From positions 4,568,501-4,632,500 of the forward strand of contig NZ_RBXL01000001.1 of NCBI RefSeq assembly GCF_003634315.1: DNA of 64,000 nt, in the 5' to 3' direction. Origin of the DNA: Thiocapsa rosea (GTDB lineage Bacteria; Pseudomonadota; Gammaproteobacteria; Chromatiales; Chromatiaceae). The stretch's first letter is position 1. Each line of letters starts with the position of its first letter. The position numbers and the translations under genes were made by a program. Below the pieces are notes generated by a model. That model ran no database searches, was not told the origin of the DNA, and was given only the letters and a program-made list of their open reading frames with translations. Shown one piece after another: positions 1 through 64,000 of this stretch.

Positions 1-804
1 CTGCTCGGCGATTGCCGGCCGGGCGTCGGGCTCGGCGCCGACGGTCTGCCGGACATCGACTGGTGCCGCGTCGCAGGCGGCGAGGTCGCGATCGAGATCC
101 GCGAGAATCCGGACGGCCCCACGTCGGCCATCATCGCGACCTTGACCCGTCCCGTCGCCCCCTTCCGGATCGGGCGCTATCCTGTCACCATCGCGCAATT
201 TCAGGCGTTTCTGGCCGATTGCTACCGCGCGGGCGAATGGCGCTTGCCACCTGGCTTTCCCGCCGACCCACCTGCCGACTATCCGCCACCCAAGCATCGG
301 GCGCGGTACGGCAATCATCCGGCCGACAGTGTCAACTGGTGGGACGCCACGCTGTTCTGCCATTGGCTCGGGACACGGCTTGGCGCGGCGATCCGCCTCC
401 CGACCGAATTCGAGTGGCAGCGCGCGGCGACGGGCGGCGAGCCGGGCCGGATCTATCCCTGGGGTTCGGATTGGGACCCGCTACGGGAGCCTTGGAGGGC
501 CAACACGTTCGAAAGCGAGCTCGGCCGCTCGACAGCCGTCGGACTTTACCCCCTCGGCGGCTCGCCAACGGGGGCGCTGGACATGGCCGGGACCCTCTAC
601 GAGTGGTGTTTGAACGCCTTCAACAAGCCCGACGAGACAGGACTGCAAATCGCGCAGGAAGACCGCCGGGCGGTGCGCGGCGGGTCCTGGGACGTCAACC
701 AGATCAACGCGCGCTCGGCCGCCCGCTTCAGGAGCAGCCCGTACAACCGCTTCAACTACCTCGGTTTTCGGGTCTTGTGCGCGTCCCCCATCCCCGGGCA
801 CTGA
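1..804 (+). CDS. FGE/SUMF1-like sensor protein, C-terminal part (5-prime end outside window)
   Basis: The reading frame is open from base 1 to a TGA at 802-804, giving 267 residues without a start. The chain shows the formylglycine-generating-enzyme (FGE-sulfatase, C-type-lectin-like) fold: FRIGRYPVTIAQFQAF near residue 56, NWWDATLFCHWLG, RLPTEFEWQRAATGG, YPWG, GSPTGALDMAGTLYEW and the closing GGSW...GFRVLCASP block. In conflict systems this fold is usually a ligand-binding module, not an enzyme, so a sensor role is inferred. Its last 60 residues closely match those of the TIR-FGE protein ending at 17491, and the variable codons 691-759 behave like a DGR variable region. The N-terminal effector or partner domain lies outside the window. 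Confidence 0.85.
   Translation: MLGDCRPGVGLGADGLPDIDWCRVAGGEVAIEIRENPDGPTSAIIATLTRPVAPFRIGRYPVTIAQFQAFLADCYRAGEWRLPPGFPADPPADYPPPKHRARYGNHPADSVNWWDATLFCHWLGTRLGAAIRLPTEFEWQRAATGGEPGRIYPWGSDWDPLREPWRANTFESELGRSTAVGLYPLGGSPTGALDMAGTLYEWCLNAFNKPDETGLQIAQEDRRAVRGGSWDVNQINARSAARFRSSPYNRFNYLGFRVLCASPIPGH
691..780 (+). other. DGR variable region (copy A) in the FGE C-terminus
   Basis: Codons 691-759 are the diversified stretch; 760-780 is the conserved tail matching an initiation-of-mutagenic-homology type segment. Against 17387-17455 there are 18 differing bases in 69, all at first or second codon positions, with every third base (C or G) conserved. The flanks are identical for 18 bases upstream and 23 bases downstream. 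This is what adenine-specific mutagenesis from an AAC-rich template produces. No template or reverse transcriptase for this pair is visible in the window. Confidence 0.8.
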
Positions 805-812
805 TCACTGAA

Positions 813-830
813 GTGCCGCGTGCGCGGCAC
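813..830 (+). promoter_or_regulatory. Hairpin just downstream of variable region A
   Basis: A 7-bp perfect stem (GTGCCGC / GCGGCAC) with a 4-base loop lies 9 bases after the stop codon. An equivalent stem with loop GCGA lies after the other variable region at 17508-17525. DGR targets are known to carry such a short GC-rich hairpin or cruciform just past the homology segment, where it promotes retrohoming. It could also serve as a weak terminator. Confidence 0.6.
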
Positions 831-845
831 CAACGGCGCGTAGTC

Positions 846-1535
846 GTAGGTTGGGCCGACGCAGGAGGCCCAACAAGCATTTTCGAGGAGCAAGCACCAT
901 GGCTATCCAGAGCCGACATCGTGGGAGACGACCATGCGATACCGCCGCGCCTTGATTGGCGGAGCGACCTATTTCTTTACCGTCAACCTTGCGAATCGGG
1001 GAAAGCCGTTTGCTTGTCGAGCACATTGAGGATTTACGCGCCGCCGTGCGCGATGTGAAGCGGACGCATCCGTTCGAGATCGTCGCCTGGGTCGTGCTAC
1101 CCGAGCATATACATGCGGTTTGGACCCTGCCGCGAGATGATCCGGACTATTCGATGCGATGGAATCAGATCAAAGGTGGCTTCTCGCGGCGCATTCCGCC
1201 AGGGGAACGCATTTCGGCAAGTCGGTCGAGCAGAAGAGAGCGCGGCATCTGGCAACGGCGATTCTGGGAGCACTTGATCCGAGACGATGAGGATCTCGAG
1301 CGTCACGTGAACTATGTGCACTACAACCCTGTTAAGCATGGTCAGATCAGACGGACGGCGGATTGGCCGTATTCGTCTTTCCACTGGTTCGTGCGTCGCG
1401 CGTGGCTGTCTCCCCAATGGGGAAGCGTTGTCGATTTTCAGGGTGAATTCGGTGAACGCGGATAATCGCATGGTCTGGAAACATGGTCAGACCAGCGAGG
1501 TCGCTTGTTGGGCCTCCTGCGTCGGCCCAACCTAC
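846..1535 (+). mobile_element. RAYT/REP-type element with 33-bp perfect inverted repeats
   Basis: Bases 846-878 and 1503-1535 are exact reverse complements of each other over 33 bases. Each arm is itself a small hairpin (TTGGGCC...GGCCCAA). Between them lies a REP-associated tyrosine transposase reading frame. This matches a RAYT gene flanked by its cognate REP sequences. The gene is frameshifted, so the copy is probably no longer autonomous. Confidence 0.75.
934..1465 (+). pseudogene. REP-associated tyrosine transposase (RAYT), frameshifted
   Basis: The gene begins at ATG 934 with MRYRRALIGGATYFFTVNL, the usual RAYT start. That frame ends at 1026, while the rest of the family sequence (LLVEHIEDLRAAV onward) continues in another frame to 1465. 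The shift lies near base 1000-1010. The Y1 transposase core is intact in the second frame: the HUH-like metal site in PEHIHAVW and the catalytic tyrosine region HVNYVHYNPVKHG. RAYTs are single-strand nucleases that process REP palindromes, and perfect inverted repeats flank this one. A sequencing error is possible but the simplest reading is an inactivated copy. Confidence 0.75.
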
Positions 1536-1604
1536 GGCACTGAGCTCATCCGGCGGCTGCGCCGAGGGCAAGGCGGGCAGACCTATCAGTTCGCGGTAAT
1601 GGTT

Positions 1605-2323
1605 CCCGGCCTTGAACTCTTTCTCGCGCTACGCGCGCCTGTTCGAGTCCTGGGTCGAGCCCAATCTCGGCTTGCTGGATGAGGCCGGGCATCCCGAGCC
1701 GCGAATCGTCGCCATGGACTGCGCCTCGACCGCCGCGGCGGTGCTCGATCATGGTCTGCGGTGGGGCATCGAGCCGGTATTCTCGGTCCTCAGGAGGCGC
1801 AGTTTCGGTATGTAAGACACGCAACTGCGGTGCCCCGAACGGGTCGAGCGGCTGGTACTGATCACGACCCTGGCCATGTATTGGCGGCATTATTGCATAA
1901 TCAGCAAACGCACATAGTTATAGATCAATGGGTTACGCGGAGACCCATGGAAATTGAATGTCATGCGGGTCGGGTGGTCGCCGGGAGCTAACGGATTGCG
2001 GGGAGAACTCGGCTGCAGAGGCTGGCTAAGAACCGCAAGGCTGCGCCCAAGTCATTGAATAGATAGCCATGTGCGTTTGCTACATAATTCCGTGTATTGG
2101 TGCGTGGAGACCGGCTGCCACGACGCGGTGGAATCCCCCTACCCGCTCAGAAAAAACCGCCGCGCAGACCGACACCTAACACCGGAGCTTCCGCAAGCGC
2201 GCCCACTCCTGCCTGTCGTGGTTCCAGCGCGGCCTGGGAAAGCTTCTGCGACTCTCCGAACTCGGGCGTACGCTACCGAGCATCGGCCCACCGATTGTGC
2301 AGACCCATCAGCCGTCCGGGTAA
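1605..2323 (+). pseudogene. IS4-like transposase C-terminal remnant, interrupted by a MITE
   Basis: The conceptual peptide holds typical IS4-like C-terminal blocks: FESWVEPNLGLLDEAG, RIVAMDCASTAAAV, LRWGIEPVFS, DTQLRCPERVERLVLI and LAMYWCVETG. There is an in-frame stop after SFGM (about 1813), a later frameshift, and no N-terminal half. The sequence LAMYW at about 1870-1884 resumes as CVETG at 2101 only if the 208-bp insertion 1885-2092 and one repeat copy are removed. The tail (LSWFQRGLGKLLRLSELG) ends at TAA 2321-2323. The family assignment is by recognition of the motif order and is moderately sure. Confidence 0.6.
1885..2092. mobile_element. 208-bp MITE-like insertion with 8-bp target duplication
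   Basis: The 8-bp sequence TGTATTGG occurs directly on both sides, at 1877-1884 and 2093-2100. The two ends form an imperfect inverted repeat: both begin CGGxATTAT and share AGCAAACGCACAT further in, with a 9-base gap difference. No coding sequence lies inside. Removal of the insert plus one repeat restores the transposase reading across the site, which supports an insertion, not chance. The parent transposon is not in the window. Confidence 0.7.
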
Positions 2324-2375
2324 ACTGATAGCTGACAAGGCCGACCCACTGACCGGGCGCGGTGCCGCGACTCGT

Positions 2376-5300
2376 ATGTTCAAGCAGACCCAGCAGAATC
2401 GAAGGTCGCTCGTGGAGGCGCATCAGGTGGTAGGCAAACAGTCGCAGAAGGACTCGCCAAGAGCGGACGTCTCATTGAGGTCAACTTCACCGGGCTGGTC
2501 GTTGCGGTCGATCGTCTCAGTTGTCTACGGCTACGACTTCTTCGTCTCCTACGCTCATGATGACGGCACTGCCTATCCGCGCGCCCTGGTGGAGGCGCTT
2601 GAGGCGGAGCCCTACAACTTCACGACACACATCGACACGCGGGACTACAACCCAGGGGATGACCTCGACCGACTGACGCTGTTGCGTGTCCGCAACTCCC
2701 GCAAGCTCATCGTCATCGCCAAGCGCGCCGCGCTCACGACCTCTGACTGGGTGCGCAAGGAGGTCGACATCTTTGCGCGCAATGGAAGGTTGCCGCTGCT
2801 CATCGAGTTCCCCGAGTGCTCGGAAAATGTTGTCCTCGATGCTCCGGTGCCCGAGACTTCATTGCTCGCATGGGTCGATGCGAATCCCGCTGTCCTACGC
2901 CACCCCGAACAGTCGGCCGGCTCGGAGCCCTCGGAGGATACGGTAAGACGCATCGCCGCTTCCTTCGAGGGCATGCGCGTCGAGCGCCGGCGCTCTCGGA
3001 TCGTGGGCGCGTCTCTAGCAGGGCTGGGCCTCCTGCTCCTGGGAATGACCGGCTTGGCGTTGCTCGCCGACTCCCAGCGCCGCGAGGCGGTCGCACAGCG
3101 GACGAGGGTCGAACTGGAGCTGAGCAGCGCGGATGCACGTCAGGCTCTAAGCTATTTAGGCGACGGACAGGACGATGCGGCGATGGTCTTCCTCAGCCGT
3201 GCGCTCGCCAGACAGCGATCACCGCTGTCCCACCTCACCGGCCACATGACTCCGGAACCGCGCTTCGCGCCCATCCAGCGCGTACGTCTGCCAGGTATCA
3301 CTGGTCTGATCACCGAAGCATGGACGGACCCGACCGGCCGCTTCGTCGCGGTACGCGACGACGTCGCGGATACGAGCGTCAAGGTATTTGATCTCGATGA
3401 GTCCGAACCGCGACTGGTCCACCAGCAGGACATCCCGGCATTCGCCCCGGTCTTCGCCATCGTCTCGGACCCCCGGCCGGCGCTGCTGCTGGGACAGTCG
3501 GAGGAAGATGCGCTGCCACCCTCTGAGGTCACCCGCCTGACGGCGCGCTGGCTGGACGACCCGGACGGGAAGCCAGCTCACGCGCCCGTCAAGGTCGCGA
3601 CGGGCTATGACGGCTTTGTCAGGCTCGCGGATGGCCGGTTCTACTTCTCTCGAGGGCCGGTCGTGAGCGCAGCAACGCTCGACGGAAAGGGCCTCCGCGT
3701 CGAAGAGATCGACACCGGGCTGACGGGGTACGTGAATCGGATCACGGCGGCCCCCGGCGGAAGTTGCTTCATGCTCTCCAACGTCTCGGGAACGTTCGTG
3801 ACCCAATTCATCGACGGCCGCAAGCCAATCGAGTGGAACGCGCTTCCGCATTTCGAAGGCGTGGAGGCGGTCAACCTGCATCACCTGCAAGGCATCGTCG
3901 ACGCGTCGTGTAAGTTCGCAGCGCTGTGGTCCGACGGCGGAGACGCGAGCATTCACCTCTTTCGTCTCTTCGACGCGGCGCAGCAATTCGCGCCGCAACG
4001 CATCGACACGCTGCTCGCCGACCCGCAGGACCAGATAACGTTCCGAAATCGATTCTTCTCCGACGACGGATCGCAGTTCGTGTTTCGCAGACATGGCAGC
4101 TGGGAGGCAGTCGACACGACGACCGGGGGAGCCAGGCAACGCTTCGATGCCGGCCAGCCCGAGTCTTCCGGAACGATCTCTCGCCATGGATATCTGTTGC
4201 TCTCAGGTTACGGCGATAGCGTCAGCTACTTTCCGCTCACTCATCCCAGCGGACGGAGCGGAAAAGTTTCCGCCGGACCAACACCGATCGTTCTGGCGGT
4301 CAATCCTGGCAGGGACACTTCGGATGACGGCTCCGCCCCCTTGTTCATGGCAGTCAGTGCGGATGGCCTGGTGACGCTGTTCGGCGACGCTGGTTTCAAA
4401 GATCGCTTCGAAGTCTTCGAAATGAACGACTACATAAAAGACGTTGCACACTCGCGGAAGGTCTTTTCCCGCGACGGGGAGGTGCTCATCAGGATCCTCT
4501 TCCTTCCTACCGGCGAGCGGATTCTGGAGATCCACGACGTCGTCCAAGACAAGCAGGAGTATGCAGAGTTCGACTGCCAGGGCGCAGTGGATTTCGATCT
4601 GGTCGAGAGCCCCAAGGGCTATCAGGTCATCGGCGTGACGGGCAATGGTGTGCTGTGCTGGGGGACTCTCGACCGCGGGGGGGCGGCGGTGTCCGACATC
4701 AAGAGCAGGGAGCTTATGCTGGATGAGCCGCTAGGCTTTGTCCGGGTCGGGGGAAATCGGATCGTGGTCGGCTCTTGGACCAGTCCTTCCCTCTACGACC
4801 TGACGTTCGAGAACGGCGTTCTCGGAGCGCCGAGTCGCATCGACGTGCGGCTTTCGAAGTTGATCGTCGATGTTGCTGTCGACGGGGCCGGGTCGATCGC
4901 CGCGTTGAGCCAGGATGCGATTTTTGTCGAGCGCGGCGGCACCGGTGCCTCCTTCGACCTTCCGAGTAGGTGCACCCGCATCTTGGGTCTCTTACCCGAT
5001 CGCCTGATCGTAGAGTGTTCCAACGGGCTGGTCTCGGTCGATGCAGCGGGCGACTCTCGATCCATTGCGTTGCCTCGCAACGTGGTCGCCGACGGCGCGG
5101 CGCTGTCGCCGGACGGCTCGACGCTCGTCGCACCGATCAAAGATGCGGACAACTGGGCTCGCGCGATCTACGCGCGGATTCTCGCGACTGGAGCAACCTA
5201 CGTCTTTCGGCCCGCAATCCATGCCGAGCTTCTCGAGATCGAGCGGAACTTTTTTATGATCGACAATTTCCTCCCGCGGATCGATCGGGTCCTCTACTCG

Positions 5301-5477
5301 CCCGGAGGTAATCGAGTGTATCTCGATATCAAGCGCTCTATGTATGAGAGCGCATTCGTGAGCAACGGGGCCATTGCGCGGTTCGACGTGGATTCCGTCA
5401 CACGTCTGACAGGGCTGTCAGCCCCATCGGCGCCCGAAAGCGCCGTGTTCGATTATCGGGCGACACGTGGGCCTTAG
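2376..5477 (+). CDS. TIR - transmembrane - beta-propeller conflict protein
   Basis: The protein is about 1,033 residues. The TIR domain begins at GYDFFVSYAHDDG (residue about 51) and has the likely catalytic glutamate in DWVRKEVDIF (about 128). One membrane helix follows (about 209-231, SRIVGASLAGLGLLLLGM), then some 750 residues of repeated beta-rich blades (FVAVRDD, SPDGST and similar) resembling a WD40-type propeller. TIR domains of this kind usually consume or cyclise NAD+; the propeller would be the sensing or scaffold part. The start is uncertain: the frame is open further upstream, ATG 2376 is the only good ATG, and the TIR fold could begin from a non-ATG codon near 2500. It sits 50 bp after the transposase remnant and ends at a clear hairpin terminator. 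Confidence 0.8.
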   Translation: MFKQTQQNRRSLVEAHQVVGKQSQKDSPRADVSLRSTSPGWSLRSIVSVVYGYDFFVSYAHDDGTAYPRALVEALEAEPYNFTTHIDTRDYNPGDDLDRLTLLRVRNSRKLIVIAKRAALTTSDWVRKEVDIFARNGRLPLLIEFPECSENVVLDAPVPETSLLAWVDANPAVLRHPEQSAGSEPSEDTVRRIAASFEGMRVERRRSRIVGASLAGLGLLLLGMTGLALLADSQRREAVAQRTRVELELSSADARQALSYLGDGQDDAAMVFLSRALARQRSPLSHLTGHMTPEPRFAPIQRVRLPGITGLITEAWTDPTGRFVAVRDDVADTSVKVFDLDESEPRLVHQQDIPAFAPVFAIVSDPRPALLLGQSEEDALPPSEVTRLTARWLDDPDGKPAHAPVKVATGYDGFVRLADGRFYFSRGPVVSAATLDGKGLRVEEIDTGLTGYVNRITAAPGGSCFMLSNVSGTFVTQFIDGRKPIEWNALPHFEGVEAVNLHHLQGIVDASCKFAALWSDGGDASIHLFRLFDAAQQFAPQRIDTLLADPQDQITFRNRFFSDDGSQFVFRRHGSWEAVDTTTGGARQRFDAGQPESSGTISRHGYLLLSGYGDSVSYFPLTHPSGRSGKVSAGPTPIVLAVNPGRDTSDDGSAPLFMAVSADGLVTLFGDAGFKDRFEVFEMNDYIKDVAHSRKVFSRDGEVLIRILFLPTGERILEIHDVVQDKQEYAEFDCQGAVDFDLVESPKGYQVIGVTGNGVLCWGTLDRGGAAVSDIKSRELMLDEPLGFVRVGGNRIVVGSWTSPSLYDLTFENGVLGAPSRIDVRLSKLIVDVAVDGAGSIAALSQDAIFVERGGTGASFDLPSRCTRILGLLPDRLIVECSNGLVSVDAAGDSRSIALPRNVVADGAALSPDGSTLVAPIKDADNWARAIYARILATGATYVFRPAIHAELLEIERNFFMIDNFLPRIDRVLYSPGGNRVYLDIKRSMYESAFVSNGAIARFDVDSVTRLTGLSAPSAPESAVFDYRATRGP

Positions 5478-5481
5478 TGCT

Positions 5482-5516
5482 AGAGCCCTAGGAGAAATTG
5501 GGGCTCTCTTTCGTTT
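5482..5516 (+). terminator. Rho-independent terminator after the TIR-propeller gene
   Basis: AGAGCCC at 5482-5488 pairs with GGGCTCT at 5501-5507, a 7-bp stem with a 12-base loop, followed by a T-rich run (CTTTCGTTT). It starts 5 bases after the stop codon. Confidence 0.75.
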
Positions 5517-5851
5517 GATGTGGGTAACCGGTCTGGAGAGCCTTGGATCATGCTGATGCCTTCGTACCCTTTTTGTTTTCGAACAGGCAGGCCGGCAGAT
5601 GCGTGAGCTTGCCCGCGACCAGGTAGGCCATCGACATCGGCCCAGACCGCCGCCAGCCACCCTACCTTGTTTCCTCAATGGCTCTTGACCTCGCTGAATG
5701 GAGGAGTCGGTTTCTACTCCGGCGTCCAAGACGCCGTGGGTCGGCCTCGATCGATATTCAGCCGCGTCGCAGTCGACTCGGAGTCCGACCTACACACTCC
5801 GGATTCGTCGACTAGACTCACCATCGGCAAACCACCAAGGAGTCCCGCCCC
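5517..5851. other. Intergenic region before the CHAT-hydrolase gene
   Basis: No gene is supported here. A minus-strand peptide segment (MAYLVAGKLTHLPACLFENKKG, about 5575-5640) has protein-like composition but matches nothing I can name and may be a decayed remnant. The promoter of the next gene should lie here; its ribosome site AAGGAG is at about 5837. Confidence 0.4.
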
Positions 5852-8800
5852 ATGCCTGCCTTCTTGCTGCCGATCGCATCGGATCTCGCCGACCGCACCG
5901 CTCAAGGGACCGAGGGCCTGGATCAGATTCACCTCAAGTCCTACCGACACATCGAGCTGGCGGCGACGCGCACCGCCGGGAACCTCGAGTCGGTGCCGAT
6001 CGATGATCAGGACGTGGTCGCCTTGGAGCTGGAAGGCGGTTTCAAGCTGTGGATGAGCGGCGAGCAGCTGCGCGCGGAGGTCGGCCGGCCGCCGAGCCGG
6101 GGCGCCATTGAGTGGCAACTCGCCGATGGCCTGGCCATGGAGGACACCGAGCGCGGCGTCGGCACTTGGGTGATCAAGGCACTCGAGGTGTTCGGGCTGG
6201 ACCCTATCGGGATCGGCGTCGATGCCCTGGCCAGCCGTATCGAGCGCAACAACGGCAACCTGATCCAGCAGCGGGACGCCACCGCCGCCACCGGTTGGCG
6301 CCCACTGGACGGGGGTATTCCGGCGCCAGAGGGCGAGGCACCGGTGCTCTTGTTCATCCACGGCACCTTCTCCTCCGCGACCGGGGGCTTCGGTGGCCTG
6401 TTCGAGGACCGACGCCGGGTGCTCGAGCTCACCGAGCGTTACGGCGAGCACATCTACAGCTACGAGCACCGCACCCTCACCGAGGACCCCGTCGACAATG
6501 TGCTGGCCTTGGTGTCCCTCCTGCCCGACGGGGTCAGCCTGGATCTGGTGAGTCATTCACGCGGTGGTCTGGTGGGCGACGTGCTGGCTTTCGCGGCCCG
6601 CGGCGGCGCGGAGCGGCCCTTCGGCGCCAGGGAACTGGAACAGATCGGTCCCGACGACGCCGCGCACGCCTCGATCCGGGGCAAGCTGGAACAGCTCGGC
6701 GATCTGATTGAACAGAAGAAGCTCCGGGTCCGACGCTTCGTGCGGGTGGCGAGCCCCTCCCGGGGGACCACGCTGGCCTCGGGTCGGCTCGATCGCTGGC
6801 TGTCGATCCTCGCCAACCTCGCGGGGTTTGGCGCCAAAGGGGTCCCGGGCCTGCAGCTTGCCGAGGGCTTCATGGACCTCCTCGTCGCCGTCGCCCAGAA
6901 GGCCACCCGGCCGGAGGAGCTACCGGGGCTCGCCGCCATGGGTCCGGGGTCCCCGTTGATCCGCCTACTCAATGGGTCGGGCGAGCGGGTGCCCGGCGCG
7001 CTCTACGCCGTGGCCGGGGATATCCAAGGCGACGGACTCTGGTCGAGAGCCAAGCTCCTGATCCCGGACCTGTTCTTCGCCGGCGACCACGACCTGGTGG
7101 TGAACACCGGCTCCATGTACGGCGGGCCGAGCTATGAGACCCGGCTGCACCTGTTCGATCGCGGCCCGAGTGCCACGCACTTCAACTACTTCGTCAACCC
7201 GACCTCGGCGCCTCAAGTGGTCGCGGCCTTGACGGCGCCCCGGACGCCGCCCGTGTTCACGCCGATCACGGCGGAGCTTGCCGCCGAGCCGGTCCGCGGG
7301 GCGCGTGAGCGCGAGGGCGCGGAGCGCCGCCCGGTGCTGTTCCTCCTGCCCGGCATCATGGGAAGCGGGCTTGCGGTGGACGGGCGCCCGGTGTGGCTCG
7401 ACGTGAAGGCCATCGCCGGCGGCGGCATCGCGGACCTGGCCGTGGACTCCGGGCGTCGCGTGACCCCCGAGGGACCCCTTGCACGGGCCTATGCCCAGAT
7501 CCTGAGCTTCTTCCGCAACACCCACGACATCGTCCCCTTCGGTTACGACTGGCGTCTCTCCGTCCAACAGACCGCCGCGCTCCTCGCCGAGGCGGTGGAG
7601 GACAAGCTCGAGCAGGCGGAGCGCCATCGCCAGCCGGTACGACTGCTCGCCCACTCCATGGGCGGGCTGGTGGCGCGCGCCATGATCGCCGAGCACCCGC
7701 GTCTGTGGGAGCGTATCCGCGCACTCGGGGGTCGGCTCGTGATGCTCGGCACCCCCAACGGCGGGTCCTGGGAGATCGTGCGGCTGCTCACCGCCCGGGC
7801 GACAACCCTGAAGAAGCTGGCCCTGGTCGACCGTCGTCACCGCCAGTCCGAACTACTCCGGGTGATCGGCGAGTTTCCGGGCGTCCTCGACCTGCTGCCC
7901 GAGGACGATCGGGACTTCTTTCGAACCGATGTCTGGAACGCGCTCAAGGCGGATGATCAGGCCCGAGGTAGCGGGTGGCACATCCCAGGCCGCGGCCGCA
8001 GCGGGCTCGGTCGCACCCGCCTGGAGGAGGCCGGCCGCATGCGCCGACGGTTGCGCGAGTCGGCCCCGGGGCCCGAGGGAATGCTGTACGTCGCCGGCCA
8101 GGCCCGCTCCACCGCCTGCGGCGTGCGCATTGCAGACCAAGACCAGCATTTCCTCGAACGCACCGAGCGCACCCTGGAGTTTCTCGGCTCCCGACTGGGC
8201 GATGGCTCCGTGCTGTGGGAGGACGGCCCCCTGCCCAACATGGCCACCTGGTACATGACCGGTGTCGAGCACGGCGATCTGGCCAACACCCCGGCCTACT
8301 TCGAGGCCATCCGCTCCCTGCTGGCGGAAGGTGCCACTACCGCCCTGCCCCGCCGCCCGCCGGTCAGCCGCAGCGCCGACACGCCGATGCCGTTGCCGGA
8401 GCGCGAGCCCGCCTATTACCCCGACGAGGACTCGCTCCTGGCCAGTGCGCTGGGGATGGGCCCGCCACGCGCACCGGAGACGGCGGGTCCGCCGGTCGCG
8501 GTGTCGGTGGTCCACGGCAACCTGGCCTTCGCGCGCCACGCGGTCGCGGTTGGACACTATGCGGGCGGCACCATCATCGCCGCCGAGGCCTATCTGGACC
8601 GTGTGCTGGGCGGGCGCCTCGGTGCCAGTCTCGATCTGGATATCTATCCCGGAGCGCTCGGCACCTACCGCTTCTTCGCCAACCCACACCCCGAGGGGAT
8701 GCCCCGCGGCGCGCTGGTGGTGGGCCTCGGCGCAGTCGGCGAGCTGACCCCATCGGCCCTCACCGACAGCTTCGCCCGCGCCCTCCTCGGCTATGCGCGG

Positions 8801-11293
8801 GAGGTGCTGGAGCGTGACCCGATGCAGCCCCGCGCCGGTGGTGCCGACGAGCCAGCCGGGCTCGAGGTCCGGCTGTCCTCCCTGCTGATCGGCACCGGCG
8901 CGGGGGGCTTCGCGGTCCGCGACTCGGTCGGCGCCCTGCTGCGCGGGGTCAGCCGAGCCAACGCTGCGCTGGCGCGCTCGGCCCCGTCCCGGCATGTGCG
9001 GATCGGCGAGCTGGAGATCATCGAGATCCGCGAGGACATGGCCATGGAGGCCGCCCGCGCACTCGGGGGGGCAAACCGCGACCCGGAGCTGGCCGGACAG
9101 TTCGCCTTCCGTACGACCCTCTTCCGAGGCCACGGCGGGCACCGCGCGGGCGACGACGGGACGGACCCGGCCTGGTGGCACCGGCTCCAAGTGCTGTGCG
9201 ACCGGGACGGCGGCATGCACTTCACCTTCCTGACCCAGCGGGCACGTGCCGAGCAGACCCTGCTCGCGACCCAGCGTGCGCTGGTGGACGATTTCGTAGC
9301 GGACGCCATTCGCGATACCCGCGATGGGCCCGAGACCTCCCGCACCCTGTTCGAGATGCTGTTGCCCAATAGCCTCAAGGACGGCCGTGCCCTGCGCAGC
9401 AATCTGGTGCTGATGGTGGACGAGTCATCCGCCCGCTTCCCCTGGGAGCTGCTCCAGGACCGCTGGTCCACGGAGGCCAAGCCCCCGGCGGTGGAGCGCG
9501 GCATGCTGCGCCAGTTGCAGACCAGCCGCTTCCGCGCCGACCCCAAGCTGACCCTGCGCGGGCGCGCCCTGGTGATCGGTGAACCCAAGTCCGGGATGGC
9601 CGCGCTGCCCGGCGCGCGGGCGGAGGCCGAGCGTGTGCACGAGACGTTGGAGTCCCGCGGGTTCCAGGTCCGGTTGGTGGTGGATGCCCAAGCGGGAGCC
9701 ATCCTGCGCGGCCTGCACGCCGATGCCTACCAGGTCCTGCACCTGGCCGGGCACGGGGTCCACCGTCAGAATCTCGGCGCCGCGGCCCACCCCCGGCTCT
9801 GCCGGACCTGCAATCAGGCCCTACCGACAGGGGAGGACGACCTGCTCAGCGGCATGGTCATCGGCCCCGGACAGGTGCTGACCGCATCGGACGTCGAGCA
9901 GATGCGCCAGGTGCCGGAGCTCGTGTTCATCAACTGCTGCCACTTGGCGCGGACCGACATCCCGGCGGACGCCGCACCTGCGGCGACCGACCTCAACCAA
10001 CTGGCGGCCAACCTGGCGGTCGCCTTCATCCGCATGGGGGTGCGGGCGGTGATTGCCGCCGGCTGGGCGGTGGACGACAGTGCCGCCCTGACCTTCGCCA
10101 CCGCCTTCTACCGGGAGATGAGTGCGGGCGAGCGTTTCGGCGCGGCGGTCCGTCTGGCCCGCGAGGAGACCTGGCGCGCCCATCCGGGCGTCAACACCTG
10201 GGGCGCCTATCAGTGCTACGGGGATCCGGACTACCGGCTCCGAGGCACCGGCGGCAACCAGCGTACGGATGAGGCGCCGGCCTGCTATGTCGCCGCGGCC
10301 GAGGCGGTCGCGGACCTGGCCAACCTTGCTGCGGACGCCTTGGTGGCGAACACCAAAGAGATCCAAGACCTACGCGAGCGGCTCGCCTGGATCGACCGCC
10401 GTCTGGAGCAGACCCGGCGTGACTGCGGGGAGGACTGGGGGCAGACCGGCGAGGTGCTGGCGGCGCGGGGCCTGGCCTGTGCCGAGCTGGGACTCTACGA
10501 GGAGGCCGTCCAGGATCTGGACACCGCTATGGCCAGCGACGCTCCCGGCATCAGCCGAGACCTCATCGAGCACCGCACCCGCTGCCAATCGCGCGTCCTC
10601 TTCGCTCTGCATGAGGCGGGAGACAGCGCGGCGGCGCTCGGGCAATTCGATGATCTGTTGGCCGCACTCGGGGCCGGCCGGGATCCGACCCCATCCCTGG
10701 CGAGGGTCTATACCCTCTCCGGGATCTACTGGCGCCGGATTCAAGTATTGGAGCGCACCGAGCGCAAGACCGCACTGGAAGCAATCCTGAAGCTCTACGA
10801 TGACGCCGTCGCCGCGCGCTCCGAGGACGCCGCGGACCCGCTCGGCAGCTTCACGAGGCTACTCTGGCTCAGCGCCCGCTACCTGCTCAGCGCCTACAGC
10901 AAACGCGAGGTAGAGGAGGTCTGTCCGGACTTCGATGCCTGGTGCGACCGCATCAAGGAGGGCGCCCGCGCCGACGACCGAGGCGGGCTACGCGCGGACG
11001 TCACCCGGATCGAGGTCGACCTGCTCCATCTGATCCGCCACCGCGAGCGTCTCCATGCCGAGGCCGAGGCGCAAGGGTCGGTCGAGGACCCGGTGGAAGC
11101 GGCACAACAAGCCCTCGGCGAACGCTTGGCGGCGACCCTCGCGCGGGGCTTGAGCGCCCGTCAGTGGTCGGGGCTCGACAACCACCTGCGGCTGCTGGAA
11201 ACCCTGCTCGCCGGGGCCACCGTGAAGTCCGCGGAGCGTGCCAAGGGTGCGGCCATCGCCGCTGCTCTGGTCCAGCGGCTGAACCAGGGGTAA
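5852..11293 (+). CDS. Giant dual alpha/beta-hydrolase - CHAT protease - helical-repeat protein
   Basis: The protein is 1,813 residues and begins at ATG 5852 after AAGGAG. Domains in order: an N-terminal region; a first hydrolase with oxyanion-type FIHGTFSS (about 169) and nucleophile elbow SHSRGG (Ser236); a second, LCAT/phospholipase-like hydrolase with LLPGIMGSG (about 494) and AHSMGG (Ser602); a segment of roughly 500 residues I cannot name; a CHAT caspase-like domain (about 1240-1460) with catalytic His in LHLAGHG (His1301) and Cys in VFINCCHLA (Cys1362/1363); and a C-terminal alpha-helical TPR-like tail. CHAT proteases are known to cleave partner proteins on activation. Coupling to lipases suggests protein- and membrane-directed killing. 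It lies 211 bp upstream of the TIR-MoxR operon on the same strand and may share its regulation. Confidence 0.85.
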   Translation: MPAFLLPIASDLADRTAQGTEGLDQIHLKSYRHIELAATRTAGNLESVPIDDQDVVALELEGGFKLWMSGEQLRAEVGRPPSRGAIEWQLADGLAMEDTERGVGTWVIKALEVFGLDPIGIGVDALASRIERNNGNLIQQRDATAATGWRPLDGGIPAPEGEAPVLLFIHGTFSSATGGFGGLFEDRRRVLELTERYGEHIYSYEHRTLTEDPVDNVLALVSLLPDGVSLDLVSHSRGGLVGDVLAFAARGGAERPFGARELEQIGPDDAAHASIRGKLEQLGDLIEQKKLRVRRFVRVASPSRGTTLASGRLDRWLSILANLAGFGAKGVPGLQLAEGFMDLLVAVAQKATRPEELPGLAAMGPGSPLIRLLNGSGERVPGALYAVAGDIQGDGLWSRAKLLIPDLFFAGDHDLVVNTGSMYGGPSYETRLHLFDRGPSATHFNYFVNPTSAPQVVAALTAPRTPPVFTPITAELAAEPVRGAREREGAERRPVLFLLPGIMGSGLAVDGRPVWLDVKAIAGGGIADLAVDSGRRVTPEGPLARAYAQILSFFRNTHDIVPFGYDWRLSVQQTAALLAEAVEDKLEQAERHRQPVRLLAHSMGGLVARAMIAEHPRLWERIRALGGRLVMLGTPNGGSWEIVRLLTARATTLKKLALVDRRHRQSELLRVIGEFPGVLDLLPEDDRDFFRTDVWNALKADDQARGSGWHIPGRGRSGLGRTRLEEAGRMRRRLRESAPGPEGMLYVAGQARSTACGVRIADQDQHFLERTERTLEFLGSRLGDGSVLWEDGPLPNMATWYMTGVEHGDLANTPAYFEAIRSLLAEGATTALPRRPPVSRSADTPMPLPEREPAYYPDEDSLLASALGMGPPRAPETAGPPVAVSVVHGNLAFARHAVAVGHYAGGTIIAAEAYLDRVLGGRLGASLDLDIYPGALGTYRFFANPHPEGMPRGALVVGLGAVGELTPSALTDSFARALLGYAREVLERDPMQPRAGGADEPAGLEVRLSSLLIGTGAGGFAVRDSVGALLRGVSRANAALARSAPSRHVRIGELEIIEIREDMAMEAARALGGANRDPELAGQFAFRTTLFRGHGGHRAGDDGTDPAWWHRLQVLCDRDGGMHFTFLTQRARAEQTLLATQRALVDDFVADAIRDTRDGPETSRTLFEMLLPNSLKDGRALRSNLVLMVDESSARFPWELLQDRWSTEAKPPAVERGMLRQLQTSRFRADPKLTLRGRALVIGEPKSGMAALPGARAEAERVHETLESRGFQVRLVVDAQAGAILRGLHADAYQVLHLAGHGVHRQNLGAAAHPRLCRTCNQALPTGEDDLLSGMVIGPGQVLTASDVEQMRQVPELVFINCCHLARTDIPADAAPAATDLNQLAANLAVAFIRMGVRAVIAAGWAVDDSAALTFATAFYREMSAGERFGAAVRLAREETWRAHPGVNTWGAYQCYGDPDYRLRGTGGNQRTDEAPACYVAAAEAVADLANLAADALVANTKEIQDLRERLAWIDRRLEQTRRDCGEDWGQTGEVLAARGLACAELGLYEEAVQDLDTAMASDAPGISRDLIEHRTRCQSRVLFALHEAGDSAAALGQFDDLLAALGAGRDPTPSLARVYTLSGIYWRRIQVLERTERKTALEAILKLYDDAVAARSEDAADPLGSFTRLLWLSARYLLSAYSKREVEEVCPDFDAWCDRIKEGARADDRGGLRADVTRIEVDLLHLIRHRERLHAEAEAQGSVEDPVEAAQQALGERLAATLARGLSARQWSGLDNHLRLLETLLAGATVKSAERAKGAAIAAALVQRLNQG

Positions 11294-11504
11294 CGATGAA
11301 GTAGGACGGGGATGGGCTGCGTAACCCGTCGCCCACCTAAGCCAGACGCAGGGGATCGAGTCGACGACATCCCGGTGCGGGCGCCCCAAGGCGGACCCGA
11401 CCTGATTCCAAACGCCCAATCACCCGTAACCACGCCCAACTCCTGTAACATCATCGGCGACGGCAACATGGACCGGCAGATAGGCACTTGAACCCTTACG
11501 AGTC

Positions 11505-12758
11505 ATGATGGCGCGAAAGCTCTTCGTATCCCACAGCTCGAAGACGCCGGAGAACCTGGCCCTCCTCGAGGATGTCTGTGCCCTCCTCGGCCCCTCGGGC
11601 GCGGGTTTCGACGTTCTGGTCGATCAAGGTGGAGGGATCCCCGCTGGAGCAGACTGGGAGCTCAAGCTCAACGAGTGGATGGCCGAATGCCACGCCGCGG
11701 TGATCCTGTTCTCCAAAGCTGCCCTCCACGATTCGGATTGGGTCAAGAAGGAGGCAGCCATCCTGAGCTGGCGTCGTGAGGTCGAGGACGGCTTCACGCT
11801 GATCCCCGTCCTCCTCGATGACCTGACCCCCGAAGACCTTGCCAAGGGACTCTTCGGGGTGCTCAGGGTCAACAAAGATCAGTGCGTTCGCTGCGAAGCA
11901 ACGGGCCAAGCCATCACCGATGCCATCGTCGAAGGACTCGGCGCGCCACCCGGCCCCAGCCCGCGGACGCCGTTCGAACGTCTCGAAGATGCGGTGGCCC
12001 GCATCCTCCTGCGGCAGGCCGACCCCGATACGCTGGAGGATATCTGGCAGGCCATCACGTCCAAACACAAGCCACAGTGGCGTCCGGACGGCGGGGAGCG
12101 CTTCGCGGCCGTGCTGGCCCGGCATCTGCTCCGCGACAGCGGCCGGGCGTTGATCGAGCTCAAGATCCTGCTCGACAAGATCCGACCCCGCGTGGCCCGC
12201 GACCAGGCCGACGAGCTCCTGCGTTATCTCGCCGGACTCTGGGTGTCGGCCGAGGCGGCCGGCGGCATCCCCGCCGCCCGCCGTGGTTCGCGCCTGGTGG
12301 CGCTCAACGGCAACTACTTTGCGGAATTCACAGGACTACGCTATCTGCAGCGCGCCTGGCTTCTGACCAATCTCTGGAGGCTCGTCCTGGTCAACAACCG
12401 AACCCTCGATGGCATCCTGGAGGACATCCGCGCAGAGTTCCGCCCGGTGCGCCGGGTGCTGGACGCGGCGGTCGATCGCCGCATCAATGGTTACGACCAA
12501 CCGATCGTGGTCTTCCTGCCCCAGCCCGACGACGGCGGGCAGCTCCCCGATGCCGAGCTGCTCGAAGCCCTGCGCACTCACTTCCCCAACGCCGTGTTCG
12601 TCGTCCCCACCGGACCGGATCTTCCGGAGGGTATCGAGGCAAGCATCGGGGCCAAACCGCTTCTGCCGCCACTCGACCTCCAGGTCGAGGAGGATCAGCT
12701 GTTCGCTTTTGACGATGCCAGTCGATTCATCGAGAACCAGCTCTACGGAAACCCCTGA
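11505..12758 (+). CDS. TIR-domain protein with VMAP-like C-terminal region
   Basis: The protein is 417 residues. The N-terminal TIR domain (residues 4-140) starts KLFVSHSSKTPEN and has the likely catalytic glutamate in DSDWVKKEAAIL (about 83). The remaining 270 residues are helical then alpha/beta (LVNNRTLDGILEDI, VVFLPQPDD), with no motif I can name. By position they resemble the partner proteins of MoxR-vWA ternary conflict systems. The stop overlaps the MoxR start by one base (TGATG), so the two are translationally coupled. ATG 11505 is followed directly by ATG 11508; either could serve. The NAD-consuming activity is inferred from the family. Confidence 0.8.
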   Translation: MMARKLFVSHSSKTPENLALLEDVCALLGPSGAGFDVLVDQGGGIPAGADWELKLNEWMAECHAAVILFSKAALHDSDWVKKEAAILSWRREVEDGFTLIPVLLDDLTPEDLAKGLFGVLRVNKDQCVRCEATGQAITDAIVEGLGAPPGPSPRTPFERLEDAVARILLRQADPDTLEDIWQAITSKHKPQWRPDGGERFAAVLARHLLRDSGRALIELKILLDKIRPRVARDQADELLRYLAGLWVSAEAAGGIPAARRGSRLVALNGNYFAEFTGLRYLQRAWLLTNLWRLVLVNNRTLDGILEDIRAEFRPVRRVLDAAVDRRINGYDQPIVVFLPQPDDGGQLPDAELLEALRTHFPNAVFVVPTGPDLPEGIEASIGAKPLLPPLDLQVEEDQLFAFDDASRFIENQLYGNP

Positions 12759-13732
12759 TGGACTATAAACCCAAGCTCTTTGAGCTACCGCCCGACGGCA
12801 CTTGGAGCGGCGCTCACGATTACCCGCCCTATGTGTTCAACGATGACATCGCCATTGCCGTCGATGTCGCCCTTGCCACCAACCGCCCCCTGTTGATTGC
12901 GGGCCCGCCCGGCAGCGGCAAGAGCATGCTCGCTCCGGCCATGGCGGGACTGCTCGGCTGGCGCTACCTGCGCCACACACTGACCTCGCGCAGTCGACTG
13001 GAAGAGCTCACGGGCGAGGCAGACCATCTGCGCCGGTTGCACGACGCCCAGGCCGCCAGGCCCGGCGAGACGTTCCCACCGGACTGGTACTACCGCAAGC
13101 CGGGACTGCTCTGGTGGGCCTTCAGCCCGGAGACGGCGGCCCGCCGCGGAGCCACGTCAGCGGAAATTCAACGCCTCTCCGCCCCCTTCGTCGAGCCGGA
13201 CCGGCCCCGGGGCTTCAACGACCAAGTAGCCAATACCGTCATCCTCCTCGACGAGATCGACAAGGCCGAGCCGGATCTGCCCAACGACCTCCTTGAGCCC
13301 CTGGACCGGATGAGCTTCCAGGTCCCCAACGGACCGCGGGTGGATGCCGCCACCGAACTCCGGTTGCTTGTCGTCATCACCACCAACGGCGAACGCGAGT
13401 TGCCGCCGGCCTTCCTGCGCCGCTGCATCAGCCTGGTGCTCGGCGACCCCGATGAGAATCGCCTCAAGAACATCGCCGCCCATCACTACCCCAAGCGGGA
13501 CTACCCCAAGCTGGACCGCAGCCTCTTCGGCGCCGTGGCGGCCAGGGTAATCGAGCAGCAAAAGTCTGCGAAGGACAGCGGTCAGCGCCCCCCCAGCACC
13601 AGCGAGTACCTGGACGCCCTGCGCGCCTGCGACAGGCTCGGGATCGACCCCGAGCACCCGCTGTGGGAGCGGATCTCACTGGCCACGCTGGCCAAGGACA
13701 GCGGCATCGAGTCCGAGATGGGCGGCATCTAG
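12758..13732 (+). CDS. MoxR-family AAA+ ATPase
   Basis: The protein is 324 residues, normal for MoxR. Walker A is GPPGSGKS (about 47-54), Walker B is ILLDEIDKAEPDL (about 162-174), sensor 1 is VVITTNGERELPP and the arginine finger lies in AFLRRC. MoxR ATPases remodel or load partner proteins, typically together with a vWA-domain protein, which is the next gene (10 bp away). This makes it the likely NTP-dependent switch of the operon. Confidence 0.9.
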   Translation: MDYKPKLFELPPDGTWSGAHDYPPYVFNDDIAIAVDVALATNRPLLIAGPPGSGKSMLAPAMAGLLGWRYLRHTLTSRSRLEELTGEADHLRRLHDAQAARPGETFPPDWYYRKPGLLWWAFSPETAARRGATSAEIQRLSAPFVEPDRPRGFNDQVANTVILLDEIDKAEPDLPNDLLEPLDRMSFQVPNGPRVDAATELRLLVVITTNGERELPPAFLRRCISLVLGDPDENRLKNIAAHHYPKRDYPKLDRSLFGAVAARVIEQQKSAKDSGQRPPSTSEYLDALRACDRLGIDPEHPLWERISLATLAKDSGIESEMGGI

Positions 13733-13742
13733 CCGCCGCACC

Positions 13743-14831
13743 ATGCGTCTTCGGGATCTTCTGAGGGGCCTGTTTCGACGCGGACGGCGCGAGCCATCGG
13801 GGCGCCGGGGGCACGCCGATGCCGGCCACCTCATCCTCTCGCCAGGAGCCAGCCGCGGCGAGATCGGGCTGGGCGACCTGCTGCGCGCCCTGGGCACCCT
13901 GGACGCTGCTGACACGGCCACGGCCGCCCGGGTCAGCCGCTGCCTCGGCTTCGCCCAACGCGACCCCAACCCGCCCGAGCGCCTGCACGGTGCCTACGAC
14001 CGCACGCGCTCGCCCCATCGGAGGTCGACTCCACCCCGGGCTCCGGCCCCGCCGCTGGGAGCGCCACCTTTCAGTGGCCAGGCCCCGCCCCCGGACCTGC
14101 CCGAGCGCGCCCTGGAAGCGGATCTGACCCGGCTCGATCCGGTCCCGATGACCGACCGACCCGACTGGCTGGACATCACCGTCCCGGCGGAGCCACCGCG
14201 CCCGTCGCCCCCGCGTCGCACCCCGTTGTTTCCGCTGCGCACCGCCCCCGCCTTGCTCTCCGCGGCGGTGGCCATCCGCCGGCCCGGCAGCGAGCCGGAC
14301 CTCCAGCGGCTCATTGCCGCATTCGTCCGCGGCGACCGGCTACGGGAGCTGCCCCGACTACCCGTGGCACGCCTCGACCGCGGTATCCAGCTCCTGCTGG
14401 ACATGAGCGAGGCCATGACCCCCTTTCGCGACGACCTTGCCGATCTCACGCAGGCGATGGAGCGAATCGTAGGCCGCACCCGCTGCCAGTTCTTTGAGTT
14501 CGTCGGCGACCCAGCGACCGCGTCCGGCTGGGAAATGGCGGGAATCGACCACGGCTGGAGGCCGGAGCGCGGCCGCCCGGTGGTGCTCGCCACCGACTTC
14601 GGCATCGGCGCGCCCCCGGCAGCTCGAGACCGCGCGTCCGCAGCCACCTGGCTCCGTTTCGCCGGCACGGTGCGCAAGGCCGGTTCTCCTCTGATCGCCT
14701 TCGTCCCCCTGCCGCCGGCGCGCTGGCCGGTGCGCCTAGCCCGCCGGATCACCCTGATCCACTGGGACCCCCGCACCACCGCCGGTGCCGTACGCCGCCT
14801 CGTCGGCGCAGGACATGAGGTCCCCGGATGA
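13743..14831 (+). CDS. vWA-like partner of MoxR
   Basis: The protein is 362 residues. The first 180 are proline- and arginine-rich and low complexity. The second half has a vWA-like fold: RGIQLLLDMSEAMTPF (about 213-228) corresponds to the MIDAS strand, but the usual DxSxS reads DxSxA. VVLATDFGIG and PLIAFVPLPPARW are later strands. The altered MIDAS suggests a weakened or metal-independent interaction surface. The stop overlaps the next start by four bases (ATGA). Confidence 0.7.
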   Translation: MRLRDLLRGLFRRGRREPSGRRGHADAGHLILSPGASRGEIGLGDLLRALGTLDAADTATAARVSRCLGFAQRDPNPPERLHGAYDRTRSPHRRSTPPRAPAPPLGAPPFSGQAPPPDLPERALEADLTRLDPVPMTDRPDWLDITVPAEPPRPSPPRRTPLFPLRTAPALLSAAVAIRRPGSEPDLQRLIAAFVRGDRLRELPRLPVARLDRGIQLLLDMSEAMTPFRDDLADLTQAMERIVGRTRCQFFEFVGDPATASGWEMAGIDHGWRPERGRPVVLATDFGIGAPPAARDRASAATWLRFAGTVRKAGSPLIAFVPLPPARWPVRLARRITLIHWDPRTTAGAVRRLVGAGHEVPG

Positions 14832-17491
14832 CGTGGCTCGCCCCAACCCAGGCCGACCGCGACCTGGTCGACCGAATTGAGGCGCTGAACCCAGCCCTCT
14901 ACCGCCTGGGCCTGGTCCTCGCCACGGCGCTTCGCATCGAGCCGCTGTTGCTGCGCAATGCCCGCCTGCGTTTCCTGCCGCAAAGCGATGCCGGGCTGGA
15001 GTCCGAGCTCTGGTTCTCCCCCCTCGTGAGCTCGCGCAGCGCAAGGTCGGTGCTGCTGCGCCCCGGAGTCGCCCGGCTGCTCACGGAGAGACTCACAGCA
15101 GCACAGGCACCCTTTCAGTATGAGGACGTTTGGGCCTTCATCGAGGACCAGACACGGCACTGGCCGCCCGAGGAGCACCTGGAGCAGGCGCTGCGGCAGG
15201 CCGCCCGACGCGGCGACACGACCGCGCTGTGCGAAGGTCTGCGCACCGCCCTGCGCCGAATTGCCGTCGCAAGTGGCAACAACGAACGGAGAGATCTGGC
15301 GCGTTGGCTCAAGGGTGCCCTTCCTGCCTTGGGCGGTATGGGCCAGGGACCGATCGAGCTCGATCTGGCGGCCGCGTTCGCCGCCGCAGCCCTCGGTGAC
15401 CCCGGCGGAACCCTCGGCCAGCGCATGACCAGGGGCGAGGCCCTGCCGAACTGGCTGCGCACCTTCGTGCCATCGGGCAAGACGAGCCAACTGGGGCTCC
15501 GGCTCTGGCCCGGCGTGCTGGAGGTCCTGCCCGCCGACGAAGTGGAGCATCGGATCGATCTGGGCGCGCCATCCCCTGCGCCGCTACACATCCGGTGCGA
15601 GCACCCCTCCGGTCACCAAGGACGCTGGGAGCCCTGCTGGCCGGGCAGACGCATTCCCCTTCCCCCGGGCTGCACTACCCTGACCCTGACCACCCTGAGC
15701 GGCGCCCGTTATCGGCTGGCGGCAAGGCCAGGACAGGCGCCGCCGCCCGACGAGCCCGGGCACCCCGCCTTCGACCGTCCTGTGCTGGTCGCCCATCACC
15801 CTGAGGATTCAGCGGCGGCCGAGCGGGTCGTCCGCCTGCTCAAGTCCGCCGGCATCGAGGCCACCCTGATTCCCGAGTCCGCCGCAGCCCGGGCGCCGAG
15901 TCCGGGGGATGCGGTTCTGCTCCGGCTCTGGACCCAAGCGGCCTACCGTCGCAGTGCGGTCGGGGAAGCACCCGCGCCCGTTCCGGTTCGCGGACTGGTG
16001 CTGCGCATGGACGATACACCGCTCATCCCCAACGCCGAGGCTCAGGACGTGATCGATCTCTCCGCTTGGCGCGGCGATCCCGAAGCCGAGACCGCCCGGG
16101 AGCTTCTTCACGCGATCAGGGGACTCTCGGGCGCGCGCCATGAAGAACCCGAGCCTCAGCCCCGGATTCGGATCTTCATCAGCTATCGGCGGAGGGACAG
16201 CGGCGAGATCGCAAGCCGCATCCGCGACCGGTTGAGACTGCACTTTGGTCCCGCGTCCGTCTTCACGGACCTATCGTCCGTTCAACCGGAGCAGGACTTG
16301 CAACAGGCCATCGAACAGCGGATCCGGGGCTCGGATGTCGTATTGGCAATCGTCGGGCCACGCTGGCTGACCGAGGGCGACGCAGCGCGCCGGAAGGGGC
16401 TCCATGAGCCCAAGGACTTCGTGCACATGGAGCTTTCCATTGCCCTGCGCGGCGGACGTCCGGTGGTGCCGGTCCTGATCGACGAGGCAAAGATGCCCCT
16501 GACATTCTCCCTCCCGGAGGACCTCACGCCGCTGACCCACCGACAGGCGATCGAAATCCGTTCCAGGCGCTTCGACGAGGACATCGATCGGCTCGTTGAG
16601 GTGCTGGAAGGTATCGCAGGGGAGCTGCCGAACCCACCCCAATCAGGAAAACAGCCGGACCTGGAAATCGAACCTCTCCTCGTCGAGCTCGACGACCCCG
16701 AGACACCGCCCGAACGGCGCCTCGCCATCGGTGACCGCCTGGCGGAGCTGGGGGACCCGCGCCCCGGCGTTGGTCTCAACGCCGACGGCGTGCCGGACAT
16801 CGACTGGGTGGGTGTCCCGGGCGGCGCGTTCCTTTTCGGGAACGACAAGCGGCGTGAGCGCACAGACGCCTTCCGGATCGCCCGCTACCCGATCACCAAC
16901 GCCCAGTACCAGGCATTCATCGACTCCGGCGGCTACCGGGAGGATCGCTGGTGGGCGGGGCTTGCCCAACGCATCGAGGCACCGGCCGATCCCGACTGGC
17001 CACATCCCAATCGCCCCCGCACCAACGTCGCGTGGTACGAGGCGGTCGCCTTCTGCCGCTGGCTGTCCTCCCAAGTCGGTCTGGAGATCCGGCTACCCAC
17101 AGAGATCGAGTGGGAAAAGGCGGCTCGTGGCACCGACGGACGCGAATACCCCTGGGGCGACGGCTATCAGTCGGGCATCGCAAACACCGACGAAAGGGCG
17201 TCGGGTGCCGGACGGTCTTATCTCGGGCAAACGACGGCGGTCGGCGTTTACCCGCACGGAGCCTCTCCCTATGGGGTGCTGGACCTGGCTGGAAACGCCT
17301 GGGATTGGTGCCTGAACAAGTGGTACCGGCAGGAGGACACCGAGACCGAACGTGAGGAGCAACGCGTGGTGCGCGGCGGGTCCTGGTACAACAACCGGAA
17401 CAGCGCGCGCTCGGCCGACCGCGACTGGAGCGACCCGGACGACCACGGCAACAACCTCGGTTTTCGGGTCTTGTGCGCTTCCCCATCTTAG
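14828..17491 (+). CDS. TIR - FGE fusion: effector joined to a DGR-diversified sensor
   Basis: The protein is 887 residues. The N-terminal 300 are helical and then beta-rich and unnamed, in the VMAP-like position of ternary systems. A degenerate TIR-like segment follows (RPVLVAHHPEDS, about 317), then a full TIR domain (about 445-595; RIRIFISYRRRD, catalytic glutamate in FVHMELSIAL, about 534). The C-terminal FGE/C-type-lectin domain runs from about 660 (GVPGGAFLFGN) to the end (GGSW...LGFRVLC). The stop at 17489-17491 lies 11 codons after the conserved variable-region tail begins. The gene overlaps the vWA gene by four bases. Inferred role: the FGE domain senses a ligand, MoxR/vWA transmit it, and TIR attacks NAD+. 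Confidence 0.88.
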   Translation: MTWLAPTQADRDLVDRIEALNPALYRLGLVLATALRIEPLLLRNARLRFLPQSDAGLESELWFSPLVSSRSARSVLLRPGVARLLTERLTAAQAPFQYEDVWAFIEDQTRHWPPEEHLEQALRQAARRGDTTALCEGLRTALRRIAVASGNNERRDLARWLKGALPALGGMGQGPIELDLAAAFAAAALGDPGGTLGQRMTRGEALPNWLRTFVPSGKTSQLGLRLWPGVLEVLPADEVEHRIDLGAPSPAPLHIRCEHPSGHQGRWEPCWPGRRIPLPPGCTTLTLTTLSGARYRLAARPGQAPPPDEPGHPAFDRPVLVAHHPEDSAAAERVVRLLKSAGIEATLIPESAAARAPSPGDAVLLRLWTQAAYRRSAVGEAPAPVPVRGLVLRMDDTPLIPNAEAQDVIDLSAWRGDPEAETARELLHAIRGLSGARHEEPEPQPRIRIFISYRRRDSGEIASRIRDRLRLHFGPASVFTDLSSVQPEQDLQQAIEQRIRGSDVVLAIVGPRWLTEGDAARRKGLHEPKDFVHMELSIALRGGRPVVPVLIDEAKMPLTFSLPEDLTPLTHRQAIEIRSRRFDEDIDRLVEVLEGIAGELPNPPQSGKQPDLEIEPLLVELDDPETPPERRLAIGDRLAELGDPRPGVGLNADGVPDIDWVGVPGGAFLFGNDKRRERTDAFRIARYPITNAQYQAFIDSGGYREDRWWAGLAQRIEAPADPDWPHPNRPRTNVAWYEAVAFCRWLSSQVGLEIRLPTEIEWEKAARGTDGREYPWGDGYQSGIANTDERASGAGRSYLGQTTAVGVYPHGASPYGVLDLAGNAWDWCLNKWYRQEDTETEREEQRVVRGGSWYNNRNSARSADRDWSDPDDHGNNLGFRVLCASPS
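17387..17478 (+). other. DGR variable region (copy B) in the TIR-FGE gene
   Basis: Codons 17387-17455 vary and 17456-17478 are the conserved 23-base tail. Against copy A (691-759), 18 bases differ, none at a third codon position. The encoded residues (YNNRNSARSADRDW...) fall on the ligand-facing loop used by other DGR-varied C-type-lectin folds. Confidence 0.8.
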
Positions 17492-17507
17492 GACACTGAA
17501 CACTCAA

Positions 17508-17546
17508 GTGCCGCGCGAGCGGCACAGACGGCGCGTAGCGCCGTCT
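17508..17546 (+). promoter_or_regulatory. Two consecutive hairpins downstream of variable region B
   Basis: The first is GTGCCGC-GCGA-GCGGCAC (17508-17525), a 7-bp stem with a GNRA-type tetraloop, matching the place and stem of the hairpin after copy A. The second is AGACGGCGC-GTA-GCGCCGTCT (17526-17546), a 9-bp stem. The first fits a DGR retrohoming hairpin; the second may be a terminator or repeat. Confidence 0.6.
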
Positions 17547-17704
17547 ACACGCGATTTTCGCCGGGGCCAAAGCCCAGCGGGCGGGCCCCAAGCCATCCCG
17601 GCTCGGGGCAGCTCCGCGGTCGACTCGCAAACGTCCGCGATCACAACCAGAATGGCATCCGCCAGCCTTCTGGCCGGTAGGGTCACCCTTTGCATTGATG
17701 CTGG

Positions 17705-17806
17705 GTGCTGCGCGGCGGGTCCTGGAACAACAACCATGACAACACGCGATTTGCCAGCCGCAATAGGAACAACCGCAACAATAACTTCGGTGTCCAAGTG
17801 TTGTGT
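17705..17806 (+). other. Stand-alone template/variable-repeat-like sequence
   Basis: It has the same GGSW opening and FG.QVLC closing as the two variable regions but very many AAC/AAT codons in between (conceptually WNNNHDNTR...). No FGE coding sequence precedes it, so it is not simply a gene end. It is 9 bases shorter than copies A and B and differs from both at several non-adenine positions, so it is not their template. It may be a template repeat for other targets, or a decayed one. Confidence 0.45.
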
Positions 17807-18459
17807 TCGCTCCACCGCTGCGCGCCATGGAGAGTGAAGCGAAGGCGCGTAGTCCCGGGTAGGCGTGGGCGCGAGCGTGTTGCCGCAGTGGCGAAGGGGC
17901 GGAAGTCCCGAAGCCGCGGAGGCAATATGCAGAGCGCATCCCACACGCCGTCAAGCCATTTGAGGGCGCAGTCGGGCCCGGCGGACCAACGGGGAGTCGG
18001 GCACGGCTGCGACCGCAGGGCGAACCCGGGCACAAAAGGCCGTCGCCAAGCACCGAGTCCTCGCGGCAGCAGGATGCCCCCGCGAGGTATCACGAGGGAC
18101 ACGCGACTCTCCGGACCTTTCTGGTCCCTCCAGGGCGAGGTACCCTCGGGTGCCGAGCAGGCGATCCCGGTCCCGTCGCGGATCGGGCCTACCTCAGGAA
18201 TGTCCGCCGACCACGGTTTGCGGGCCGAGGCGAGGAGTGAAAGATGTCGCGGGTCGGTCCCATCCGCAGGGCTCGGCTTTGGTTGTCGGGCATATACCCA
18301 AACAGGGGCCGCCGGCCGGACTTGCTCCCCGGGTGCCCCGCCCCTCACCCACGAATCCGTGCGGTCCCCTGTGCGGGCCAATCCCGGCGGCAGCAAACCT
18401 GTAGATACCGATTGTGCGAACCGAACTGGTCCTGCCTGACCTTGGTCGCGCCGCGGACC
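17807..18459. other. GC-rich stretch without a supported gene
   Basis: This 650-bp stretch follows the template-like repeat, where a DGR would normally carry its reverse transcriptase. I find no YxDD-type reverse transcriptase motif on either strand and no convincing gene. The stretch has several short complementary segments and could hold a structured RNA, but I cannot name one. Confidence 0.4.
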
Positions 18460-19638
18460 CTACCGGCTCTTGGGGCGCGTGGCGGAGCCTGCAGGACTGC
18501 TGTCTGCCTGCTCCCTGCCGATCAGATCCGCGATCCGCCGGCGCGAACGGGCACGTTGCGCGAGCAGCCGGTCTTCACCCTGCTCGTCCAGCCATTGGAG
18601 GAAGCGCTGGACGTGGTGGCGGGTGGTGGTCTCGTCCCGGCAGTTGGCGATGAAGACCATCTGGATCTTCTGGACGTCGTCCGCCACGTAGACACCGAAG
18701 GGGGCCGACACGACCACTGCGTCGGGGAACCCAAGCTGGCGCAGCGCCTGGGCCTCGGTCACCCCCTTCTGGCAGGCAATCAAATGGACCGGACCGCCGG
18801 TAGTCTTCGGCAGCGCGATGCTGATTTCGTGGTCCCTCAGGAAGGGCTGACCGACCAGCTCCCGCGCAGTCGGCGTGCTCAGGGCTGCTGGGATGCAGTC
18901 GCAAACGAAGGCGACCGACCGGCCGGCCACGGGCATGACCACGGCGTTGGGCAGCTTTCCGGTCTTCCGGCCGTGGGAGCGCTCCTTCAGGTAGCCGACG
19001 ACGGTGTCCGTCGTGACCTTGCGCCGATGCTCGTAATCGAGACGCGCCCATTGCAGCGCCTCGCCGGCAAAATAGCCCCCTTTTGATCCCGCGCCGACCC
19101 CGGCCCGGGCCAGGTCCAGCAGCGCCGACACGGCCAGCTTGCCGGCCCATTCGATGGCCTCTTCGCCGATCTTTACCTGAGGCCCCGACAGCTTCTGCCT
19201 CTTGAAGTAGGTTTGGAAACGCTGGTTCGGCGAGCCCGACTCCGCCTCGATCGCGGGGAGCTGGATGGTGCGCACCTTGCTGGGGGTCTTGTTGTAGGCC
19301 GCCTCCAGCTCCGCGTGACAGATCCCGACGTGATCCCCGAGCCGTTCGCTCGTGCCAGGCCAACCGGCATTTCCGTTGTACAGGACGAGGAAGATGTCGG
19401 CGTTGCGCGCCCTGCTCACGCACCTGTCCCAGGAGTTCTGATCGGCCCCTGTCCCGGATTCGTCCTCGTGAATCCAGACCTTGAAGATCTGTTCGTCGGC
19501 CAGTTGGATCGTCTCGATGGCGTCCTTCATGGCCCGGCGCACCGCGGCCATGGGCTGCAGCCGATCGTCGAGCAGGACCTCGTCGGTACAGCGGCTGGAG
19601 ATCATCAGGGTCAGGGGCTCGTGCGCCAGGAAGGTCAT
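18460..19638 (-). CDS. DUF4062 (TIR-like) protein
   Basis: The protein is 392 residues. The N-terminus has the DUF4062 pattern: LMISSRCTDEV, RRAMKDAIETIQLADEQIF, and SRARNADIFLVLYNGNAGW (to about 95). This is a TIR/SLOG-like nucleotide-binding fold common in bacterial conflict proteins. The rest is alpha/beta and unnamed. The start overlaps the stop of the patatin gene by four bases (ATGA), so it is the last gene of a three-gene operon. The substrate is unknown. Confidence 0.75.
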   Translation of the reverse strand: MTFLAHEPLTLMISSRCTDEVLLDDRLQPMAAVRRAMKDAIETIQLADEQIFKVWIHEDESGTGADQNSWDRCVSRARNADIFLVLYNGNAGWPGTSERLGDHVGICHAELEAAYNKTPSKVRTIQLPAIEAESGSPNQRFQTYFKRQKLSGPQVKIGEEAIEWAGKLAVSALLDLARAGVGAGSKGGYFAGEALQWARLDYEHRRKVTTDTVVGYLKERSHGRKTGKLPNAVVMPVAGRSVAFVCDCIPAALSTPTARELVGQPFLRDHEISIALPKTTGGPVHLIACQKGVTEAQALRQLGFPDAVVVSAPFGVYVADDVQKIQMVFIANCRDETTTRHHVQRFLQWLDEQGEDRLLAQRARSRRRIADLIGREQADSSPAGSATRPKSR

Positions 19639-22235
19639 GCGATACGCTCCTCCAGCAGGTTGCTGACGAGCGAGCCAAACCAGGCCTCCAGGGTCGGTTG
19701 CGCACCCTTGCCGATCAGCTCTTCGCGGAACAGGTCGTCGCCGATGTGCTCGCCAAGGGCCCGGTATGCCTCGAACTGGGGCTCGTTGAAGAACTGATCC
19801 GCGGTCGTCTCGTGCGGGAAGGCAGGATGCCTCGCCCGATAGTCCAGGATGTAGTCGCGCTCGTTCCCGGTCAGGGATGACTTGATGTAAAGCAGATAGC
19901 CGGTCTGGTCTCTGCCGTAGTCGATTGTTCCAAGGGCGAAGTGCGCCTTGGTGTAACCGGCGTCGTTGCGCGCCAGGTCGGCGAGGTCCAAACGGATGCA
20001 GATGCCAAAGTCGATCTGGGCGTATCGAATGAGCGTCATCAGGCCAGGGAAGGTCATATCGGGATCAGCCTCGCCGTCGATAGCGATGATGAACTTGCAG
20101 CGACGTCGTAGGAGCTCGTAGATGCCGAGGTTCTCGATGTGGCCGCCATCGGAGAGGTTGACGAACTTGCCGTTCTCATCCATGCGTCCGAGCAGCTCGT
20201 GCCAGAGCGAGAAGGGCCGCGGGCCGAGCCCGTCCGGTATCTCCGCCAGCCGCCGCGGGTTGGGCAGCCAGTAGCCAAGCCGCAGGTTGAGCAAGGCGAG
20301 CCAGAACGCCGCGCCCTTGAGCGTGCCGGTGCCCATGTGCGAGGAAGCCGCGGCCCCGGACACGGCCATCGCCGTGCCGAGATCCAGGCTCGGGGCCTTG
20401 CGCTCCAGCGCTCCCGTCGGGCAGTAGCCCAGCAGCGGGCTGCCGCAATAGTGCCGGCTCAACAGGAAGAAGTCCGAGTTGCGCCCCCGCAGCCCCGGCT
20501 CCTTGCTCGCAGGCAGATTCACGGCGGCATTGATCAGATGGTAGGGCGCCCCAGGATGATCCGACCCCAGGCCGGAGAGCGGCTGGGGATCGACGGCGGT
20601 CTCCTCCCCCCTGCGCAGCAGGTAGGTCTCCGCGAGTCTGTTGCGATAGTAGCGGTGGGGCGAGATCAAATTAACGTTGATGAGCCGCAGCCAGGCGATG
20701 GATGTGGCGGATAGCGCCAGGAGGCCAAGCACCCAGGCCAAGTCGTCTGGGACGCTGGCTTCGAGGACGAAATAGGCCATCAGGAGCAGCAGAGGACCGC
20801 CGACCCCGGCCAAGACGAGGCAGAGGCGCCCGGCGACGCACGCTGGTCCAATGGCGAAGGCAGCCCCGGCGAACAGAAAAGGCAGAACCCCGAAGAGGCC
20901 GAGCACGGCGCCGGGCGAGCCGAGCGTATCCTCAAACGCTTGATACGCGGACGGTAGGAGCCAGCCCAGGAACCCGAGGCCGACGAGGCCGACAGCGACA
21001 TGGATGCCGGCCTGCTCGTAGCCGGCGACCCGTTCGCGGTCCGATGCCCAGCGCCGGTAGACGATGGGAAGCCCGAGCAGCATCACCAGGAGAAGCATGA
21101 GCAAGACGGCCAGCCCGGTATCGACGACGCCACGAAAGCCATCCGACGTCGCACCGAGGAGCAAAGCCGCCTTGGTCAGGGTCACGGCGGAGACCACGAG
21201 CGGCAGGACGGTGATCAGGTTGACCAGGACCCCGAACAGCATCAGCCCGACCATACGGGCCTGGCCGAGCAGGCCCCCCTTGAGCAGATACTTGCTGTTG
21301 TTGCGGAGCCGCCGTATCGGCGCGGGTTCCGCCCGGCCGGCCTCGGCAAACGGCAGCTTGCCGGGCTCCAGCCCGACCCGCTGGCGGTCCTTGTCGTTGA
21401 GGTAGGAGCTTAGGAAGGCACCGAAATAACCGCCCCCCGAAACGGTGGACAGATAATCCACCCTCGCCAGGATGCCGTGCCGTGCGAGGGTTTGAGCAAC
21501 CCCGAGGCAGAAGGTCGCCGAGCGGATGCCGCCGCCGGAGCAGGCAAGACCCACGAGGTCGGCGACGGGCTCTTTGGCGGGCGCGGGAGACGCCTCCGCT
21601 CGCCGCTCCCTGATTGCAATGACCTCGGCCTGCAGCAGGTCAGCGCCGCCTGGCACTTGGTCGATGAGCAGGATGCGGTCGAAAGGGATGGCTTGACCAA
21701 TGGTATCGGTCGTCCCGGCGCCGCCGTGTCCCGGCACCGACCCGCAGGAATCGACGTCCAGGTAGCTGTCTCCTTCGGCCAGGCTGGCCAAGAGCCGGCA
21801 AAACACGACCAGCCGGACCTGCACTGCCTGGAGCTCGTGCCTGAACTCCCGCCGGTCGTCGTCGTTCTGGAGGCGGCCGGCGATCTTCTTCTTGTGCCAC
21901 TTCGCCGTCAGAGGCCGGATGCAGGTATTGAGGACCCGTATCGCGATGGTGGCTAAATGCGCGCATTTCGGCCCTTTGTCCCCGAGGGTCTTGCGGGTCA
22001 GGTCGAACAGGTCGTAGAGGCTCTTGAGCGCGGTCTCCTCGCCGCCGGACCGGTAATGGAGCCGCTGAGTGGTGATGCGGGTACGCAACTCCGTGTAGAG
22101 AATCCAAGCACCCTCGCGATCCTCATCGCTCGGCTGCCATGGCCTCCCCGCCAGCTCCGACGACGGATCGATGAGATCCTTCGCCCCTTCCTGTTGATCC
22201 AGCCATTGGCCCCAAGTCAACTCGCGTTGCGCCAT
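19635..22235 (-). CDS. Patatin-like phospholipase with an internal multi-membrane insert
   Basis: The protein is 866 residues. The patatin glycine loop is CSGGGIRSATF (about 230), the nucleophile is in STVSGGGYFG (about 265), and the catalytic Asp is in LSDGGHIENLGIYELL (about 695). Between nucleophile and Asp lie at least five or six hydrophobic segments (about 305-540, for example LMLFGVLVNLITVLPLVV and LLMLLLVMLLGLPIVY). The catalytic dyad therefore brackets a membrane domain. The predicted activity is phospholipid acyl hydrolysis at the inner membrane, as in patatin effectors of CBASS, but there is no cyclase gene nearby. It is the middle gene of the operon. Confidence 0.85.
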   Translation of the reverse strand: MAQRELTWGQWLDQQEGAKDLIDPSSELAGRPWQPSDEDREGAWILYTELRTRITTQRLHYRSGGEETALKSLYDLFDLTRKTLGDKGPKCAHLATIAIRVLNTCIRPLTAKWHKKKIAGRLQNDDDRREFRHELQAVQVRLVVFCRLLASLAEGDSYLDVDSCGSVPGHGGAGTTDTIGQAIPFDRILLIDQVPGGADLLQAEVIAIRERRAEASPAPAKEPVADLVGLACSGGGIRSATFCLGVAQTLARHGILARVDYLSTVSGGGYFGAFLSSYLNDKDRQRVGLEPGKLPFAEAGRAEPAPIRRLRNNSKYLLKGGLLGQARMVGLMLFGVLVNLITVLPLVVSAVTLTKAALLLGATSDGFRGVVDTGLAVLLMLLLVMLLGLPIVYRRWASDRERVAGYEQAGIHVAVGLVGLGFLGWLLPSAYQAFEDTLGSPGAVLGLFGVLPFLFAGAAFAIGPACVAGRLCLVLAGVGGPLLLLMAYFVLEASVPDDLAWVLGLLALSATSIAWLRLINVNLISPHRYYRNRLAETYLLRRGEETAVDPQPLSGLGSDHPGAPYHLINAAVNLPASKEPGLRGRNSDFFLLSRHYCGSPLLGYCPTGALERKAPSLDLGTAMAVSGAAASSHMGTGTLKGAAFWLALLNLRLGYWLPNPRRLAEIPDGLGPRPFSLWHELLGRMDENGKFVNLSDGGHIENLGIYELLRRRCKFIIAIDGEADPDMTFPGLMTLIRYAQIDFGICIRLDLADLARNDAGYTKAHFALGTIDYGRDQTGYLLYIKSSLTGNERDYILDYRARHPAFPHETTADQFFNEPQFEAYRALGEHIGDDLFREELIGKGAQPTLEAWFGSLVSNLLEERIA

Positions 22236-22375
22236 GGGCTTGTTCTCCTCTCCCCAGGGTTTACCGGCACATCATTGATGTCGGCCCGCCACTCCGCCGG
22301 AGCTTAGCCCAAACGCACCAGGAGAGCCTCCCAACATTCCGGCGCCGCAGGATACGAGCTCCAGCGCCGCGCCGC

Positions 22376-24490
22376 CTATCGCGACAGCCGTCCCAGGCCC
22401 CTCAGAACGAGCCCCGCAATTTGCTGTGGGTTTGTCGACAGGATCAGCTCTTCGTTCTCCGCCTCGTCCAGCCCGTTGTTGAGAGCGTCCTGGAGCCCAG
22501 TCGCGCGGAGGTCCCGAAGGTCCCGCCCAATGTGCTCCAGCGACACGAAGTCTCCGCCGTGCTGGTCGTAAAGCGCGCGGCTGGCGTCGTAGTCGGCGAT
22601 TGTCTGCCTAGGCCACTCGCCGCTGAATTCCGGTCGCACCTTTCCCAGCAGGAGATCGCCGACCGCGCGCGCAGCACCACCGAACCCGCCCGCGACGAAG
22701 AGCGGATGTTTGTTCCGTAGCGATAGCCAAGCCTCCTCCACCACGCCAGGTACAAGCCCGGAAAAACCCCTCAGCTTGCCGCCGAGCACAAGGCGCGCCT
22801 GAGAGTCTTCCGTAATCCGCTCCCGCATGGCGGTGAGGCCGCGAGCCCAGGCGTAACGGCGCTGGGGCGTATCGGCTTTCGTGGTCCGGCGTCCGTCCGT
22901 AACAGGAAAGACCTCATCGTCGTTCCAGGGAAGATCAGGACGAGGTGCCGGTTGGTACTTGGCAACCTTGCCGGAGAACAGCTTCCACTCGCCCTCGCCA
23001 TAGCCGAGGTAGAGCGGCCACGGAGCGACGTTGAGGATTGCCTCCTTCAGCGGCTTCGACCCCACTCCCTCGGCGAGTCCCGAATAGGCACGCACCAACT
23101 CGAAGAGCCGCAGGGTGAAATTCGATCCCTTCGTGAAATCCGCCTGCAGTGCCCCGCCGTAGGCGATCTTGAGGCCAGCCAGGAGGAGGTAGAGATGGAT
23201 CTCGTCGGAGAGGGTATCGAAGTGCTCCGTCGACAGGCCATAGCGCCGGAGATCGTCGCTCTCGGAGATGGAGACCGTGATGGTGTCGATCCATTTAGGC
23301 CTCGGCCATTGCGCGATCTTCGTGAGCGGCGTGACGAAGCTCAGCTTTGGCCGAAGTCGTTGCAGGAGCTCCAGCTCTTCCCTTCCCAAAGGCGGATCCG
23401 GGTACAAGAAGACCTTGCCCTTCTTCTCGCCCAGGCGCGGATAGGCGAGCGTCACGGCCTCCGGCGGTGCAGGGAGGACGACTTCGTCCGACTCCGAGAT
23501 GGCCTCCAGCATCGCGCGGTTGTACTTGAAGCGCAGGGCCTCGAGCACCGCCCGGTCGATCACGCGCCCTGCATCGACCCGCGGGTCGCGGAACTGCCAG
23601 CGGATGACGGGGACATTCCCCGCGTAGGGAAAACTTCGCGGCTCGCCGGATTCGAGGGCGTCAACGATGAGGATGTGTACGCCACGCTCCTTCGCCTCCA
23701 GTACCTCGCGCCGGCACCAAGGCCGGGAGCCGTAGTGATCGGTGTGGAAGGCCAACATGATCGAGCAGTCTCCAGCGCCCGCACGGATGGCGTCGGCAAA
23801 CTTCTGCCCGGGCGCGATTTGCTCCGCGTCATACCATTGGTCGATGGGAAGCTCGCCCTGATGGACCAGATCGCGGGTCTGTCTCACAGGGTCCTGTCGA
23901 TCCGCCGCGAGATCGGCCTTCGCATGGCTGACGAACATCTGCACGGGTGCCTTCATGCGACCTGGGGCGAGCTCAGGGACCTTCCCGTGCTCCAGCAGTT
24001 GGATGGCGCGGGCGGCGATGTGGAAAGAGATCTCGACGAGGCGGCGCTCCGCGGCCTCGGGGGCTGCCATGTCCGGTTTCAGGAGCGCCGGGAGGACATG
24101 GTGTTCGCCGCTGAGCTGGAAACCGGCCTGGTCCAGGGCGACGGGCAGCGTGTGGTGAGGGCTCGCGCCCACCGGGGTTTGAGCGAGGGCATCCCGAACG
24201 AAGTCGACCCAGGCGTCGCCCGCTCCCTCCGGCACTGTGCGCACCATCCGTTCGTCTCCGAGAACGACGACGATGGTGTGCTGTGCGGCGCAGAGATTGA
24301 TCCCGCCTTCCCCGTCCAATGCCGGCGGCAGGTCGTCGCCCCGATCCGGCGTGAAGAAGACAGGAATGCGCAGCCCCCCGCTCGCCGGCGGCTCGACGAA
24401 ACGCCGCATCAGGTCCGCAGCGATCGCGTTGGCCTCATCGGACTTGGGGTGCGCCAGTAGGTAAAGATGCAGCGGGGGGAGGTTGGCCAT
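22376..24490 (-). CDS. Tandem TIR-like / TIR - SLOG-like protein
   Basis: From ATG 24490 (MANLPPLHLYLLAHPKSD; GGAG lies just upstream) the protein is 704 residues; the frame is open to 24604. Residues 5-150 look like a degenerate TIR-like fold (TIVVVLGDERMV). A canonical TIR domain follows (about 180-310: APVQMFVSHAKAD, WCRREVLEAKERG with the likely catalytic glutamate). The C-terminal part (about 410-700) has SLOG-like features: DTITVSISESDDL, AGLKIAYGGALQ, and FVAGGFGGAARAV. SLOG domains bind nucleotide-derived ligands, so this may both make and sense an NAD-derived signal. It lies 140 bp upstream of the patatin gene. Confidence 0.75.
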   Translation of the reverse strand: MANLPPLHLYLLAHPKSDEANAIAADLMRRFVEPPASGGLRIPVFFTPDRGDDLPPALDGEGGINLCAAQHTIVVVLGDERMVRTVPEGAGDAWVDFVRDALAQTPVGASPHHTLPVALDQAGFQLSGEHHVLPALLKPDMAAPEAAERRLVEISFHIAARAIQLLEHGKVPELAPGRMKAPVQMFVSHAKADLAADRQDPVRQTRDLVHQGELPIDQWYDAEQIAPGQKFADAIRAGAGDCSIMLAFHTDHYGSRPWCRREVLEAKERGVHILIVDALESGEPRSFPYAGNVPVIRWQFRDPRVDAGRVIDRAVLEALRFKYNRAMLEAISESDEVVLPAPPEAVTLAYPRLGEKKGKVFLYPDPPLGREELELLQRLRPKLSFVTPLTKIAQWPRPKWIDTITVSISESDDLRRYGLSTEHFDTLSDEIHLYLLLAGLKIAYGGALQADFTKGSNFTLRLFELVRAYSGLAEGVGSKPLKEAILNVAPWPLYLGYGEGEWKLFSGKVAKYQPAPRPDLPWNDDEVFPVTDGRRTTKADTPQRRYAWARGLTAMRERITEDSQARLVLGGKLRGFSGLVPGVVEEAWLSLRNKHPLFVAGGFGGAARAVGDLLLGKVRPEFSGEWPRQTIADYDASRALYDQHGGDFVSLEHIGRDLRDLRATGLQDALNNGLDEAENEELILSTNPQQIAGLVLRGLGRLSR

Positions 24491-25023
24491 CGGGACGGCT
24501 CCGTCTGTCGTTAGGGTCGGATCGACTCCGCGGATGGGCGCCACCGAAGAGGCGAACGCACCGAGCCCGCGCGGCGGGTGGATGTCGGTCAGTATAGACG
24601 GCACGCCTCGGCGCCGAGTGCCCTGACGCTGGCCGCTCGGGTGGCGAATACGTCACGGGGTCGCGTGCTATGCCGTTGGCATTGTCAACTTGGAAGGCCG
24701 AGGGTCAGACACGGTCAATGACCAGCGACAGTCCCAGCTATCGCGGATGCCGCCAATCCCCCCACATCATCAGCCACGTGCTGTAGCTGTAGTACCGACT
24801 CTGCTTGAGTCCAAGTGGTGTTTAGGACCTGATGGCCGAGCGGGGCCTCTTAGTCTCCTACGAGAGCCTGAGGCATTGGTGCCGTATGCTCGGGACGTAA
24901 GTAAGCGCAGCCACCGAAACGCCACGCGAGTCGAATGGGGGACACGTGAAATCTGGAGAAAGTGTTTATCACCATCAACCGGCAGCTAGCAGCACCCACG
25001 ATAGCCGGGGTCGTAAATAATCC
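24491..25023. other. Intergenic region between two minus-strand operons
   Basis: It holds the leader and promoter area of the TIR/SLOG operon (to about 24650) and about 370 bp with no gene I can support. Composition drops from GC-rich to AT-richer near 25000, marking the edge of the IS-rich zone. Confidence 0.5.
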
Positions 25024-25707
25024 TCAAATCAACCCATTTGTCTCAAACAACGAAGCGTTCGTAAAACTCCGTCTTTCAACATTGTACATTGACTGAATCT
25101 GCTCAAGGAATATTTTTTGTCCGCCATAACTTGGGTGCCTAACTTTGAAAACGTTGCAAACCGCCTTAAATCGCACTGCAGCTCTTTCAGCATCGTTACC
25201 GATTGCAACTATCCGCTTAGGCTTTAATAACCCGACTAGCATCGCAAGTAATTCTTCACCCGCTATTCTCTCTTTCGAATTATGCGCTCGATTGGTAAAG
25301 GGGTCACCTGATTCATAAGGATGGAGCGGAAAAACATTCCACAGAAAAACGGGAACTGATACTTGCTCAAGGACGCTCCAAATTACTGACGCTGTTCTTT
25401 CGGGAATGGCCCGCCCCTTCGTCAACCGGCCGACCTCTACCCCCCACCTTGCTGCATGATTAGATAGATGCACATCATCGGTGAGAGCTAAACCCGTCCG
25501 TCGCCCCCCTCTGTACCCTAAATCCCGTCCTATCCATATTGCGTCAACCTCAACTTCGCGTGCTGCCAAAAGCATCTTCTTCAGAAGAGCACTCCTTCTC
25601 TTTGGCGCATCATCAACATCAAACACTTCACACCGATCAGAGTACGGATTGAAAGCATTTTTGAACGCCAAATTAATCAACTCCTCCACGAAAGAGTCAG
25701 CACCCAT
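25024..25707 (-). CDS. Uracil-DNA-glycosylase superfamily protein
   Basis: The protein is 227 residues from ATG 25707. Motifs follow the UDG order: an N-terminal DAIWIGRDLGYRGGRRTGLALTDD loop (in place of GEAPG...TG.PF), FLWNVFPLHPY in the middle, KRIVAIGNDAERAA, and the terminal VRHPSYGG (the HPS-type motif). UDG-fold enzymes remove uracil or modified bases. The start lies one base after the stop of the MazG-like gene, so the two formed an operon, now cut off from its first gene by IS insertions. A defence role against modified or uracil-containing DNA is inference. Confidence 0.75.
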   Translation of the reverse strand: MGADSFVEELINLAFKNAFNPYSDRCEVFDVDDAPKRRSALLKKMLLAAREVEVDAIWIGRDLGYRGGRRTGLALTDDVHLSNHAARWGVEVGRLTKGRAIPERTASVIWSVLEQVSVPVFLWNVFPLHPYESGDPFTNRAHNSKERIAGEELLAMLVGLLKPKRIVAIGNDAERAAVRFKAVCNVFKVRHPSYGGQKIFLEQIQSMYNVERRSFTNASLFETNGLI

Positions 25708-25708
25708 T

Positions 25709-26627
25709 TCATTCCCCTATTGCGCGATAGACGATCCTTCTCTTGTTCCTGTCACCGGTTATTATACCGCCACCATTTTTACGCACTTGCCTAAACGCGG
25801 AATACCCCTGAAGAATAGCCTCCTCCCATAATTTGAGAGGGCATTTTTCAACCTCATAGCCATGCACAAACTTCTGAATCGTTTTCAACACGTCAAACGA
25901 AACGCCACCATGGCCTTCGAAATACTCAAGCCCCTTTGAGTAAGAATAGATCCATGCGGTGAGACCTTCTTCAACAACAATCGCCCGCCCCCCATCCTGC
26001 GCCTCGTCAACAAGCGGATCACTCTTTCTTTTCTGCTTAATCAAAGCCCGCAAAGCCGGCGACCAATGAAGAATAGCAGCATGAGCTAAATGGAAGACAT
26101 CGTGAAAGCGATATCCGTCTGGGTCTTTTATACTATCAGTCAACGGTGATCCAATAAAAACGCCATTCCATTTCAAGTAGCATTTCCCGTCCCTTCTTTG
26201 AGCGAAATGAATCTCAAAGCGCCGGGGAAGCTGTTCTTCTTCGGGAAATACTGCATCGAAGTCAGGTAATGAATCGGCCCGCGGAGTACAAAACCGGCCA
26301 AGTGCCTTCACTAAATTGCCATTCACCACTTTTGTAAAAGAAAGGCCAGTCGCATGTATTGCCTGTAGATACATGCGCGCAAAATCCCCTAGGTCGTTGT
26401 GAGGATCGCGTGAACTCCAATCTATCTTGAGCAATTGAGCGGCCATGCAACCCAAATTAATTAGAGCAGAGTCTAAGCTCTCGATTTCCGGTGTAGCGAT
26501 AACCTCCGAGCCGGGACCATACTCTTGATCATTCGCCAACAAAATTCTTATATCTGTTTCGTTAGTTGGAGAATGAAATACCTCTGCCAACTTAACGCCT
26601 AAACGCCGGCACAAGGCAGAGAAATAC
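25709..26627 (-). pseudogene. MazG-like protein, C-terminal fragment (IS-interrupted)
   Basis: This is the distal part of a gene whose N-terminus lies at 30012-30255. The frame enters from the ISL3 boundary as YFSALCRRLGVKLAEVF and ends at TGA 25709-25711. Joined across the two insertions the protein is about 388 residues. The 300-residue C-terminal part holds FHDVFHLAHAAILHWSP and GRAIVVEEGLTAWIYSYSKG, a His/Glu-rich helical domain I cannot name. Base composition is AT-richer than the flanking operons, suggesting transfer. Confidence 0.85.
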
Positions 26628-28120
26628 GGCTCTCCCGGATCTCAGGGAACGCCAAGTTTAGTAAAATCAGTGTTCTACGCAGCCAATCTTGGTAAACTTC
26701 CATTCGAACGCTTTTAACTCAATGGAAAACCGATGATTGACCAGAGCCAACTCCTGCGCCTGCTCGGACTGCCGCAGATCGCCATCGACCGCGTCGAGAT
26801 CACGGACGCCGCTGTGCTGGAAATTCATGTGCACAGCACCGAGGAGGGCACGCAGTGCCGGAGCTGCGGCCGACGCATCACTGAGCCGCATGGACTCGGT
26901 GAAGAACGGCGGTTGCGCCATCTGTCGATCTTCGAGCATCGCACCGAAATTCTCATTCGTCCCAAACGGTATCGCTGCCCCGATTGCCGGGATCATCCCA
27001 CCACCACCCAACGGGTGGACTGGTACGACCCGCGCAGCGGCTTCACCCGTGCGTTCGAACACAGCCTGATGCGCGCCCTGATCAACAGCACCCTGGAAGA
27101 CGTCGCGCACAAGGAGGCCGTCACCCCGGAGCACCTCGACGGTATTCTCGATCGGTGCGTCCCGAGCCAGATCGACTGGACGACGCTCACGGCGCTGCCC
27201 GTGCTCGGGCTCGACGAGATCGCCTTGACCAAAGGCCACGGCAATTTCGTGGTGATCGTCAGCGCCAGGGTCGAGGACACCCTGAGCATCCTCGCCGTGC
27301 TCAAGGACCGTAAGCGCGCGACCATCGAGGCGTTTTTGCGCACGATCCCAAAATCCTTGCGGCGCACCGTTCGCGTCGTGTGCACCGACCTGTACAGCGG
27401 CTTCATCGGTGCGGCCAAGGCCGTCTTCGGCACGCACGTCGCCATCTGCGCCGATCGCTTCCATGTCGCGCGTTTGTATCGCGACGCCGTGGAGACGTTG
27501 CGCAAGACAGAACTGCGCCGGCTCAAGCGCGACCTGTCGAAAACCGAGTACGGCGGGCTCAAGAACGTCCATTGGATCCTGCGCAAGCGCGAATCCGACT
27601 TGAGCGCCGAGGAACGGCGGATCCGCGCCCGGTTGTTCGCCTATTCCCCGCAACTCGCGCAAGCTCATGCCCTCAGCCAAGCCCTCACCGAGGTCTACGA
27701 CATGCCCCTGTCCAAAGGTCAGGCCAAGCGCAAACTCAGTGGCTGGATGCGACGGGTCAAGAACGCCGAGATGACGTGTTTTCAATCCTTCCTGAAAACG
27801 TTGCGCCGTCATTGGGACGAGATCACCAATTATTTTACCGAACGACACACGAGCGGTTTCGTCGAAGGTCTCAACAACAAGATCAAAGTATTAAAACGGC
27901 GGTGCTATGGCTTGAGCAACCTGCGCCGGCTCTACCAGAGGGTGTACCTCGATCTGTGCGGTTATCGGGTTTTCGCGCGCTGATCAATGAAAAACAACCG
28001 CTTAAAAATGGCTTGGACGGGGTGCGTCCAGCGATATTTTCAACCAACGTGTTCGGTCAAAATGACTACAACGTCATGTTTTTAAATATTTTAGCGCTTT
28101 CCCTGAATTCCGGGAGAGCC
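26628..28120 (+). mobile_element. ISL3-family insertion sequence, copy 1 (1,493 bp)
   Basis: The ends are imperfect inverted repeats (GGCTCTCCCGGATCTCAGGG / GGCTCTCCCGGAATTCAGGG). An exact 8-bp target duplication AGAAATAC lies at 26620-26627 and 28121-28128. It inserted into the MazG-like gene. Three further copies of the same length are in the window. Confidence 0.95.
26733..27983 (+). CDS. ISL3-family transposase (copy 1)
   Basis: The protein is 416 residues. The N-terminal zinc-finger pairs are CRSCGRR and YRCPDCRDH. The DDE catalytic residues are likely the D in LGLDEIALTKG, the D in CADRFHVARLY and the E in SGFVEGLNNKIK. This order and length are typical of ISL3. It is intact and nearly identical to the other three copies, which suggests recent activity. 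Confidence 0.95.
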   Translation: MIDQSQLLRLLGLPQIAIDRVEITDAAVLEIHVHSTEEGTQCRSCGRRITEPHGLGEERRLRHLSIFEHRTEILIRPKRYRCPDCRDHPTTTQRVDWYDPRSGFTRAFEHSLMRALINSTLEDVAHKEAVTPEHLDGILDRCVPSQIDWTTLTALPVLGLDEIALTKGHGNFVVIVSARVEDTLSILAVLKDRKRATIEAFLRTIPKSLRRTVRVVCTDLYSGFIGAAKAVFGTHVAICADRFHVARLYRDAVETLRKTELRRLKRDLSKTEYGGLKNVHWILRKRESDLSAEERRIRARLFAYSPQLAQAHALSQALTEVYDMPLSKGQAKRKLSGWMRRVKNAEMTCFQSFLKTLRRHWDEITNYFTERHTSGFVEGLNNKIKVLKRRCYGLSNLRRLYQRVYLDLCGYRVFAR

Positions 28121-28140
28121 AGAAATACCACAGCGCATCC

Positions 28141-30011
28141 GGCCTTGATCATCGGTTGGTCCAAAACCGCGTGTTTCGGTAGGCGATCAAGCATCCTGAA
28201 GGAGTGGCAGGAGCGCCGGGGAGGCGTACCCTTGGAAGTGCAAACTGACCGAGGGAAACGCCGTTGTCCGATGCTCCTGCCTGTGTCGACTCTAGTGCAG
28301 ATCGACGCCCCACGCCAATCCACGATCGCTTGGATCGCGCCAAGCACCTGCATGCGGTGGCGCAAGCCCAGCAGGATGGGCAGAGTCAACGCGCGGCGGT
28401 CAGCGGCGCCGGCGTGGCGCGCAGCACCCTGCGTCACTGGAACGCGTCCCCTGCGCCATCGGCGCCGGCGGCGCTGTCGGCCTTCGTCGAGACGCCCGAG
28501 GGCGTGGTGTGGCTGCGCCGGATCCTGGTTGCCGCGCACTGGAGCATCGGCGAGCAGGGCGGCGCGGGCGTGCGCGTGGTCTGCGATTTTCTCGAGCGCA
28601 GTGGGCTGTCGGCATTCATCGGCGCCTCCTACGGTGCGCAGCAGGCGTTCCATGCCGGCTTGGAGGAGCAGATCGTCACCGCCGCCACCGAACTGCGCGG
28701 GACGCTGGCCCAAGCCATGCCCCATCGCACACTGAGCATCGCCGAAGATGAGACGTGGAAAGACGGCATGCGTTTGGTGGGCATCGATGCGGTCTCGAAC
28801 TTCATCCTGCTCGAGCACAGGAGCGATGAGCGCTCGGCGGCGGCCTGGACACGGGCGCTCGAGGGTGGACTCGAGGGGCTGAATGTCACGGTGGTGCAAG
28901 GCACCAGCGATGAGGCCAAGGGGCTGTTGGCGCATGTCGAGCGTGATCTGGGCGCACACCATGCCACGGACCTGTTTCATCTGCAGCATGAGGTCAGCCA
29001 GGCGATGAGTCTGTCGCTGAAGCGCGCCGAGCAACAGGCCGAGACGGCGGAGACCGAGGCGAAGGCGCGCTGGCAAGACGAATGCGCCGCCGAGCAGGCC
29101 TATCATCGGCGCCGCCACGGCCCCGGGCGCCCGCCGGCGTTCGCCGCGCGCATCGACGAGGCGCTGAGCGCTTACGTCCAAGCCAGCCTTGCGCGCGAGC
29201 AGGCCCACGCGCACCGCGCCGAGGCCAAAGCCCTGATCGGTGCGTTCAGCGAGGTCGATCATCCCTACGAGATCCAACAGGGACAGGCGCAAACCCCCGA
29301 GCAGTTGGAGGCGCGTCTGGGAACGCTGTTTGCGCGCCTGGAGGCGATCGCCGAGGAAGCGGATCTTTCCGAGCGTCTCTGCGCACATCTGGCCAAGGCG
29401 AAGCGCCTGACTCAAAGCCTCGTCGCCACGCTGACCTTCTTCTTCATGATGGTCAACACCCGGGTGCAGGCGCTGGACCTGGCACCGGCCATCGAGCAGG
29501 CGATGCTCGACGATCTGATCCCGGCGCTTTATCTGGAGCGCGTCGCCGCACGCAGCACCCGCGCCGAGCCCCGTCATCGACTCCGAGCACTGAGTGCGCA
29601 GCGTCTCGCCCCGCTGAGGCAGCCCTCGCACCCGATCCAGTCGCTGGATCCGCAGACCCGTCACCATCTCGAGCAGGTCGCCGGGGAGTGTGCCGATCTG
29701 TTCCAGCGCAGCAGCTCCTGTGTCGAGGGACGCAACGGCTTCCTCGCGCTCTATCAGCATGGGCATCACCGACTCAGCCCGCGCAAGCAGCAGGTCTTGA
29801 CCGCCCTGCACAACTTTGCGATCAAGCGGCCCGACGGCACCACGGCCGCCGAGCGCTTCTTCGCTCAACCCCACCCATCCTTGTTCGAGCAGGTGCTCGA
29901 GCGCATGCCCTGGCCCGCCCGACCGGCCCGACGACGACCGCGCCCGGCAAGGCAGCCTTACCTCGTTCCTGTGGCGGCTTAGCAACAGTGGACCAATCGA
30001 TGATCAAGGCC
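28141..30011 (+). mobile_element. 1,871-bp insertion sequence with DUF6399-type transposase
   Basis: The terminal inverted repeats GGCCTTGATCATCGGTTGG... and its counterpart match at 21 of 22 bases. The 8-bp target duplication GCGCATCC lies at 28133-28140 and 30012-30019. It inserted 12 bp (plus the duplicated bases) from the ISL3 copy, into the same MazG-like gene. Only one reading frame fills the element. Confidence 0.92.
28264..29982 (+). CDS. DUF6399-type putative transposase
   Basis: The frame is 572 codons and starts at TTG 28264 or a nearby codon; no good ATG is present in frame. An HTH-like N-terminus (SQRAAVSGAGVARSTLRHWN) is followed by a core with three candidate acidic residues in DDE order: D in SIAEDETWKDG, D in HATDLFHLQHEV, and E in SSSCVEGRNGFLAL. 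A coiled region lies between the second D and the E. The C-terminal block (LHNFAIKRPDGTTAAERFF) is the part that gives the DUF6399 name. The bounded element with inverted repeats and target duplication shows it mobilises DNA. Confidence 0.85.
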   Translation: MSDAPACVDSSADRRPTPIHDRLDRAKHLHAVAQAQQDGQSQRAAVSGAGVARSTLRHWNASPAPSAPAALSAFVETPEGVVWLRRILVAAHWSIGEQGGAGVRVVCDFLERSGLSAFIGASYGAQQAFHAGLEEQIVTAATELRGTLAQAMPHRTLSIAEDETWKDGMRLVGIDAVSNFILLEHRSDERSAAAWTRALEGGLEGLNVTVVQGTSDEAKGLLAHVERDLGAHHATDLFHLQHEVSQAMSLSLKRAEQQAETAETEAKARWQDECAAEQAYHRRRHGPGRPPAFAARIDEALSAYVQASLAREQAHAHRAEAKALIGAFSEVDHPYEIQQGQAQTPEQLEARLGTLFARLEAIAEEADLSERLCAHLAKAKRLTQSLVATLTFFFMMVNTRVQALDLAPAIEQAMLDDLIPALYLERVAARSTRAEPRHRLRALSAQRLAPLRQPSHPIQSLDPQTRHHLEQVAGECADLFQRSSSCVEGRNGFLALYQHGHHRLSPRKQQVLTALHNFAIKRPDGTTAAERFFAQPHPSLFEQVLERMPWPARPARRRPRPARQPYLVPVAA

Positions 30012-30255
30012 GCGCATCCCCAAACTCTTCTTCGAGAGCCTCCTTAAAGCCAGGATAAGCCGCTTTTTCGCGACGATACTTTTTTGCAGCAGCCATAATG
30101 CTGCCAACTTCCCCATAAAGCCCCATCAGTATGGGAGTAAGTTCTTCAACCGAGAATCTGTCAGTTTCGACTATTGCCCTTTCATACTCTTGAAGTGGAA
30201 TAGCGCCCTTCAACTCAGCGAGCCTTTCTGGTCTTATGATTTCCATAGTTGTCAT
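30012..30255 (-). pseudogene. MazG-like pyrophosphohydrolase, N-terminal fragment (IS-interrupted)
   Basis: It reads MTTMEIIRPERLAELKG... (or from the second Met at 30246) and carries the MazG helix pair GLYGEVGSIM and EALEEEFGDA, then breaks at the IS boundary. After removal of both insertions and one duplicate of each target site it continues without a shift as EEFGDALWYFSALC, the canonical MazG EExGD..W motif. MazG enzymes hydrolyse (d)NTPs to monophosphates. The interrupted gene cannot make the full protein. Confidence 0.85.
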
Positions 30256-30492
30256 TGAAAATTTGTTGCGTCAGTAATTGGCGGAGATATTAGAGCGCCG
30301 TGAAAACGGTCCATTCTTAGTCATTAAGGAGAACTCATTCTGATAATATTTATAATGGACACTAATGCGATGCAGCCAGAATAATACGAAGTGCAGCTGA
30401 TTGGGGGCAGAGGCAATACTGCGTTGTCATAGGTGCATGTTTCAGAGAATGCAGCATTGGGCATCAGACATCATCGCAATTGATCCGGCGTT

Positions 30493-31158
30493 TCACACAG
30501 TTTTACCAGTACCTTGGTCAACACGTTGATGAGAATCCAAAAACTGGCACGGGTCTGACACTATCAAATTTATATTACTTCGGTTATCTCGAATGATTGC
30601 CGAGATCAGCCTGCGAGCTGCTGCTGAGTCTGAGAGGCTTGTCTTTTTGTAGTTTCGAATTCTCCCGTAAGCAATTGACTCTAGGTCTACAGTTTGAGCC
30701 TGGCTGCCGAAGTACAAAAAATAACGTGAAATAATAACTTGATCGGAGTGCTTAGTATCACGATGTAAGTTCCCAAGGTTTGGTGTACCATCTGGATTGC
30801 TGTGATGAGAGTCCTCTTGTAACCACTCACCCATCTCATTCTTATGGTATATATTATCTCCGAGCATCAGTACTCTACTCCCGTTGCGCAGAGGTTTTTT
30901 TAAGGAAAAGCGAGCATCATCCCAGTAGGACTGAAAGCTAATCTTCTCCGTTACTTTCATCAAGAGTATACATTTCTTTTTCACACTTCCAAGGGTGCTA
31001 CCGCCAACCCCCATGACCCAGTCATCGACCCTAGCTGCTTTACGGATGCCTGGCTTACAAGTCGCTAAAGTGCAAAAGCCATGGAATGGATTTGGCGCAA
31101 AACCATAATCTCTTGTAATAGCGTACACGTATAAATAGGAGTTTGGCTCTATCAACAT
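30493..31158 (-). CDS. Nmad2-like (nucleotide-modification-associated domain 2) protein
   Basis: From ATG 31158 the protein is 221 residues and begins MLIEPNSYLYVYAITRDYG. The block FAPNPFHGFCTLATCKP...VDDWVMGVGG (about 15-48) matches the Nmad2 signature. Later KKKCILLMKVTEKISF, and RVLMLGDNIYH follow. Nmad2 was named for its linkage to DNA-base-modification genes; its biochemical role is not established to my knowledge. It overlaps the TIR gene by 7 bp, so the two are co-translated. The gene is AT-rich compared with the flanking island. Confidence 0.7.
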   Translation of the reverse strand: MLIEPNSYLYVYAITRDYGFAPNPFHGFCTLATCKPGIRKAARVDDWVMGVGGSTLGSVKKKCILLMKVTEKISFQSYWDDARFSLKKPLRNGSRVLMLGDNIYHKNEMGEWLQEDSHHSNPDGTPNLGNLHRDTKHSDQVIISRYFLYFGSQAQTVDLESIAYGRIRNYKKTSLSDSAAARRLISAIIRDNRSNINLIVSDPCQFLDSHQRVDQGTGKTV

Positions 31159-31640
31159 ACTACATTTCCGCCATCGGTCTTTTGGGATGGCGTGCCATCT
31201 GGATTCTGAAATTGGCTCCTGCCTTCTAGGGCATCGATAATTGAACCTGATCTCCAACCGACAATCGAGGTAGAGTATTTCTTTAGGTTTTCTGGGATTT
31301 CGACTTGATCCTTCAGTCCATTCTCATAGACCCCAATTATTGGCTTACCGAGTTGATGGGCGGCTCGAATTTCCCAGTTTACCCATCGCCTTTGATGGGT
31401 CTCCTTGCCAATAACAACTATAATCTGGCTAGCCCATCGCATCTTCATTCGCAAAAGCCGTGCAATAGTACGGTCACTAATCATGTTTTGATCAAGGCGT
31501 TTCTGATTTTCTGGCTTAACCCTTATAGAACTATTTCGTAATTGGTACCCCTTGCCAGATAACATTGCTGTCAGACCGTCGACGCTCGCGTCATCCTTGT
31601 GGTGATGGCTTACGAAAACATTCTTTATCTTATCAGGCAT
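31152..31640 (-). CDS. Small TIR-like (DUF1863/ThsB-type) protein
   Basis: From ATG 31640, preceded by AGGAAAGG, the protein is 162 residues. It begins KNVFVSHHHKDDASVDGL and has ASQIIVVIGKETHQRRWVNWEIRAA, with the probable catalytic glutamate in NWEI, then GKPIIGVYENG. The size and order resemble ThsB-type TIRs, which make NAD-derived signals in Thoeris. There is no ThsA-like partner; the Nmad2 gene takes that place. An IS630 remnant ends 30 bp upstream and may supply or block its promoter. Confidence 0.75.
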   Translation of the reverse strand: MPDKIKNVFVSHHHKDDASVDGLTAMLSGKGYQLRNSSIRVKPENQKRLDQNMISDRTIARLLRMKMRWASQIIVVIGKETHQRRWVNWEIRAAHQLGKPIIGVYENGLKDQVEIPENLKKYSTSIVGWRSGSIIDALEGRSQFQNPDGTPSQKTDGGNVVC

Positions 31641-31669
31641 TCCTTTCCTCCACTGAAAATTCCTATACC

Positions 31670-32282
31670 TCATATAGGCACAAGCTCGCATTTCTTGAAT
31701 GCCTGGAATTTCAGCGTGAGTAAAGAGTCCAGCTCCTTCTTGTGCGTGGTGTGCGTTTGTTTTAGGCAGTCGGTGATTGCATCTCGGAACTCGGCGAAAT
31801 TGGGGTAGTATTTCGAGTAGAGGACTTTTTTCTTGACGAACTTCCACAGCCTCTCGATCAGGTTTAAATTCGGTGAATAGGCGGGAAGGTAAAGCAATTC
31901 GATATTCAGTTGCGAAGCCAGCGCTGTGACGATATTGCACTTCTGATAGCGCGCATTGTCCATAACCAACGTGATCGGCACGTCGAGATTCAGCATAGCA
32001 ATGCGTCGTAACAAGTCGCAGACGCTTTCTGCGGTGATATAGGTATCGTTCGTCACCATCACCAGTTCATGTGTGATCGCGTTCAGCGCACCGAGCACAT
32101 TGAAACGCTTTCTCCCGGCGGAAGTCTTTACAAAGAGACGGGAGAATGACCACAGAATACCGAGAAAGGCACCCAATACAAAGTGAGCAGCATCGACAAA
32201 AAAATAGCGCGTTTGCCCTGTCTCGCTTCTTCGAGTCGCGGCTCTAACTTGTTGATACGAAAATGCTCTTGCTCCTCAGGGT
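31670..32282 (-). pseudogene. IS630-family transposase, N-terminally truncated by ISL3 copy 2
   Basis: The DDE domain is visible: RYFFVDAAHFVLGAFLG (first D), ITLVMDNARYQKC (second D), LPAYSPNLNLIERLWKFVKK (E). The upstream part (EHFRINKLEPRLEEARQGKRA) is in another frame; the two join at a run of seven T (A on the + strand, 32198-32204), consistent with a -1 slip. The ISL3 copy cuts the gene at 32282, so the N-terminal half is missing. Confidence 0.8.
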
Positions 32283-33775
32283 GGCTCTCCCGGAATTCAG
32301 GGAAAGCGCTAAAATATTTAAAAACATGACGTTGTAGTCATTTTGACCGAACACGTTGGTTGAAAATATCGCTGGACGCACCCCGTCCAAGCCATTTTTA
32401 AGCGGTTGTTTTTCATTGATCAGCGCGCGAAAACCCGATAACCGCACAGATCGAGGTACACCCTCTGGTAGAGCCGGCGCAGGTTGCTCAAGCCATAGCA
32501 CCGCCGTTTTAATACTTTGATCTTGTTGTTGAGACCTTCGACGAAACCGCTCGTGTGTCGTTCGGTAAAATAATTGGTGATCTCGTCCCAATGACGGCGC
32601 AACGTTTTCAGGAAGGATTGAAAACACGTCATCTCGGCGTTCTTGACCCGTCGCATCCAGCCACTGAGTTTGCGCTTGGCCTGACCTTTGGACAGGGGCA
32701 TGTCGTAGACCTCGGTGAGGGCTTGGCTGAGGGCATGAGCTTGCGCGAGTTGCGGGGAATAGGCGAACAACCGGGCGCGGATCCGCCGTTCCTCGGCGCT
32801 CAAGTCGGATTCGCGCTTGCGCAGGATCCAATGGACGTTCTTGAGCCCGCCGTACTCGGTTTTCGACAGGTCGCGCTTGAGCCGGCGCAGTTCTGTCTTG
32901 CGCAACGTCTCCACGGCGTCGCGATACAAACGCGCGACATGGAAGCGATCGGCGCAGATGGCGACGTGCGTGCCGAAGACGGCCTTGGCCGCACCGATGA
33001 AGCCGCTGTACAGGTCGGTGCACACGACGCGAACGGTGCGCCGCAAGGATTTTGGGATCGTGCGCAAAAACGCCTCGATGGTCGCGCGCTTACGGTCCTT
33101 GAGCACGGCGAGGATGCTCAGGGTGTCCTCGACCCTGGCGCTGACGATCACCACGAAATTGCCGTGGCCTTTGGTCAAGGCGATCTCGTCGAGCCCGAGC
33201 ACGGGCAGCGCCGTGAGCGTCGTCCAGTCGATCTGGCTCGGGACGCACCGATCGAGAATACCGTCGAGGTGCTCCGGGGTGACGGCCTCCTTGTGCGCGA
33301 CGTCTTCCAGGGTGCTGTTGATCAGGGCGCGCATCAGGCTGTGTTCGAACGCACGGGTGAAGCCGCTGCGCGGGTCATACCAGTCCACCCGTTGGGTGGT
33401 GGTGGGATGATCCCGGCAATCGGGGCAGCGATACCGTTTGGGCCGAATGAGGATTTCAGTGCGATGCTCGAAGATCGGCAAATGGCGCAACCGCCGTTCT
33501 TCACCGAGTCCATGCGGCTCGGTGATGCGTCGGCCGCAGCTCCGGCACTGCGTGCCCTCCTCGGTGCTGTGCACATGAATTTCCAGCACAGCGGCGTCCG
33601 TGATCTCGACGCGGTCGATGGCGATCTGCGGCAGTCCGAGCAGGCGCAGGAGTTGGCTCTGGTCAATCATCGGTTTTCCATTGAGTTAAAAGCGTTCGAA
33701 TGGAAGTTTACCAAGATTGGCTGCGTAGAACACTGATTTTACTAAACTTGGCGTTCCCTGAGATCCGGGAGAGCC
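32283..33775 (-). mobile_element. ISL3-family insertion sequence, copy 2 (1,493 bp)
   Basis: It has the same ends and length as copy 1, in reverse orientation. It differs from the other copies by a handful of substitutions clustered at 33380-33530. The left flank is CTCAGGGT; the right flank is CTCAG followed at once by copy 3, so a simple target duplication cannot be shown. Confidence 0.92.
32420..33670 (-). CDS. ISL3-family transposase (copy 2)
   Basis: It is 416 residues and the same as copy 1 except for at least one change (HLPIFEH in place of HLSIFEH). Zinc-finger and DDE motifs are intact. It faces away from copy 1. Confidence 0.94.
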   Translation of the reverse strand: MIDQSQLLRLLGLPQIAIDRVEITDAAVLEIHVHSTEEGTQCRSCGRRITEPHGLGEERRLRHLPIFEHRTEILIRPKRYRCPDCRDHPTTTQRVDWYDPRSGFTRAFEHSLMRALINSTLEDVAHKEAVTPEHLDGILDRCVPSQIDWTTLTALPVLGLDEIALTKGHGNFVVIVSARVEDTLSILAVLKDRKRATIEAFLRTIPKSLRRTVRVVCTDLYSGFIGAAKAVFGTHVAICADRFHVARLYRDAVETLRKTELRRLKRDLSKTEYGGLKNVHWILRKRESDLSAEERRIRARLFAYSPQLAQAHALSQALTEVYDMPLSKGQAKRKLSGWMRRVKNAEMTCFQSFLKTLRRHWDEITNYFTERHTSGFVEGLNNKIKVLKRRCYGLSNLRRLYQRVYLDLCGYRVFAR

Positions 33776-33780
33776 CTCAG

Positions 33781-35273
33781 GGCTCTCCCGGAATTCAGGG
33801 AAAGCGCTAAAATATTTAAAAACATGACGTTGTAGTCATTTTGACCGAACACGTTGGTTGAAAATATCGCTGGACGCACCCCGTCCAAGCCATTTTTAAG
33901 CGGTTGTTTTTCATTGATCAGCGCGCGAAAACCCGATAACCGCACAGATCGAGGTACACCCTCTGGTAGAGCCGGCGCAGGTTGCTCAAGCCATAGCACC
34001 GCCGTTTTAATACTTTGATCTTGTTGTTGAGACCTTCGACGAAACCGCTCGTGTGTCGTTCGGTAAAATAATTGGTGATCTCGTCCCAATGACGGCGCAA
34101 CGTTTTCAGGAAGGATTGAAAACACGTCATCTCGGCGTTCTTGACCCGTCGCATCCAGCCACTGAGTTTGCGCTTGGCCTGACCTTTGGACAGGGGCATG
34201 TCGTAGACCTCGGTGAGGGCTTGGCTGAGGGCATGAGCTTGCGCGAGTTGCGGGGAATAGGCGAACAACCGGGCGCGGATCCGCCGTTCCTCGGCGCTCA
34301 AGTCGGATTCGCGCTTGCGCAGGATCCAATGGACGTTCTTGAGCCCGCCGTACTCGGTTTTCGACAGGTCGCGCTTGAGCCGGCGCAGTTCTGTCTTGCG
34401 CAACGTCTCCACGGCGTCGCGATACAAACGCGCGACATGGAAGCGATCGGCGCAGATGGCGACGTGCGTGCCGAAGACGGCCTTGGCCGCACCGATGAAG
34501 CCGCTGTACAGGTCGGTGCACACGACGCGAACGGTGCGCCGCAAGGATTTTGGGATCGTGCGCAAAAACGCCTCGATGGTCGCGCGCTTACGGTCCTTGA
34601 GCACGGCGAGGATGCTCAGGGTGTCCTCGACCCTGGCGCTGACGATCACCACGAAATTGCCGTGGCCTTTGGTCAAGGCGATCTCGTCGAGCCCGAGCAC
34701 GGGCAGCGCCGTGAGCGTCGTCCAGTCGATCTGGCTCGGGACGCACCGATCGAGAATACCGTCGAGGTGCTCCGGGGTGACGGCCTCCTTGTGCGCGACG
34801 TCTTCCAGGGTGCTGTTGATCAGGGCGCGCATCAGGCTGTGTTCGAACGCACGGGTGAAGCCGCTGCGCGGGTCGTACCAGTCCACCCGTTGGGTGGTGG
34901 TGGGATGATCCCGGCAATCGGGGCAGCGATACCGTTTGGGACGAATGAGAATTTCGGTGCGATGCTCGAAGATCGACAGATGGCGCAACCGCCGTTCTTC
35001 ACCGAGTCCATGCGGCTCAGTGATGCGTCGGCCGCAGCTCCGGCACTGCGTGCCCTCCTCGGTGCTGTGCACATGAATTTCCAGCACAGCGGCGTCCGTG
35101 ATCTCGACGCGGTCGATGGCGATCTGCGGCAGTCCGAGCAGGCGCAGGAGTTGGCTCTGGTCAATCATCGGTTTTCCATTGAGTTAAAAGCGTTCGAATG
35201 GAAGTTTACCAAGATTGGCTGCGTAGAACACTGATTTTACTAAACTTGGCGTTCCCTGAGATCCGGGAGAGCC
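33781..35273 (-). mobile_element. ISL3-family insertion sequence, copy 3 (1,493 bp), tandem with copy 2
   Basis: It lies in the same orientation as copy 2 with only five bases (CTCAG, 33776-33780) between them. The abutted ends form a GGAGAGCCC-TCA-GGGCTCTCC palindrome. The right flank (TACAACTT) does not match any left flank, so the neighbouring DNA has been rearranged. Confidence 0.92.
33918..35168 (-). CDS. ISL3-family transposase (copy 3)
   Basis: It is 416 residues with a protein sequence identical to copies 1 and 4. Transcription from the abutted copy 2/copy 3 ends could be altered by the hybrid junction. Confidence 0.94.
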   Translation of the reverse strand: MIDQSQLLRLLGLPQIAIDRVEITDAAVLEIHVHSTEEGTQCRSCGRRITEPHGLGEERRLRHLSIFEHRTEILIRPKRYRCPDCRDHPTTTQRVDWYDPRSGFTRAFEHSLMRALINSTLEDVAHKEAVTPEHLDGILDRCVPSQIDWTTLTALPVLGLDEIALTKGHGNFVVIVSARVEDTLSILAVLKDRKRATIEAFLRTIPKSLRRTVRVVCTDLYSGFIGAAKAVFGTHVAICADRFHVARLYRDAVETLRKTELRRLKRDLSKTEYGGLKNVHWILRKRESDLSAEERRIRARLFAYSPQLAQAHALSQALTEVYDMPLSKGQAKRKLSGWMRRVKNAEMTCFQSFLKTLRRHWDEITNYFTERHTSGFVEGLNNKIKVLKRRCYGLSNLRRLYQRVYLDLCGYRVFAR

Positions 35274-35704
35274 TACAACTTGCCGACAATTGCAGTGGGC
35301 TTCATGTTCTGCAATCGTTGGGCACTAACCTAGAGGAGGTCCAGGCATCATACTCCAAACCAAAGGACTATTTTCTGGAACTGGCAGCCAATGGTATTGC
35401 TTTTCTAAACTTATCCTATCACTATATCGGAGAAAAAATTGTATTGAGAGACCATAGAACTATTCTTGCGGAAGCATACGAATTTAACAGACAAATACTC
35501 AAGCAGGCTGAACGAGCAATTTTATGCGGAGAAGCGAGCAAACAAAAATGGAATGCGCCACTCTCGTCCACACAATACATAGCGATTCATCCGGATATCC
35601 GCAATCGCAATCACCCGAGACGTATTGATAAATGGAATGCATGGTGGCAACCAAATGCAATAAAAGGAAAATTCCCTAGCTTGATAATACACAGAAATGG
35701 CTGA
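35274..35704 (+). pseudogene. Truncated gene end, possibly UDG-fold
   Basis: The frame enters directly from the ISL3 right end and runs 143 codons to TGA, with no start of its own. It reads LQLADNCSGLHVLQSLG..., NGIAFLNLSYHYIGEK, RAILCGEASKQKWN, and YIAIHPDIRNRNHPRRIDKW. The order of a middle hydrophobic N.. strand, a CGEA strand and a late HP..RN motif resembles the C-terminal half of UDG-superfamily proteins such as the one at 25024. The match is weak; the truncation is clear. The DNA is AT-rich. Confidence 0.5.
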
Positions 35705-36117
35705 CGAGTACCTCCGGCTGACCACACGCCATGCAGCTGTCTCATTGGTAACGGAAGGCTCGGTTTCGGCGCGAAAAGAGGTCACTCGGGCTTGGCGCTA
35801 CTAACTTCACGGTCCGAAGATCAATCCATAGCGGTAGCTTCGGGTCGCAAGCCACCTGCTCCAGGGCGGGTCCTGTCGCTCCGAGCTAACCCCGAGAGGG
35901 GTGTAAACTCGACTTCTAACGTTGGGTGCGGCCCACTTCTGAAAGCGATCCCCTATTTAATCTTAGACATCAAAATGATCGCTAAGATTATACTAATTGG
36001 CATGGTAATTTTAGATAGAAAAGCATTAATTGTGAAGGGTAGAATGAAGAGTAACAAGATACCCGCAATTATCTTGATCATGGAGTATATATCCTATATT
36101 GAGGTAAACGTAAGTGG
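35705..36117. other. AT-rich stretch without a supported gene
   Basis: No gene is convincing. A + strand segment near 35970-36110 encodes hydrophobic runs (KMIAKIILIGMVIL, KIPAIILIMEYISY) that may be a decayed membrane protein. The 132-bp MITE begins at its end. Confidence 0.4.
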
Positions 36118-36249
36118 GGCCTCGATCATCCCTTCGCCCACCGCGGCCACCGAATGCGTTGTCAGGCCATCCTGGCCTGACAGGATCAGGGCTGGAATCT
36201 CTGACGACGCAAGTATCGCCAGCAGCTGGACCAAACGATGATCAAGGCC
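36118..36249. mobile_element. 132-bp MITE related to the DUF6399 insertion sequence
   Basis: The 8-bp duplication GTAAGTGG lies at 36110-36117 and 36250-36257. The right end (reverse complement GGCCTTGATCATCGTTTGG) matches the 1,871-bp element's end almost exactly; the left end (GGCCTCGATCATCCCTTCG) is a diverged partner. A 9-bp stem hairpin (GTCAGGCCA/TGGCCTGAC) sits inside. No coding sequence is present, so it must move in trans. Confidence 0.85.
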
Positions 36250-36257
36250 GTAAGTGG

Positions 36258-36619
36258 GAACAGTTGGAGCGTGCCGACATACGCATTCCAAACCATTAGG
36301 AAACCTGTTCCATCAACATCCGGACAACCGTTCCCCGGACCATTAAGCCGGGGCAGGCGGGTCATGGTTACCCGACCGGTCGGGTAGACGTCAACTTTCC
36401 TGCGCGGTTTTTGCGCATTGCCTTCCCTCTGCGGCTAAGCCGGTAGGCGTTGTGCTCCGGGCGGTCAGGGATTGCGTCGGCCGGAGGGTCGCCGCTCAAG
36501 TCGTACTTGGTTTCTGTTAAGGCACTCGTTGAGGAAACTGGTGGTCCTGGGTGTCGGGATGAGTTAATCGTCCTTACGAAAGACAAGATCCTCCTAGGTT
36601 TATGCTTTGGCTGCTTCTT
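36258..36619. other. Intergenic stretch with an 18-bp palindrome
   Basis: TACCCGACCGGTCGGGTA at 36369-36386 is a perfect palindrome, possibly an operator or REP unit. A minus-strand peptide (RPEHNAYRLSRRGKAMRKNRAGK, about 36380-36470) is basic and protein-like but lacks a clear start and a recognisable family. Confidence 0.4.
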
Positions 36620-36877
36620 CTAAGACCTCGGACTCTTCGCGTGCCCAATGAAACTGCGGGCATCTATCAGGAAGATGTTGCTATTCATCTCGTACTGCGA
36701 ACACAGCAAATCCCGGACCAAGTCGTGGGATGTAGCCAAGTCGACATCGGCGATAGCTGCTATCGCGCTGAGGCTAAGTACATGCGTGTGGTAGCCATGG
36801 GTGAAGAAGCTCAAGAAACTGTGCTTTTGGAACTCGGAGTCTTCCGAGCCGACAAGGTTGACGTTGCGAGTGGTCAT
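36620..36877 (-). CDS. Small hypothetical protein
   Basis: It is 85 residues and starts at ATG 36877 with GGGAGAG four bases upstream, a good ribosome site. The sequence (MTTRNVNLVGSEDSEFQKHS...) matches no family I know. It has no membrane segment or obvious motif. It lies alone among IS remnants and may be a real small gene or a fragment. Confidence 0.35.
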   Translation of the reverse strand: MTTRNVNLVGSEDSEFQKHSFLSFFTHGYHTHVLSLSAIAAIADVDLATSHDLVRDLLCSQYEMNSNIFLIDARSFIGHAKSPRS

Positions 36878-37424
36878 AGAACTCTCCCTTAAGGTGCCTT
36901 CAAACTATCCAACCTTGCAGGAATCGCCTGTGGTATCGAGGCCCTGATCCATGCTGGGACTTTTGTTCAGCAACCTCCATGCCACTAGAATCTTGCCGTG
37001 TTTGCCCCTAGACCGACCAGGCGGCGCATCCCTGCTCTTTTAAAGCAATCCGCGCGCCACTAGTCTTGCAGGCAGCGTTTTAGCACAAGCCTTGGACTTT
37101 TCTTGGGTTACCGAACTCCAGTAGTGTGGAGGTTTGCCGGCTGTTGCTATGAGTGGTCTGCAAAGACTGCTCCGATCATCCTTCGCAACACGGCCATTGG
37201 AGAATTTGAGATCCATGGCTTACTGAACGCTCTGGTGGAGACCAGAATCCTTCGTCATATGTTGCTCGGCACCGGAAGGCGCGGCATCTCGCTCCTTCCC
37301 ATAATCGCTGATTGAACCCGATGACCAGGCCGCATGACCACTCCCCATATCCGCACATTGCCGGGCCAGGGGTGGCGAGATACATATTTCTTGCGGTTCT
37401 CGAAGTTTTCTTTCGGTTACCTGA
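36878..37424. other. Intergenic stretch beside the IS1595 remnant
   Basis: No gene, RNA or repeat is supported here. Short mixed-composition sequence separates the small gene from the transposase remnant. Confidence 0.4.
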
Positions 37425-37915
37425 TTAGCAAGGAGCTTCCGCCACGCGCCGAATCCACGATTGGGGGCGGGGCCGCAAGCAGTCGCTGCCACCAACAGGC
37501 GGGCCGGCAGGGCGTGCAGATCGAAGCGGCGGTTGAAGCGATACGCGATCGCGCCCAGGTAACGGGCGGCGTATTTGCCGAAATCGAAGCTGTGGTAAGC
37601 CCCGCTGAAGCTGGTCTTGAGATTGCCGAGAACGGTGTTGACCCAGCGAAACATCGGCAAGTCCTTGGGTTTGCGCGTCCCGACCACGGTCGGCTGGTGG
37701 GCGCAGCCGATGTCGGTGACGCCGGCGAAGCAGGCCAGGCCGTCGGAGATGACGGTGCTGGTGGGGGCGAGGTTCGCGCCTGCCCACGCGGCGATGGCGG
37801 TCCGCGTGAAGCCGGGCAGTTGGGTGAACTTCGCGCGCAGCGGATGACCATGGTCGTTGAGCGAGTGCTCGAACAACGACATCCCGTGCTGGAACTGGAT
37901 CCGATTCATGGCCAT
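37425..37915 (-). pseudogene. IS1595-family transposase with internal deletion and terminal frameshift
   Basis: It starts MAMNRIQFQHGMSLFE, the usual N-terminus, but jumps directly to HGHPLRAKFTQLPGFTRTAI, so the zinc-ribbon and the first catalytic part are deleted. The DDE remainder is clear: VISDGLACFAGV, FRWVNTVLGNLKTSFSGAYHSF, YLGAIAYRFNRRFDL. Near 37450 the family C-terminus (WIRRVAEAPC) continues in another frame. It cannot be active. Confidence 0.75.
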
Positions 37916-38196
37916 GGCAGACTCCGTCGGGTGGTGGATCTGCGACCTGTCTGCGCCGACCGGTGGCTCATTCCGTGAGCCTGGCGGAACATTCTTTCTA
38001 ATCAGGTTCGGTTATAGATAGGATCACTTTCGCGATTGCTCTACTCTGGTAATCCGTTCACGCACGAGCGCAATGTCGCCATCGCGCTTAGGAAGCGTTG
38101 GGAGGAATCCGATTGCAGCGATCACCGCGCGAGGTGGATTTGTCAACGCGTTGGATTTCCACCGCAGGTGGGACAAGGCGGAACCCGACTATAGGC
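37916..38196. other. Intergenic stretch left of ISL3 copy 4
   Basis: No gene is supported. The segment 38125-38196 plus 39698-39740 (rejoined without the IS) reads like a dispersed palindromic repeat (GGTGGATTTGTCAACGCG...CCACCGCAGGTGGGAC). Confidence 0.4.
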
Positions 38197-39689
38197 GGCT
38201 CTCCCGGAATTCAGGGAAAGCGCTAAAATATTTAAAAACATGACGTTGTAGTCATTTTGACCGAACACGTTGGTTGAAAATATCGCTGGACGCACCCCGT
38301 CCAAGCCATTTTTAAGCGGTTGTTTTTCATTGATCAGCGCGCGAAAACCCGATAACCGCACAGATCGAGGTACACCCTCTGGTAGAGCCGGCGCAGGTTG
38401 CTCAAGCCATAGCACCGCCGTTTTAATACTTTGATCTTGTTGTTGAGACCTTCGACGAAACCGCTCGTGTGTCGTTCGGTAAAATAATTGGTGATCTCGT
38501 CCCAATGACGGCGCAACGTTTTCAGGAAGGATTGAAAACACGTCATCTCGGCGTTCTTGACCCGTCGCATCCAGCCACTGAGTTTGCGCTTGGCCTGACC
38601 TTTGGACAGGGGCATGTCGTAGACCTCGGTGAGGGCTTGGCTGAGGGCATGAGCTTGCGCGAGTTGCGGGGAATAGGCGAACAACCGGGCGCGGATCCGC
38701 CGTTCCTCGGCGCTCAAGTCGGATTCGCGCTTGCGCAGGATCCAATGGACGTTCTTGAGCCCGCCGTACTCGGTTTTCGACAGGTCGCGCTTGAGCCGGC
38801 GCAGTTCTGTCTTGCGCAACGTCTCCACGGCGTCGCGATACAAACGCGCGACATGGAAGCGATCGGCGCAGATGGCGACGTGCGTGCCGAAGACGGCCTT
38901 GGCCGCACCGATGAAGCCGCTGTACAGGTCGGTGCACACGACGCGAACGGTGCGCCGCAAGGATTTTGGGATCGTGCGCAAAAACGCCTCGATGGTCGCG
39001 CGCTTACGGTCCTTGAGCACGGCGAGGATGCTCAGGGTGTCCTCGACCCTGGCGCTGACGATCACCACGAAATTGCCGTGGCCTTTGGTCAAGGCGATCT
39101 CGTCGAGCCCGAGCACGGGCAGCGCCGTGAGCGTCGTCCAGTCGATCTGGCTCGGGACGCACCGATCGAGAATACCGTCGAGGTGCTCCGGGGTGACGGC
39201 CTCCTTGTGCGCGACGTCTTCCAGGGTGCTGTTGATCAGGGCGCGCATCAGGCTGTGTTCGAACGCACGGGTGAAGCCGCTGCGCGGGTCGTACCAGTCC
39301 ACCCGTTGGGTGGTGGTGGGATGATCCCGGCAATCGGGGCAGCGATACCGTTTGGGACGAATGAGAATTTCGGTGCGATGCTCGAAGATCGACAGATGGC
39401 GCAACCGCCGTTCTTCACCGAGTCCATGCGGCTCAGTGATGCGTCGGCCGCAGCTCCGGCACTGCGTGCCCTCCTCGGTGCTGTGCACATGAATTTCCAG
39501 CACAGCGGCGTCCGTGATCTCGACGCGGTCGATGGCGATCTGCGGCAGTCCGAGCAGGCGCAGGAGTTGGCTCTGGTCAATCATCGGTTTTCCATTGAGT
39601 TAAAAGCGTTCGAATGGAAGTTTACCAAGATTGGCTGCGTAGAACACTGATTTTACTAAACTTGGCGTTCCCTGAGATCCGGGAGAGCC
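38197..39689 (-). mobile_element. ISL3-family insertion sequence, copy 4 (1,493 bp)
   Basis: It has the same ends as the other copies and an exact 8-bp duplication CTATAGGC at 38189-38196 and 39690-39697. It inserted into an intergenic repeat-like sequence downstream of the ATPase/PLD operon. Confidence 0.95.
38334..39584 (-). CDS. ISL3-family transposase (copy 4)
   Basis: It is 416 residues, identical in protein sequence to copies 1 and 3, with intact zinc-finger and DDE motifs. Confidence 0.94.
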   Translation of the reverse strand: MIDQSQLLRLLGLPQIAIDRVEITDAAVLEIHVHSTEEGTQCRSCGRRITEPHGLGEERRLRHLSIFEHRTEILIRPKRYRCPDCRDHPTTTQRVDWYDPRSGFTRAFEHSLMRALINSTLEDVAHKEAVTPEHLDGILDRCVPSQIDWTTLTALPVLGLDEIALTKGHGNFVVIVSARVEDTLSILAVLKDRKRATIEAFLRTIPKSLRRTVRVVCTDLYSGFIGAAKAVFGTHVAICADRFHVARLYRDAVETLRKTELRRLKRDLSKTEYGGLKNVHWILRKRESDLSAEERRIRARLFAYSPQLAQAHALSQALTEVYDMPLSKGQAKRKLSGWMRRVKNAEMTCFQSFLKTLRRHWDEITNYFTERHTSGFVEGLNNKIKVLKRRCYGLSNLRRLYQRVYLDLCGYRVFAR

Positions 39690-39748
39690 CTATAGGCGTC
39701 GGGCAGTTTACCCTGGGGCCACGGTAGTGACAGCGAGGCAATTCGTGG

Positions 39749-40684
39749 TCACGCGGTGCCCCGAACCTCGAATTTTTCTCCCAGGTCGAAGACTGGATTG
39801 TCGCCTATGTATTCCTTCCAACGCTTATCCCAAGTAGCTGGGTTCAGCAGGCTGACATCGTCCGTTTCTCCTTTTCCTCCTGCGTCCAAGCCCCATCGAT
39901 AATTGAGACCCCCGCGCTCCGTCAGGATATATCGATTATGTAATCCATCCGCACCCCGAGGGGATTCTTCCTTCTGTCGTATTTTAAATCGCTTAACCGT
40001 AACAACTACTCCCATAGAGTTGAGCTCCTGAAGTTCCCGACCCAGCTGCCGACGAAATTCTTCTTCGAAACTCATAACTTTATACCGTGAGATAAACTCT
40101 ATTATTTTTAGTGGATACTTATTATGTCTACCGATAATGCATGCCTCCAAGAACTTGGGAAGCGACTCTACATATCCTTTTTTGTATGGGTCAATGTGTG
40201 GATCGATGAAAACCACATGCTGCGAAATCCGTAGAAGTGGAGCTGCTATTGATGCAAGATCACGCGCAGTGCGCTCGACCGTGTATTCTGTTTTCATTCC
40301 CCATTCAGAACGACAGTTCTCGTCCAAATCATCGAACACAAAAACATGTGGGTGACTTCTTGGGTTGTCCGCCCCAATAATCCCATCGAACGGTCGGAGG
40401 TCGGTTTCGCGCTCAGCATTCATCATCCAGTCGATGGATTGATTCCAATCGTGATGGCGATAAAGCATTTGTTCTTTAATCCCACTTAGCTTTTCCTCTA
40501 TTCGCTTCCGGTCCATTTCCCCCAAATCCTTATCCTGTTCTAGATTGGCGTAAACCATCTTCAGCCATCTCTTAGGATACCGAGAAATCAATTTTCCTTT
40601 GGAGACTCCAAATTTTTCGGTCAGGTACCGACAACGTTCCCAGCTTGTAAAAAACTCAGGTTCTATGGCGAATTCCAGAATCAT
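39749..40684 (-). CDS. PLD-like putative effector partnered with an ATPase
   Basis: The start is taken as ATG 40684 (MILEFAIEPEFF), overlapping the ATPase stop by four bases (ATGA); the protein is 311 residues. It has VVFIDPHIDPYKKGYVESL (about 155-173) and LHNRYILTERGGLNYRWGLDAGG (about 250-272). An HxRY(I/L)LT strand after an IxxDP strand is the pattern of degenerate phospholipase-D-like nuclease or phosphodiesterase domains; the usual HxK is HxR here. The role as effector of the upstream ATPase is inferred from coupling. Confidence 0.6.
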   Translation of the reverse strand: MILEFAIEPEFFTSWERCRYLTEKFGVSKGKLISRYPKRWLKMVYANLEQDKDLGEMDRKRIEEKLSGIKEQMLYRHHDWNQSIDWMMNAERETDLRPFDGIIGADNPRSHPHVFVFDDLDENCRSEWGMKTEYTVERTARDLASIAAPLLRISQHVVFIDPHIDPYKKGYVESLPKFLEACIIGRHNKYPLKIIEFISRYKVMSFEEEFRRQLGRELQELNSMGVVVTVKRFKIRQKEESPRGADGLHNRYILTERGGLNYRWGLDAGGKGETDDVSLLNPATWDKRWKEYIGDNPVFDLGEKFEVRGTA

Positions 40685-42366
40685 CCAAACAACTCCTTCG
40701 CACGCTCCCGAAAAAAACCACTTGGCCAAGGATCTGTGAAGTCACCATCAACATCAATATGGATAGCGTCAATCCGTGATCCCTGCTCGTTTCGCGACAC
40801 AAAGTGAACCGCAACATCATCGGGTCGCAAGCTCGGCGCACCAGCGGGTATCTCCTCCTCGGTGGTTTCCCTGATCCGTCGCAGGCAACGTAACATTAAG
40901 TGCTCGCTATGAGTCTCGACGAGAAACATCACATCAGGATTAGAATTTGCCTGGGTAATAAAAAGATCGCCAAGAACCACCTGGAACGCCGGGTGGATAT
41001 TCGACTCCGGCTCCTCGATGGCGACGATACCGGATGTGGTGTGCAGGGCTGCAACTATGACCGGTATCAGCTGCGAAATACCAACGCCAAGATCCTGCGG
41101 GAAAAGGCTTATACCGCTTCGATGATCCCGTATCGATAGCCTCCGACCTTCGGCTAAATTCAACAACGTTGATCGGACCGAGGTTAAATCCAGATCGGTC
41201 TTTGGCTCCTCGTCAGTCAGATCCTTGTAGATGTCACTGTCGATCTCCAACTCGCGATAATGACGCACGTCAATGGAGTAGCCAGAGTTAAATTTTTTCT
41301 GGTCAGTCAGCCAGTTGTTGACTTGTTTTGCGAAGGTCCTCTCTTCGAGCAACAGCAAATCCCAGGCTGCGAGCCCATTGGCCCAGCGCTTGGTGTCCGG
41401 CGAGCGCGCGGGTTGGTAGTGGCGTGGCGGCATTTCTCGAAATGGACTGACGTAAACCGAATTCTGCAGAGCTTGCTGCAGCAGCTCTGCTGGGCCTGTG
41501 ATGAACCTCGTTAACAGGTCTTTCAAACGCTCCTCTTCAAATGCTCGATTGTGAAACAATCCTTCTTTCTTTCCCTCTTTGTCAATAGACATCCAAACGC
41601 TAGGAGAGAAATCAAGAAGTTTTCCTATCTCGGGAATGGCCGTTCCGTGTAGCCTCAGCCGCAATGCCTTATCGGGGGCAACCGGGACAGAGCCGTCGCC
41701 GATTAACCCGTCGAATAGTTCTAGTAACTCGTAGTCCCCGACCGGCGTACCATCTTCTCGAAGGCAGGTGTAACCAAATGGCGACTTGCCAAAGCTGAGC
41801 TTAGTTATTGCAGTAGTGCCGTCTTCGCGTAAAGAAATCTCTGCATAGACGTCGCTCACGCCTCTGCCCACCAAATATCTCTGGACTGTCGGTTTAGCCG
41901 ATGCATCAAATTGCGTAGGCTTAAAACAACCGATGTGAATCTCTACCCAGATATCTGAAGTTTTAGACAGAAATTCATCGATTGAGTCGAAGATCTCTTC
42001 TTTGCGTTTATCGGCGAATTCCTCAATGCCAACCCCGGACCCAAATTCCTTTACCCAGTCGATGTGGCGTGGCAGCTCGATGTCACTCAGATCAAGTTCG
42101 AAACGCATACGGATGACGCGGTTTAGGTCATGCCCATAGACGAGGTTCTGAAAACCGCCGAGATCAACGATATCTCCGCCGAGCTGCGTCTGACCCGAGT
42201 CGCAATTGTTCCGCTCGAGGACCTCTCGGGCATACATTAAAGCCTGCACGATGCTGCTCTTGCCGGCGTTGTTGGGGCCAAATAGGAGGGTCAGTGGCGC
42301 AAACTTAACCCGCACGGGCTCACGGAACCCTTTGAAGTTTTCGAGGGTGAGTGCCTTTAGGATCAT
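40681..42366 (-). CDS. ABC-type/OLD-like AAA ATPase (DUF3696-type)
   Basis: The protein is 561 residues. It begins MILKALTLENFKGFREPV, with Walker A FGPNNAGKSS (about 30-39), a long helical insertion, a signature-like region GISLFPQDLGVGISQLIPV (about 430), Walker B GIVAIEEPESNIHP (about 450) and an H-loop in VETHSEHLMLR (about 482). This is the SMC/OLD style of ATPase found as the sensor in defence pairs such as Septu, PARIS and Gabija. The next gene is coupled by ATGA. No nuclease TOPRIM domain follows the ATPase itself. Confidence 0.8.
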   Translation of the reverse strand: MILKALTLENFKGFREPVRVKFAPLTLLFGPNNAGKSSIVQALMYAREVLERNNCDSGQTQLGGDIVDLGGFQNLVYGHDLNRVIRMRFELDLSDIELPRHIDWVKEFGSGVGIEEFADKRKEEIFDSIDEFLSKTSDIWVEIHIGCFKPTQFDASAKPTVQRYLVGRGVSDVYAEISLREDGTTAITKLSFGKSPFGYTCLREDGTPVGDYELLELFDGLIGDGSVPVAPDKALRLRLHGTAIPEIGKLLDFSPSVWMSIDKEGKKEGLFHNRAFEEERLKDLLTRFITGPAELLQQALQNSVYVSPFREMPPRHYQPARSPDTKRWANGLAAWDLLLLEERTFAKQVNNWLTDQKKFNSGYSIDVRHYRELEIDSDIYKDLTDEEPKTDLDLTSVRSTLLNLAEGRRLSIRDHRSGISLFPQDLGVGISQLIPVIVAALHTTSGIVAIEEPESNIHPAFQVVLGDLFITQANSNPDVMFLVETHSEHLMLRCLRRIRETTEEEIPAGAPSLRPDDVAVHFVSRNEQGSRIDAIHIDVDGDFTDPWPSGFFRERAKELFG

Positions 42367-42564
42367 CGGGTTGCCCTTTGCTTTCCGTGGGTGTCTGACG
42401 TTCCGGTCGCCTTATCTGGTTCGTGCAAGGGCGTTCCGCATTTAATCCAGTAACCTTAGTAGCTCGCTCTGGACTACCGAGCGGCGAGGGCGTGTGTTCT
42501 CTGAGTGCCAGCAAGTCGCAACAGGGCGGCACCCGGCTAACCAGGTACAGCAGATTGCATGCCA

Positions 42565-44082
42565 TTACGTCTGAACCCCATGCTTCTTGAGCCAGTTGGT
42601 CAAAGTCGTGGCATTGCCTAAGCCAAGTAGCGTAGCGGCGCGGCTCTTGTTGCCGGCAGTGACCTCGATTGCCCGCTCCAAGTAGTGCCGTTCAACACGG
42701 TCGATGATGGCCTTGAGATCCACGCCTTGCACGATGTCTTGGCCGAGGATGGGGTCTTGTTCTATGCCCTCCTTGGATCTTGGTCTGGGTAGCAAGGCGT
42801 CGCGGGCGTCCTCTGTGTCGACGACGGGCCCAGGTGTCCAGACGGCGGCACGGCGCAGGGTGTTCTGCATCTCCCGGACGTTGCCGGGCCACGGGTGCTC
42901 AATCAGAAGTCTTCTTGCGCCGACCGAAAGTTTCTTTGGAGTGTAACCCGGTTCGGTCTCGCTCTCGCAGTTGACCTGGTCCAGCAGCCGGTCGAGCAGT
43001 AGGCCGGTGTCGCCCTCGCGCTCACGTAAGGGCGGTAGCCGGATGACGGCCACGGCAAGGCGGTAGAACAGGTCTTCGCGGAAGCGCCCGCCTGCGACCT
43101 CCTCGACGAGGGTACGGTTCGTCGCGGCGAGAATGCGCACGTCCACCGAGGTTGCGGAGGTGGCGCCGACCCGGATGACCTCGCCTTCCTGAAGTGCGCG
43201 CAAGAGCTTGACCTGGGCGGGTTTGGGCAACTCTCCGATCTCGTCGAGGAAGAGCGTACCCGTGTGCGCAGCCTCAAAGTAGCCCGCGCGCCGCGCGGCG
43301 GCGCCGGTGAATGCGCCTTTCTCATGACCGAACAGCTCGGATTCGACTAGATCCGGCGCGATGGCGCCGCAATTGACGGTGACGAACGAACGGTTGCGCC
43401 TCGGGCTGGCCTGGTGGATGGCGCGGGCGAGGAGTTCCTTGCCGGTGCCGGATTCGCCCTCGATCAGGACCGGGATTGAGCGTGGCGCAGCCCGGCGGGC
43501 GCGGGCAATGGCCCGTTGCATCGCGGGGCTTTGGTGGATGATGGCTGAGAATTCCGGTGCGGCAGGCGGTAGTCCGGCGGTGAGTCGCTCCAACTCGCGG
43601 TCCGGGTGGTTGAGCAGATCGGGTAGGAAATCCGCTGCAATATCGAAGGGAATCGACGCGGTGCGCACGCCACCAGGAATGGACGATTCGATCAACTCGG
43701 CGGGGAAGCGGGTCTTGGCGAGAATGATCCAGACCGCAGCCATGGCGGGTGTACCCGGACTCAAGTGGAAGGCGAGGTTGTCGCCCTCTTGCTGGCTCTC
43801 AACCGTATCCGCCACCACCTGACGGGCGTGGCGGTAAATGGCACCGAAGTCGGTGGGGCTATCCAGAGTGATATGGTGTGGAGTGACAGGTGCCTCGAAC
43901 TGGTCATGAATCCAGGCGAGATAGCACGCGACTTCATCCTGGCCGTAGTCGCAGAGAAGCTCCAGTCTGTCGAAGCGCCCGGTTTGCAGGGCCTGGGCCA
44001 CGGGGCCGAGGCCGACTTGATGACTCTCAGCGACGGCGCGCAAATCGGTGCGGCCGAGCCAACTGACGAGGGTGGTTCCCAT
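42565..44082 (-). CDS. Sigma-54 activator with CARF/RtcR-like N-terminal sensor
   Basis: The protein is 505 residues. The N-terminal 180 are alpha/beta (MGTTLVSWLGRTDL, FDRLELLCDY, DNLAFHLSPGTPAMAAVWIIL); the last loop corresponds to the ligand loop of CARF/RtcR domains. The AAA+ core has Walker A GESGTGKE (about 210), the sigma-54 contact loop GHEKGAFTGA and Walker B GTLFLDEIGEL. The C-terminus is a Fis-type helix-turn-helix (GNKSRAATLLGLGNATTLTNWLKKHG). It should activate a -24/-12 promoter in response to a nucleotide-type ligand. No rtcBA and no clear -24/-12 site is next to it. Confidence 0.85.
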   Translation of the reverse strand: MGTTLVSWLGRTDLRAVAESHQVGLGPVAQALQTGRFDRLELLCDYGQDEVACYLAWIHDQFEAPVTPHHITLDSPTDFGAIYRHARQVVADTVESQQEGDNLAFHLSPGTPAMAAVWIILAKTRFPAELIESSIPGGVRTASIPFDIAADFLPDLLNHPDRELERLTAGLPPAAPEFSAIIHQSPAMQRAIARARRAAPRSIPVLIEGESGTGKELLARAIHQASPRRNRSFVTVNCGAIAPDLVESELFGHEKGAFTGAAARRAGYFEAAHTGTLFLDEIGELPKPAQVKLLRALQEGEVIRVGATSATSVDVRILAATNRTLVEEVAGGRFREDLFYRLAVAVIRLPPLREREGDTGLLLDRLLDQVNCESETEPGYTPKKLSVGARRLLIEHPWPGNVREMQNTLRRAAVWTPGPVVDTEDARDALLPRPRSKEGIEQDPILGQDIVQGVDLKAIIDRVERHYLERAIEVTAGNKSRAATLLGLGNATTLTNWLKKHGVQT

Positions 44083-44274
44083 GGCGGAAGATCATAGCGG
44101 ATGGCGTGGCGGTCAAGCGAATCTGGTGTGTGTAAATCGGCAAGGTACAGCCGAAGTCACCGATGCGCCCCGACGATGATTGGCGTTTCGGACGACTCCT
44201 GGTGTGACTGGTATCAGTCTGATTGCTGCCATTCAGGTGCGCGACCAGAATGGAAGCGATGGGTCGTAACCGGC

Positions 44275-44496
44275 TTATCCAGAGCGCGGGCCCCAGGGAC
44301 CGCAATGCGCGTCTACCTGCCGCCGGACCTCGCGCGGCAAATAATTTTTTCGCTGATCTGCGAGTGAGCTAGCAGCGTCGTCGGTGGCTTGACGAGTGCC
44401 CGAACGGAAAGTGCCCGCCGGTTTGTTCACTAGAGCGACGAAGTCACGGAGCCGCGTTGGAGCAGAGAGCGCCTTGCTGGTCCACTCAAGCTCCAT
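44275..44496 (-). pseudogene. ParE/RelE-type toxin remnant
   Basis: It starts ATG 44496 with MELEWTSKAL, RLRDFVALVNKPAG, the ParE N-terminus, but the middle is scrambled. Only a short LPREVRRQV piece of the conserved C-terminal half survives. Its start overlaps the antitoxin stop by one base (TGATG). Confidence 0.6.
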
Positions 44497-44717
44497 CAGC
44501 GCGGGACTGGCAGAGGTTCGTCCGTATCCAGTCGATCGGACCACAATTGGACGGTTTGGAGATCGATGACCCGGCCAGCATCCACATCGGCCAGGGTTAC
44601 CCGGGTGAGGCGATCGCGCTCTTCCTCGAGCTCCAGACGGTCAGCCATTTGATCGACATTCGCGGCCAGTGAAACAGGGACGCTCGCGGTCAAGACGCGG
44701 GTTGCAGCTCTTGCCAT
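44496..44717 (-). pseudogene. CopG/ParD-type ribbon-helix-helix antitoxin with internal deletion
   Basis: From ATG 44717 (GGAGA upstream) it reads MARAATRVLTASVPVSLAAN and VDQMADRLE, then directly EEERDRLTRVTLADVDAGRVID. The expected second helix of the ribbon-helix-helix (about 20 residues) is missing, so DNA binding is doubtful. It is paired with the toxin remnant. Confidence 0.6.
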
Positions 44718-45030
44718 GGGCAATCTCCTCGGTCTCTCGGGCTAATTCATGACTCATCATATTGATGCTGATGAAGGTTCCGGCGCGGGCGTGTAAGCGG
44801 GTGCCGCCGATCACAGGACTCGCCACCGATCCAACAGGTGATCGATCCACGCCGCCCTCCCATTACCAGCATCACCCCGCGGCCAGGTGCAGGCGCTGGC
44901 TAGGGCGGACCGACCTCGGCACTATTGCACGACATCCAGAACCACGCGAACAAACCTGAACGGGCGCAGCAATTCTAAATTTAAGACCATTATTTTATGA
45001 GGGATTTCTGAGAAGCTACTGGAGATTCCG
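44718..45030. other. Intergenic stretch
   Basis: It contains the former promoter of the decayed toxin-antitoxin pair. No other feature is supported. Confidence 0.4.
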
Positions 45031-46210
45031 TTGGTCCTCAAGCCTGCCCTTGCCCAAAGTGATCCTACGGCGGACGTGTTCTCGGTCACCGGTTTGGTGC
45101 AGCGGATACGCGAGGCGTTGTTTGACTTTCCCGATCACAGTATGGGCGGCAACAACCAGTCTTATGCCATCGGCGACGCCGCGCTGAGTGTCTTCTCGGC
45201 GTTTTTCCTGCAGAGTCCGTCGTTCCTGGATGATCAGCGGCGCATATAGAAAGAGCACGGGGAGAACAACGCCAGCTCGCTGTTCGGCGTGCATCGGATC
45301 CCGAGCACGCAGCAGATCGGCAATCTGCTCGACTCGACCCGATCTCGGCGGATCATCTCGCGCCGGTGTTCTTCGAACTCATCGAGGCGCTGCACCGGCA
45401 CGGCGCCTTGGCATCGCACCGCGGCGTCGACGCCTGCTGATTGCGCTCGACGGGACCCAGCACCACTGCTCAGAGTCGATACAATGCGAGCACTGCTCTA
45501 CGCGCACGCTGAGTAACGGCAAAACCCAGTATTACCATGTTGCCGTCACACCGGTGATCGTCGCCCCGGGGCAAGCGCAGGTCTTTGCCTTGCCACCGGC
45601 ATTCGTGCGCCCGCAAGACGGGCAGGCCAAGCAGGACTGTGAAATCAATGCTGCGACCGCGCTGGCTTCAGAAGTGGCGTGCACGCATCGCGCCGTAGCG
45701 CACCACGATCCCGGGCGACGATCTGGACTGTCATCAGCCGCTCTGCGAGCAGGTGCTCGCGCTGGACTGTGCGTTTTTGTTCGTCTGCCTGCCACCGTCG
45801 CATGCCCTGCTATATGAATGGGTCGCGGACTTCGAGCGTATCGGCGCGGTTCCGACCCTGGTGAAAACACGTTGAACGGGCAAGCAGCGCCGTACCGAGA
45901 ACTATCGCTGGCTCAATGATCTGCCGCTGCGCGACGGTGATTCTGCTCGGCCAACTCTATCGCGCGATCCGCCGGCGCCTACCCTCGCGCGGCCCACATT
46001 CTTCGAACATCTGCTCGCGCTCACCTTGTACATGCCCTTTACCTCTTGGGATCACCTCTTCGACTTCATGCTGGAGGCCCTGCAGCCCGCGCGCCCGCCC
46101 CCAATCGTTGATCACCCGGACAACGGCGGCAAATTTAGAATTGCTGGAACGGGCGTCCGCTTCACTCTCCTACGCCCGGTGCCGCGCCCAGCACAAATAG
46201 AGCCGATATA
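45031..46210 (+). pseudogene. Decayed DDE transposase (several frameshifts and stops)
   Basis: Family-like segments run in order through different frames: YAIGDAALSVFSAFFLQSPS, LFGVHRIPSTQQIGNLLDS, RRLLIALDGTQHHCSES, TQYYHVAVTPVIVAPGQAQV, DDLDCHQPLCEQVLALD, LLYEWVADFERIGAVPTL, YRWLNDLPLRDGDSA and LALTLYMPFTSWDHLFDF. An in-frame stop follows QRRI, with at least two later frameshifts and further stops. The LDGTQ block likely held the first catalytic Asp. The IS family is not assigned with confidence. Confidence 0.65.
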
Positions 46211-46644
46211 GGCTAACACCACTGCGCTCGGCATATGTCTTCCGGCGCATCCCCGCCTATGCCCGATCCGGGTGCTCGAGCCTTTCCTCAGCTGCCCGAC
46301 TCCGGCTCTCTCTCATGTCGGCTACTCACCTTTTTTCTTCGCGACGGTCGGGTGTTCACCTTTTTAGTTCGCAGCACCGCGAAGTAATTCTGCGGAAACA
46401 TACACGCAAGTTTTTGTTTTTGTTTGCGTCTCCCGGTTCTGGAATTGCTTCGCCGGATGGGAAGAACGCACCGAAGGCCGAGCACCCACACGAACCGCCG
46501 GGGCCACCAAAGAACTACGGGGCTGATATAAACACATTGATCAAGCTGCTGGAATCCGGGCGACTGTGAGGCACCATGACGAGGTGCGCATGGAGATCGT
46601 GCTGAAAGCGGCGTACGCGTGACACTCGCCCCAACATAAGGCGG
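46211..46644. other. Intergenic stretch
   Basis: No gene is supported. An open frame at 46315-46569 has low-complexity composition and a poor start, so I do not call it. Confidence 0.4.
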
Positions 46645-47355
46645 TCAGATGCCAGCGAGACAGGCTGCCTTCCACCCGGCATAGCGCTCGACCAACCCCC
46701 TTAACGCCTCGGGCTCATAGGCCCGCAAGCCGCTCAGGATGAGGGTCTTCGCGCCCTGCCCGACCGGCTCCCCGGCGGCAGTCAGGCGGAACCCGAGTCG
46801 GGCCTCGCCGCGCTTGCCCTTCACCTCGAGCTCGCTCGATTCCAGAGCAACGTCCACGTCAGGGCAGTCCAATCGGTCCAGCTCGAACGACATCCGGTCA
46901 TAGATCACCAGTGGCCGATCCGGGTTGATCATGACACCCTGCTGCTCCATGAGCGGCACCAGGATGTGCGGAAAGTTCTGACCCGAAAAGGCCACGTAGC
47001 GACGCACCAGCGATTCAATCAAGATCAAATCCCTGGTGACCTGTCCCGAACGCTCGACCTCGAGACAGGGCTTGCCGTCGGCCGTCTCGACCACGACGCC
47101 TGCGTCGCTCTGAATGACATTCAATGCGGCACCCGCTCCGACCATTCCGGTGAAGCGAAAGGTCATCCGGCTCGCAAGACCACATCGGGCGAGGACAAGC
47201 GCAAAGAGGAGATCGCCGGGGGCACAAAAGCGCGGATTCGTCGCATCGTGGATCGGATTGAAGTCACCCGCGACCTGCTTGGCGAAGGCGCTGCCTTGCG
47301 GCGCGGAGATGCGTAACGTGCCGTCTTCGGCCGCGTGGAATGGATCGAGAAACAT
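46645..47355 (-). CDS. DUF3581 family protein
   Basis: The protein is 236 residues, the usual length. The N-terminal signature SAFAKQVAGDFNPIHD, then FCAPGDLLFALVL, identifies the family, which has a hot-dog-like appearance (DFNPIHD). It is common in gammaproteobacterial core genomes and its function is not established. It follows brxHI by 96 bp on the same strand. It may mark the chromosomal side of the island. Confidence 0.85.
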   Translation of the reverse strand: MFLDPFHAAEDGTLRISAPQGSAFAKQVAGDFNPIHDATNPRFCAPGDLLFALVLARCGLASRMTFRFTGMVGAGAALNVIQSDAGVVVETADGKPCLEVERSGQVTRDLILIESLVRRYVAFSGQNFPHILVPLMEQQGVMINPDRPLVIYDRMSFELDRLDCPDVDVALESSELEVKGKRGEARLGFRLTAAGEPVGQGAKTLILSGLRAYEPEALRGLVERYAGWKAACLAGI

Positions 47356-47451
47356 GGCTCAAAGCTCCGAGATAGGGGAGGCCAGACGACCTGACACTGG
47401 GGCGAGGAAAGGACATCGACCGCGCGAGGGGTCGGGTTGGCGCTGATTGCC

Positions 47452-49611
47452 CTAGGGGAACACTGGCGCTTCGTGCCCCCGAATGATGATCACCGGGGCA
47501 CGGCGAAGCACCGCGAGGCCCTTGGAAACGTCAAATCGCTCGGCCATCTCGCGCTCGCGCAACGCCTCCGGCAAGCATTCACCGAACTTCAGCTCGGCGA
47601 TGAATCCGTCATCGAGCGGCAGCTCAAGCTTGGCCGTCTCCGCCAAAATCGTCTCGGCGATCGCCTTCTTCAGCGATGCCGGATCGACCGCGCCGGTGAA
47701 GCTGACCGCGAGGTTGTCGGCGGCGACCTTGACGGCCTCTCCGGCCAGCGCGTCTGCCATCGCCGCGTTGAGGAGTCGGCCGGCGAAGGTCCACCAGAGG
47801 ATCCTGTCGTGCGCATAGACAACGAGGAACGTCTTGCCCGGCTCGACCCAGTCGAATTCCTCGCGTAACGCTGCCATCTTTTCCAGGGCGCGTCGGGAGA
47901 ATGCGACGCCATCCTCATGCGGGTTGTCCTCGCGCCCCAGCACACGGGCTACCGCCTGACAGAGTATGACATGCAGCGGCTGGCCGGCGCTCAGCCATTG
48001 GGAGCGTCCGTGCAGCTCGGTCGGCTCGACGTAGGCATTGCGTCTTGGCCAGTCGATGAACTTGGTTGCCCAAGAGCGCCCGCCGAGGGTCAGGACGGCT
48101 GGCCCCTCCTCTTTCAGGATGAAGGTCGACTGATGGACCTCTCCGATCTGCTGTCGGCCGTGAAAGACCTGGATCGACGGCGGGCTGACGAAGACCGAGA
48201 ACAGCTCCATGAAGTGCTTGGCCCCGAACTGGCGCTCGCCCGATCGGCCGATCCCGACCAGACCCTGATCGGAATGCAGGATCTCGGTCTCGCGCATAAA
48301 GTCGAAGATCTGTATCAGCTCTTTGGGCTCGACCCGCGCCAAACCGGGAAGCCGCCCCAGCCAGGCCGGCCAGTCGGCCCTGGTGATCCCGGATTCCTGC
48401 AGGGCCAACGCCATGATCTGCTGAGCGAAGATGTGCAACGGCAGCGGCGGCGGCTCGATCAGCTCGACAAAGCCTTCGCTCCAGAGCTGCAGCAGACCGA
48501 CGGCCGGCAGGAACGCCTCCTCCCTGGTGATCAGAAAGAGACAGTTCCGTGCCGTCCCGGCGCGTCGACCGGTTCGTCCGATGCGCTGCAGAAAGGACGA
48601 CACCGTGCCCGGCGCATCGATCTGAATGACCCGATCCAGATCACCCACGTCGATGCCCAGCTCCAGGGTACTGGTCGCGACGATCACGCAATCCTGCCCC
48701 TGGCTGAACGCAGTCTCCGCCGCGTGCCGCTCCTCGAGGCTGAGGCAACTGTGCGAGACGTAGGTGCTCACACCCAGCCCGCGCAGCTCGATCGCAAGCG
48801 CTTCGACCCTGGACCGGCTATCGCAGAAGACCAGTCGCTTCTCGCCTCGGTGCAGTCTGGAGATGATCAGCGCCGCGTTGCGCAGGTTGCCGACCCAATC
48901 GAGCGCGATCTCCGGCGCTGCGCCTGCGTCCGTCGGCGGATCGATGACGCTGCGAGGCTGCGCGAAACCCGCGGCCAGCCAGTCGCAGAGCTGTTCCGGG
49001 TTGCCGACCGTTGCCGAGAGTCCCAAGCGCTGCAGCTCCCGGCCAGCGATGTAGCCCAACCGTTCGAGCACATACATCAGATGCCATCCGCGGTCGTCGC
49101 CCGCGAAGGCGTGGACCTCATCGATGATGACGCAGCGCAGATTCGCGAACAGCCGCCGATGGTCGATGCGCTTGGAGACCAGCATCACCTCCAGTGACTC
49201 GGGGGTCGTCAGAAGGATGTCCGGCGGATCGGCGCCGAGCCTGGCCTTGCGCCCCGGGCCGACATCGCCGTGCCACAGCGCAACACGGCGCCCCAGCAGG
49301 CCGGCGTAGTACGCCAGCCGCGGCTCGAGGTTGTTCAGCGGCGCCTTGATGGGACAGATGTAGAGGACGCTCAGCCCGTCCCAGCGTTCGCTCAGCATGC
49401 GCGAGAGCACCGGAAAGGCCGCTGCTTCGGTCTTGCCGCCTGCGGTCGGCGCAAGCAGGATGGCATGCTCCCCGCGCAGGATCGGCGCGATGGTCGCCTC
49501 CTGCAGCGGACGCAGTGACCTCCAGCCAAGGCTGTTGACGATGTGGTGCTGTAGCGCCGGATGCAGACGATCGAAGGCGCTGCCCGTCGCGCTACCCGTT
49601 GCAGCCGTCAC
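47452..49611 (-). CDS. brxHI: BREX helicase BrxHI
   Basis: The protein is 719 residues. Walker A is LLAPTAGGKTEAAAF (about 53), the DExH box is VIIDEVHAFAGDD (about 163), and motif VI is QRIGRTGRRAGTARN. It is an Lhr-like superfamily 2 helicase with a C-terminal winged or accessory region. In BREX type 2 loci this helicase lies at the end of the operon, as here. Its start overlaps the brxD stop by four bases. Confidence 0.85.
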   Translation of the reverse strand: MTAATGSATGSAFDRLHPALQHHIVNSLGWRSLRPLQEATIAPILRGEHAILLAPTAGGKTEAAAFPVLSRMLSERWDGLSVLYICPIKAPLNNLEPRLAYYAGLLGRRVALWHGDVGPGRKARLGADPPDILLTTPESLEVMLVSKRIDHRRLFANLRCVIIDEVHAFAGDDRGWHLMYVLERLGYIAGRELQRLGLSATVGNPEQLCDWLAAGFAQPRSVIDPPTDAGAAPEIALDWVGNLRNAALIISRLHRGEKRLVFCDSRSRVEALAIELRGLGVSTYVSHSCLSLEERHAAETAFSQGQDCVIVATSTLELGIDVGDLDRVIQIDAPGTVSSFLQRIGRTGRRAGTARNCLFLITREEAFLPAVGLLQLWSEGFVELIEPPPLPLHIFAQQIMALALQESGITRADWPAWLGRLPGLARVEPKELIQIFDFMRETEILHSDQGLVGIGRSGERQFGAKHFMELFSVFVSPPSIQVFHGRQQIGEVHQSTFILKEEGPAVLTLGGRSWATKFIDWPRRNAYVEPTELHGRSQWLSAGQPLHVILCQAVARVLGREDNPHEDGVAFSRRALEKMAALREEFDWVEPGKTFLVVYAHDRILWWTFAGRLLNAAMADALAGEAVKVAADNLAVSFTGAVDPASLKKAIAETILAETAKLELPLDDGFIAELKFGECLPEALREREMAERFDVSKGLAVLRRAPVIIIRGHEAPVFP

Positions 49612-50948
49612 AGATCCAGCTCGATGTCGTCCACCCCTGTGGCGGATCGGGCGGCACGCTCGACGGCGCTCAGCTCCCGGTCGCCGACGGTCAGGGCATA
49701 GTGCTGCCGCGGGTCGAAATCGGCATGCTGATCCACCCGATCCATGACCTCGCCGACCAGCTTCTTCAGAAACAGCCGCGGGGCGATCCCGACCTTTCCG
49801 CCGAGCGCGCCCGTCACGGCCTCGGCGAGCGCGGCGACATAGGCTTCGTCGACGACCGCAGTCAGGCGTCTATGCGCCCTGCCCTCTACCCGATCGTCTG
49901 CACAACCCTCTGCATAGAGATCGCGCACCTTGCGGCCCACCTCGCACAAGGCTGCGACGTCGAATCCCTTGAGCCGGATCTGCACGGCGCGCGGATTGTC
50001 GAAACGGGCGTCGGTCGCGAAATCCACGGCGAGCCGCTGCGCCAGGGGCGGCAGGCGCTGCACACCCATCGGACCGTCGAAGAATGCCGTCGTCCCGGTG
50101 ATCACCAGATAGAGCCCCGGAAAACGTCCGCTGTCGATCTCGTCCATGAGCTGGCGCAGCGCATTCAGGCTCTTGTCGCGCACGTCCCCACGCATGCGCT
50201 GCAGTGTTTCGACCTCGTCCAGCACCAAGAGCAGCCCCGGATGGCCGGAGTCTTTCAGGATGGTCAGCACGCCCTGCAGGAAGCTCAGGGCGCCGAAATG
50301 GTCGATGTCCCCTTTGATGTTGGCGTAGCGCTTGATCGTCGCGGCGATGTTCGGCTGACCGGCCATCCAGGCCAGCAGCCCATCGGCGATGTCGTCTCGC
50401 CCTTCAAGCAGCGCGCGCCGATAGGCCCGCAGGGTCAGCGCAAAGGCCGGTGCCGAGCGCACCACCTCGCCGAGACGTTTTTCCATGAGCGCGTCCGTGG
50501 CATTCATCAAGGCGGCGACGTCGTCGGGATCCACCTCGCCCTGAGCGATCACGTCCTCCTCGAGCGCAAAGAACCAGGCATCGATGACATTACGGAAAGC
50601 CCCGGAGGGCGAATCCGCCGTGGTCAGACGCTCGATCAGACGTCGGTAGACCGTCTCCAGGCGGTGCAACGGCGTCTCGGTCTCGGAGATCTGCACCTCG
50701 GCGCAGGCGAAGCCCAGGCGATGGGCGCGCTCGCGCAGCCAGCGGGCGATGAAGGTCTTGCCGCTGCCGTACTCGCCGCGAATCGCCTTGAACTGCCCGC
50801 GCCCGCGGGCGACCTTCGTCAGCTCCTCGTCGAATGCGGCCTCGAAGGGCGCGAGCCCCACCGCAAGCGCGTCGAGCCCGTATTGCGGCACGGTGCCGCG
50901 CCGCAGCGCGTCGATGATGTCGTCTCGGCGTTGATGGCTGATGGTCAT
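49608..50948 (-). CDS. brxD: BREX ATP-binding protein BrxD
   Basis: The protein is 446 residues. It starts MTISHQRRDDIIDALRRG and has Walker A GEYGSGKTFIARWL (about 57), Walker B LLLVLDEVETLQRM (about 236) and the RDKSLNALRQLMDEI sensor region (DUF2791-type). BrxD is a core ATPase of BREX type 2 and related loci. It overlaps the pglZ stop by four bases (ATGA). Confidence 0.88.
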   Translation of the reverse strand: MTISHQRRDDIIDALRRGTVPQYGLDALAVGLAPFEAAFDEELTKVARGRGQFKAIRGEYGSGKTFIARWLRERAHRLGFACAEVQISETETPLHRLETVYRRLIERLTTADSPSGAFRNVIDAWFFALEEDVIAQGEVDPDDVAALMNATDALMEKRLGEVVRSAPAFALTLRAYRRALLEGRDDIADGLLAWMAGQPNIAATIKRYANIKGDIDHFGALSFLQGVLTILKDSGHPGLLLVLDEVETLQRMRGDVRDKSLNALRQLMDEIDSGRFPGLYLVITGTTAFFDGPMGVQRLPPLAQRLAVDFATDARFDNPRAVQIRLKGFDVAALCEVGRKVRDLYAEGCADDRVEGRAHRRLTAVVDEAYVAALAEAVTGALGGKVGIAPRLFLKKLVGEVMDRVDQHADFDPRQHYALTVGDRELSAVERAARSATGVDDIELDL

Positions 50949-53716
50949 AGCTCAAACTGGGTCTTCAAAGACGCCAGATCGAGCCGGATCGTCTTGGATA
51001 CCCGGTCGATCGCCAGGACCGGATAGCCATCGACATTCAGCAGCTTCTGCACGCCCGCCAGGAGTCCGTAGAGGCGGATCTCGGGGAGACCCAGGCCCTG
51101 CGCCACGGCGGCCGCCATCTGCTGACCGCCCGCCCGAGACAGCAGATCCAAGAGCTGCCGTAGCTGCGCCTCGCTCACCATCACCCGAGCGCTGCGTGCC
51201 TTCATCTGCGCGTAAACCGGCGAGACCATCAGAGCTGCGATCCAATCGCCCTCCCCCGCCCGCACGGGATCCGGCGCGGGTTCTGATTCGGGACTCGGCG
51301 TCGGCAGCTCGGCGAAGAGGTCAAGCGTGTGCGCGTCCTGCTTCGATGATTTCGATGGCTTCGACGGCTTCGACGGCCCGGCCGATGACGTCGGCACGGC
51401 ATCACCCGCGGATGTGGTCATCGGCTCCGCAACAGGCTCGGCAACAGGCTCGATCACCCACCAGTCGGGCTCCTGTCGTGCGACTTCGCGCCAACCCTCG
51501 ATGGGGCCGGTCTCGCCGGCATTGCGGTAAACGCCGAACGGAATCAGTACCTCTTGGAGCGAGCCGCCACCGTGATAGCCCATCTTTTTCGCCGTGTACC
51601 GAATCCGCTCCGACCAGGGCAGGATGACCTGGTTGCCGGGAAGCACGACGCGCTCGCCCGAGACGCGCACCTCGCCGACCCCGACCGGCTCGCTCAATGG
51701 CTTGAAGCGCTCCGCCTCGGCCGCCGTCTGCACCAGCGTCATGTCGTGATCCAGCACATGACCATGGTCGCTCGTGAGGATCACCAGCCTGCGCGACTCC
51801 CGGGCGGCCTCCAGGATCCGGCGCAGCACGCCGATCGACGCCACCGACCAGCGCACCGAGACCTGGGCACCGCTGCTGAGTTGGTCGTCGACCGCGTTGA
51901 TCACCGCACCGACCACCTTGTGCGCCTGGCCCGCGATGACCTCCCGCACCCCTTCAGCCAAGGCACCGCTGCCCGGCTGCAGGAGATCGCCCTTGTGAAA
52001 CAACCGGGGGGGAAACTTCGTCGACGAGAGCGTCTTCAAGCCGGGATGCGCGGCAAAGGCCTTTTTCTCGTCGGCACCGGTGCCCTCGCCCAGCGTGCCG
52101 GACAACAAGGCATAGCGGCTGATCCGGGTGATCGTCGGCAAGGCGGCGAGCAGACAACAGGGGCCGGTGCTGTCCGCCGGTTGAAGCTCCACCCAGCCGT
52201 CATGCAGCAGATCGCCTGCAAGCTCGCGGTAGACCGCGTGACTCATCCCATCGAGCACCAGGACCAGCACCGGCTGCTGCTTCGCCAGCGGAGCGATAAG
52301 GACATCCAAGGCCCGCTCTACGGGCAGAACCGACCCATTGACCTGATCTCCACGCGCAATGGCCGGCAGATGGTGCGAAAAGCGCTCGTTCAGACGCTCG
52401 CGCCGCGCGGACACCTGACCGATCAGTTGCCTGTAGACGCGGTTCAGGGCCTCGTGCGCGTCGCCCGACCAGAGGCGGCTGCGCGCCCAGTCGAGATAGC
52501 CGCCACTCCCAACATAGTCCCCGACCTCCTCCGCCAGGCTCCCCCGCTCCACCTCCTCCTTTCTCAGCCAACGGCAGGCGCGGACCGTCAGCTCCGCCGT
52601 GCCGAGCTGCTCCGTGCGGACCTTCGCCAGTTGATGACGTCGCAGATCCGCCAGGGCGACGAGCACGGGCTCGATCGGTTTGCCCGCAAGCGCCGCGTCC
52701 AGCGTCTGCGCGAACCGGTCGAGCCGCAGTCCGAACCCGTCCGGCAGCAGGTCCGACGCGACCGCGAGTGGGCGCATGTCGAGACTCGCAAGGAGCTGCT
52801 GGGCCTGCGTCAGCGGCGCATCGAGCGCGCGATAGGGGCGCTCGGCCAGAAACCGTTCAAGATAGCCGACGGTTGCCCGCCCGTAGTCCTGCAGCGTCGT
52901 ATCCTCGATCCGCGCGCCGCCGACGACACGCTCGCGCAGGCGGCCCCTCGCCTGGAAGAGCGCCTGGTCCGGCGACAACCCATCGCGATACAGCACCGAG
53001 CAGACCAGACCGATCGCGACCATGTCGCCCGCGTGCCCTTCTCGCCAGAGGCTCAGGACCAGCTCGGTCGAGGCGCCAAGTCGGAGCGCGAGCCAGTCGC
53101 CAAGGTGCGCGACCATGGGCTCGGGGAGCGCCGAGACCGCCGCGTCGACCTGCGATCCGCGCGACCAATCCAGGAGCGCGTCCAGGTCGAGCGCCTCGCC
53201 CGCGAAATCGAGCCGCGCCAAGGCCAGGGCGCGCCAGGCTTGATCGACATCCAGCACCTCGCCGAACTGAATCCGCCCGCGATAGCGGTCATAGGCATCG
53301 ACCAGTGCCTCCGCAATCCAGCGATAGGGTTTTCCGGTCAGGCGCGGATCGATCCGGCGCACGCGCAACAGTTGCTCCAGTGTCCGCCAAGGGCTGATGC
53401 GCTTCGGCTCGCAGCCCCAGAGCCGTGCCAGGACATCCTTGGACAGGCGCGTCTCATCGAAGGGCGAGAGCATCACCAGCCGCTCGGCACCCGGCGCGTG
53501 CGTCACGAGCAGCTCGCGTATCGCCAGCTCCGAGGGGCAATAGACGACCCGCAGCGTCGTGTCCGAGAGCTGCCGCCGCAACTCGCGCGGCTCGATGGGC
53601 TCGGGCCAGACCAGCGCGATCCGATCGGCTCCGGCATCCTTGCTCAGGATCGCCTGCACTTGGGTGAGCACGGCGCTCGGGAGCACGGCGTGGTCGGAGA
53701 CGGGATCCTCAGCCAT
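50945..53716 (-). CDS. pglZ: BREX-2 PglZ (alkaline-phosphatase-superfamily protein)
   Basis: The protein is 923 residues. The PglZ domain shows the first metal-binding Asp in VLVLVLDGMSHAVYREL (about 488) and the later metal site in ILTSDHGHVLDHDM (about 648). A low-complexity linker (EPVAEPVAEP; SKPSKPSKSSKQ, about 770-800) separates it from a small C-terminal helical domain. PglZ is essential to BREX; its exact chemistry is not settled. It overlaps pglY by 8 bp. Confidence 0.9.
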   Translation of the reverse strand: MAEDPVSDHAVLPSAVLTQVQAILSKDAGADRIALVWPEPIEPRELRRQLSDTTLRVVYCPSELAIRELLVTHAPGAERLVMLSPFDETRLSKDVLARLWGCEPKRISPWRTLEQLLRVRRIDPRLTGKPYRWIAEALVDAYDRYRGRIQFGEVLDVDQAWRALALARLDFAGEALDLDALLDWSRGSQVDAAVSALPEPMVAHLGDWLALRLGASTELVLSLWREGHAGDMVAIGLVCSVLYRDGLSPDQALFQARGRLRERVVGGARIEDTTLQDYGRATVGYLERFLAERPYRALDAPLTQAQQLLASLDMRPLAVASDLLPDGFGLRLDRFAQTLDAALAGKPIEPVLVALADLRRHQLAKVRTEQLGTAELTVRACRWLRKEEVERGSLAEEVGDYVGSGGYLDWARSRLWSGDAHEALNRVYRQLIGQVSARRERLNERFSHHLPAIARGDQVNGSVLPVERALDVLIAPLAKQQPVLVLVLDGMSHAVYRELAGDLLHDGWVELQPADSTGPCCLLAALPTITRISRYALLSGTLGEGTGADEKKAFAAHPGLKTLSSTKFPPRLFHKGDLLQPGSGALAEGVREVIAGQAHKVVGAVINAVDDQLSSGAQVSVRWSVASIGVLRRILEAARESRRLVILTSDHGHVLDHDMTLVQTAAEAERFKPLSEPVGVGEVRVSGERVVLPGNQVILPWSERIRYTAKKMGYHGGGSLQEVLIPFGVYRNAGETGPIEGWREVARQEPDWWVIEPVAEPVAEPMTTSAGDAVPTSSAGPSKPSKPSKSSKQDAHTLDLFAELPTPSPESEPAPDPVRAGEGDWIAALMVSPVYAQMKARSARVMVSEAQLRQLLDLLSRAGGQQMAAAVAQGLGLPEIRLYGLLAGVQKLLNVDGYPVLAIDRVSKTIRLDLASLKTQFEL

Positions 53717-56700
53717 CCGTCTCCCCCAAGATCTGATAACTGATATCCAGTATCACCCCGTCCCTCAGCAGCGGCTCGATCTCCTTCAGAACGCGGCGGG
53801 CCTCGTCGACCTCCAAGCCTTGGCGATCCTCTTTCTTCAGCACCTTCTTGCCCTTGAGTCCCCGGGGCGGCTCCGGTGGCGGCACGACCGGGGGAACGAT
53901 CGGCGGAACGACCGGCGGTCGCTGGATCAGCCGCGTCGCATCCGCCTGTGCCTGCTTGAGCGCATCGGCCAGGGAGGTGACCAGCTCGTCCGCCGCCAGC
54001 GCGTCGGCCACGGCGCGCTTGATCCGAACGCCCTCGCCGCCGTCCCAGACCGCCTTCAACAGGTCCCAGTTATTGTCCGCGATGGCATTGCTCACGCGCG
54101 TCGCGGCGATGATGCTGCGGGCCAGCGCCGGTAGGCTGGTGACGGGTGCGATGCCCGCCAAGGCGGTGACCAACGCAGGCCCTTCGCGCGCTTGCAGATC
54201 GTCCAGCACCGCAACGCCAAGCTTGGCATTGGCGAGTCGATTTCCACTCGCCGAAAGACCCAAGGCGTCAAGCTGTTCGGTCAGTGCAGACAGCAGCTCG
54301 CGACAGGGTTCCAGATAGGTCTTGACCGCGTCGCGCACCTCTTTTTGCAGCGCGTTCTGGTTGTTCGCCGTCCTCAGAGGATTGATCGTCAGTCCGAACA
54401 AGGCACCCGCGTGATCCAGTGCCTGCTTCCACTGCGCGGGCTCGGCCAGATCCTGCTTGATCAGCACCAGGTCGTCGCGGATGTCCTTGAGCGAGACATC
54501 CTCGTAAGGACCGCCGTGGAAGGTGAAGGCGTACTGGCCGTGCTCGGCAAAGATCAGGATGAGCAGATTTTGCACGGCGGTCGGCAAGCCCTTGGGCTGC
54601 GGCAGGTCCATCGCCGTGCGCAGTGCCGCCACGGTCACCTCCCCGCCCGTCTTGGCCAGCTCGCGGCCGAGGTGCTGGGGCCAGTCCTCCTTGAAGATGA
54701 AGTGACGCTCGTGCATCTCGCCGAGCTTCAGCGGCTGGGCGATCTGGCGCATCAACGGACGCAGCGGGCTGTCCACATCGATACGGCCGTGGGGTGCGTG
54801 GATCGCGCGGCGCAGCTCCAGGAAGATCTTGCCCAGATCGCTCGGCCGGACCTCGCCGTCGCCCTGAGTCTCGAAAAAGGCCGGGTGGTCCGGGTACTGA
54901 AACGCCAGCGCCTGCCCGAGCAGTTGCTCGAAGGCCCGCGCCATGGTGGTGCCCTGCGGCGGCCTCGGCGTGAACCCGGGCTGCAGCGACATGAGCTGAG
55001 ACTCGAGCAGATCGGTGTTGTCGAGCGATCCGGGCAAGGACGCGGCGACGCCGTAGGCGCCCATCAGGATGTCTTTGATCTGCTGGCGCAGCTGGCTGCG
55101 TTGATTGTCCAGCAGGGTTCGAGCACTCGCCCGATCCTGCGGGCTGAGATGGCGGCTGTAGCGGTTGAAGCTGTCCTCGCTCTTGAGGATGTCTTCGAGC
55201 ACGACCAGCTTGCCGAGATTCTGCCGGGCGCCGTGACTCAGAAAATAGGGCAGCCAGCAGAGGGTTCGCGCCTGTCCGCCCGCGCCCTCGAACTCCCTGA
55301 CCCTGGCCTGATCGTCGGTCGGCGAATAGGTCCCGGTGTCGAAGGGGAAGTCGATGATGACCTTCCACTGGTCGTCGCGCGCCTCGAAATAGCGCTCGTC
55401 GGTCATCTCGCGGATGTTCTGGAACAGCACCTCCACGCGCCGACGGGTGCCGCGCCACACCCATTCGTGCTCGACGAAGAGCTGATTGTCGTCGCGGATG
55501 CCGAAGGCATCGAAGACCATCTCCTTGACCAGGCGCCGACGGTTGCCGTCGTTGTCGTTGATGCGCGCCTGCTCGAGGATGCTTTCGGTATCCACGCCCG
55601 AGAGCTGGATGCCGATGATCGGGCTGGTGTCTTCCGAGATCTTGATCTCGCCCACCTGCCCCGCCCATTTGCGGCACTTCTGCATCACCGTGGGGGCCTC
55701 TTGGCCGGGGATAGGCGAGCGGATGGTGCCGTGATTCAGGGCCGCGAGCTTGGTCGCCGTGAGCTGTTTGAAGCTCTCGACCTCGGGAACCAGCGCGGCC
55801 AGCACCAGCGTCTTGAGCAGACGCAGGTCGTTGTTGAAGGCTTGCCGCCGCAGATCGCCCGGGGGCAGCTCCAGGAGTGCCTGAACGCCGCTCTGATGCT
55901 CCATCTCCAGCAGCGGGATCAGCTTGCGCTCGAACAACAGCTTGGCGTTGTCGAAATGCTGACGCATTTGCTCGGAGAAGGGCTCGGCCTCGGAGGCGAT
56001 GACGTCGTAGAGGTCACCCACCGGGATAACGCTTCCCAGCGCCAGGGTCTCGCGCTGCTCCACCAGCAGCATCAGCATGACCTTGAGCGCCGTGCGCTCG
56101 CGCTGCAGCGCCGAGGACAGCGCCACCAGCGCCTGAACCAGGGCCGGGCTGAAGGGATAGAGTGCGCGGAACATCTCGCGATCGCCCTGGCTGGTGAGCA
56201 GCAGGTTGAAGGCGTCTTCGCGCATCTTTTCGGTCTGGGCGAAGGCCGCCTCGATCTGGCCCCGGGCCGCCTCGTCGACGGGCGCAAGCAGACGCCGCTG
56301 AGCGATCACCGGCAGGTTCCGGTCCTCCAGCGTGATGGTGTGGAAGCGCCCCTCCCAGTATTTCAGCGAGTCGCTCAGGATCTCCTGCTCCACCCCGCTG
56401 TACTGATCGCCGACGAACTCGCGCAGGTCGCGCTGACGGGCGATGAAGCTGATCACCGGCAGCTCGCGCGGGATGCCGGTCTCGACCAGCTTGACGACCT
56501 TCTGGATCTCGCTGCTGATGAAGTTGCGGTCGGACAGACGGCTCGCGAGCCAGAGGATCAGCTCGTCGAGAAAGAGGATGACGGCGTCGTAGCCGAGCGC
56601 CTTGGCGTGCCGGGTCATCACGCGCAGCCCCTCGTCGAACTCCAGATAGCCGCCGCTTTGGGTGTTGGCGAGGTCTGCGAATGAGGTAAAGAGGCTCCCG

Positions 56701-57407
56701 ACCAGGTCGCTGACCAGCCGGTCGCGGCCGTCCTCGCTCGGTTGGCCCCCCGGCTGTCCCCCCGGCTGACCGGAGATCACGGCATCGAAGCTCACGGCAT
56801 CCCAGCCGGTTGCGACATCCCCCCAACCGTCGTTGCTCCCGCCCCTTCCCGCGGCGTTGAGCGCGCCGAAGAACCGCTCGTCCCCCAGGTGCCCGCGCAT
56901 CGCTCGGGCGTCGTCGAAGAGCCGTTCGCTCATGTAGAAGCCGGGCACCGGAGCGCCCGGATGGAGCTTGCGGATGTGGCGCGCATAGCCGCCGAGCACG
57001 CCGGCCTCGATGCTCGCCGCGCCGATCATGTGATAGGGCACCAGCAGGATGTTGCGGCTCTGCATCCAGTCGCTGTGCTTGGCGACGGCCGCCCCCAGCT
57101 CCGGGATGGCGCGCGCCTGCACGTTGCCCTGCAACAGCAGGTGCAGCACCGCCATGAAATGCGATTTACCCGTGCCGAAGCTGCCGTGCAGATAGGCGCC
57201 CTTGTTGCGGTTCTGCTGGCTGTTGACCGTGCTCTTGACGAAACTCAGTGCGTCTTCGAAGCAGCGCGCGAGCTGCGGCGTGACAACATAGTCCCGGAGC
57301 GTCTGCTCCACGGCGTCGGCCTCCAGGCCGCTCGCCAGATTGAGCACGAAATCCCCGCGCTGGACGCGCTCGGGGATGTGGATGAGGTCTTTGATCAAGA
57401 CAGACAT
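53709..57407 (-). CDS. pglY: BREX-2 ATPase PglY
   Basis: The protein is 1,232 residues from ATG 57407 (MSVLIKDLIHIPERVQRGDF); an open frame continues to 57455 but this start fits the family. Walker A is LHGSFGTGKSHFMAVL (about 70). AVILFLDELILWLASRL (about 280) is Walker B. Short simple repeats occur (GQPGGQPGGQP about 225; PPVVPPIVPPVVPP near the C-terminus). It is the large AAA ATPase of type 2 BREX. The gene follows the Uma2 gene by 133 bp. Confidence 0.88.
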   Translation of the reverse strand: MSVLIKDLIHIPERVQRGDFVLNLASGLEADAVEQTLRDYVVTPQLARCFEDALSFVKSTVNSQQNRNKGAYLHGSFGTGKSHFMAVLHLLLQGNVQARAIPELGAAVAKHSDWMQSRNILLVPYHMIGAASIEAGVLGGYARHIRKLHPGAPVPGFYMSERLFDDARAMRGHLGDERFFGALNAAGRGGSNDGWGDVATGWDAVSFDAVISGQPGGQPGGQPSEDGRDRLVSDLVGSLFTSFADLANTQSGGYLEFDEGLRVMTRHAKALGYDAVILFLDELILWLASRLSDRNFISSEIQKVVKLVETGIPRELPVISFIARQRDLREFVGDQYSGVEQEILSDSLKYWEGRFHTITLEDRNLPVIAQRRLLAPVDEAARGQIEAAFAQTEKMREDAFNLLLTSQGDREMFRALYPFSPALVQALVALSSALQRERTALKVMLMLLVEQRETLALGSVIPVGDLYDVIASEAEPFSEQMRQHFDNAKLLFERKLIPLLEMEHQSGVQALLELPPGDLRRQAFNNDLRLLKTLVLAALVPEVESFKQLTATKLAALNHGTIRSPIPGQEAPTVMQKCRKWAGQVGEIKISEDTSPIIGIQLSGVDTESILEQARINDNDGNRRRLVKEMVFDAFGIRDDNQLFVEHEWVWRGTRRRVEVLFQNIREMTDERYFEARDDQWKVIIDFPFDTGTYSPTDDQARVREFEGAGGQARTLCWLPYFLSHGARQNLGKLVVLEDILKSEDSFNRYSRHLSPQDRASARTLLDNQRSQLRQQIKDILMGAYGVAASLPGSLDNTDLLESQLMSLQPGFTPRPPQGTTMARAFEQLLGQALAFQYPDHPAFFETQGDGEVRPSDLGKIFLELRRAIHAPHGRIDVDSPLRPLMRQIAQPLKLGEMHERHFIFKEDWPQHLGRELAKTGGEVTVAALRTAMDLPQPKGLPTAVQNLLILIFAEHGQYAFTFHGGPYEDVSLKDIRDDLVLIKQDLAEPAQWKQALDHAGALFGLTINPLRTANNQNALQKEVRDAVKTYLEPCRELLSALTEQLDALGLSASGNRLANAKLGVAVLDDLQAREGPALVTALAGIAPVTSLPALARSIIAATRVSNAIADNNWDLLKAVWDGGEGVRIKRAVADALAADELVTSLADALKQAQADATRLIQRPPVVPPIVPPVVPPPEPPRGLKGKKVLKKEDRQGLEVDEARRVLKEIEPLLRDGVILDISYQILGETDG

Positions 57408-57540
57408 ATGATTTATCGGCGTCCTTGGTCGATCAACGGGGTCCGCGTCCAGCACGGGCGTCGGCGAGCATCCGAAATCGCATAGCGCGTGAGCCCAAGA
57501 AGCACTCGCCGAATTTGATTACGACCGCTTGAGTTTGTGG

Positions 57541-58143
57541 TTATGCCTGCGTTCCGCCCTCCTGTCTGGATCCAAACACCACCCGATCATAGAGTTCGCG
57601 CACCGACAGTCGGCAGTCCAGCGCCTCCAGCACAATCTCTGCTTGCGGGTCCGCATAGGCGTCGAGCAGCCAGCGGCCGTCCGGCTGGCGGGTGAAGACA
57701 TCCACCGCGACCTGGTCCTGCGCGATCAGCAGATAGTGGCGCAAGCTCGGCAACCGACGGTAGAGCGCGAACTTGCCGCCGCGGTCATAGGCCTCGGTCG
57801 AGGGCGAGAGCACTTCGGCGATCAGCACCGGATTGGTCAGCACATCGCGCCGCTCATCATGGAAGACCGGGGCGTCACAGATCACGCTGACATCCGGATA
57901 GGCACAGACATCGGCGGTCTCGATGCGGATCCGCATGTCGCTGGTGAGGACTGTACAGGGGCCACCATCCAGGTGATTGCCAAGCCGTCTGGTCACATTG
58001 GCCGCGATCAGACTGTGCTCATAGCTCCCGCCGGTCATGGCGAAGACCTGACCGGCAACGTATTCGTGCTTCACATCGATCGATTCACGCTCGACCGCCA
58101 GATAGTCCTCGAAACGATACTCGGGTGTGAATTGTGTCTGCAT
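57541..58143 (-). CDS. Uma2-family (DUF820) putative endonuclease
   Basis: From ATG 58143 (MQTQFTPEYRFEDYL) the protein is 200 residues, typical for Uma2. Motifs are DVKHEYVAGQVFAMTGGS (about 25), VCAYPDVSVICD, LIAEVLSPSTEAYDRGGKF and LYRRLPSLRHYLLI. This is the PD-(D/E)XK fold, with D in YPDV and E in AEVLS as likely metal ligands. Uma2 genes are widespread singletons of unknown role. Here it sits inside the BREX operon between pglX and pglY in the same direction, which is not the standard order, so it is probably a later insertion. Confidence 0.8.
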   Translation of the reverse strand: MQTQFTPEYRFEDYLAVERESIDVKHEYVAGQVFAMTGGSYEHSLIAANVTRRLGNHLDGGPCTVLTSDMRIRIETADVCAYPDVSVICDAPVFHDERRDVLTNPVLIAEVLSPSTEAYDRGGKFALYRRLPSLRHYLLIAQDQVAVDVFTRQPDGRWLLDAYADPQAEIVLEALDCRLSVRELYDRVVFGSRQEGGTQA

Positions 58144-58196
58144 GGTCTCGCTCCTCCGATAGCTCCTGCTGTACACGCTGCGCTGCTGATCGTTGC

Positions 58197-58277
58197 CGTA
58201 GGGTGGACAAGCGCAGCGCAGTCCACCAGCGCCGGCGCGGGGTTCGGTTGACTTCGCTCTCGCTCGTCCACCCTACG
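58197..58277. repeat. Palindromic REP-like repeat between pglX and the Uma2 gene
   Basis: CGTAGGGTGGACAAGCG at 58197 pairs with CTCGTCCACCCTACG ending at 58277, enclosing a second GTCCACC/GGTGGAC pairing. This is a typical dispersed extragenic palindrome. It may end pglX transcription. Confidence 0.6.
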
Positions 58278-58295
58278 GCTGGGACTTTGCCCATC

Positions 58296-61200
58296 CTACG
58301 CGGACTCACCCCGACTTCTGCGACCCCGTGCAGTCGCCGCCGGCTCCCACGCCTGCAGCTCGTCGCGTGACAGCTCCAACCGGCGCAGCTCCTCGAGCAG
58401 GAAGCCCTCGTAATAGTCGCCCAAACGCTCGCCGAATTCGGGATCGAGGGCATTGTGCCATTGCTTGAGCCAGGGGATGAGCTCGTCGAGCGCGACCAGC
58501 ATGGGCAGGAGGCGTTCGGCGCCCCAGCCGTCCTGCTCCTTGCGCTCGAGATACCAGGTGGCGATGGCCCCGGCGCGCTGCAGATGATCCAGCCCGGCCC
58601 AGCCGATGACCGGGGTGGCGTCGCCGGCGCGCTCGCAGCCGGGTAGGCTGAAGAAGCGCTCCTTGGGAACGTCGAGCTTGCCGCGCAGGCCCCAGTAGCT
58701 CGGCTTGCGAAAATCCGTGGAGGCGTATTTGGGCGGCAGCTGGATGTCGCCGATCTGCTCGGCCTTGAGCGCCTTGGCCTGCTCGGCGGTCAGGTGGTGC
58801 GGGTCGGCCGGATCGAGTGCGGTGCGGGCGTCGATGGCGTCCTCGGCGCGCTGCTTGTCCCAGGTCTCCCGCCAGGCGCGGTGCTTGGGCATGGCTTTCG
58901 GCTTGTAGCGCGCGGCGGCCATCTGCGGCACCTGATCGCCCTCGACCAGCTCGCCGACCAGGGTGCGGGCATCGAAGGTGTCGGAGCCGGTGTAAAGCGC
59001 GGCGACCTGCTGGAAGGACTCGGCGTGCCGGGCGCGCTCGGCGAGCTGGGCGACGGTCAGCAGCTCGGGGGACTGGCAGAGCCCTTCCAGATGATCGAGC
59101 AGCCAGTCGCGCAGTGCGCGGCGCCGGCGGCTCTCCGGTGGCTCGCGATTCCAGCGGCGCTTGTACTCGGGCTGCTCGATCAGACGGATCCAGGGGTTGT
59201 CGGCCATCGCCTGAAGCCGGCGTTCGGTCAGCTCGCGGTAGTCTGCCGGCCAGTGGTCGGGGATCTCGGTGGCGGGGGTGCTGTTGTGGCGCGCGAACCA
59301 GGTGGTCTGGGTCTCGCCCGCCAAAAGGCGGCGGGCGAGGAGGATCTCGAAGGGACGCTCGCCGAGACGCATCTCGGGCGGGGTGGTGCCGTAGCAGAGG
59401 TCGTCGTCGGTCAGGCCGTAGAGACGGTAGTTGAGCCAGTCGAGCTCTTCCTGGAGGGCGATCATTTGGCGCCGGAGCGACTCGGACTGGTGCTCGGCTT
59501 CGGCGAGTGCGGATTTGGGATCTCTCACGGAGACACGGAGACACGGAGGGGATTCGGGCGGTTCTCCATGATCTCCGTGACTCCGTGAGAGGATTTCGGA
59601 GGGGTCGAGCGCGGCGAGCTGGTCAAGCTCGGGATCTCTCACGGAGACACGGAGACACGGAGGGGATTCGGGCGGTTCTCCGTGATCTCCGTGACTCCGT
59701 GAGAGGATTTCGGAGGGGTCGAGCGCGGCGAGCTGGTCAAGCTCGGGATCTCTCACGGAGACACGGAGACACGGAGGGGATTCGGGCGGTTCTCCGTGAT
59801 CTCCGTGACTCCGTGAGAGGATTTCGGAGGGGTCGAGTGCGGCGAGCTGGTCAAGCTCGGGATCTCTCACGGAGACACGGAGACACGGAGGGGATTCGGG
59901 CGGTTCTCCGTGATCTCCGTGACTCCGTGAGAGGATTTCGGACGGGTCGAGTGCGGCGAGCTGGTCAAGCTCGGGATCTCTCACGGAGACACGGAGACGC
60001 GGAGGGGATTCAGGCGGTTCTCCGTGATCTCCGTGACTCCGTGAGAGGATTTCGGACGGGTCGAGTGCGGCGAGCTGGTCAAGCTCGGGATCTCTCACGG
60101 AGACACGGAGACACGGAGGGGATTCGGGCGGTTCTCCGTGATCTCCGTGACTCCGTGAGAGGATTTCGGACGGGTCGAGTGCGGCGAGCTGGTCAAGCTC
60201 GGGATCTCTCACGGAGACACGGAGACACGGAGGGGATGCCGGCGGTTCTCCGTGATCTCCGTGACTCCGTGAGAGGATTTCGGACGGGTCGAGCGCGGTG
60301 AGATCGCGGGCGAGTTGGTCGAGGTGGTGGGCGAGGTCGCGTGCCTTGTCTTCGGGATCCGGGGCGATGGGGAATTGCTTCAGGCCGGTTCCTGCGATCT
60401 GGTAGAAATTCTCAAACGCGACTGTCGTTTGCCGAGCACCTTTGGTATCGACAGTGCTTCCTTTGCAGTGAAACACCTGTTTGATCCAGAAACATGCGGT
60501 CGAACTGTTGAGCAGGCCCAGTAGTGCCAGATGATCATCCACAGTGGTCCCGGCGGGTAGCTTGATGACCGGTGCGGTCTGCTTGAAGACTTTGCCGCCA
60601 CTGTCGAGGACGAAATGATTATGGGTGGCGACTTCGGCGAAGGTGATTGAGAGGGGCACTTTGAAGCGCTTCTCGAAGAACATCGAATACTCGAACCAAT
60701 GAAGACCACGCTCCAACTGGCTCAAGCCATAAGCAACCCTCTGCGACAACTGAGTCTTGAGCGGCCACAAAAAGTGGCTCACCGCATCATCAGCTTGCGC
60801 GCGAGAACAGTCCGCGGCATACGGCCAAATCCCACCAACAGGATTGTCGATCGACCAGTCGCGCACCCACTCACCCTCGACCAGCGGTCGGATCTGAGCA
60901 TCCTGAATCCCGATACGTCGGCACACCTTCTCGCCGATCAAGTAAGCTTGGTCTTCGCGCGTCACTGCTCCGAAACCGATTTCACTGGCGTAGTCACCGA
61001 GTGACCTGGTCACGAAGCTCCCGCTTCGTGACCCAGGAGACGAAGCTCCAGCTTCGCGAGACCGGTCGCCTCGTGAAGCGGAGCTTCTTCGCGTGGGTGA
61101 CGCAGCTGGAGCTGCGTTACCAGATGCGTGGGTGGCGTCCTCGGGGGCTTGGGTGGCTGGGGCGGGGCCAGCGGTCCGGGCGGCGGACTCGATCAGCTCT

Positions 61201-62906
61201 TTCAGCTCGGACGCACCGCCTCCTCCGACACTCCAGGGATGTCTTGCATACAGCCCGCGCTCCTGATCCACCACGCTGATAAAGGCGTTCTCGCTTCCCG
61301 GCCGCTCCAGCAGATCGACGATCGACCGCCACACCTTGCCCTGCGCCGCATCCTCGGGCGTGCTCGGCTCTCCGCGAATCCCGAGCACGGCGCGCAGCCG
61401 ATCACCTCGGGGCGTCTGGTTGCGCCCGAAGAGGATCACGGTCGGCGTGCCGTGACCGGGGATGTAGGCCCCGGAGGTATCGATCACATGGGTGAGATCC
61501 TTGCGCGGCAAATACGCCTCGATCAGCTTTTTGCCGAACTCGCGTTTCATGAAGGAGTTGGCGGTAATCATGCCGACGAATCCGGCCGGGCGGTTGTCCC
61601 CCTGTGGAACCGGGCCAGGCAGGGCCAGATCGAAGAAGCGTTCGGTGAAGGGCACGCCGAGCGAATATTGGCGATGACAGGTCGGGTACTTATCCCGATA
61701 CGCCTGATTCAGCGCCTTGTCCTTGACGGTGATATAGGGCGGATTGCCGACCACGACCGGGTAGCGTTGGCCGAGGATGCGTTCGAGCTTGGCCTTGTCT
61801 TCGACCTCGAAGACGTGGGTCAGGCTGTCATCGAGCATGTCGCCCTGGATGCCCTGCCCTTGCGATTCGTGTCGCCACCCGTGCAGGAGCGAGTCGCCGA
61901 CGGCGAGGTTGAAATGGAAGTCGGGCGCGTCTTTGAGCCGGTCGCTGCCCGCCGCCGCCATGGCGGCGATCAGCAGGCGGAAGCGGGCGATGGCGATGGC
62001 ATAGGGGTTGATGTCGACGCCGTGGATGGCGTCGAGCGCGCGCTGGACCAGGGCGCGGGCGTTGGTGGCGGGCTCGCGCTGCTGCCAGTCGTCGAACAGA
62101 CGCTGGAAGGCGCTCAGCAGGAAGTGACCCGAGCCGCAGGTGGGGTCGATCAGCTTGAGCCCCGGCAGACCGAAGGCGGCCTTGGCCGGCTCCAGGGTGT
62201 GATCGAGGATGAAGCGCTCGACGAACTCGGGGGTCTGGAGCAAGGCATAGCGCTTGCGCACGCTCTCGGAAAGATCTTGGTAGAGATCGCCGAGGAAGCG
62301 GGTGTCCAGGCCCCCGTCGGGGCGGGCGTCGGTGAAGTCGTGGATGATCTCGCCGGTTGCGGGGTCGAGCCGCTGGAAGAAGTCGATCAGGGCCTTCGCA
62401 CCGTCGGCCGAGAGCGGGAGCTGCCAGAGCGGGTTGTGGGCGCGGTCGAGCAGCTCGGCCATCGCGGGCAGGGTCGCCAACTCCTCGAAGACGGAGAGCA
62501 GATAGTCGCGCTCGGCATGGGTGGGATGTTCCGCGAAATAGACGCTCTGCCGGTCCTTTGCCTGTTGCAGGGCGCCCTGCCCCGTTCTCCTGCCCGCGCC
62601 ATCGGCCGAGCCATCCCCCGAGCTGTCCGCCGGCCCCGAGATCAGCGGCGCCTCCAGCAACCGGTTGTCCTCCAGAAAGCGGATGAAGACGCCGGTCAGC
62701 ACCCACGCCGCGGCGGCCTGGGTGATCTGCGCCTCGCGCCAGGCGACAAAATGCTCCGCGGTGCGGTTCGCCTCCCGCGCCTTGGCGTACTCGGCCTCGA
62801 GGTGCGCCTCCAGCTCCGGTCGGGTGCGGGTGTAGGCGAGGATGTCCTGCTCCAGCCGGGGCAGCAGGGATTGGAGGTCGGCGAGGAGCCGTTGGGGTTG
62901 GATCAT
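58296..62906 (-). CDS. pglX: BREX-2 adenine-specific DNA methyltransferase PglX, repeat-expanded
   Basis: The protein is 1,536 residues, about 300 longer than usual PglX. The helical N-terminus has VLTGVFIRFLEDNRLL. The AdoMet motif is LIDPTCGSGHFLLSAF (about 250) and the N6-adenine catalytic motif is VVGNPPYITVKDK (about 383). A palindrome-derived insert (SPTRRSSASRGDRSREAGASS) lies at about 597-633. Residues about 865-1130 are seven copies of a 38-residue unit (DPSEILSRSHGDHGEPP...), encoded by 114-bp DNA repeats. The C-terminal region continues normally (SLRRQMIALQEELDWLNYRLYG). PglX marks host DNA, letting BREX tell self from phage. Whether the expanded protein is active is unknown. Confidence 0.9.
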   Translation of the reverse strand: MIQPQRLLADLQSLLPRLEQDILAYTRTRPELEAHLEAEYAKAREANRTAEHFVAWREAQITQAAAAWVLTGVFIRFLEDNRLLEAPLISGPADSSGDGSADGAGRRTGQGALQQAKDRQSVYFAEHPTHAERDYLLSVFEELATLPAMAELLDRAHNPLWQLPLSADGAKALIDFFQRLDPATGEIIHDFTDARPDGGLDTRFLGDLYQDLSESVRKRYALLQTPEFVERFILDHTLEPAKAAFGLPGLKLIDPTCGSGHFLLSAFQRLFDDWQQREPATNARALVQRALDAIHGVDINPYAIAIARFRLLIAAMAAAGSDRLKDAPDFHFNLAVGDSLLHGWRHESQGQGIQGDMLDDSLTHVFEVEDKAKLERILGQRYPVVVGNPPYITVKDKALNQAYRDKYPTCHRQYSLGVPFTERFFDLALPGPVPQGDNRPAGFVGMITANSFMKREFGKKLIEAYLPRKDLTHVIDTSGAYIPGHGTPTVILFGRNQTPRGDRLRAVLGIRGEPSTPEDAAQGKVWRSIVDLLERPGSENAFISVVDQERGLYARHPWSVGGGGASELKELIESAARTAGPAPATQAPEDATHASGNAAPAASPTRRSSASRGDRSREAGASSPGSRSGSFVTRSLGDYASEIGFGAVTREDQAYLIGEKVCRRIGIQDAQIRPLVEGEWVRDWSIDNPVGGIWPYAADCSRAQADDAVSHFLWPLKTQLSQRVAYGLSQLERGLHWFEYSMFFEKRFKVPLSITFAEVATHNHFVLDSGGKVFKQTAPVIKLPAGTTVDDHLALLGLLNSSTACFWIKQVFHCKGSTVDTKGARQTTVAFENFYQIAGTGLKQFPIAPDPEDKARDLAHHLDQLARDLTALDPSEILSRSHGDHGEPPASPPCLRVSVRDPELDQLAALDPSEILSRSHGDHGEPPESPPCLRVSVRDPELDQLAALDPSEILSRSHGDHGEPPESPPRLRVSVRDPELDQLAALDPSEILSRSHGDHGEPPESPPCLRVSVRDPELDQLAALDPSEILSRSHGDHGEPPESPPCLRVSVRDPELDQLAALDPSEILSRSHGDHGEPPESPPCLRVSVRDPELDQLAALDPSEILSRSHGDHGEPPESPPCLRVSVRDPKSALAEAEHQSESLRRQMIALQEELDWLNYRLYGLTDDDLCYGTTPPEMRLGERPFEILLARRLLAGETQTTWFARHNSTPATEIPDHWPADYRELTERRLQAMADNPWIRLIEQPEYKRRWNREPPESRRRRALRDWLLDHLEGLCQSPELLTVAQLAERARHAESFQQVAALYTGSDTFDARTLVGELVEGDQVPQMAAARYKPKAMPKHRAWRETWDKQRAEDAIDARTALDPADPHHLTAEQAKALKAEQIGDIQLPPKYASTDFRKPSYWGLRGKLDVPKERFFSLPGCERAGDATPVIGWAGLDHLQRAGAIATWYLERKEQDGWGAERLLPMLVALDELIPWLKQWHNALDPEFGERLGDYYEGFLLEELRRLELSRDELQAWEPAATARGRRSRGESA
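59517..60314 (-). repeat. Seven tandem 114-bp repeats inside pglX
   Basis: Units begin at 59517, 59631, 59745, 59859, 59973, 60087 and 60201, exactly 114 bp apart, with few substitutions. Each unit holds an inverted repeat of CTCTCACGGAGACACGGAGA with TCTCCGTGACTCCGTGAGAG (one mismatch). As 114 is divisible by three, gain or loss of units keeps the frame. The CACGGAGACACGGAG core is of the kind usually seen between genes. Confidence 0.95.
61008..61119 (-). repeat. Cluster of short palindromes inside pglX
   Basis: Four small hairpins follow one another: CACGAAGC...GCTTCGTG, ACGAAGCTCCAGCTTCG, GAAGCGGAGCTTC and ACGCAGCTGGAGCTGCGT. They read in frame as a Ser/Arg/Gly-rich linker in PglX. The base pattern is that of intergenic repeats. 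Confidence 0.75.
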
Positions 62907-62955
62907 CTGGCTCTCACCAAGTCACGCGTCAGAATCAATCGAGCACCGACTCTAA

Positions 62956-62988
<33 letters not shown>

Positions 62989-63002
62989 CATCGGACACTC
63001 CA

Positions 63003-63149
63003 TCAAGCATTCCAGACGGCATGATCGCCACGTGCGACGGCGGCCATCAATGAGGTCGCCTGTTCCGTACCGGCTTCGCGCTCCGGATCCAGGAAGAGCC
63101 ACTTGATGATGACGCTGGCGTCGATGACCAGGATGAAGGAGGGCGTCAT
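63003..63149 (-). pseudogene. VapC-type PIN toxin, truncated to 48 residues
   Basis: It starts ATG 63149 with ILVIDASVIIKWLFLDPE, the PIN N-terminus with its first catalytic Asp, and stops after GDHAVWNA. A full VapC has about 130 residues, so the other acidic residues are lost. It overlaps the upstream gene by four bases (ATGA). The loss point adjoins the hexanucleotide tract. Confidence 0.75.
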
Positions 63150-63382
63150 GGACGACCGGATTCGCGTGCCGCGCGAGCGACGGCGTCGGTCAATGCCGGA
63201 CGTGAGGGACGAGCCTCCGTGAGCTGCTCGAAGGCCGCTTGTCGACGGCGCCGCTGCTCAGCCTCGGCGATGGCCTGCTGCATCCTCTGGGTCTTCTTGA
63301 CAAAGGCCCGAACAATCACGACCCGCCGTTCCCGCACCGTGACGTCGATCGCGCGCGAGACCGGCGGATTGAGCGCGAGCAA
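63146..63382 (-). CDS. Small toxin-antitoxin-type protein, probably the antitoxin
   Basis: It is 78 residues from TTG 63382; no ATG lies near, so the start is unsure. The C-terminal half (QQAIAEAEQRRRRQAAFEQL, then RPALTDAVARAARESG) looks like an antitoxin tail. The segment VVIVRAFVKKTQ resembles the end of HigB/RelE toxins, so the gene may be a mosaic. It is coupled by ATGA to the truncated PIN gene. Confidence 0.45.
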   Translation of the reverse strand: MLALNPPVSRAIDVTVRERRVVIVRAFVKKTQRMQQAIAEAEQRRRRQAAFEQLTEARPSRPALTDAVARAARESGRP

Positions 63383-63442
63383 GCCAAGCGCCTACGCGGC
63401 GAGCGGGCGTCGCCGATTTGCGGTACCAACCGGACTCGAGGG

Positions 63443-63655
63443 TCAGGCGGCGACTTCCACGTATTCAACCTGGCTTTTCGGGACGGGAGGTGTGATTCCA
63501 TCTTCTCGCATACCCTCCAAGTGGAAGGCAATCGCCTCCTTGATTTCCTTCGCGGCTTCCTCGACCGTTGTCCCCGTGGCAATGCAGCCGGGAAGATCAG
63601 GAACGTAGGCGGAAAAATTGCCTGCTGCTTTTTCGATGACGATGGCATAGCGCAT
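63443..63655 (-). CDS. hicB: HicB-type antitoxin
   Basis: From ATG 63655 it is 70 residues: MRYAIVIEKAAGNFSAYVPD, LPGCIATGTTVEEAAKEIKEAI, FHLEGMREDG, the HicB partial RNase-H fold. A DNA-binding C-terminus is absent, as in short HicBs. The hicA gene 5 bp upstream is broken, leaving this as a likely orphan. Confidence 0.85.
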   Translation of the reverse strand: MRYAIVIEKAAGNFSAYVPDLPGCIATGTTVEEAAKEIKEAIAFHLEGMREDGITPPVPKSQVEYVEVAA

Positions 63656-63660
63656 GACGC

Positions 63661-63843
63661 TCACTTCCAACCTGCTTGTTTAAAAACACTGTTCTTGGTT
63701 CCCGGTGCCACATCATCGCTTGGTTTTCCGGAAACCGTCACGCGACCTGGCTTGGTCGGGTGCTTAAATTAACGATGGCTTCCCTTCGTGGCAACCAGGT
63801 ACCAGCCGTCATCTTTGAGCAGGCTCAAGATTTCGGAGAGGAA
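63661..63843 (-). pseudogene. hicA: HicA-type mRNA interferase, broken by a stop and start loss
   Basis: It reads FLSEILSLLKDDGWYLVATKGSHR, then TAA, then FKHPTKPGRVTV and KNSVFKQAGWK, the HicA order. The family has Gln at the stop (SHxQFKHP), so CAA became TAA. The catalytic His is in GSH. No start codon precedes the frame, because a palindromic repeat (63844-63869) replaces the N-terminus. Confidence 0.85.
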
Positions 63844-63869
63844 GTAGGGGCGACTTAAGTCGCCCCTAC
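63844..63869. repeat. 26-bp perfect palindrome
   Basis: GTAGGGGCGACTT followed by AAGTCGCCCCTAC is a perfect palindrome. It abuts the truncated hicA and looks like a dispersed extragenic palindrome or a bidirectional terminator. Confidence 0.75.
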
Positions 63870-63900
63870 ACGCCGGTAGATCCTTATCCTGGAAATCGCC

Positions 63901-64000
63901 TTAATGGCCATGCCCGTTACGCTGCTCCACCTTGGCGACCAATTGGATGGGGCTGCGCTTCGGCGGAAAGGAGCCAAGCACTCGGGATGCGCGCAAACTC
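63901..64000 (-). CDS. C-terminus of a gene entering from the right edge
   Basis: A minus-strand frame runs from the window edge to TAA 63901-63903, ending PPKRSPIQLVAKVEQRNGHGH. It is too short to assign and may not be real. Confidence 0.25.
   Translation of the reverse strand, partial: SLRASRVLGSFPPKRSPIQLVAKVEQRNGHGH

Follow-up and report, generated by a model that had tools for sequence, protein, structure and literature searches.

The window, by which we mean the whole stretch of 64,000 nucleotides of Thiocapsa rosea DNA that was analysed, carries on its minus strand a run of BREX genes with pglX at its head. The genes are the following:

58296-62906, minus strand: pglX, BREX adenine methyltransferase of 1,536 codons (open reading frame, PADLOC, Pfam)
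53709-57455, minus strand: brxC/pglY (PADLOC E=0)
50945-53716, minus strand: pglZ (PADLOC E=4.4e-257)
49608-50948, minus strand: brxD (PADLOC E=1e-204)
47452-49611, minus strand: brxHI helicase (PADLOC E=1.7e-284)
L060:1421-5674, minus strand: pglW, just outside the window, behind small toxin-antitoxin-like genes (identified by eye alone)

The order after pglX is brxC/pglY, pglZ, brxD and brxHI and, with pglW, all components of a type 2 BREX (Pgl) system lie adjacent to one another: the system is complete. An earlier note on this DNA had named the gene of interest as the methyltransferase PglX, an assignment borne out by a PADLOC match with E=0 and by the full BREX neighbourhood. The open reading frame is intact over 1,536 amino acids, matches the model over its full length and includes a target-recognition domain. 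Pfam places Eco57I at residues 294-478 and DUF7008 at 1148-1530, and both the SAM motif DPTCGSGHFLL and the catalytic NPPY are intact in a methyltransferase region of the Eco57I/MmeI type. Structure comparisons match 8c45 (Z 16.2) and CamA/M.BseCI (Z 18).

Two smaller features flank the gene. Between pglX and brxC, on the same strand, lies an open reading frame of 211 amino acids (57541-58176), separated from pglX by a palindrome of the GTAGGGTGGACAAGCG type at 58195-58279. On the other side, 50-82 bp upstream of the start codon, the hexanucleotide TCGTTG is repeated in 5.5 copies (62956-62988). This repeat is absent from two same-genus relatives and could alter pglX expression if its length varies.

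Inside pglX, Tandem Repeats Finder reports the one strong array of the window, at 59517-60302, with a period of 114, 6.9 copies, 98% matches, 0% indels and a score of 1488. The array spans 786 bp or about 262 codons; the earlier note had located it correctly from 59517 onwards, but its end lies near 60302 instead of 60314, and it falls short of the 270 residues given there. One palindrome of 70 bp starts every 114 bp, and in six of the seven cases a full spacer of 44 bp follows, while the seventh continues into unique sequence.

59517-60302, minus strand: in-frame tandem array of 6.9 x 114 bp, residues about 878-1128 of the protein
60206-60275, minus strand: palindrome 1, the first in coding order
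60092-60161, minus strand: palindrome 2
59978-60047, minus strand: palindrome 3
59864-59933, minus strand: palindrome 4
59750-59819, minus strand: palindrome 5
59636-59705, minus strand: palindrome 6
59522-59591, minus strand: palindrome 7, the last, without a full spacer behind it

All seven palindromes start in frame 0 of the open reading frame 58296-62906(-), and the pglX frame is open across the array. Each of the other two sense frames contains seven stops, so that a random insertion in this orientation would be tolerated in about one case in three. The unit encodes 38 residues (114 = 3 x 38); DPELDQLAALDPSEILSR is an example of a predicted array peptide. Together, the repeat search, the frame and the intact reading frame confirm the claim of seven in-frame 114-bp palindromic repeats in PglX, and the proposed hairpin-forming capacity of each unit is supported by RNA folding, which gives -49.6 kcal/mol for one palindrome and about -50 for each. 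The arm motif has 14 matches in the window, compared with 0.15 expected by chance. Of the seven substitutions that we place among the units, five are synonymous, compared with an expected 29% (P about 0.03, from tiny numbers and with gene conversion as a possible source). This gives a weak hint that the array peptide may be translated and constrained. Could the array instead be a product of the assembly, with a different true copy number or with units made or collapsed by the assembler? Near-identical units over 786 bp are difficult for short reads, but the genome comes in two contigs, which suggests long reads, the units carry distinct internal variants, and the frame is kept throughout. We give this reading very little credence.

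The repeat unit is a composite. It joins a 70-bp palindrome (CTCTCACGGAG...CTCCGTGAGAG) to 44 bp that derive from pglX, whose source lies just upstream of the array:

60276-60323, minus strand: native pglX codons (LDQLARDLTALDPSEI), source of the 44-bp spacer

In the spacer, LDQLARDLTALDPSEI has become LDQLAALDPSEI by losing 9 bp and acquiring a few substitutions. Because these 44 bp are pglX-derived, a single palindrome appears to have been captured first, and the native codons to have been multiplied along with it. Elsewhere in the genome the palindrome itself is present about 16 times; its arms are conserved and its loops vary. Other Thiocapsa genomes hold between zero and about a dozen copies. 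When Pfam was run on the large open frames that span dispersed copies, domains were found only away from the palindrome and none of the copies lay inside a recognised domain, which fits a location at intergenic sites. The earlier idea that an intergenic-type repeat was captured and amplified thus holds for the 70-bp palindrome, a dispersed element in this and other Thiocapsa genomes, but 44 of the 114 bp come from pglX itself.

How the palindrome moves has been approached through its neighbours. A linked RAYT (Y1) gene is ruled out as the mobiliser: the genome has nine Y1 transposase genes, and none of them adjoins a copy, though a RAYT may act on the palindrome from a distance. The sole PDDEXK_3 (GxxExxY) gene of the genome (L071:2139-2528; C1 about 2232650) is found within a dense cluster of CTCTCACGGAG palindromes and may be linked to their mobility. 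As the mobiliser it was rejected, with strong flanking hairpins at only a few of 30 family loci, and it remains a lead; a literature search on GxxExxY with palindromes found no description. A target-site duplication is not established: ATC stands on both sides in pglX, but the other copies share no constant flank.

The array is absent in close relatives. It is lacking from two same-genus pglX orthologues with 84-94% nucleotide identity and from the pglX of a Lamprocystis MAG (87% protein identity), where the loop is compact and both flanks match: the empty site reads ALDPAAVLSR-TPENPK-TALAEAEHQ, the window gene ALDPSEI-[array]-KSALAEAEHQ. The element is therefore dispersed, in frame and absent from orthologues, as an in-frame captured palindromic element with Rickettsia-like behaviour should be. 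The closest pglX orthologue (L056, G009 C1 5459788-5462481) has several frameshifts in its N-terminal half and four TGA codons in the match; it is either a pseudogene or affected by sequencing errors.

The position of the array in the protein was modelled with AlphaFold2 on residues 641-1536 and 56 homologues. The target-recognition domain and the helix are confident, and fragment residues 244-485, which hold the array, almost all have a pLDDT <50. Right behind the array the chain resumes as a helix:

59421-59519, minus strand: helix 2 of the hairpin, around QMIALQEELDW (fragment residues 490-522 in the AlphaFold2 model, 33 residues, pLDDT about 96)

In a VIA-align comparison CamA and M.BseCI span the gap, with model residues 1-525 falling onto a contiguous stretch of about 240 residues at Z 18 and an rmsd of 2.8. 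The model and this alignment across the gap together place the array at the predicted tip of a helical hairpin just behind the target-recognition domain and ahead of the C-terminal DUF7008 part. The earlier note had recognised it as a linker before the C-terminal part, but had put the catalytic core in front of it, where the target-recognition domain stands instead. The array is predicted to be a disordered spacer rich in proline, serine and glycine.

Is this loop special to the window gene? We measured its length as the distance from the motif LLGLLNSS to IALQEELDW in 72 PglX genes; a phylum-wide sample yielded few additional ones. Of the 72, the loop is compact in 63 (285-339 nt) and longer in nine, and all nine enlarged loops contain repeats, either palindromic or tandem, which belong to about eight unrelated families:

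Window gene: CTCTCACGGAG x7
Thiocapsa G009: GATGCGGTGAG palindrome
Thiocapsa G009, second copy (L058): GCCGACTGAAGTCGGC repeats and a RAYT gene
Thiocystis violacea: CCCCCCTTTGATAAAGGGGGG
Methylococcaceae: GGGCGAATGAATTCGCCC x3
Betaproteobacterium: ATTCCCGCGAAGGCGGGAAT and about ten GGGAATGACGG units
Accumulibacter: ATTCCCGCGCATGCGGGAAT and an antitoxin-like gene
Lamprocystis purpurea: CCCTCTCCC type and a nucleotidyltransferase
Thiodictyon: CAAGGCGCCAAGGCGCC type and VapBC-like genes

The RAYT and HEPN genes in the loop were confirmed by Pfam; the nucleotidyltransferase, VapBC-like and antitoxin-like genes were named by eye. A further gene beyond the nine (L194) also carries CCCCCCTTTGATAAAGGGGGG, an insert of the CCCCCCTTTGA type. 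Taken locus by locus, strong hairpins cluster in the loop, with P = 2e-7 when the comparison is with the remainder of pglX plus the downstream genes and P = 5e-6 when it stays within pglX; both values are approximate, as they assume a loop of nominally 130 bp and independent loci. The C-terminal part of pglX has no such hairpin in 82.8 kb. Other inserts of at least 20 residues comprise two more loops, palindromic too, one C-terminal insertion common to a lineage and one 20-residue insert in L113. At one of these two loops the window gene itself has a second, different insert:

61010-61124, minus strand: in-frame palindromic insert of the GAAGCTNNAGCTTC type, following the methyltransferase core and preceding the target-recognition domain

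This type is duplicated in Thiocapsa imhoffii.

Some of the loop inserts are in frame; others bring along a gene cassette, and pglX is then broken into two reading frames. The second pglX of the Thiocapsa relative (L058:2615-4880), for example, is split at the loop by a RAYT-like gene with its own flanking palindromes, accompanied by HEPN and nucleotidyltransferase-like genes. In other lineages, too, the PglX loop has repeatedly captured unrelated elements, and so many unrelated inserts and split genes argue that it needs no particular sequence or length. A literature search on in-frame palindromes in Chromatiaceae and on split pglX found no description. Split genes with restart codons at the loop (L058, L130, L132, L135/L202, L153/L203, L204), and the RAYT, HEPN, nucleotidyltransferase or VapBC-like genes in their gaps, would also be expected if the loop were a natural break-point. 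PglX-N and PglX-C would then work as two polypeptides, the gap would take up palindromes and toxin-antitoxin or nucleotidyltransferase cassettes like an intergenic region, and in-frame arrays would be re-fused forms. We think this quite improbable: compact fused pglX is the rule across distant phyla, so the fused form is most likely ancestral, and the window gene and its closest empty-site relatives are fused.

A functional role for the array has to be weighed against known repeats in restriction and modification proteins. In type I HsdS subunits of the EcoR124I type, in-frame helical repeats of four residues in the central spacer set the half-site spacing between two recognition domains. The pglX array resembles them in that an in-frame repeat stands beside a target-recognition domain, within a spacer of helices. 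The structure paper on Salmonella PglX likened the helices behind the recognition domain to the spacer helices of type I specificity subunits (PMC11341690). In line with the tuning proposed in the earlier note, array length might change how the target-recognition and C-terminal domains are arranged or how flexibly they are joined, or the seven mRNA hairpins might affect folding or expression, and copy variants would differ in methylation or defence. The array does lie directly behind the target-recognition domain, its reading frame is intact with synonymous changes over-represented, and tandem arrays arose in the loop in at least two lineages (the window and L144). PglX, however, has one target-recognition domain, so no half-site spacing can be set by the array, which is also predicted to be disordered, and the site is occupied by unrelated sequences of very different length, even by cassettes that split the protein. 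We therefore regard tuning as unlikely, and tolerance of insertions as a simpler reading than tuning or switching.

An on/off switch can be treated separately. In Streptomyces coelicolor pglX phase-varies through a G tract that shifts the frame on and off (PMC4365076), as the earlier note had rightly stated when it spoke of phase variation by other means. Both cases concern a repeat within pglX of a Pgl/BREX system. The unit of 114 bp, a multiple of three, keeps the frame upon copy change, unlike the units of phase-variable contingency loci, and an on/off frameshift switch is thereby ruled out.

We consider it probable that a palindrome was captured in frame in a permissive loop and grew in tandem by slippage, with little effect on the enzyme. 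A dispersed 70-bp mobile element would have inserted once, in frame, at the tip of the helical hairpin in pglX, and it would then have multiplied in tandem to seven copies along with about 44 bp of adjacent native codons, probably via replication slippage aided by the hairpins. PglX would tolerate the array because the loop is surface-exposed and permissive, with the flanking helices still packing, and the effect on methylation is probably small. Transposition as the entry, slippage as the growth and near-neutrality for function are steps that we infer. Against this reading stand the synonymous excess, which pure neutrality does not predict, the absence of all nine Y1 transposase genes from the vicinity of the copies and the lack of an established target-site duplication.

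Rickettsia palindromic elements (RPE), which have counterparts in Wolbachia, appear to be the closest precedent for the pglX array. They are dispersed, about 100-150 bp long and in frame in coding genes whose proteins tolerate them (PMC10969869). The likeness is one of behaviour, with no sequence relation claimed, and two things differ here: the tandem multiplication and one protein loop struck repeatedly by unrelated families. PARCELs (palindromic amphipathic repeat coding elements) are likewise tandem repeats in coding sequence that vary in number and show dyad symmetry in their DNA, but have amphipathic units of 25 residues in reading frames without assigned function, many of them membrane-targeted (PMC2996958), whereas the pglX unit has 38 residues, is predicted to be disordered and lies within a DNA methyltransferase. 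REP/REPIN elements with RAYT are also dispersed hairpins, and a RAYT gene and palindromes occupy the loop of the second Thiocapsa pglX (L058), but no RAYT, the linkage that marks this class, lies near any palindrome copy in the genome of the window.

An in-frame captured palindromic element is thus of an already known kind; what is new is the PglX loop as a repeated capture site. The array is an unambiguous example, from beyond Rickettsia, of how mobile palindromes turn into protein sequence, in a loop where gene cassettes and elements of about eight unrelated families have settled. How far a BREX methyltransferase tolerates insertion and splitting becomes directly testable, and the loop is a candidate tolerant site for engineering PglX. 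Its inserts explain odd length and split annotations of pglX and, if length did affect activity, they would represent a new way of adjusting phage defence.

Elsewhere in the window, three open reading frames of equal length (416 amino acids; 32420-33670, 33918-35168 and 38334-39584) each have matching opposite-strand frames of 393 and 197 amino acids, which suggests that one insertion sequence is present three times. At 26733-27983 there is a fourth, similar set in the opposite orientation.
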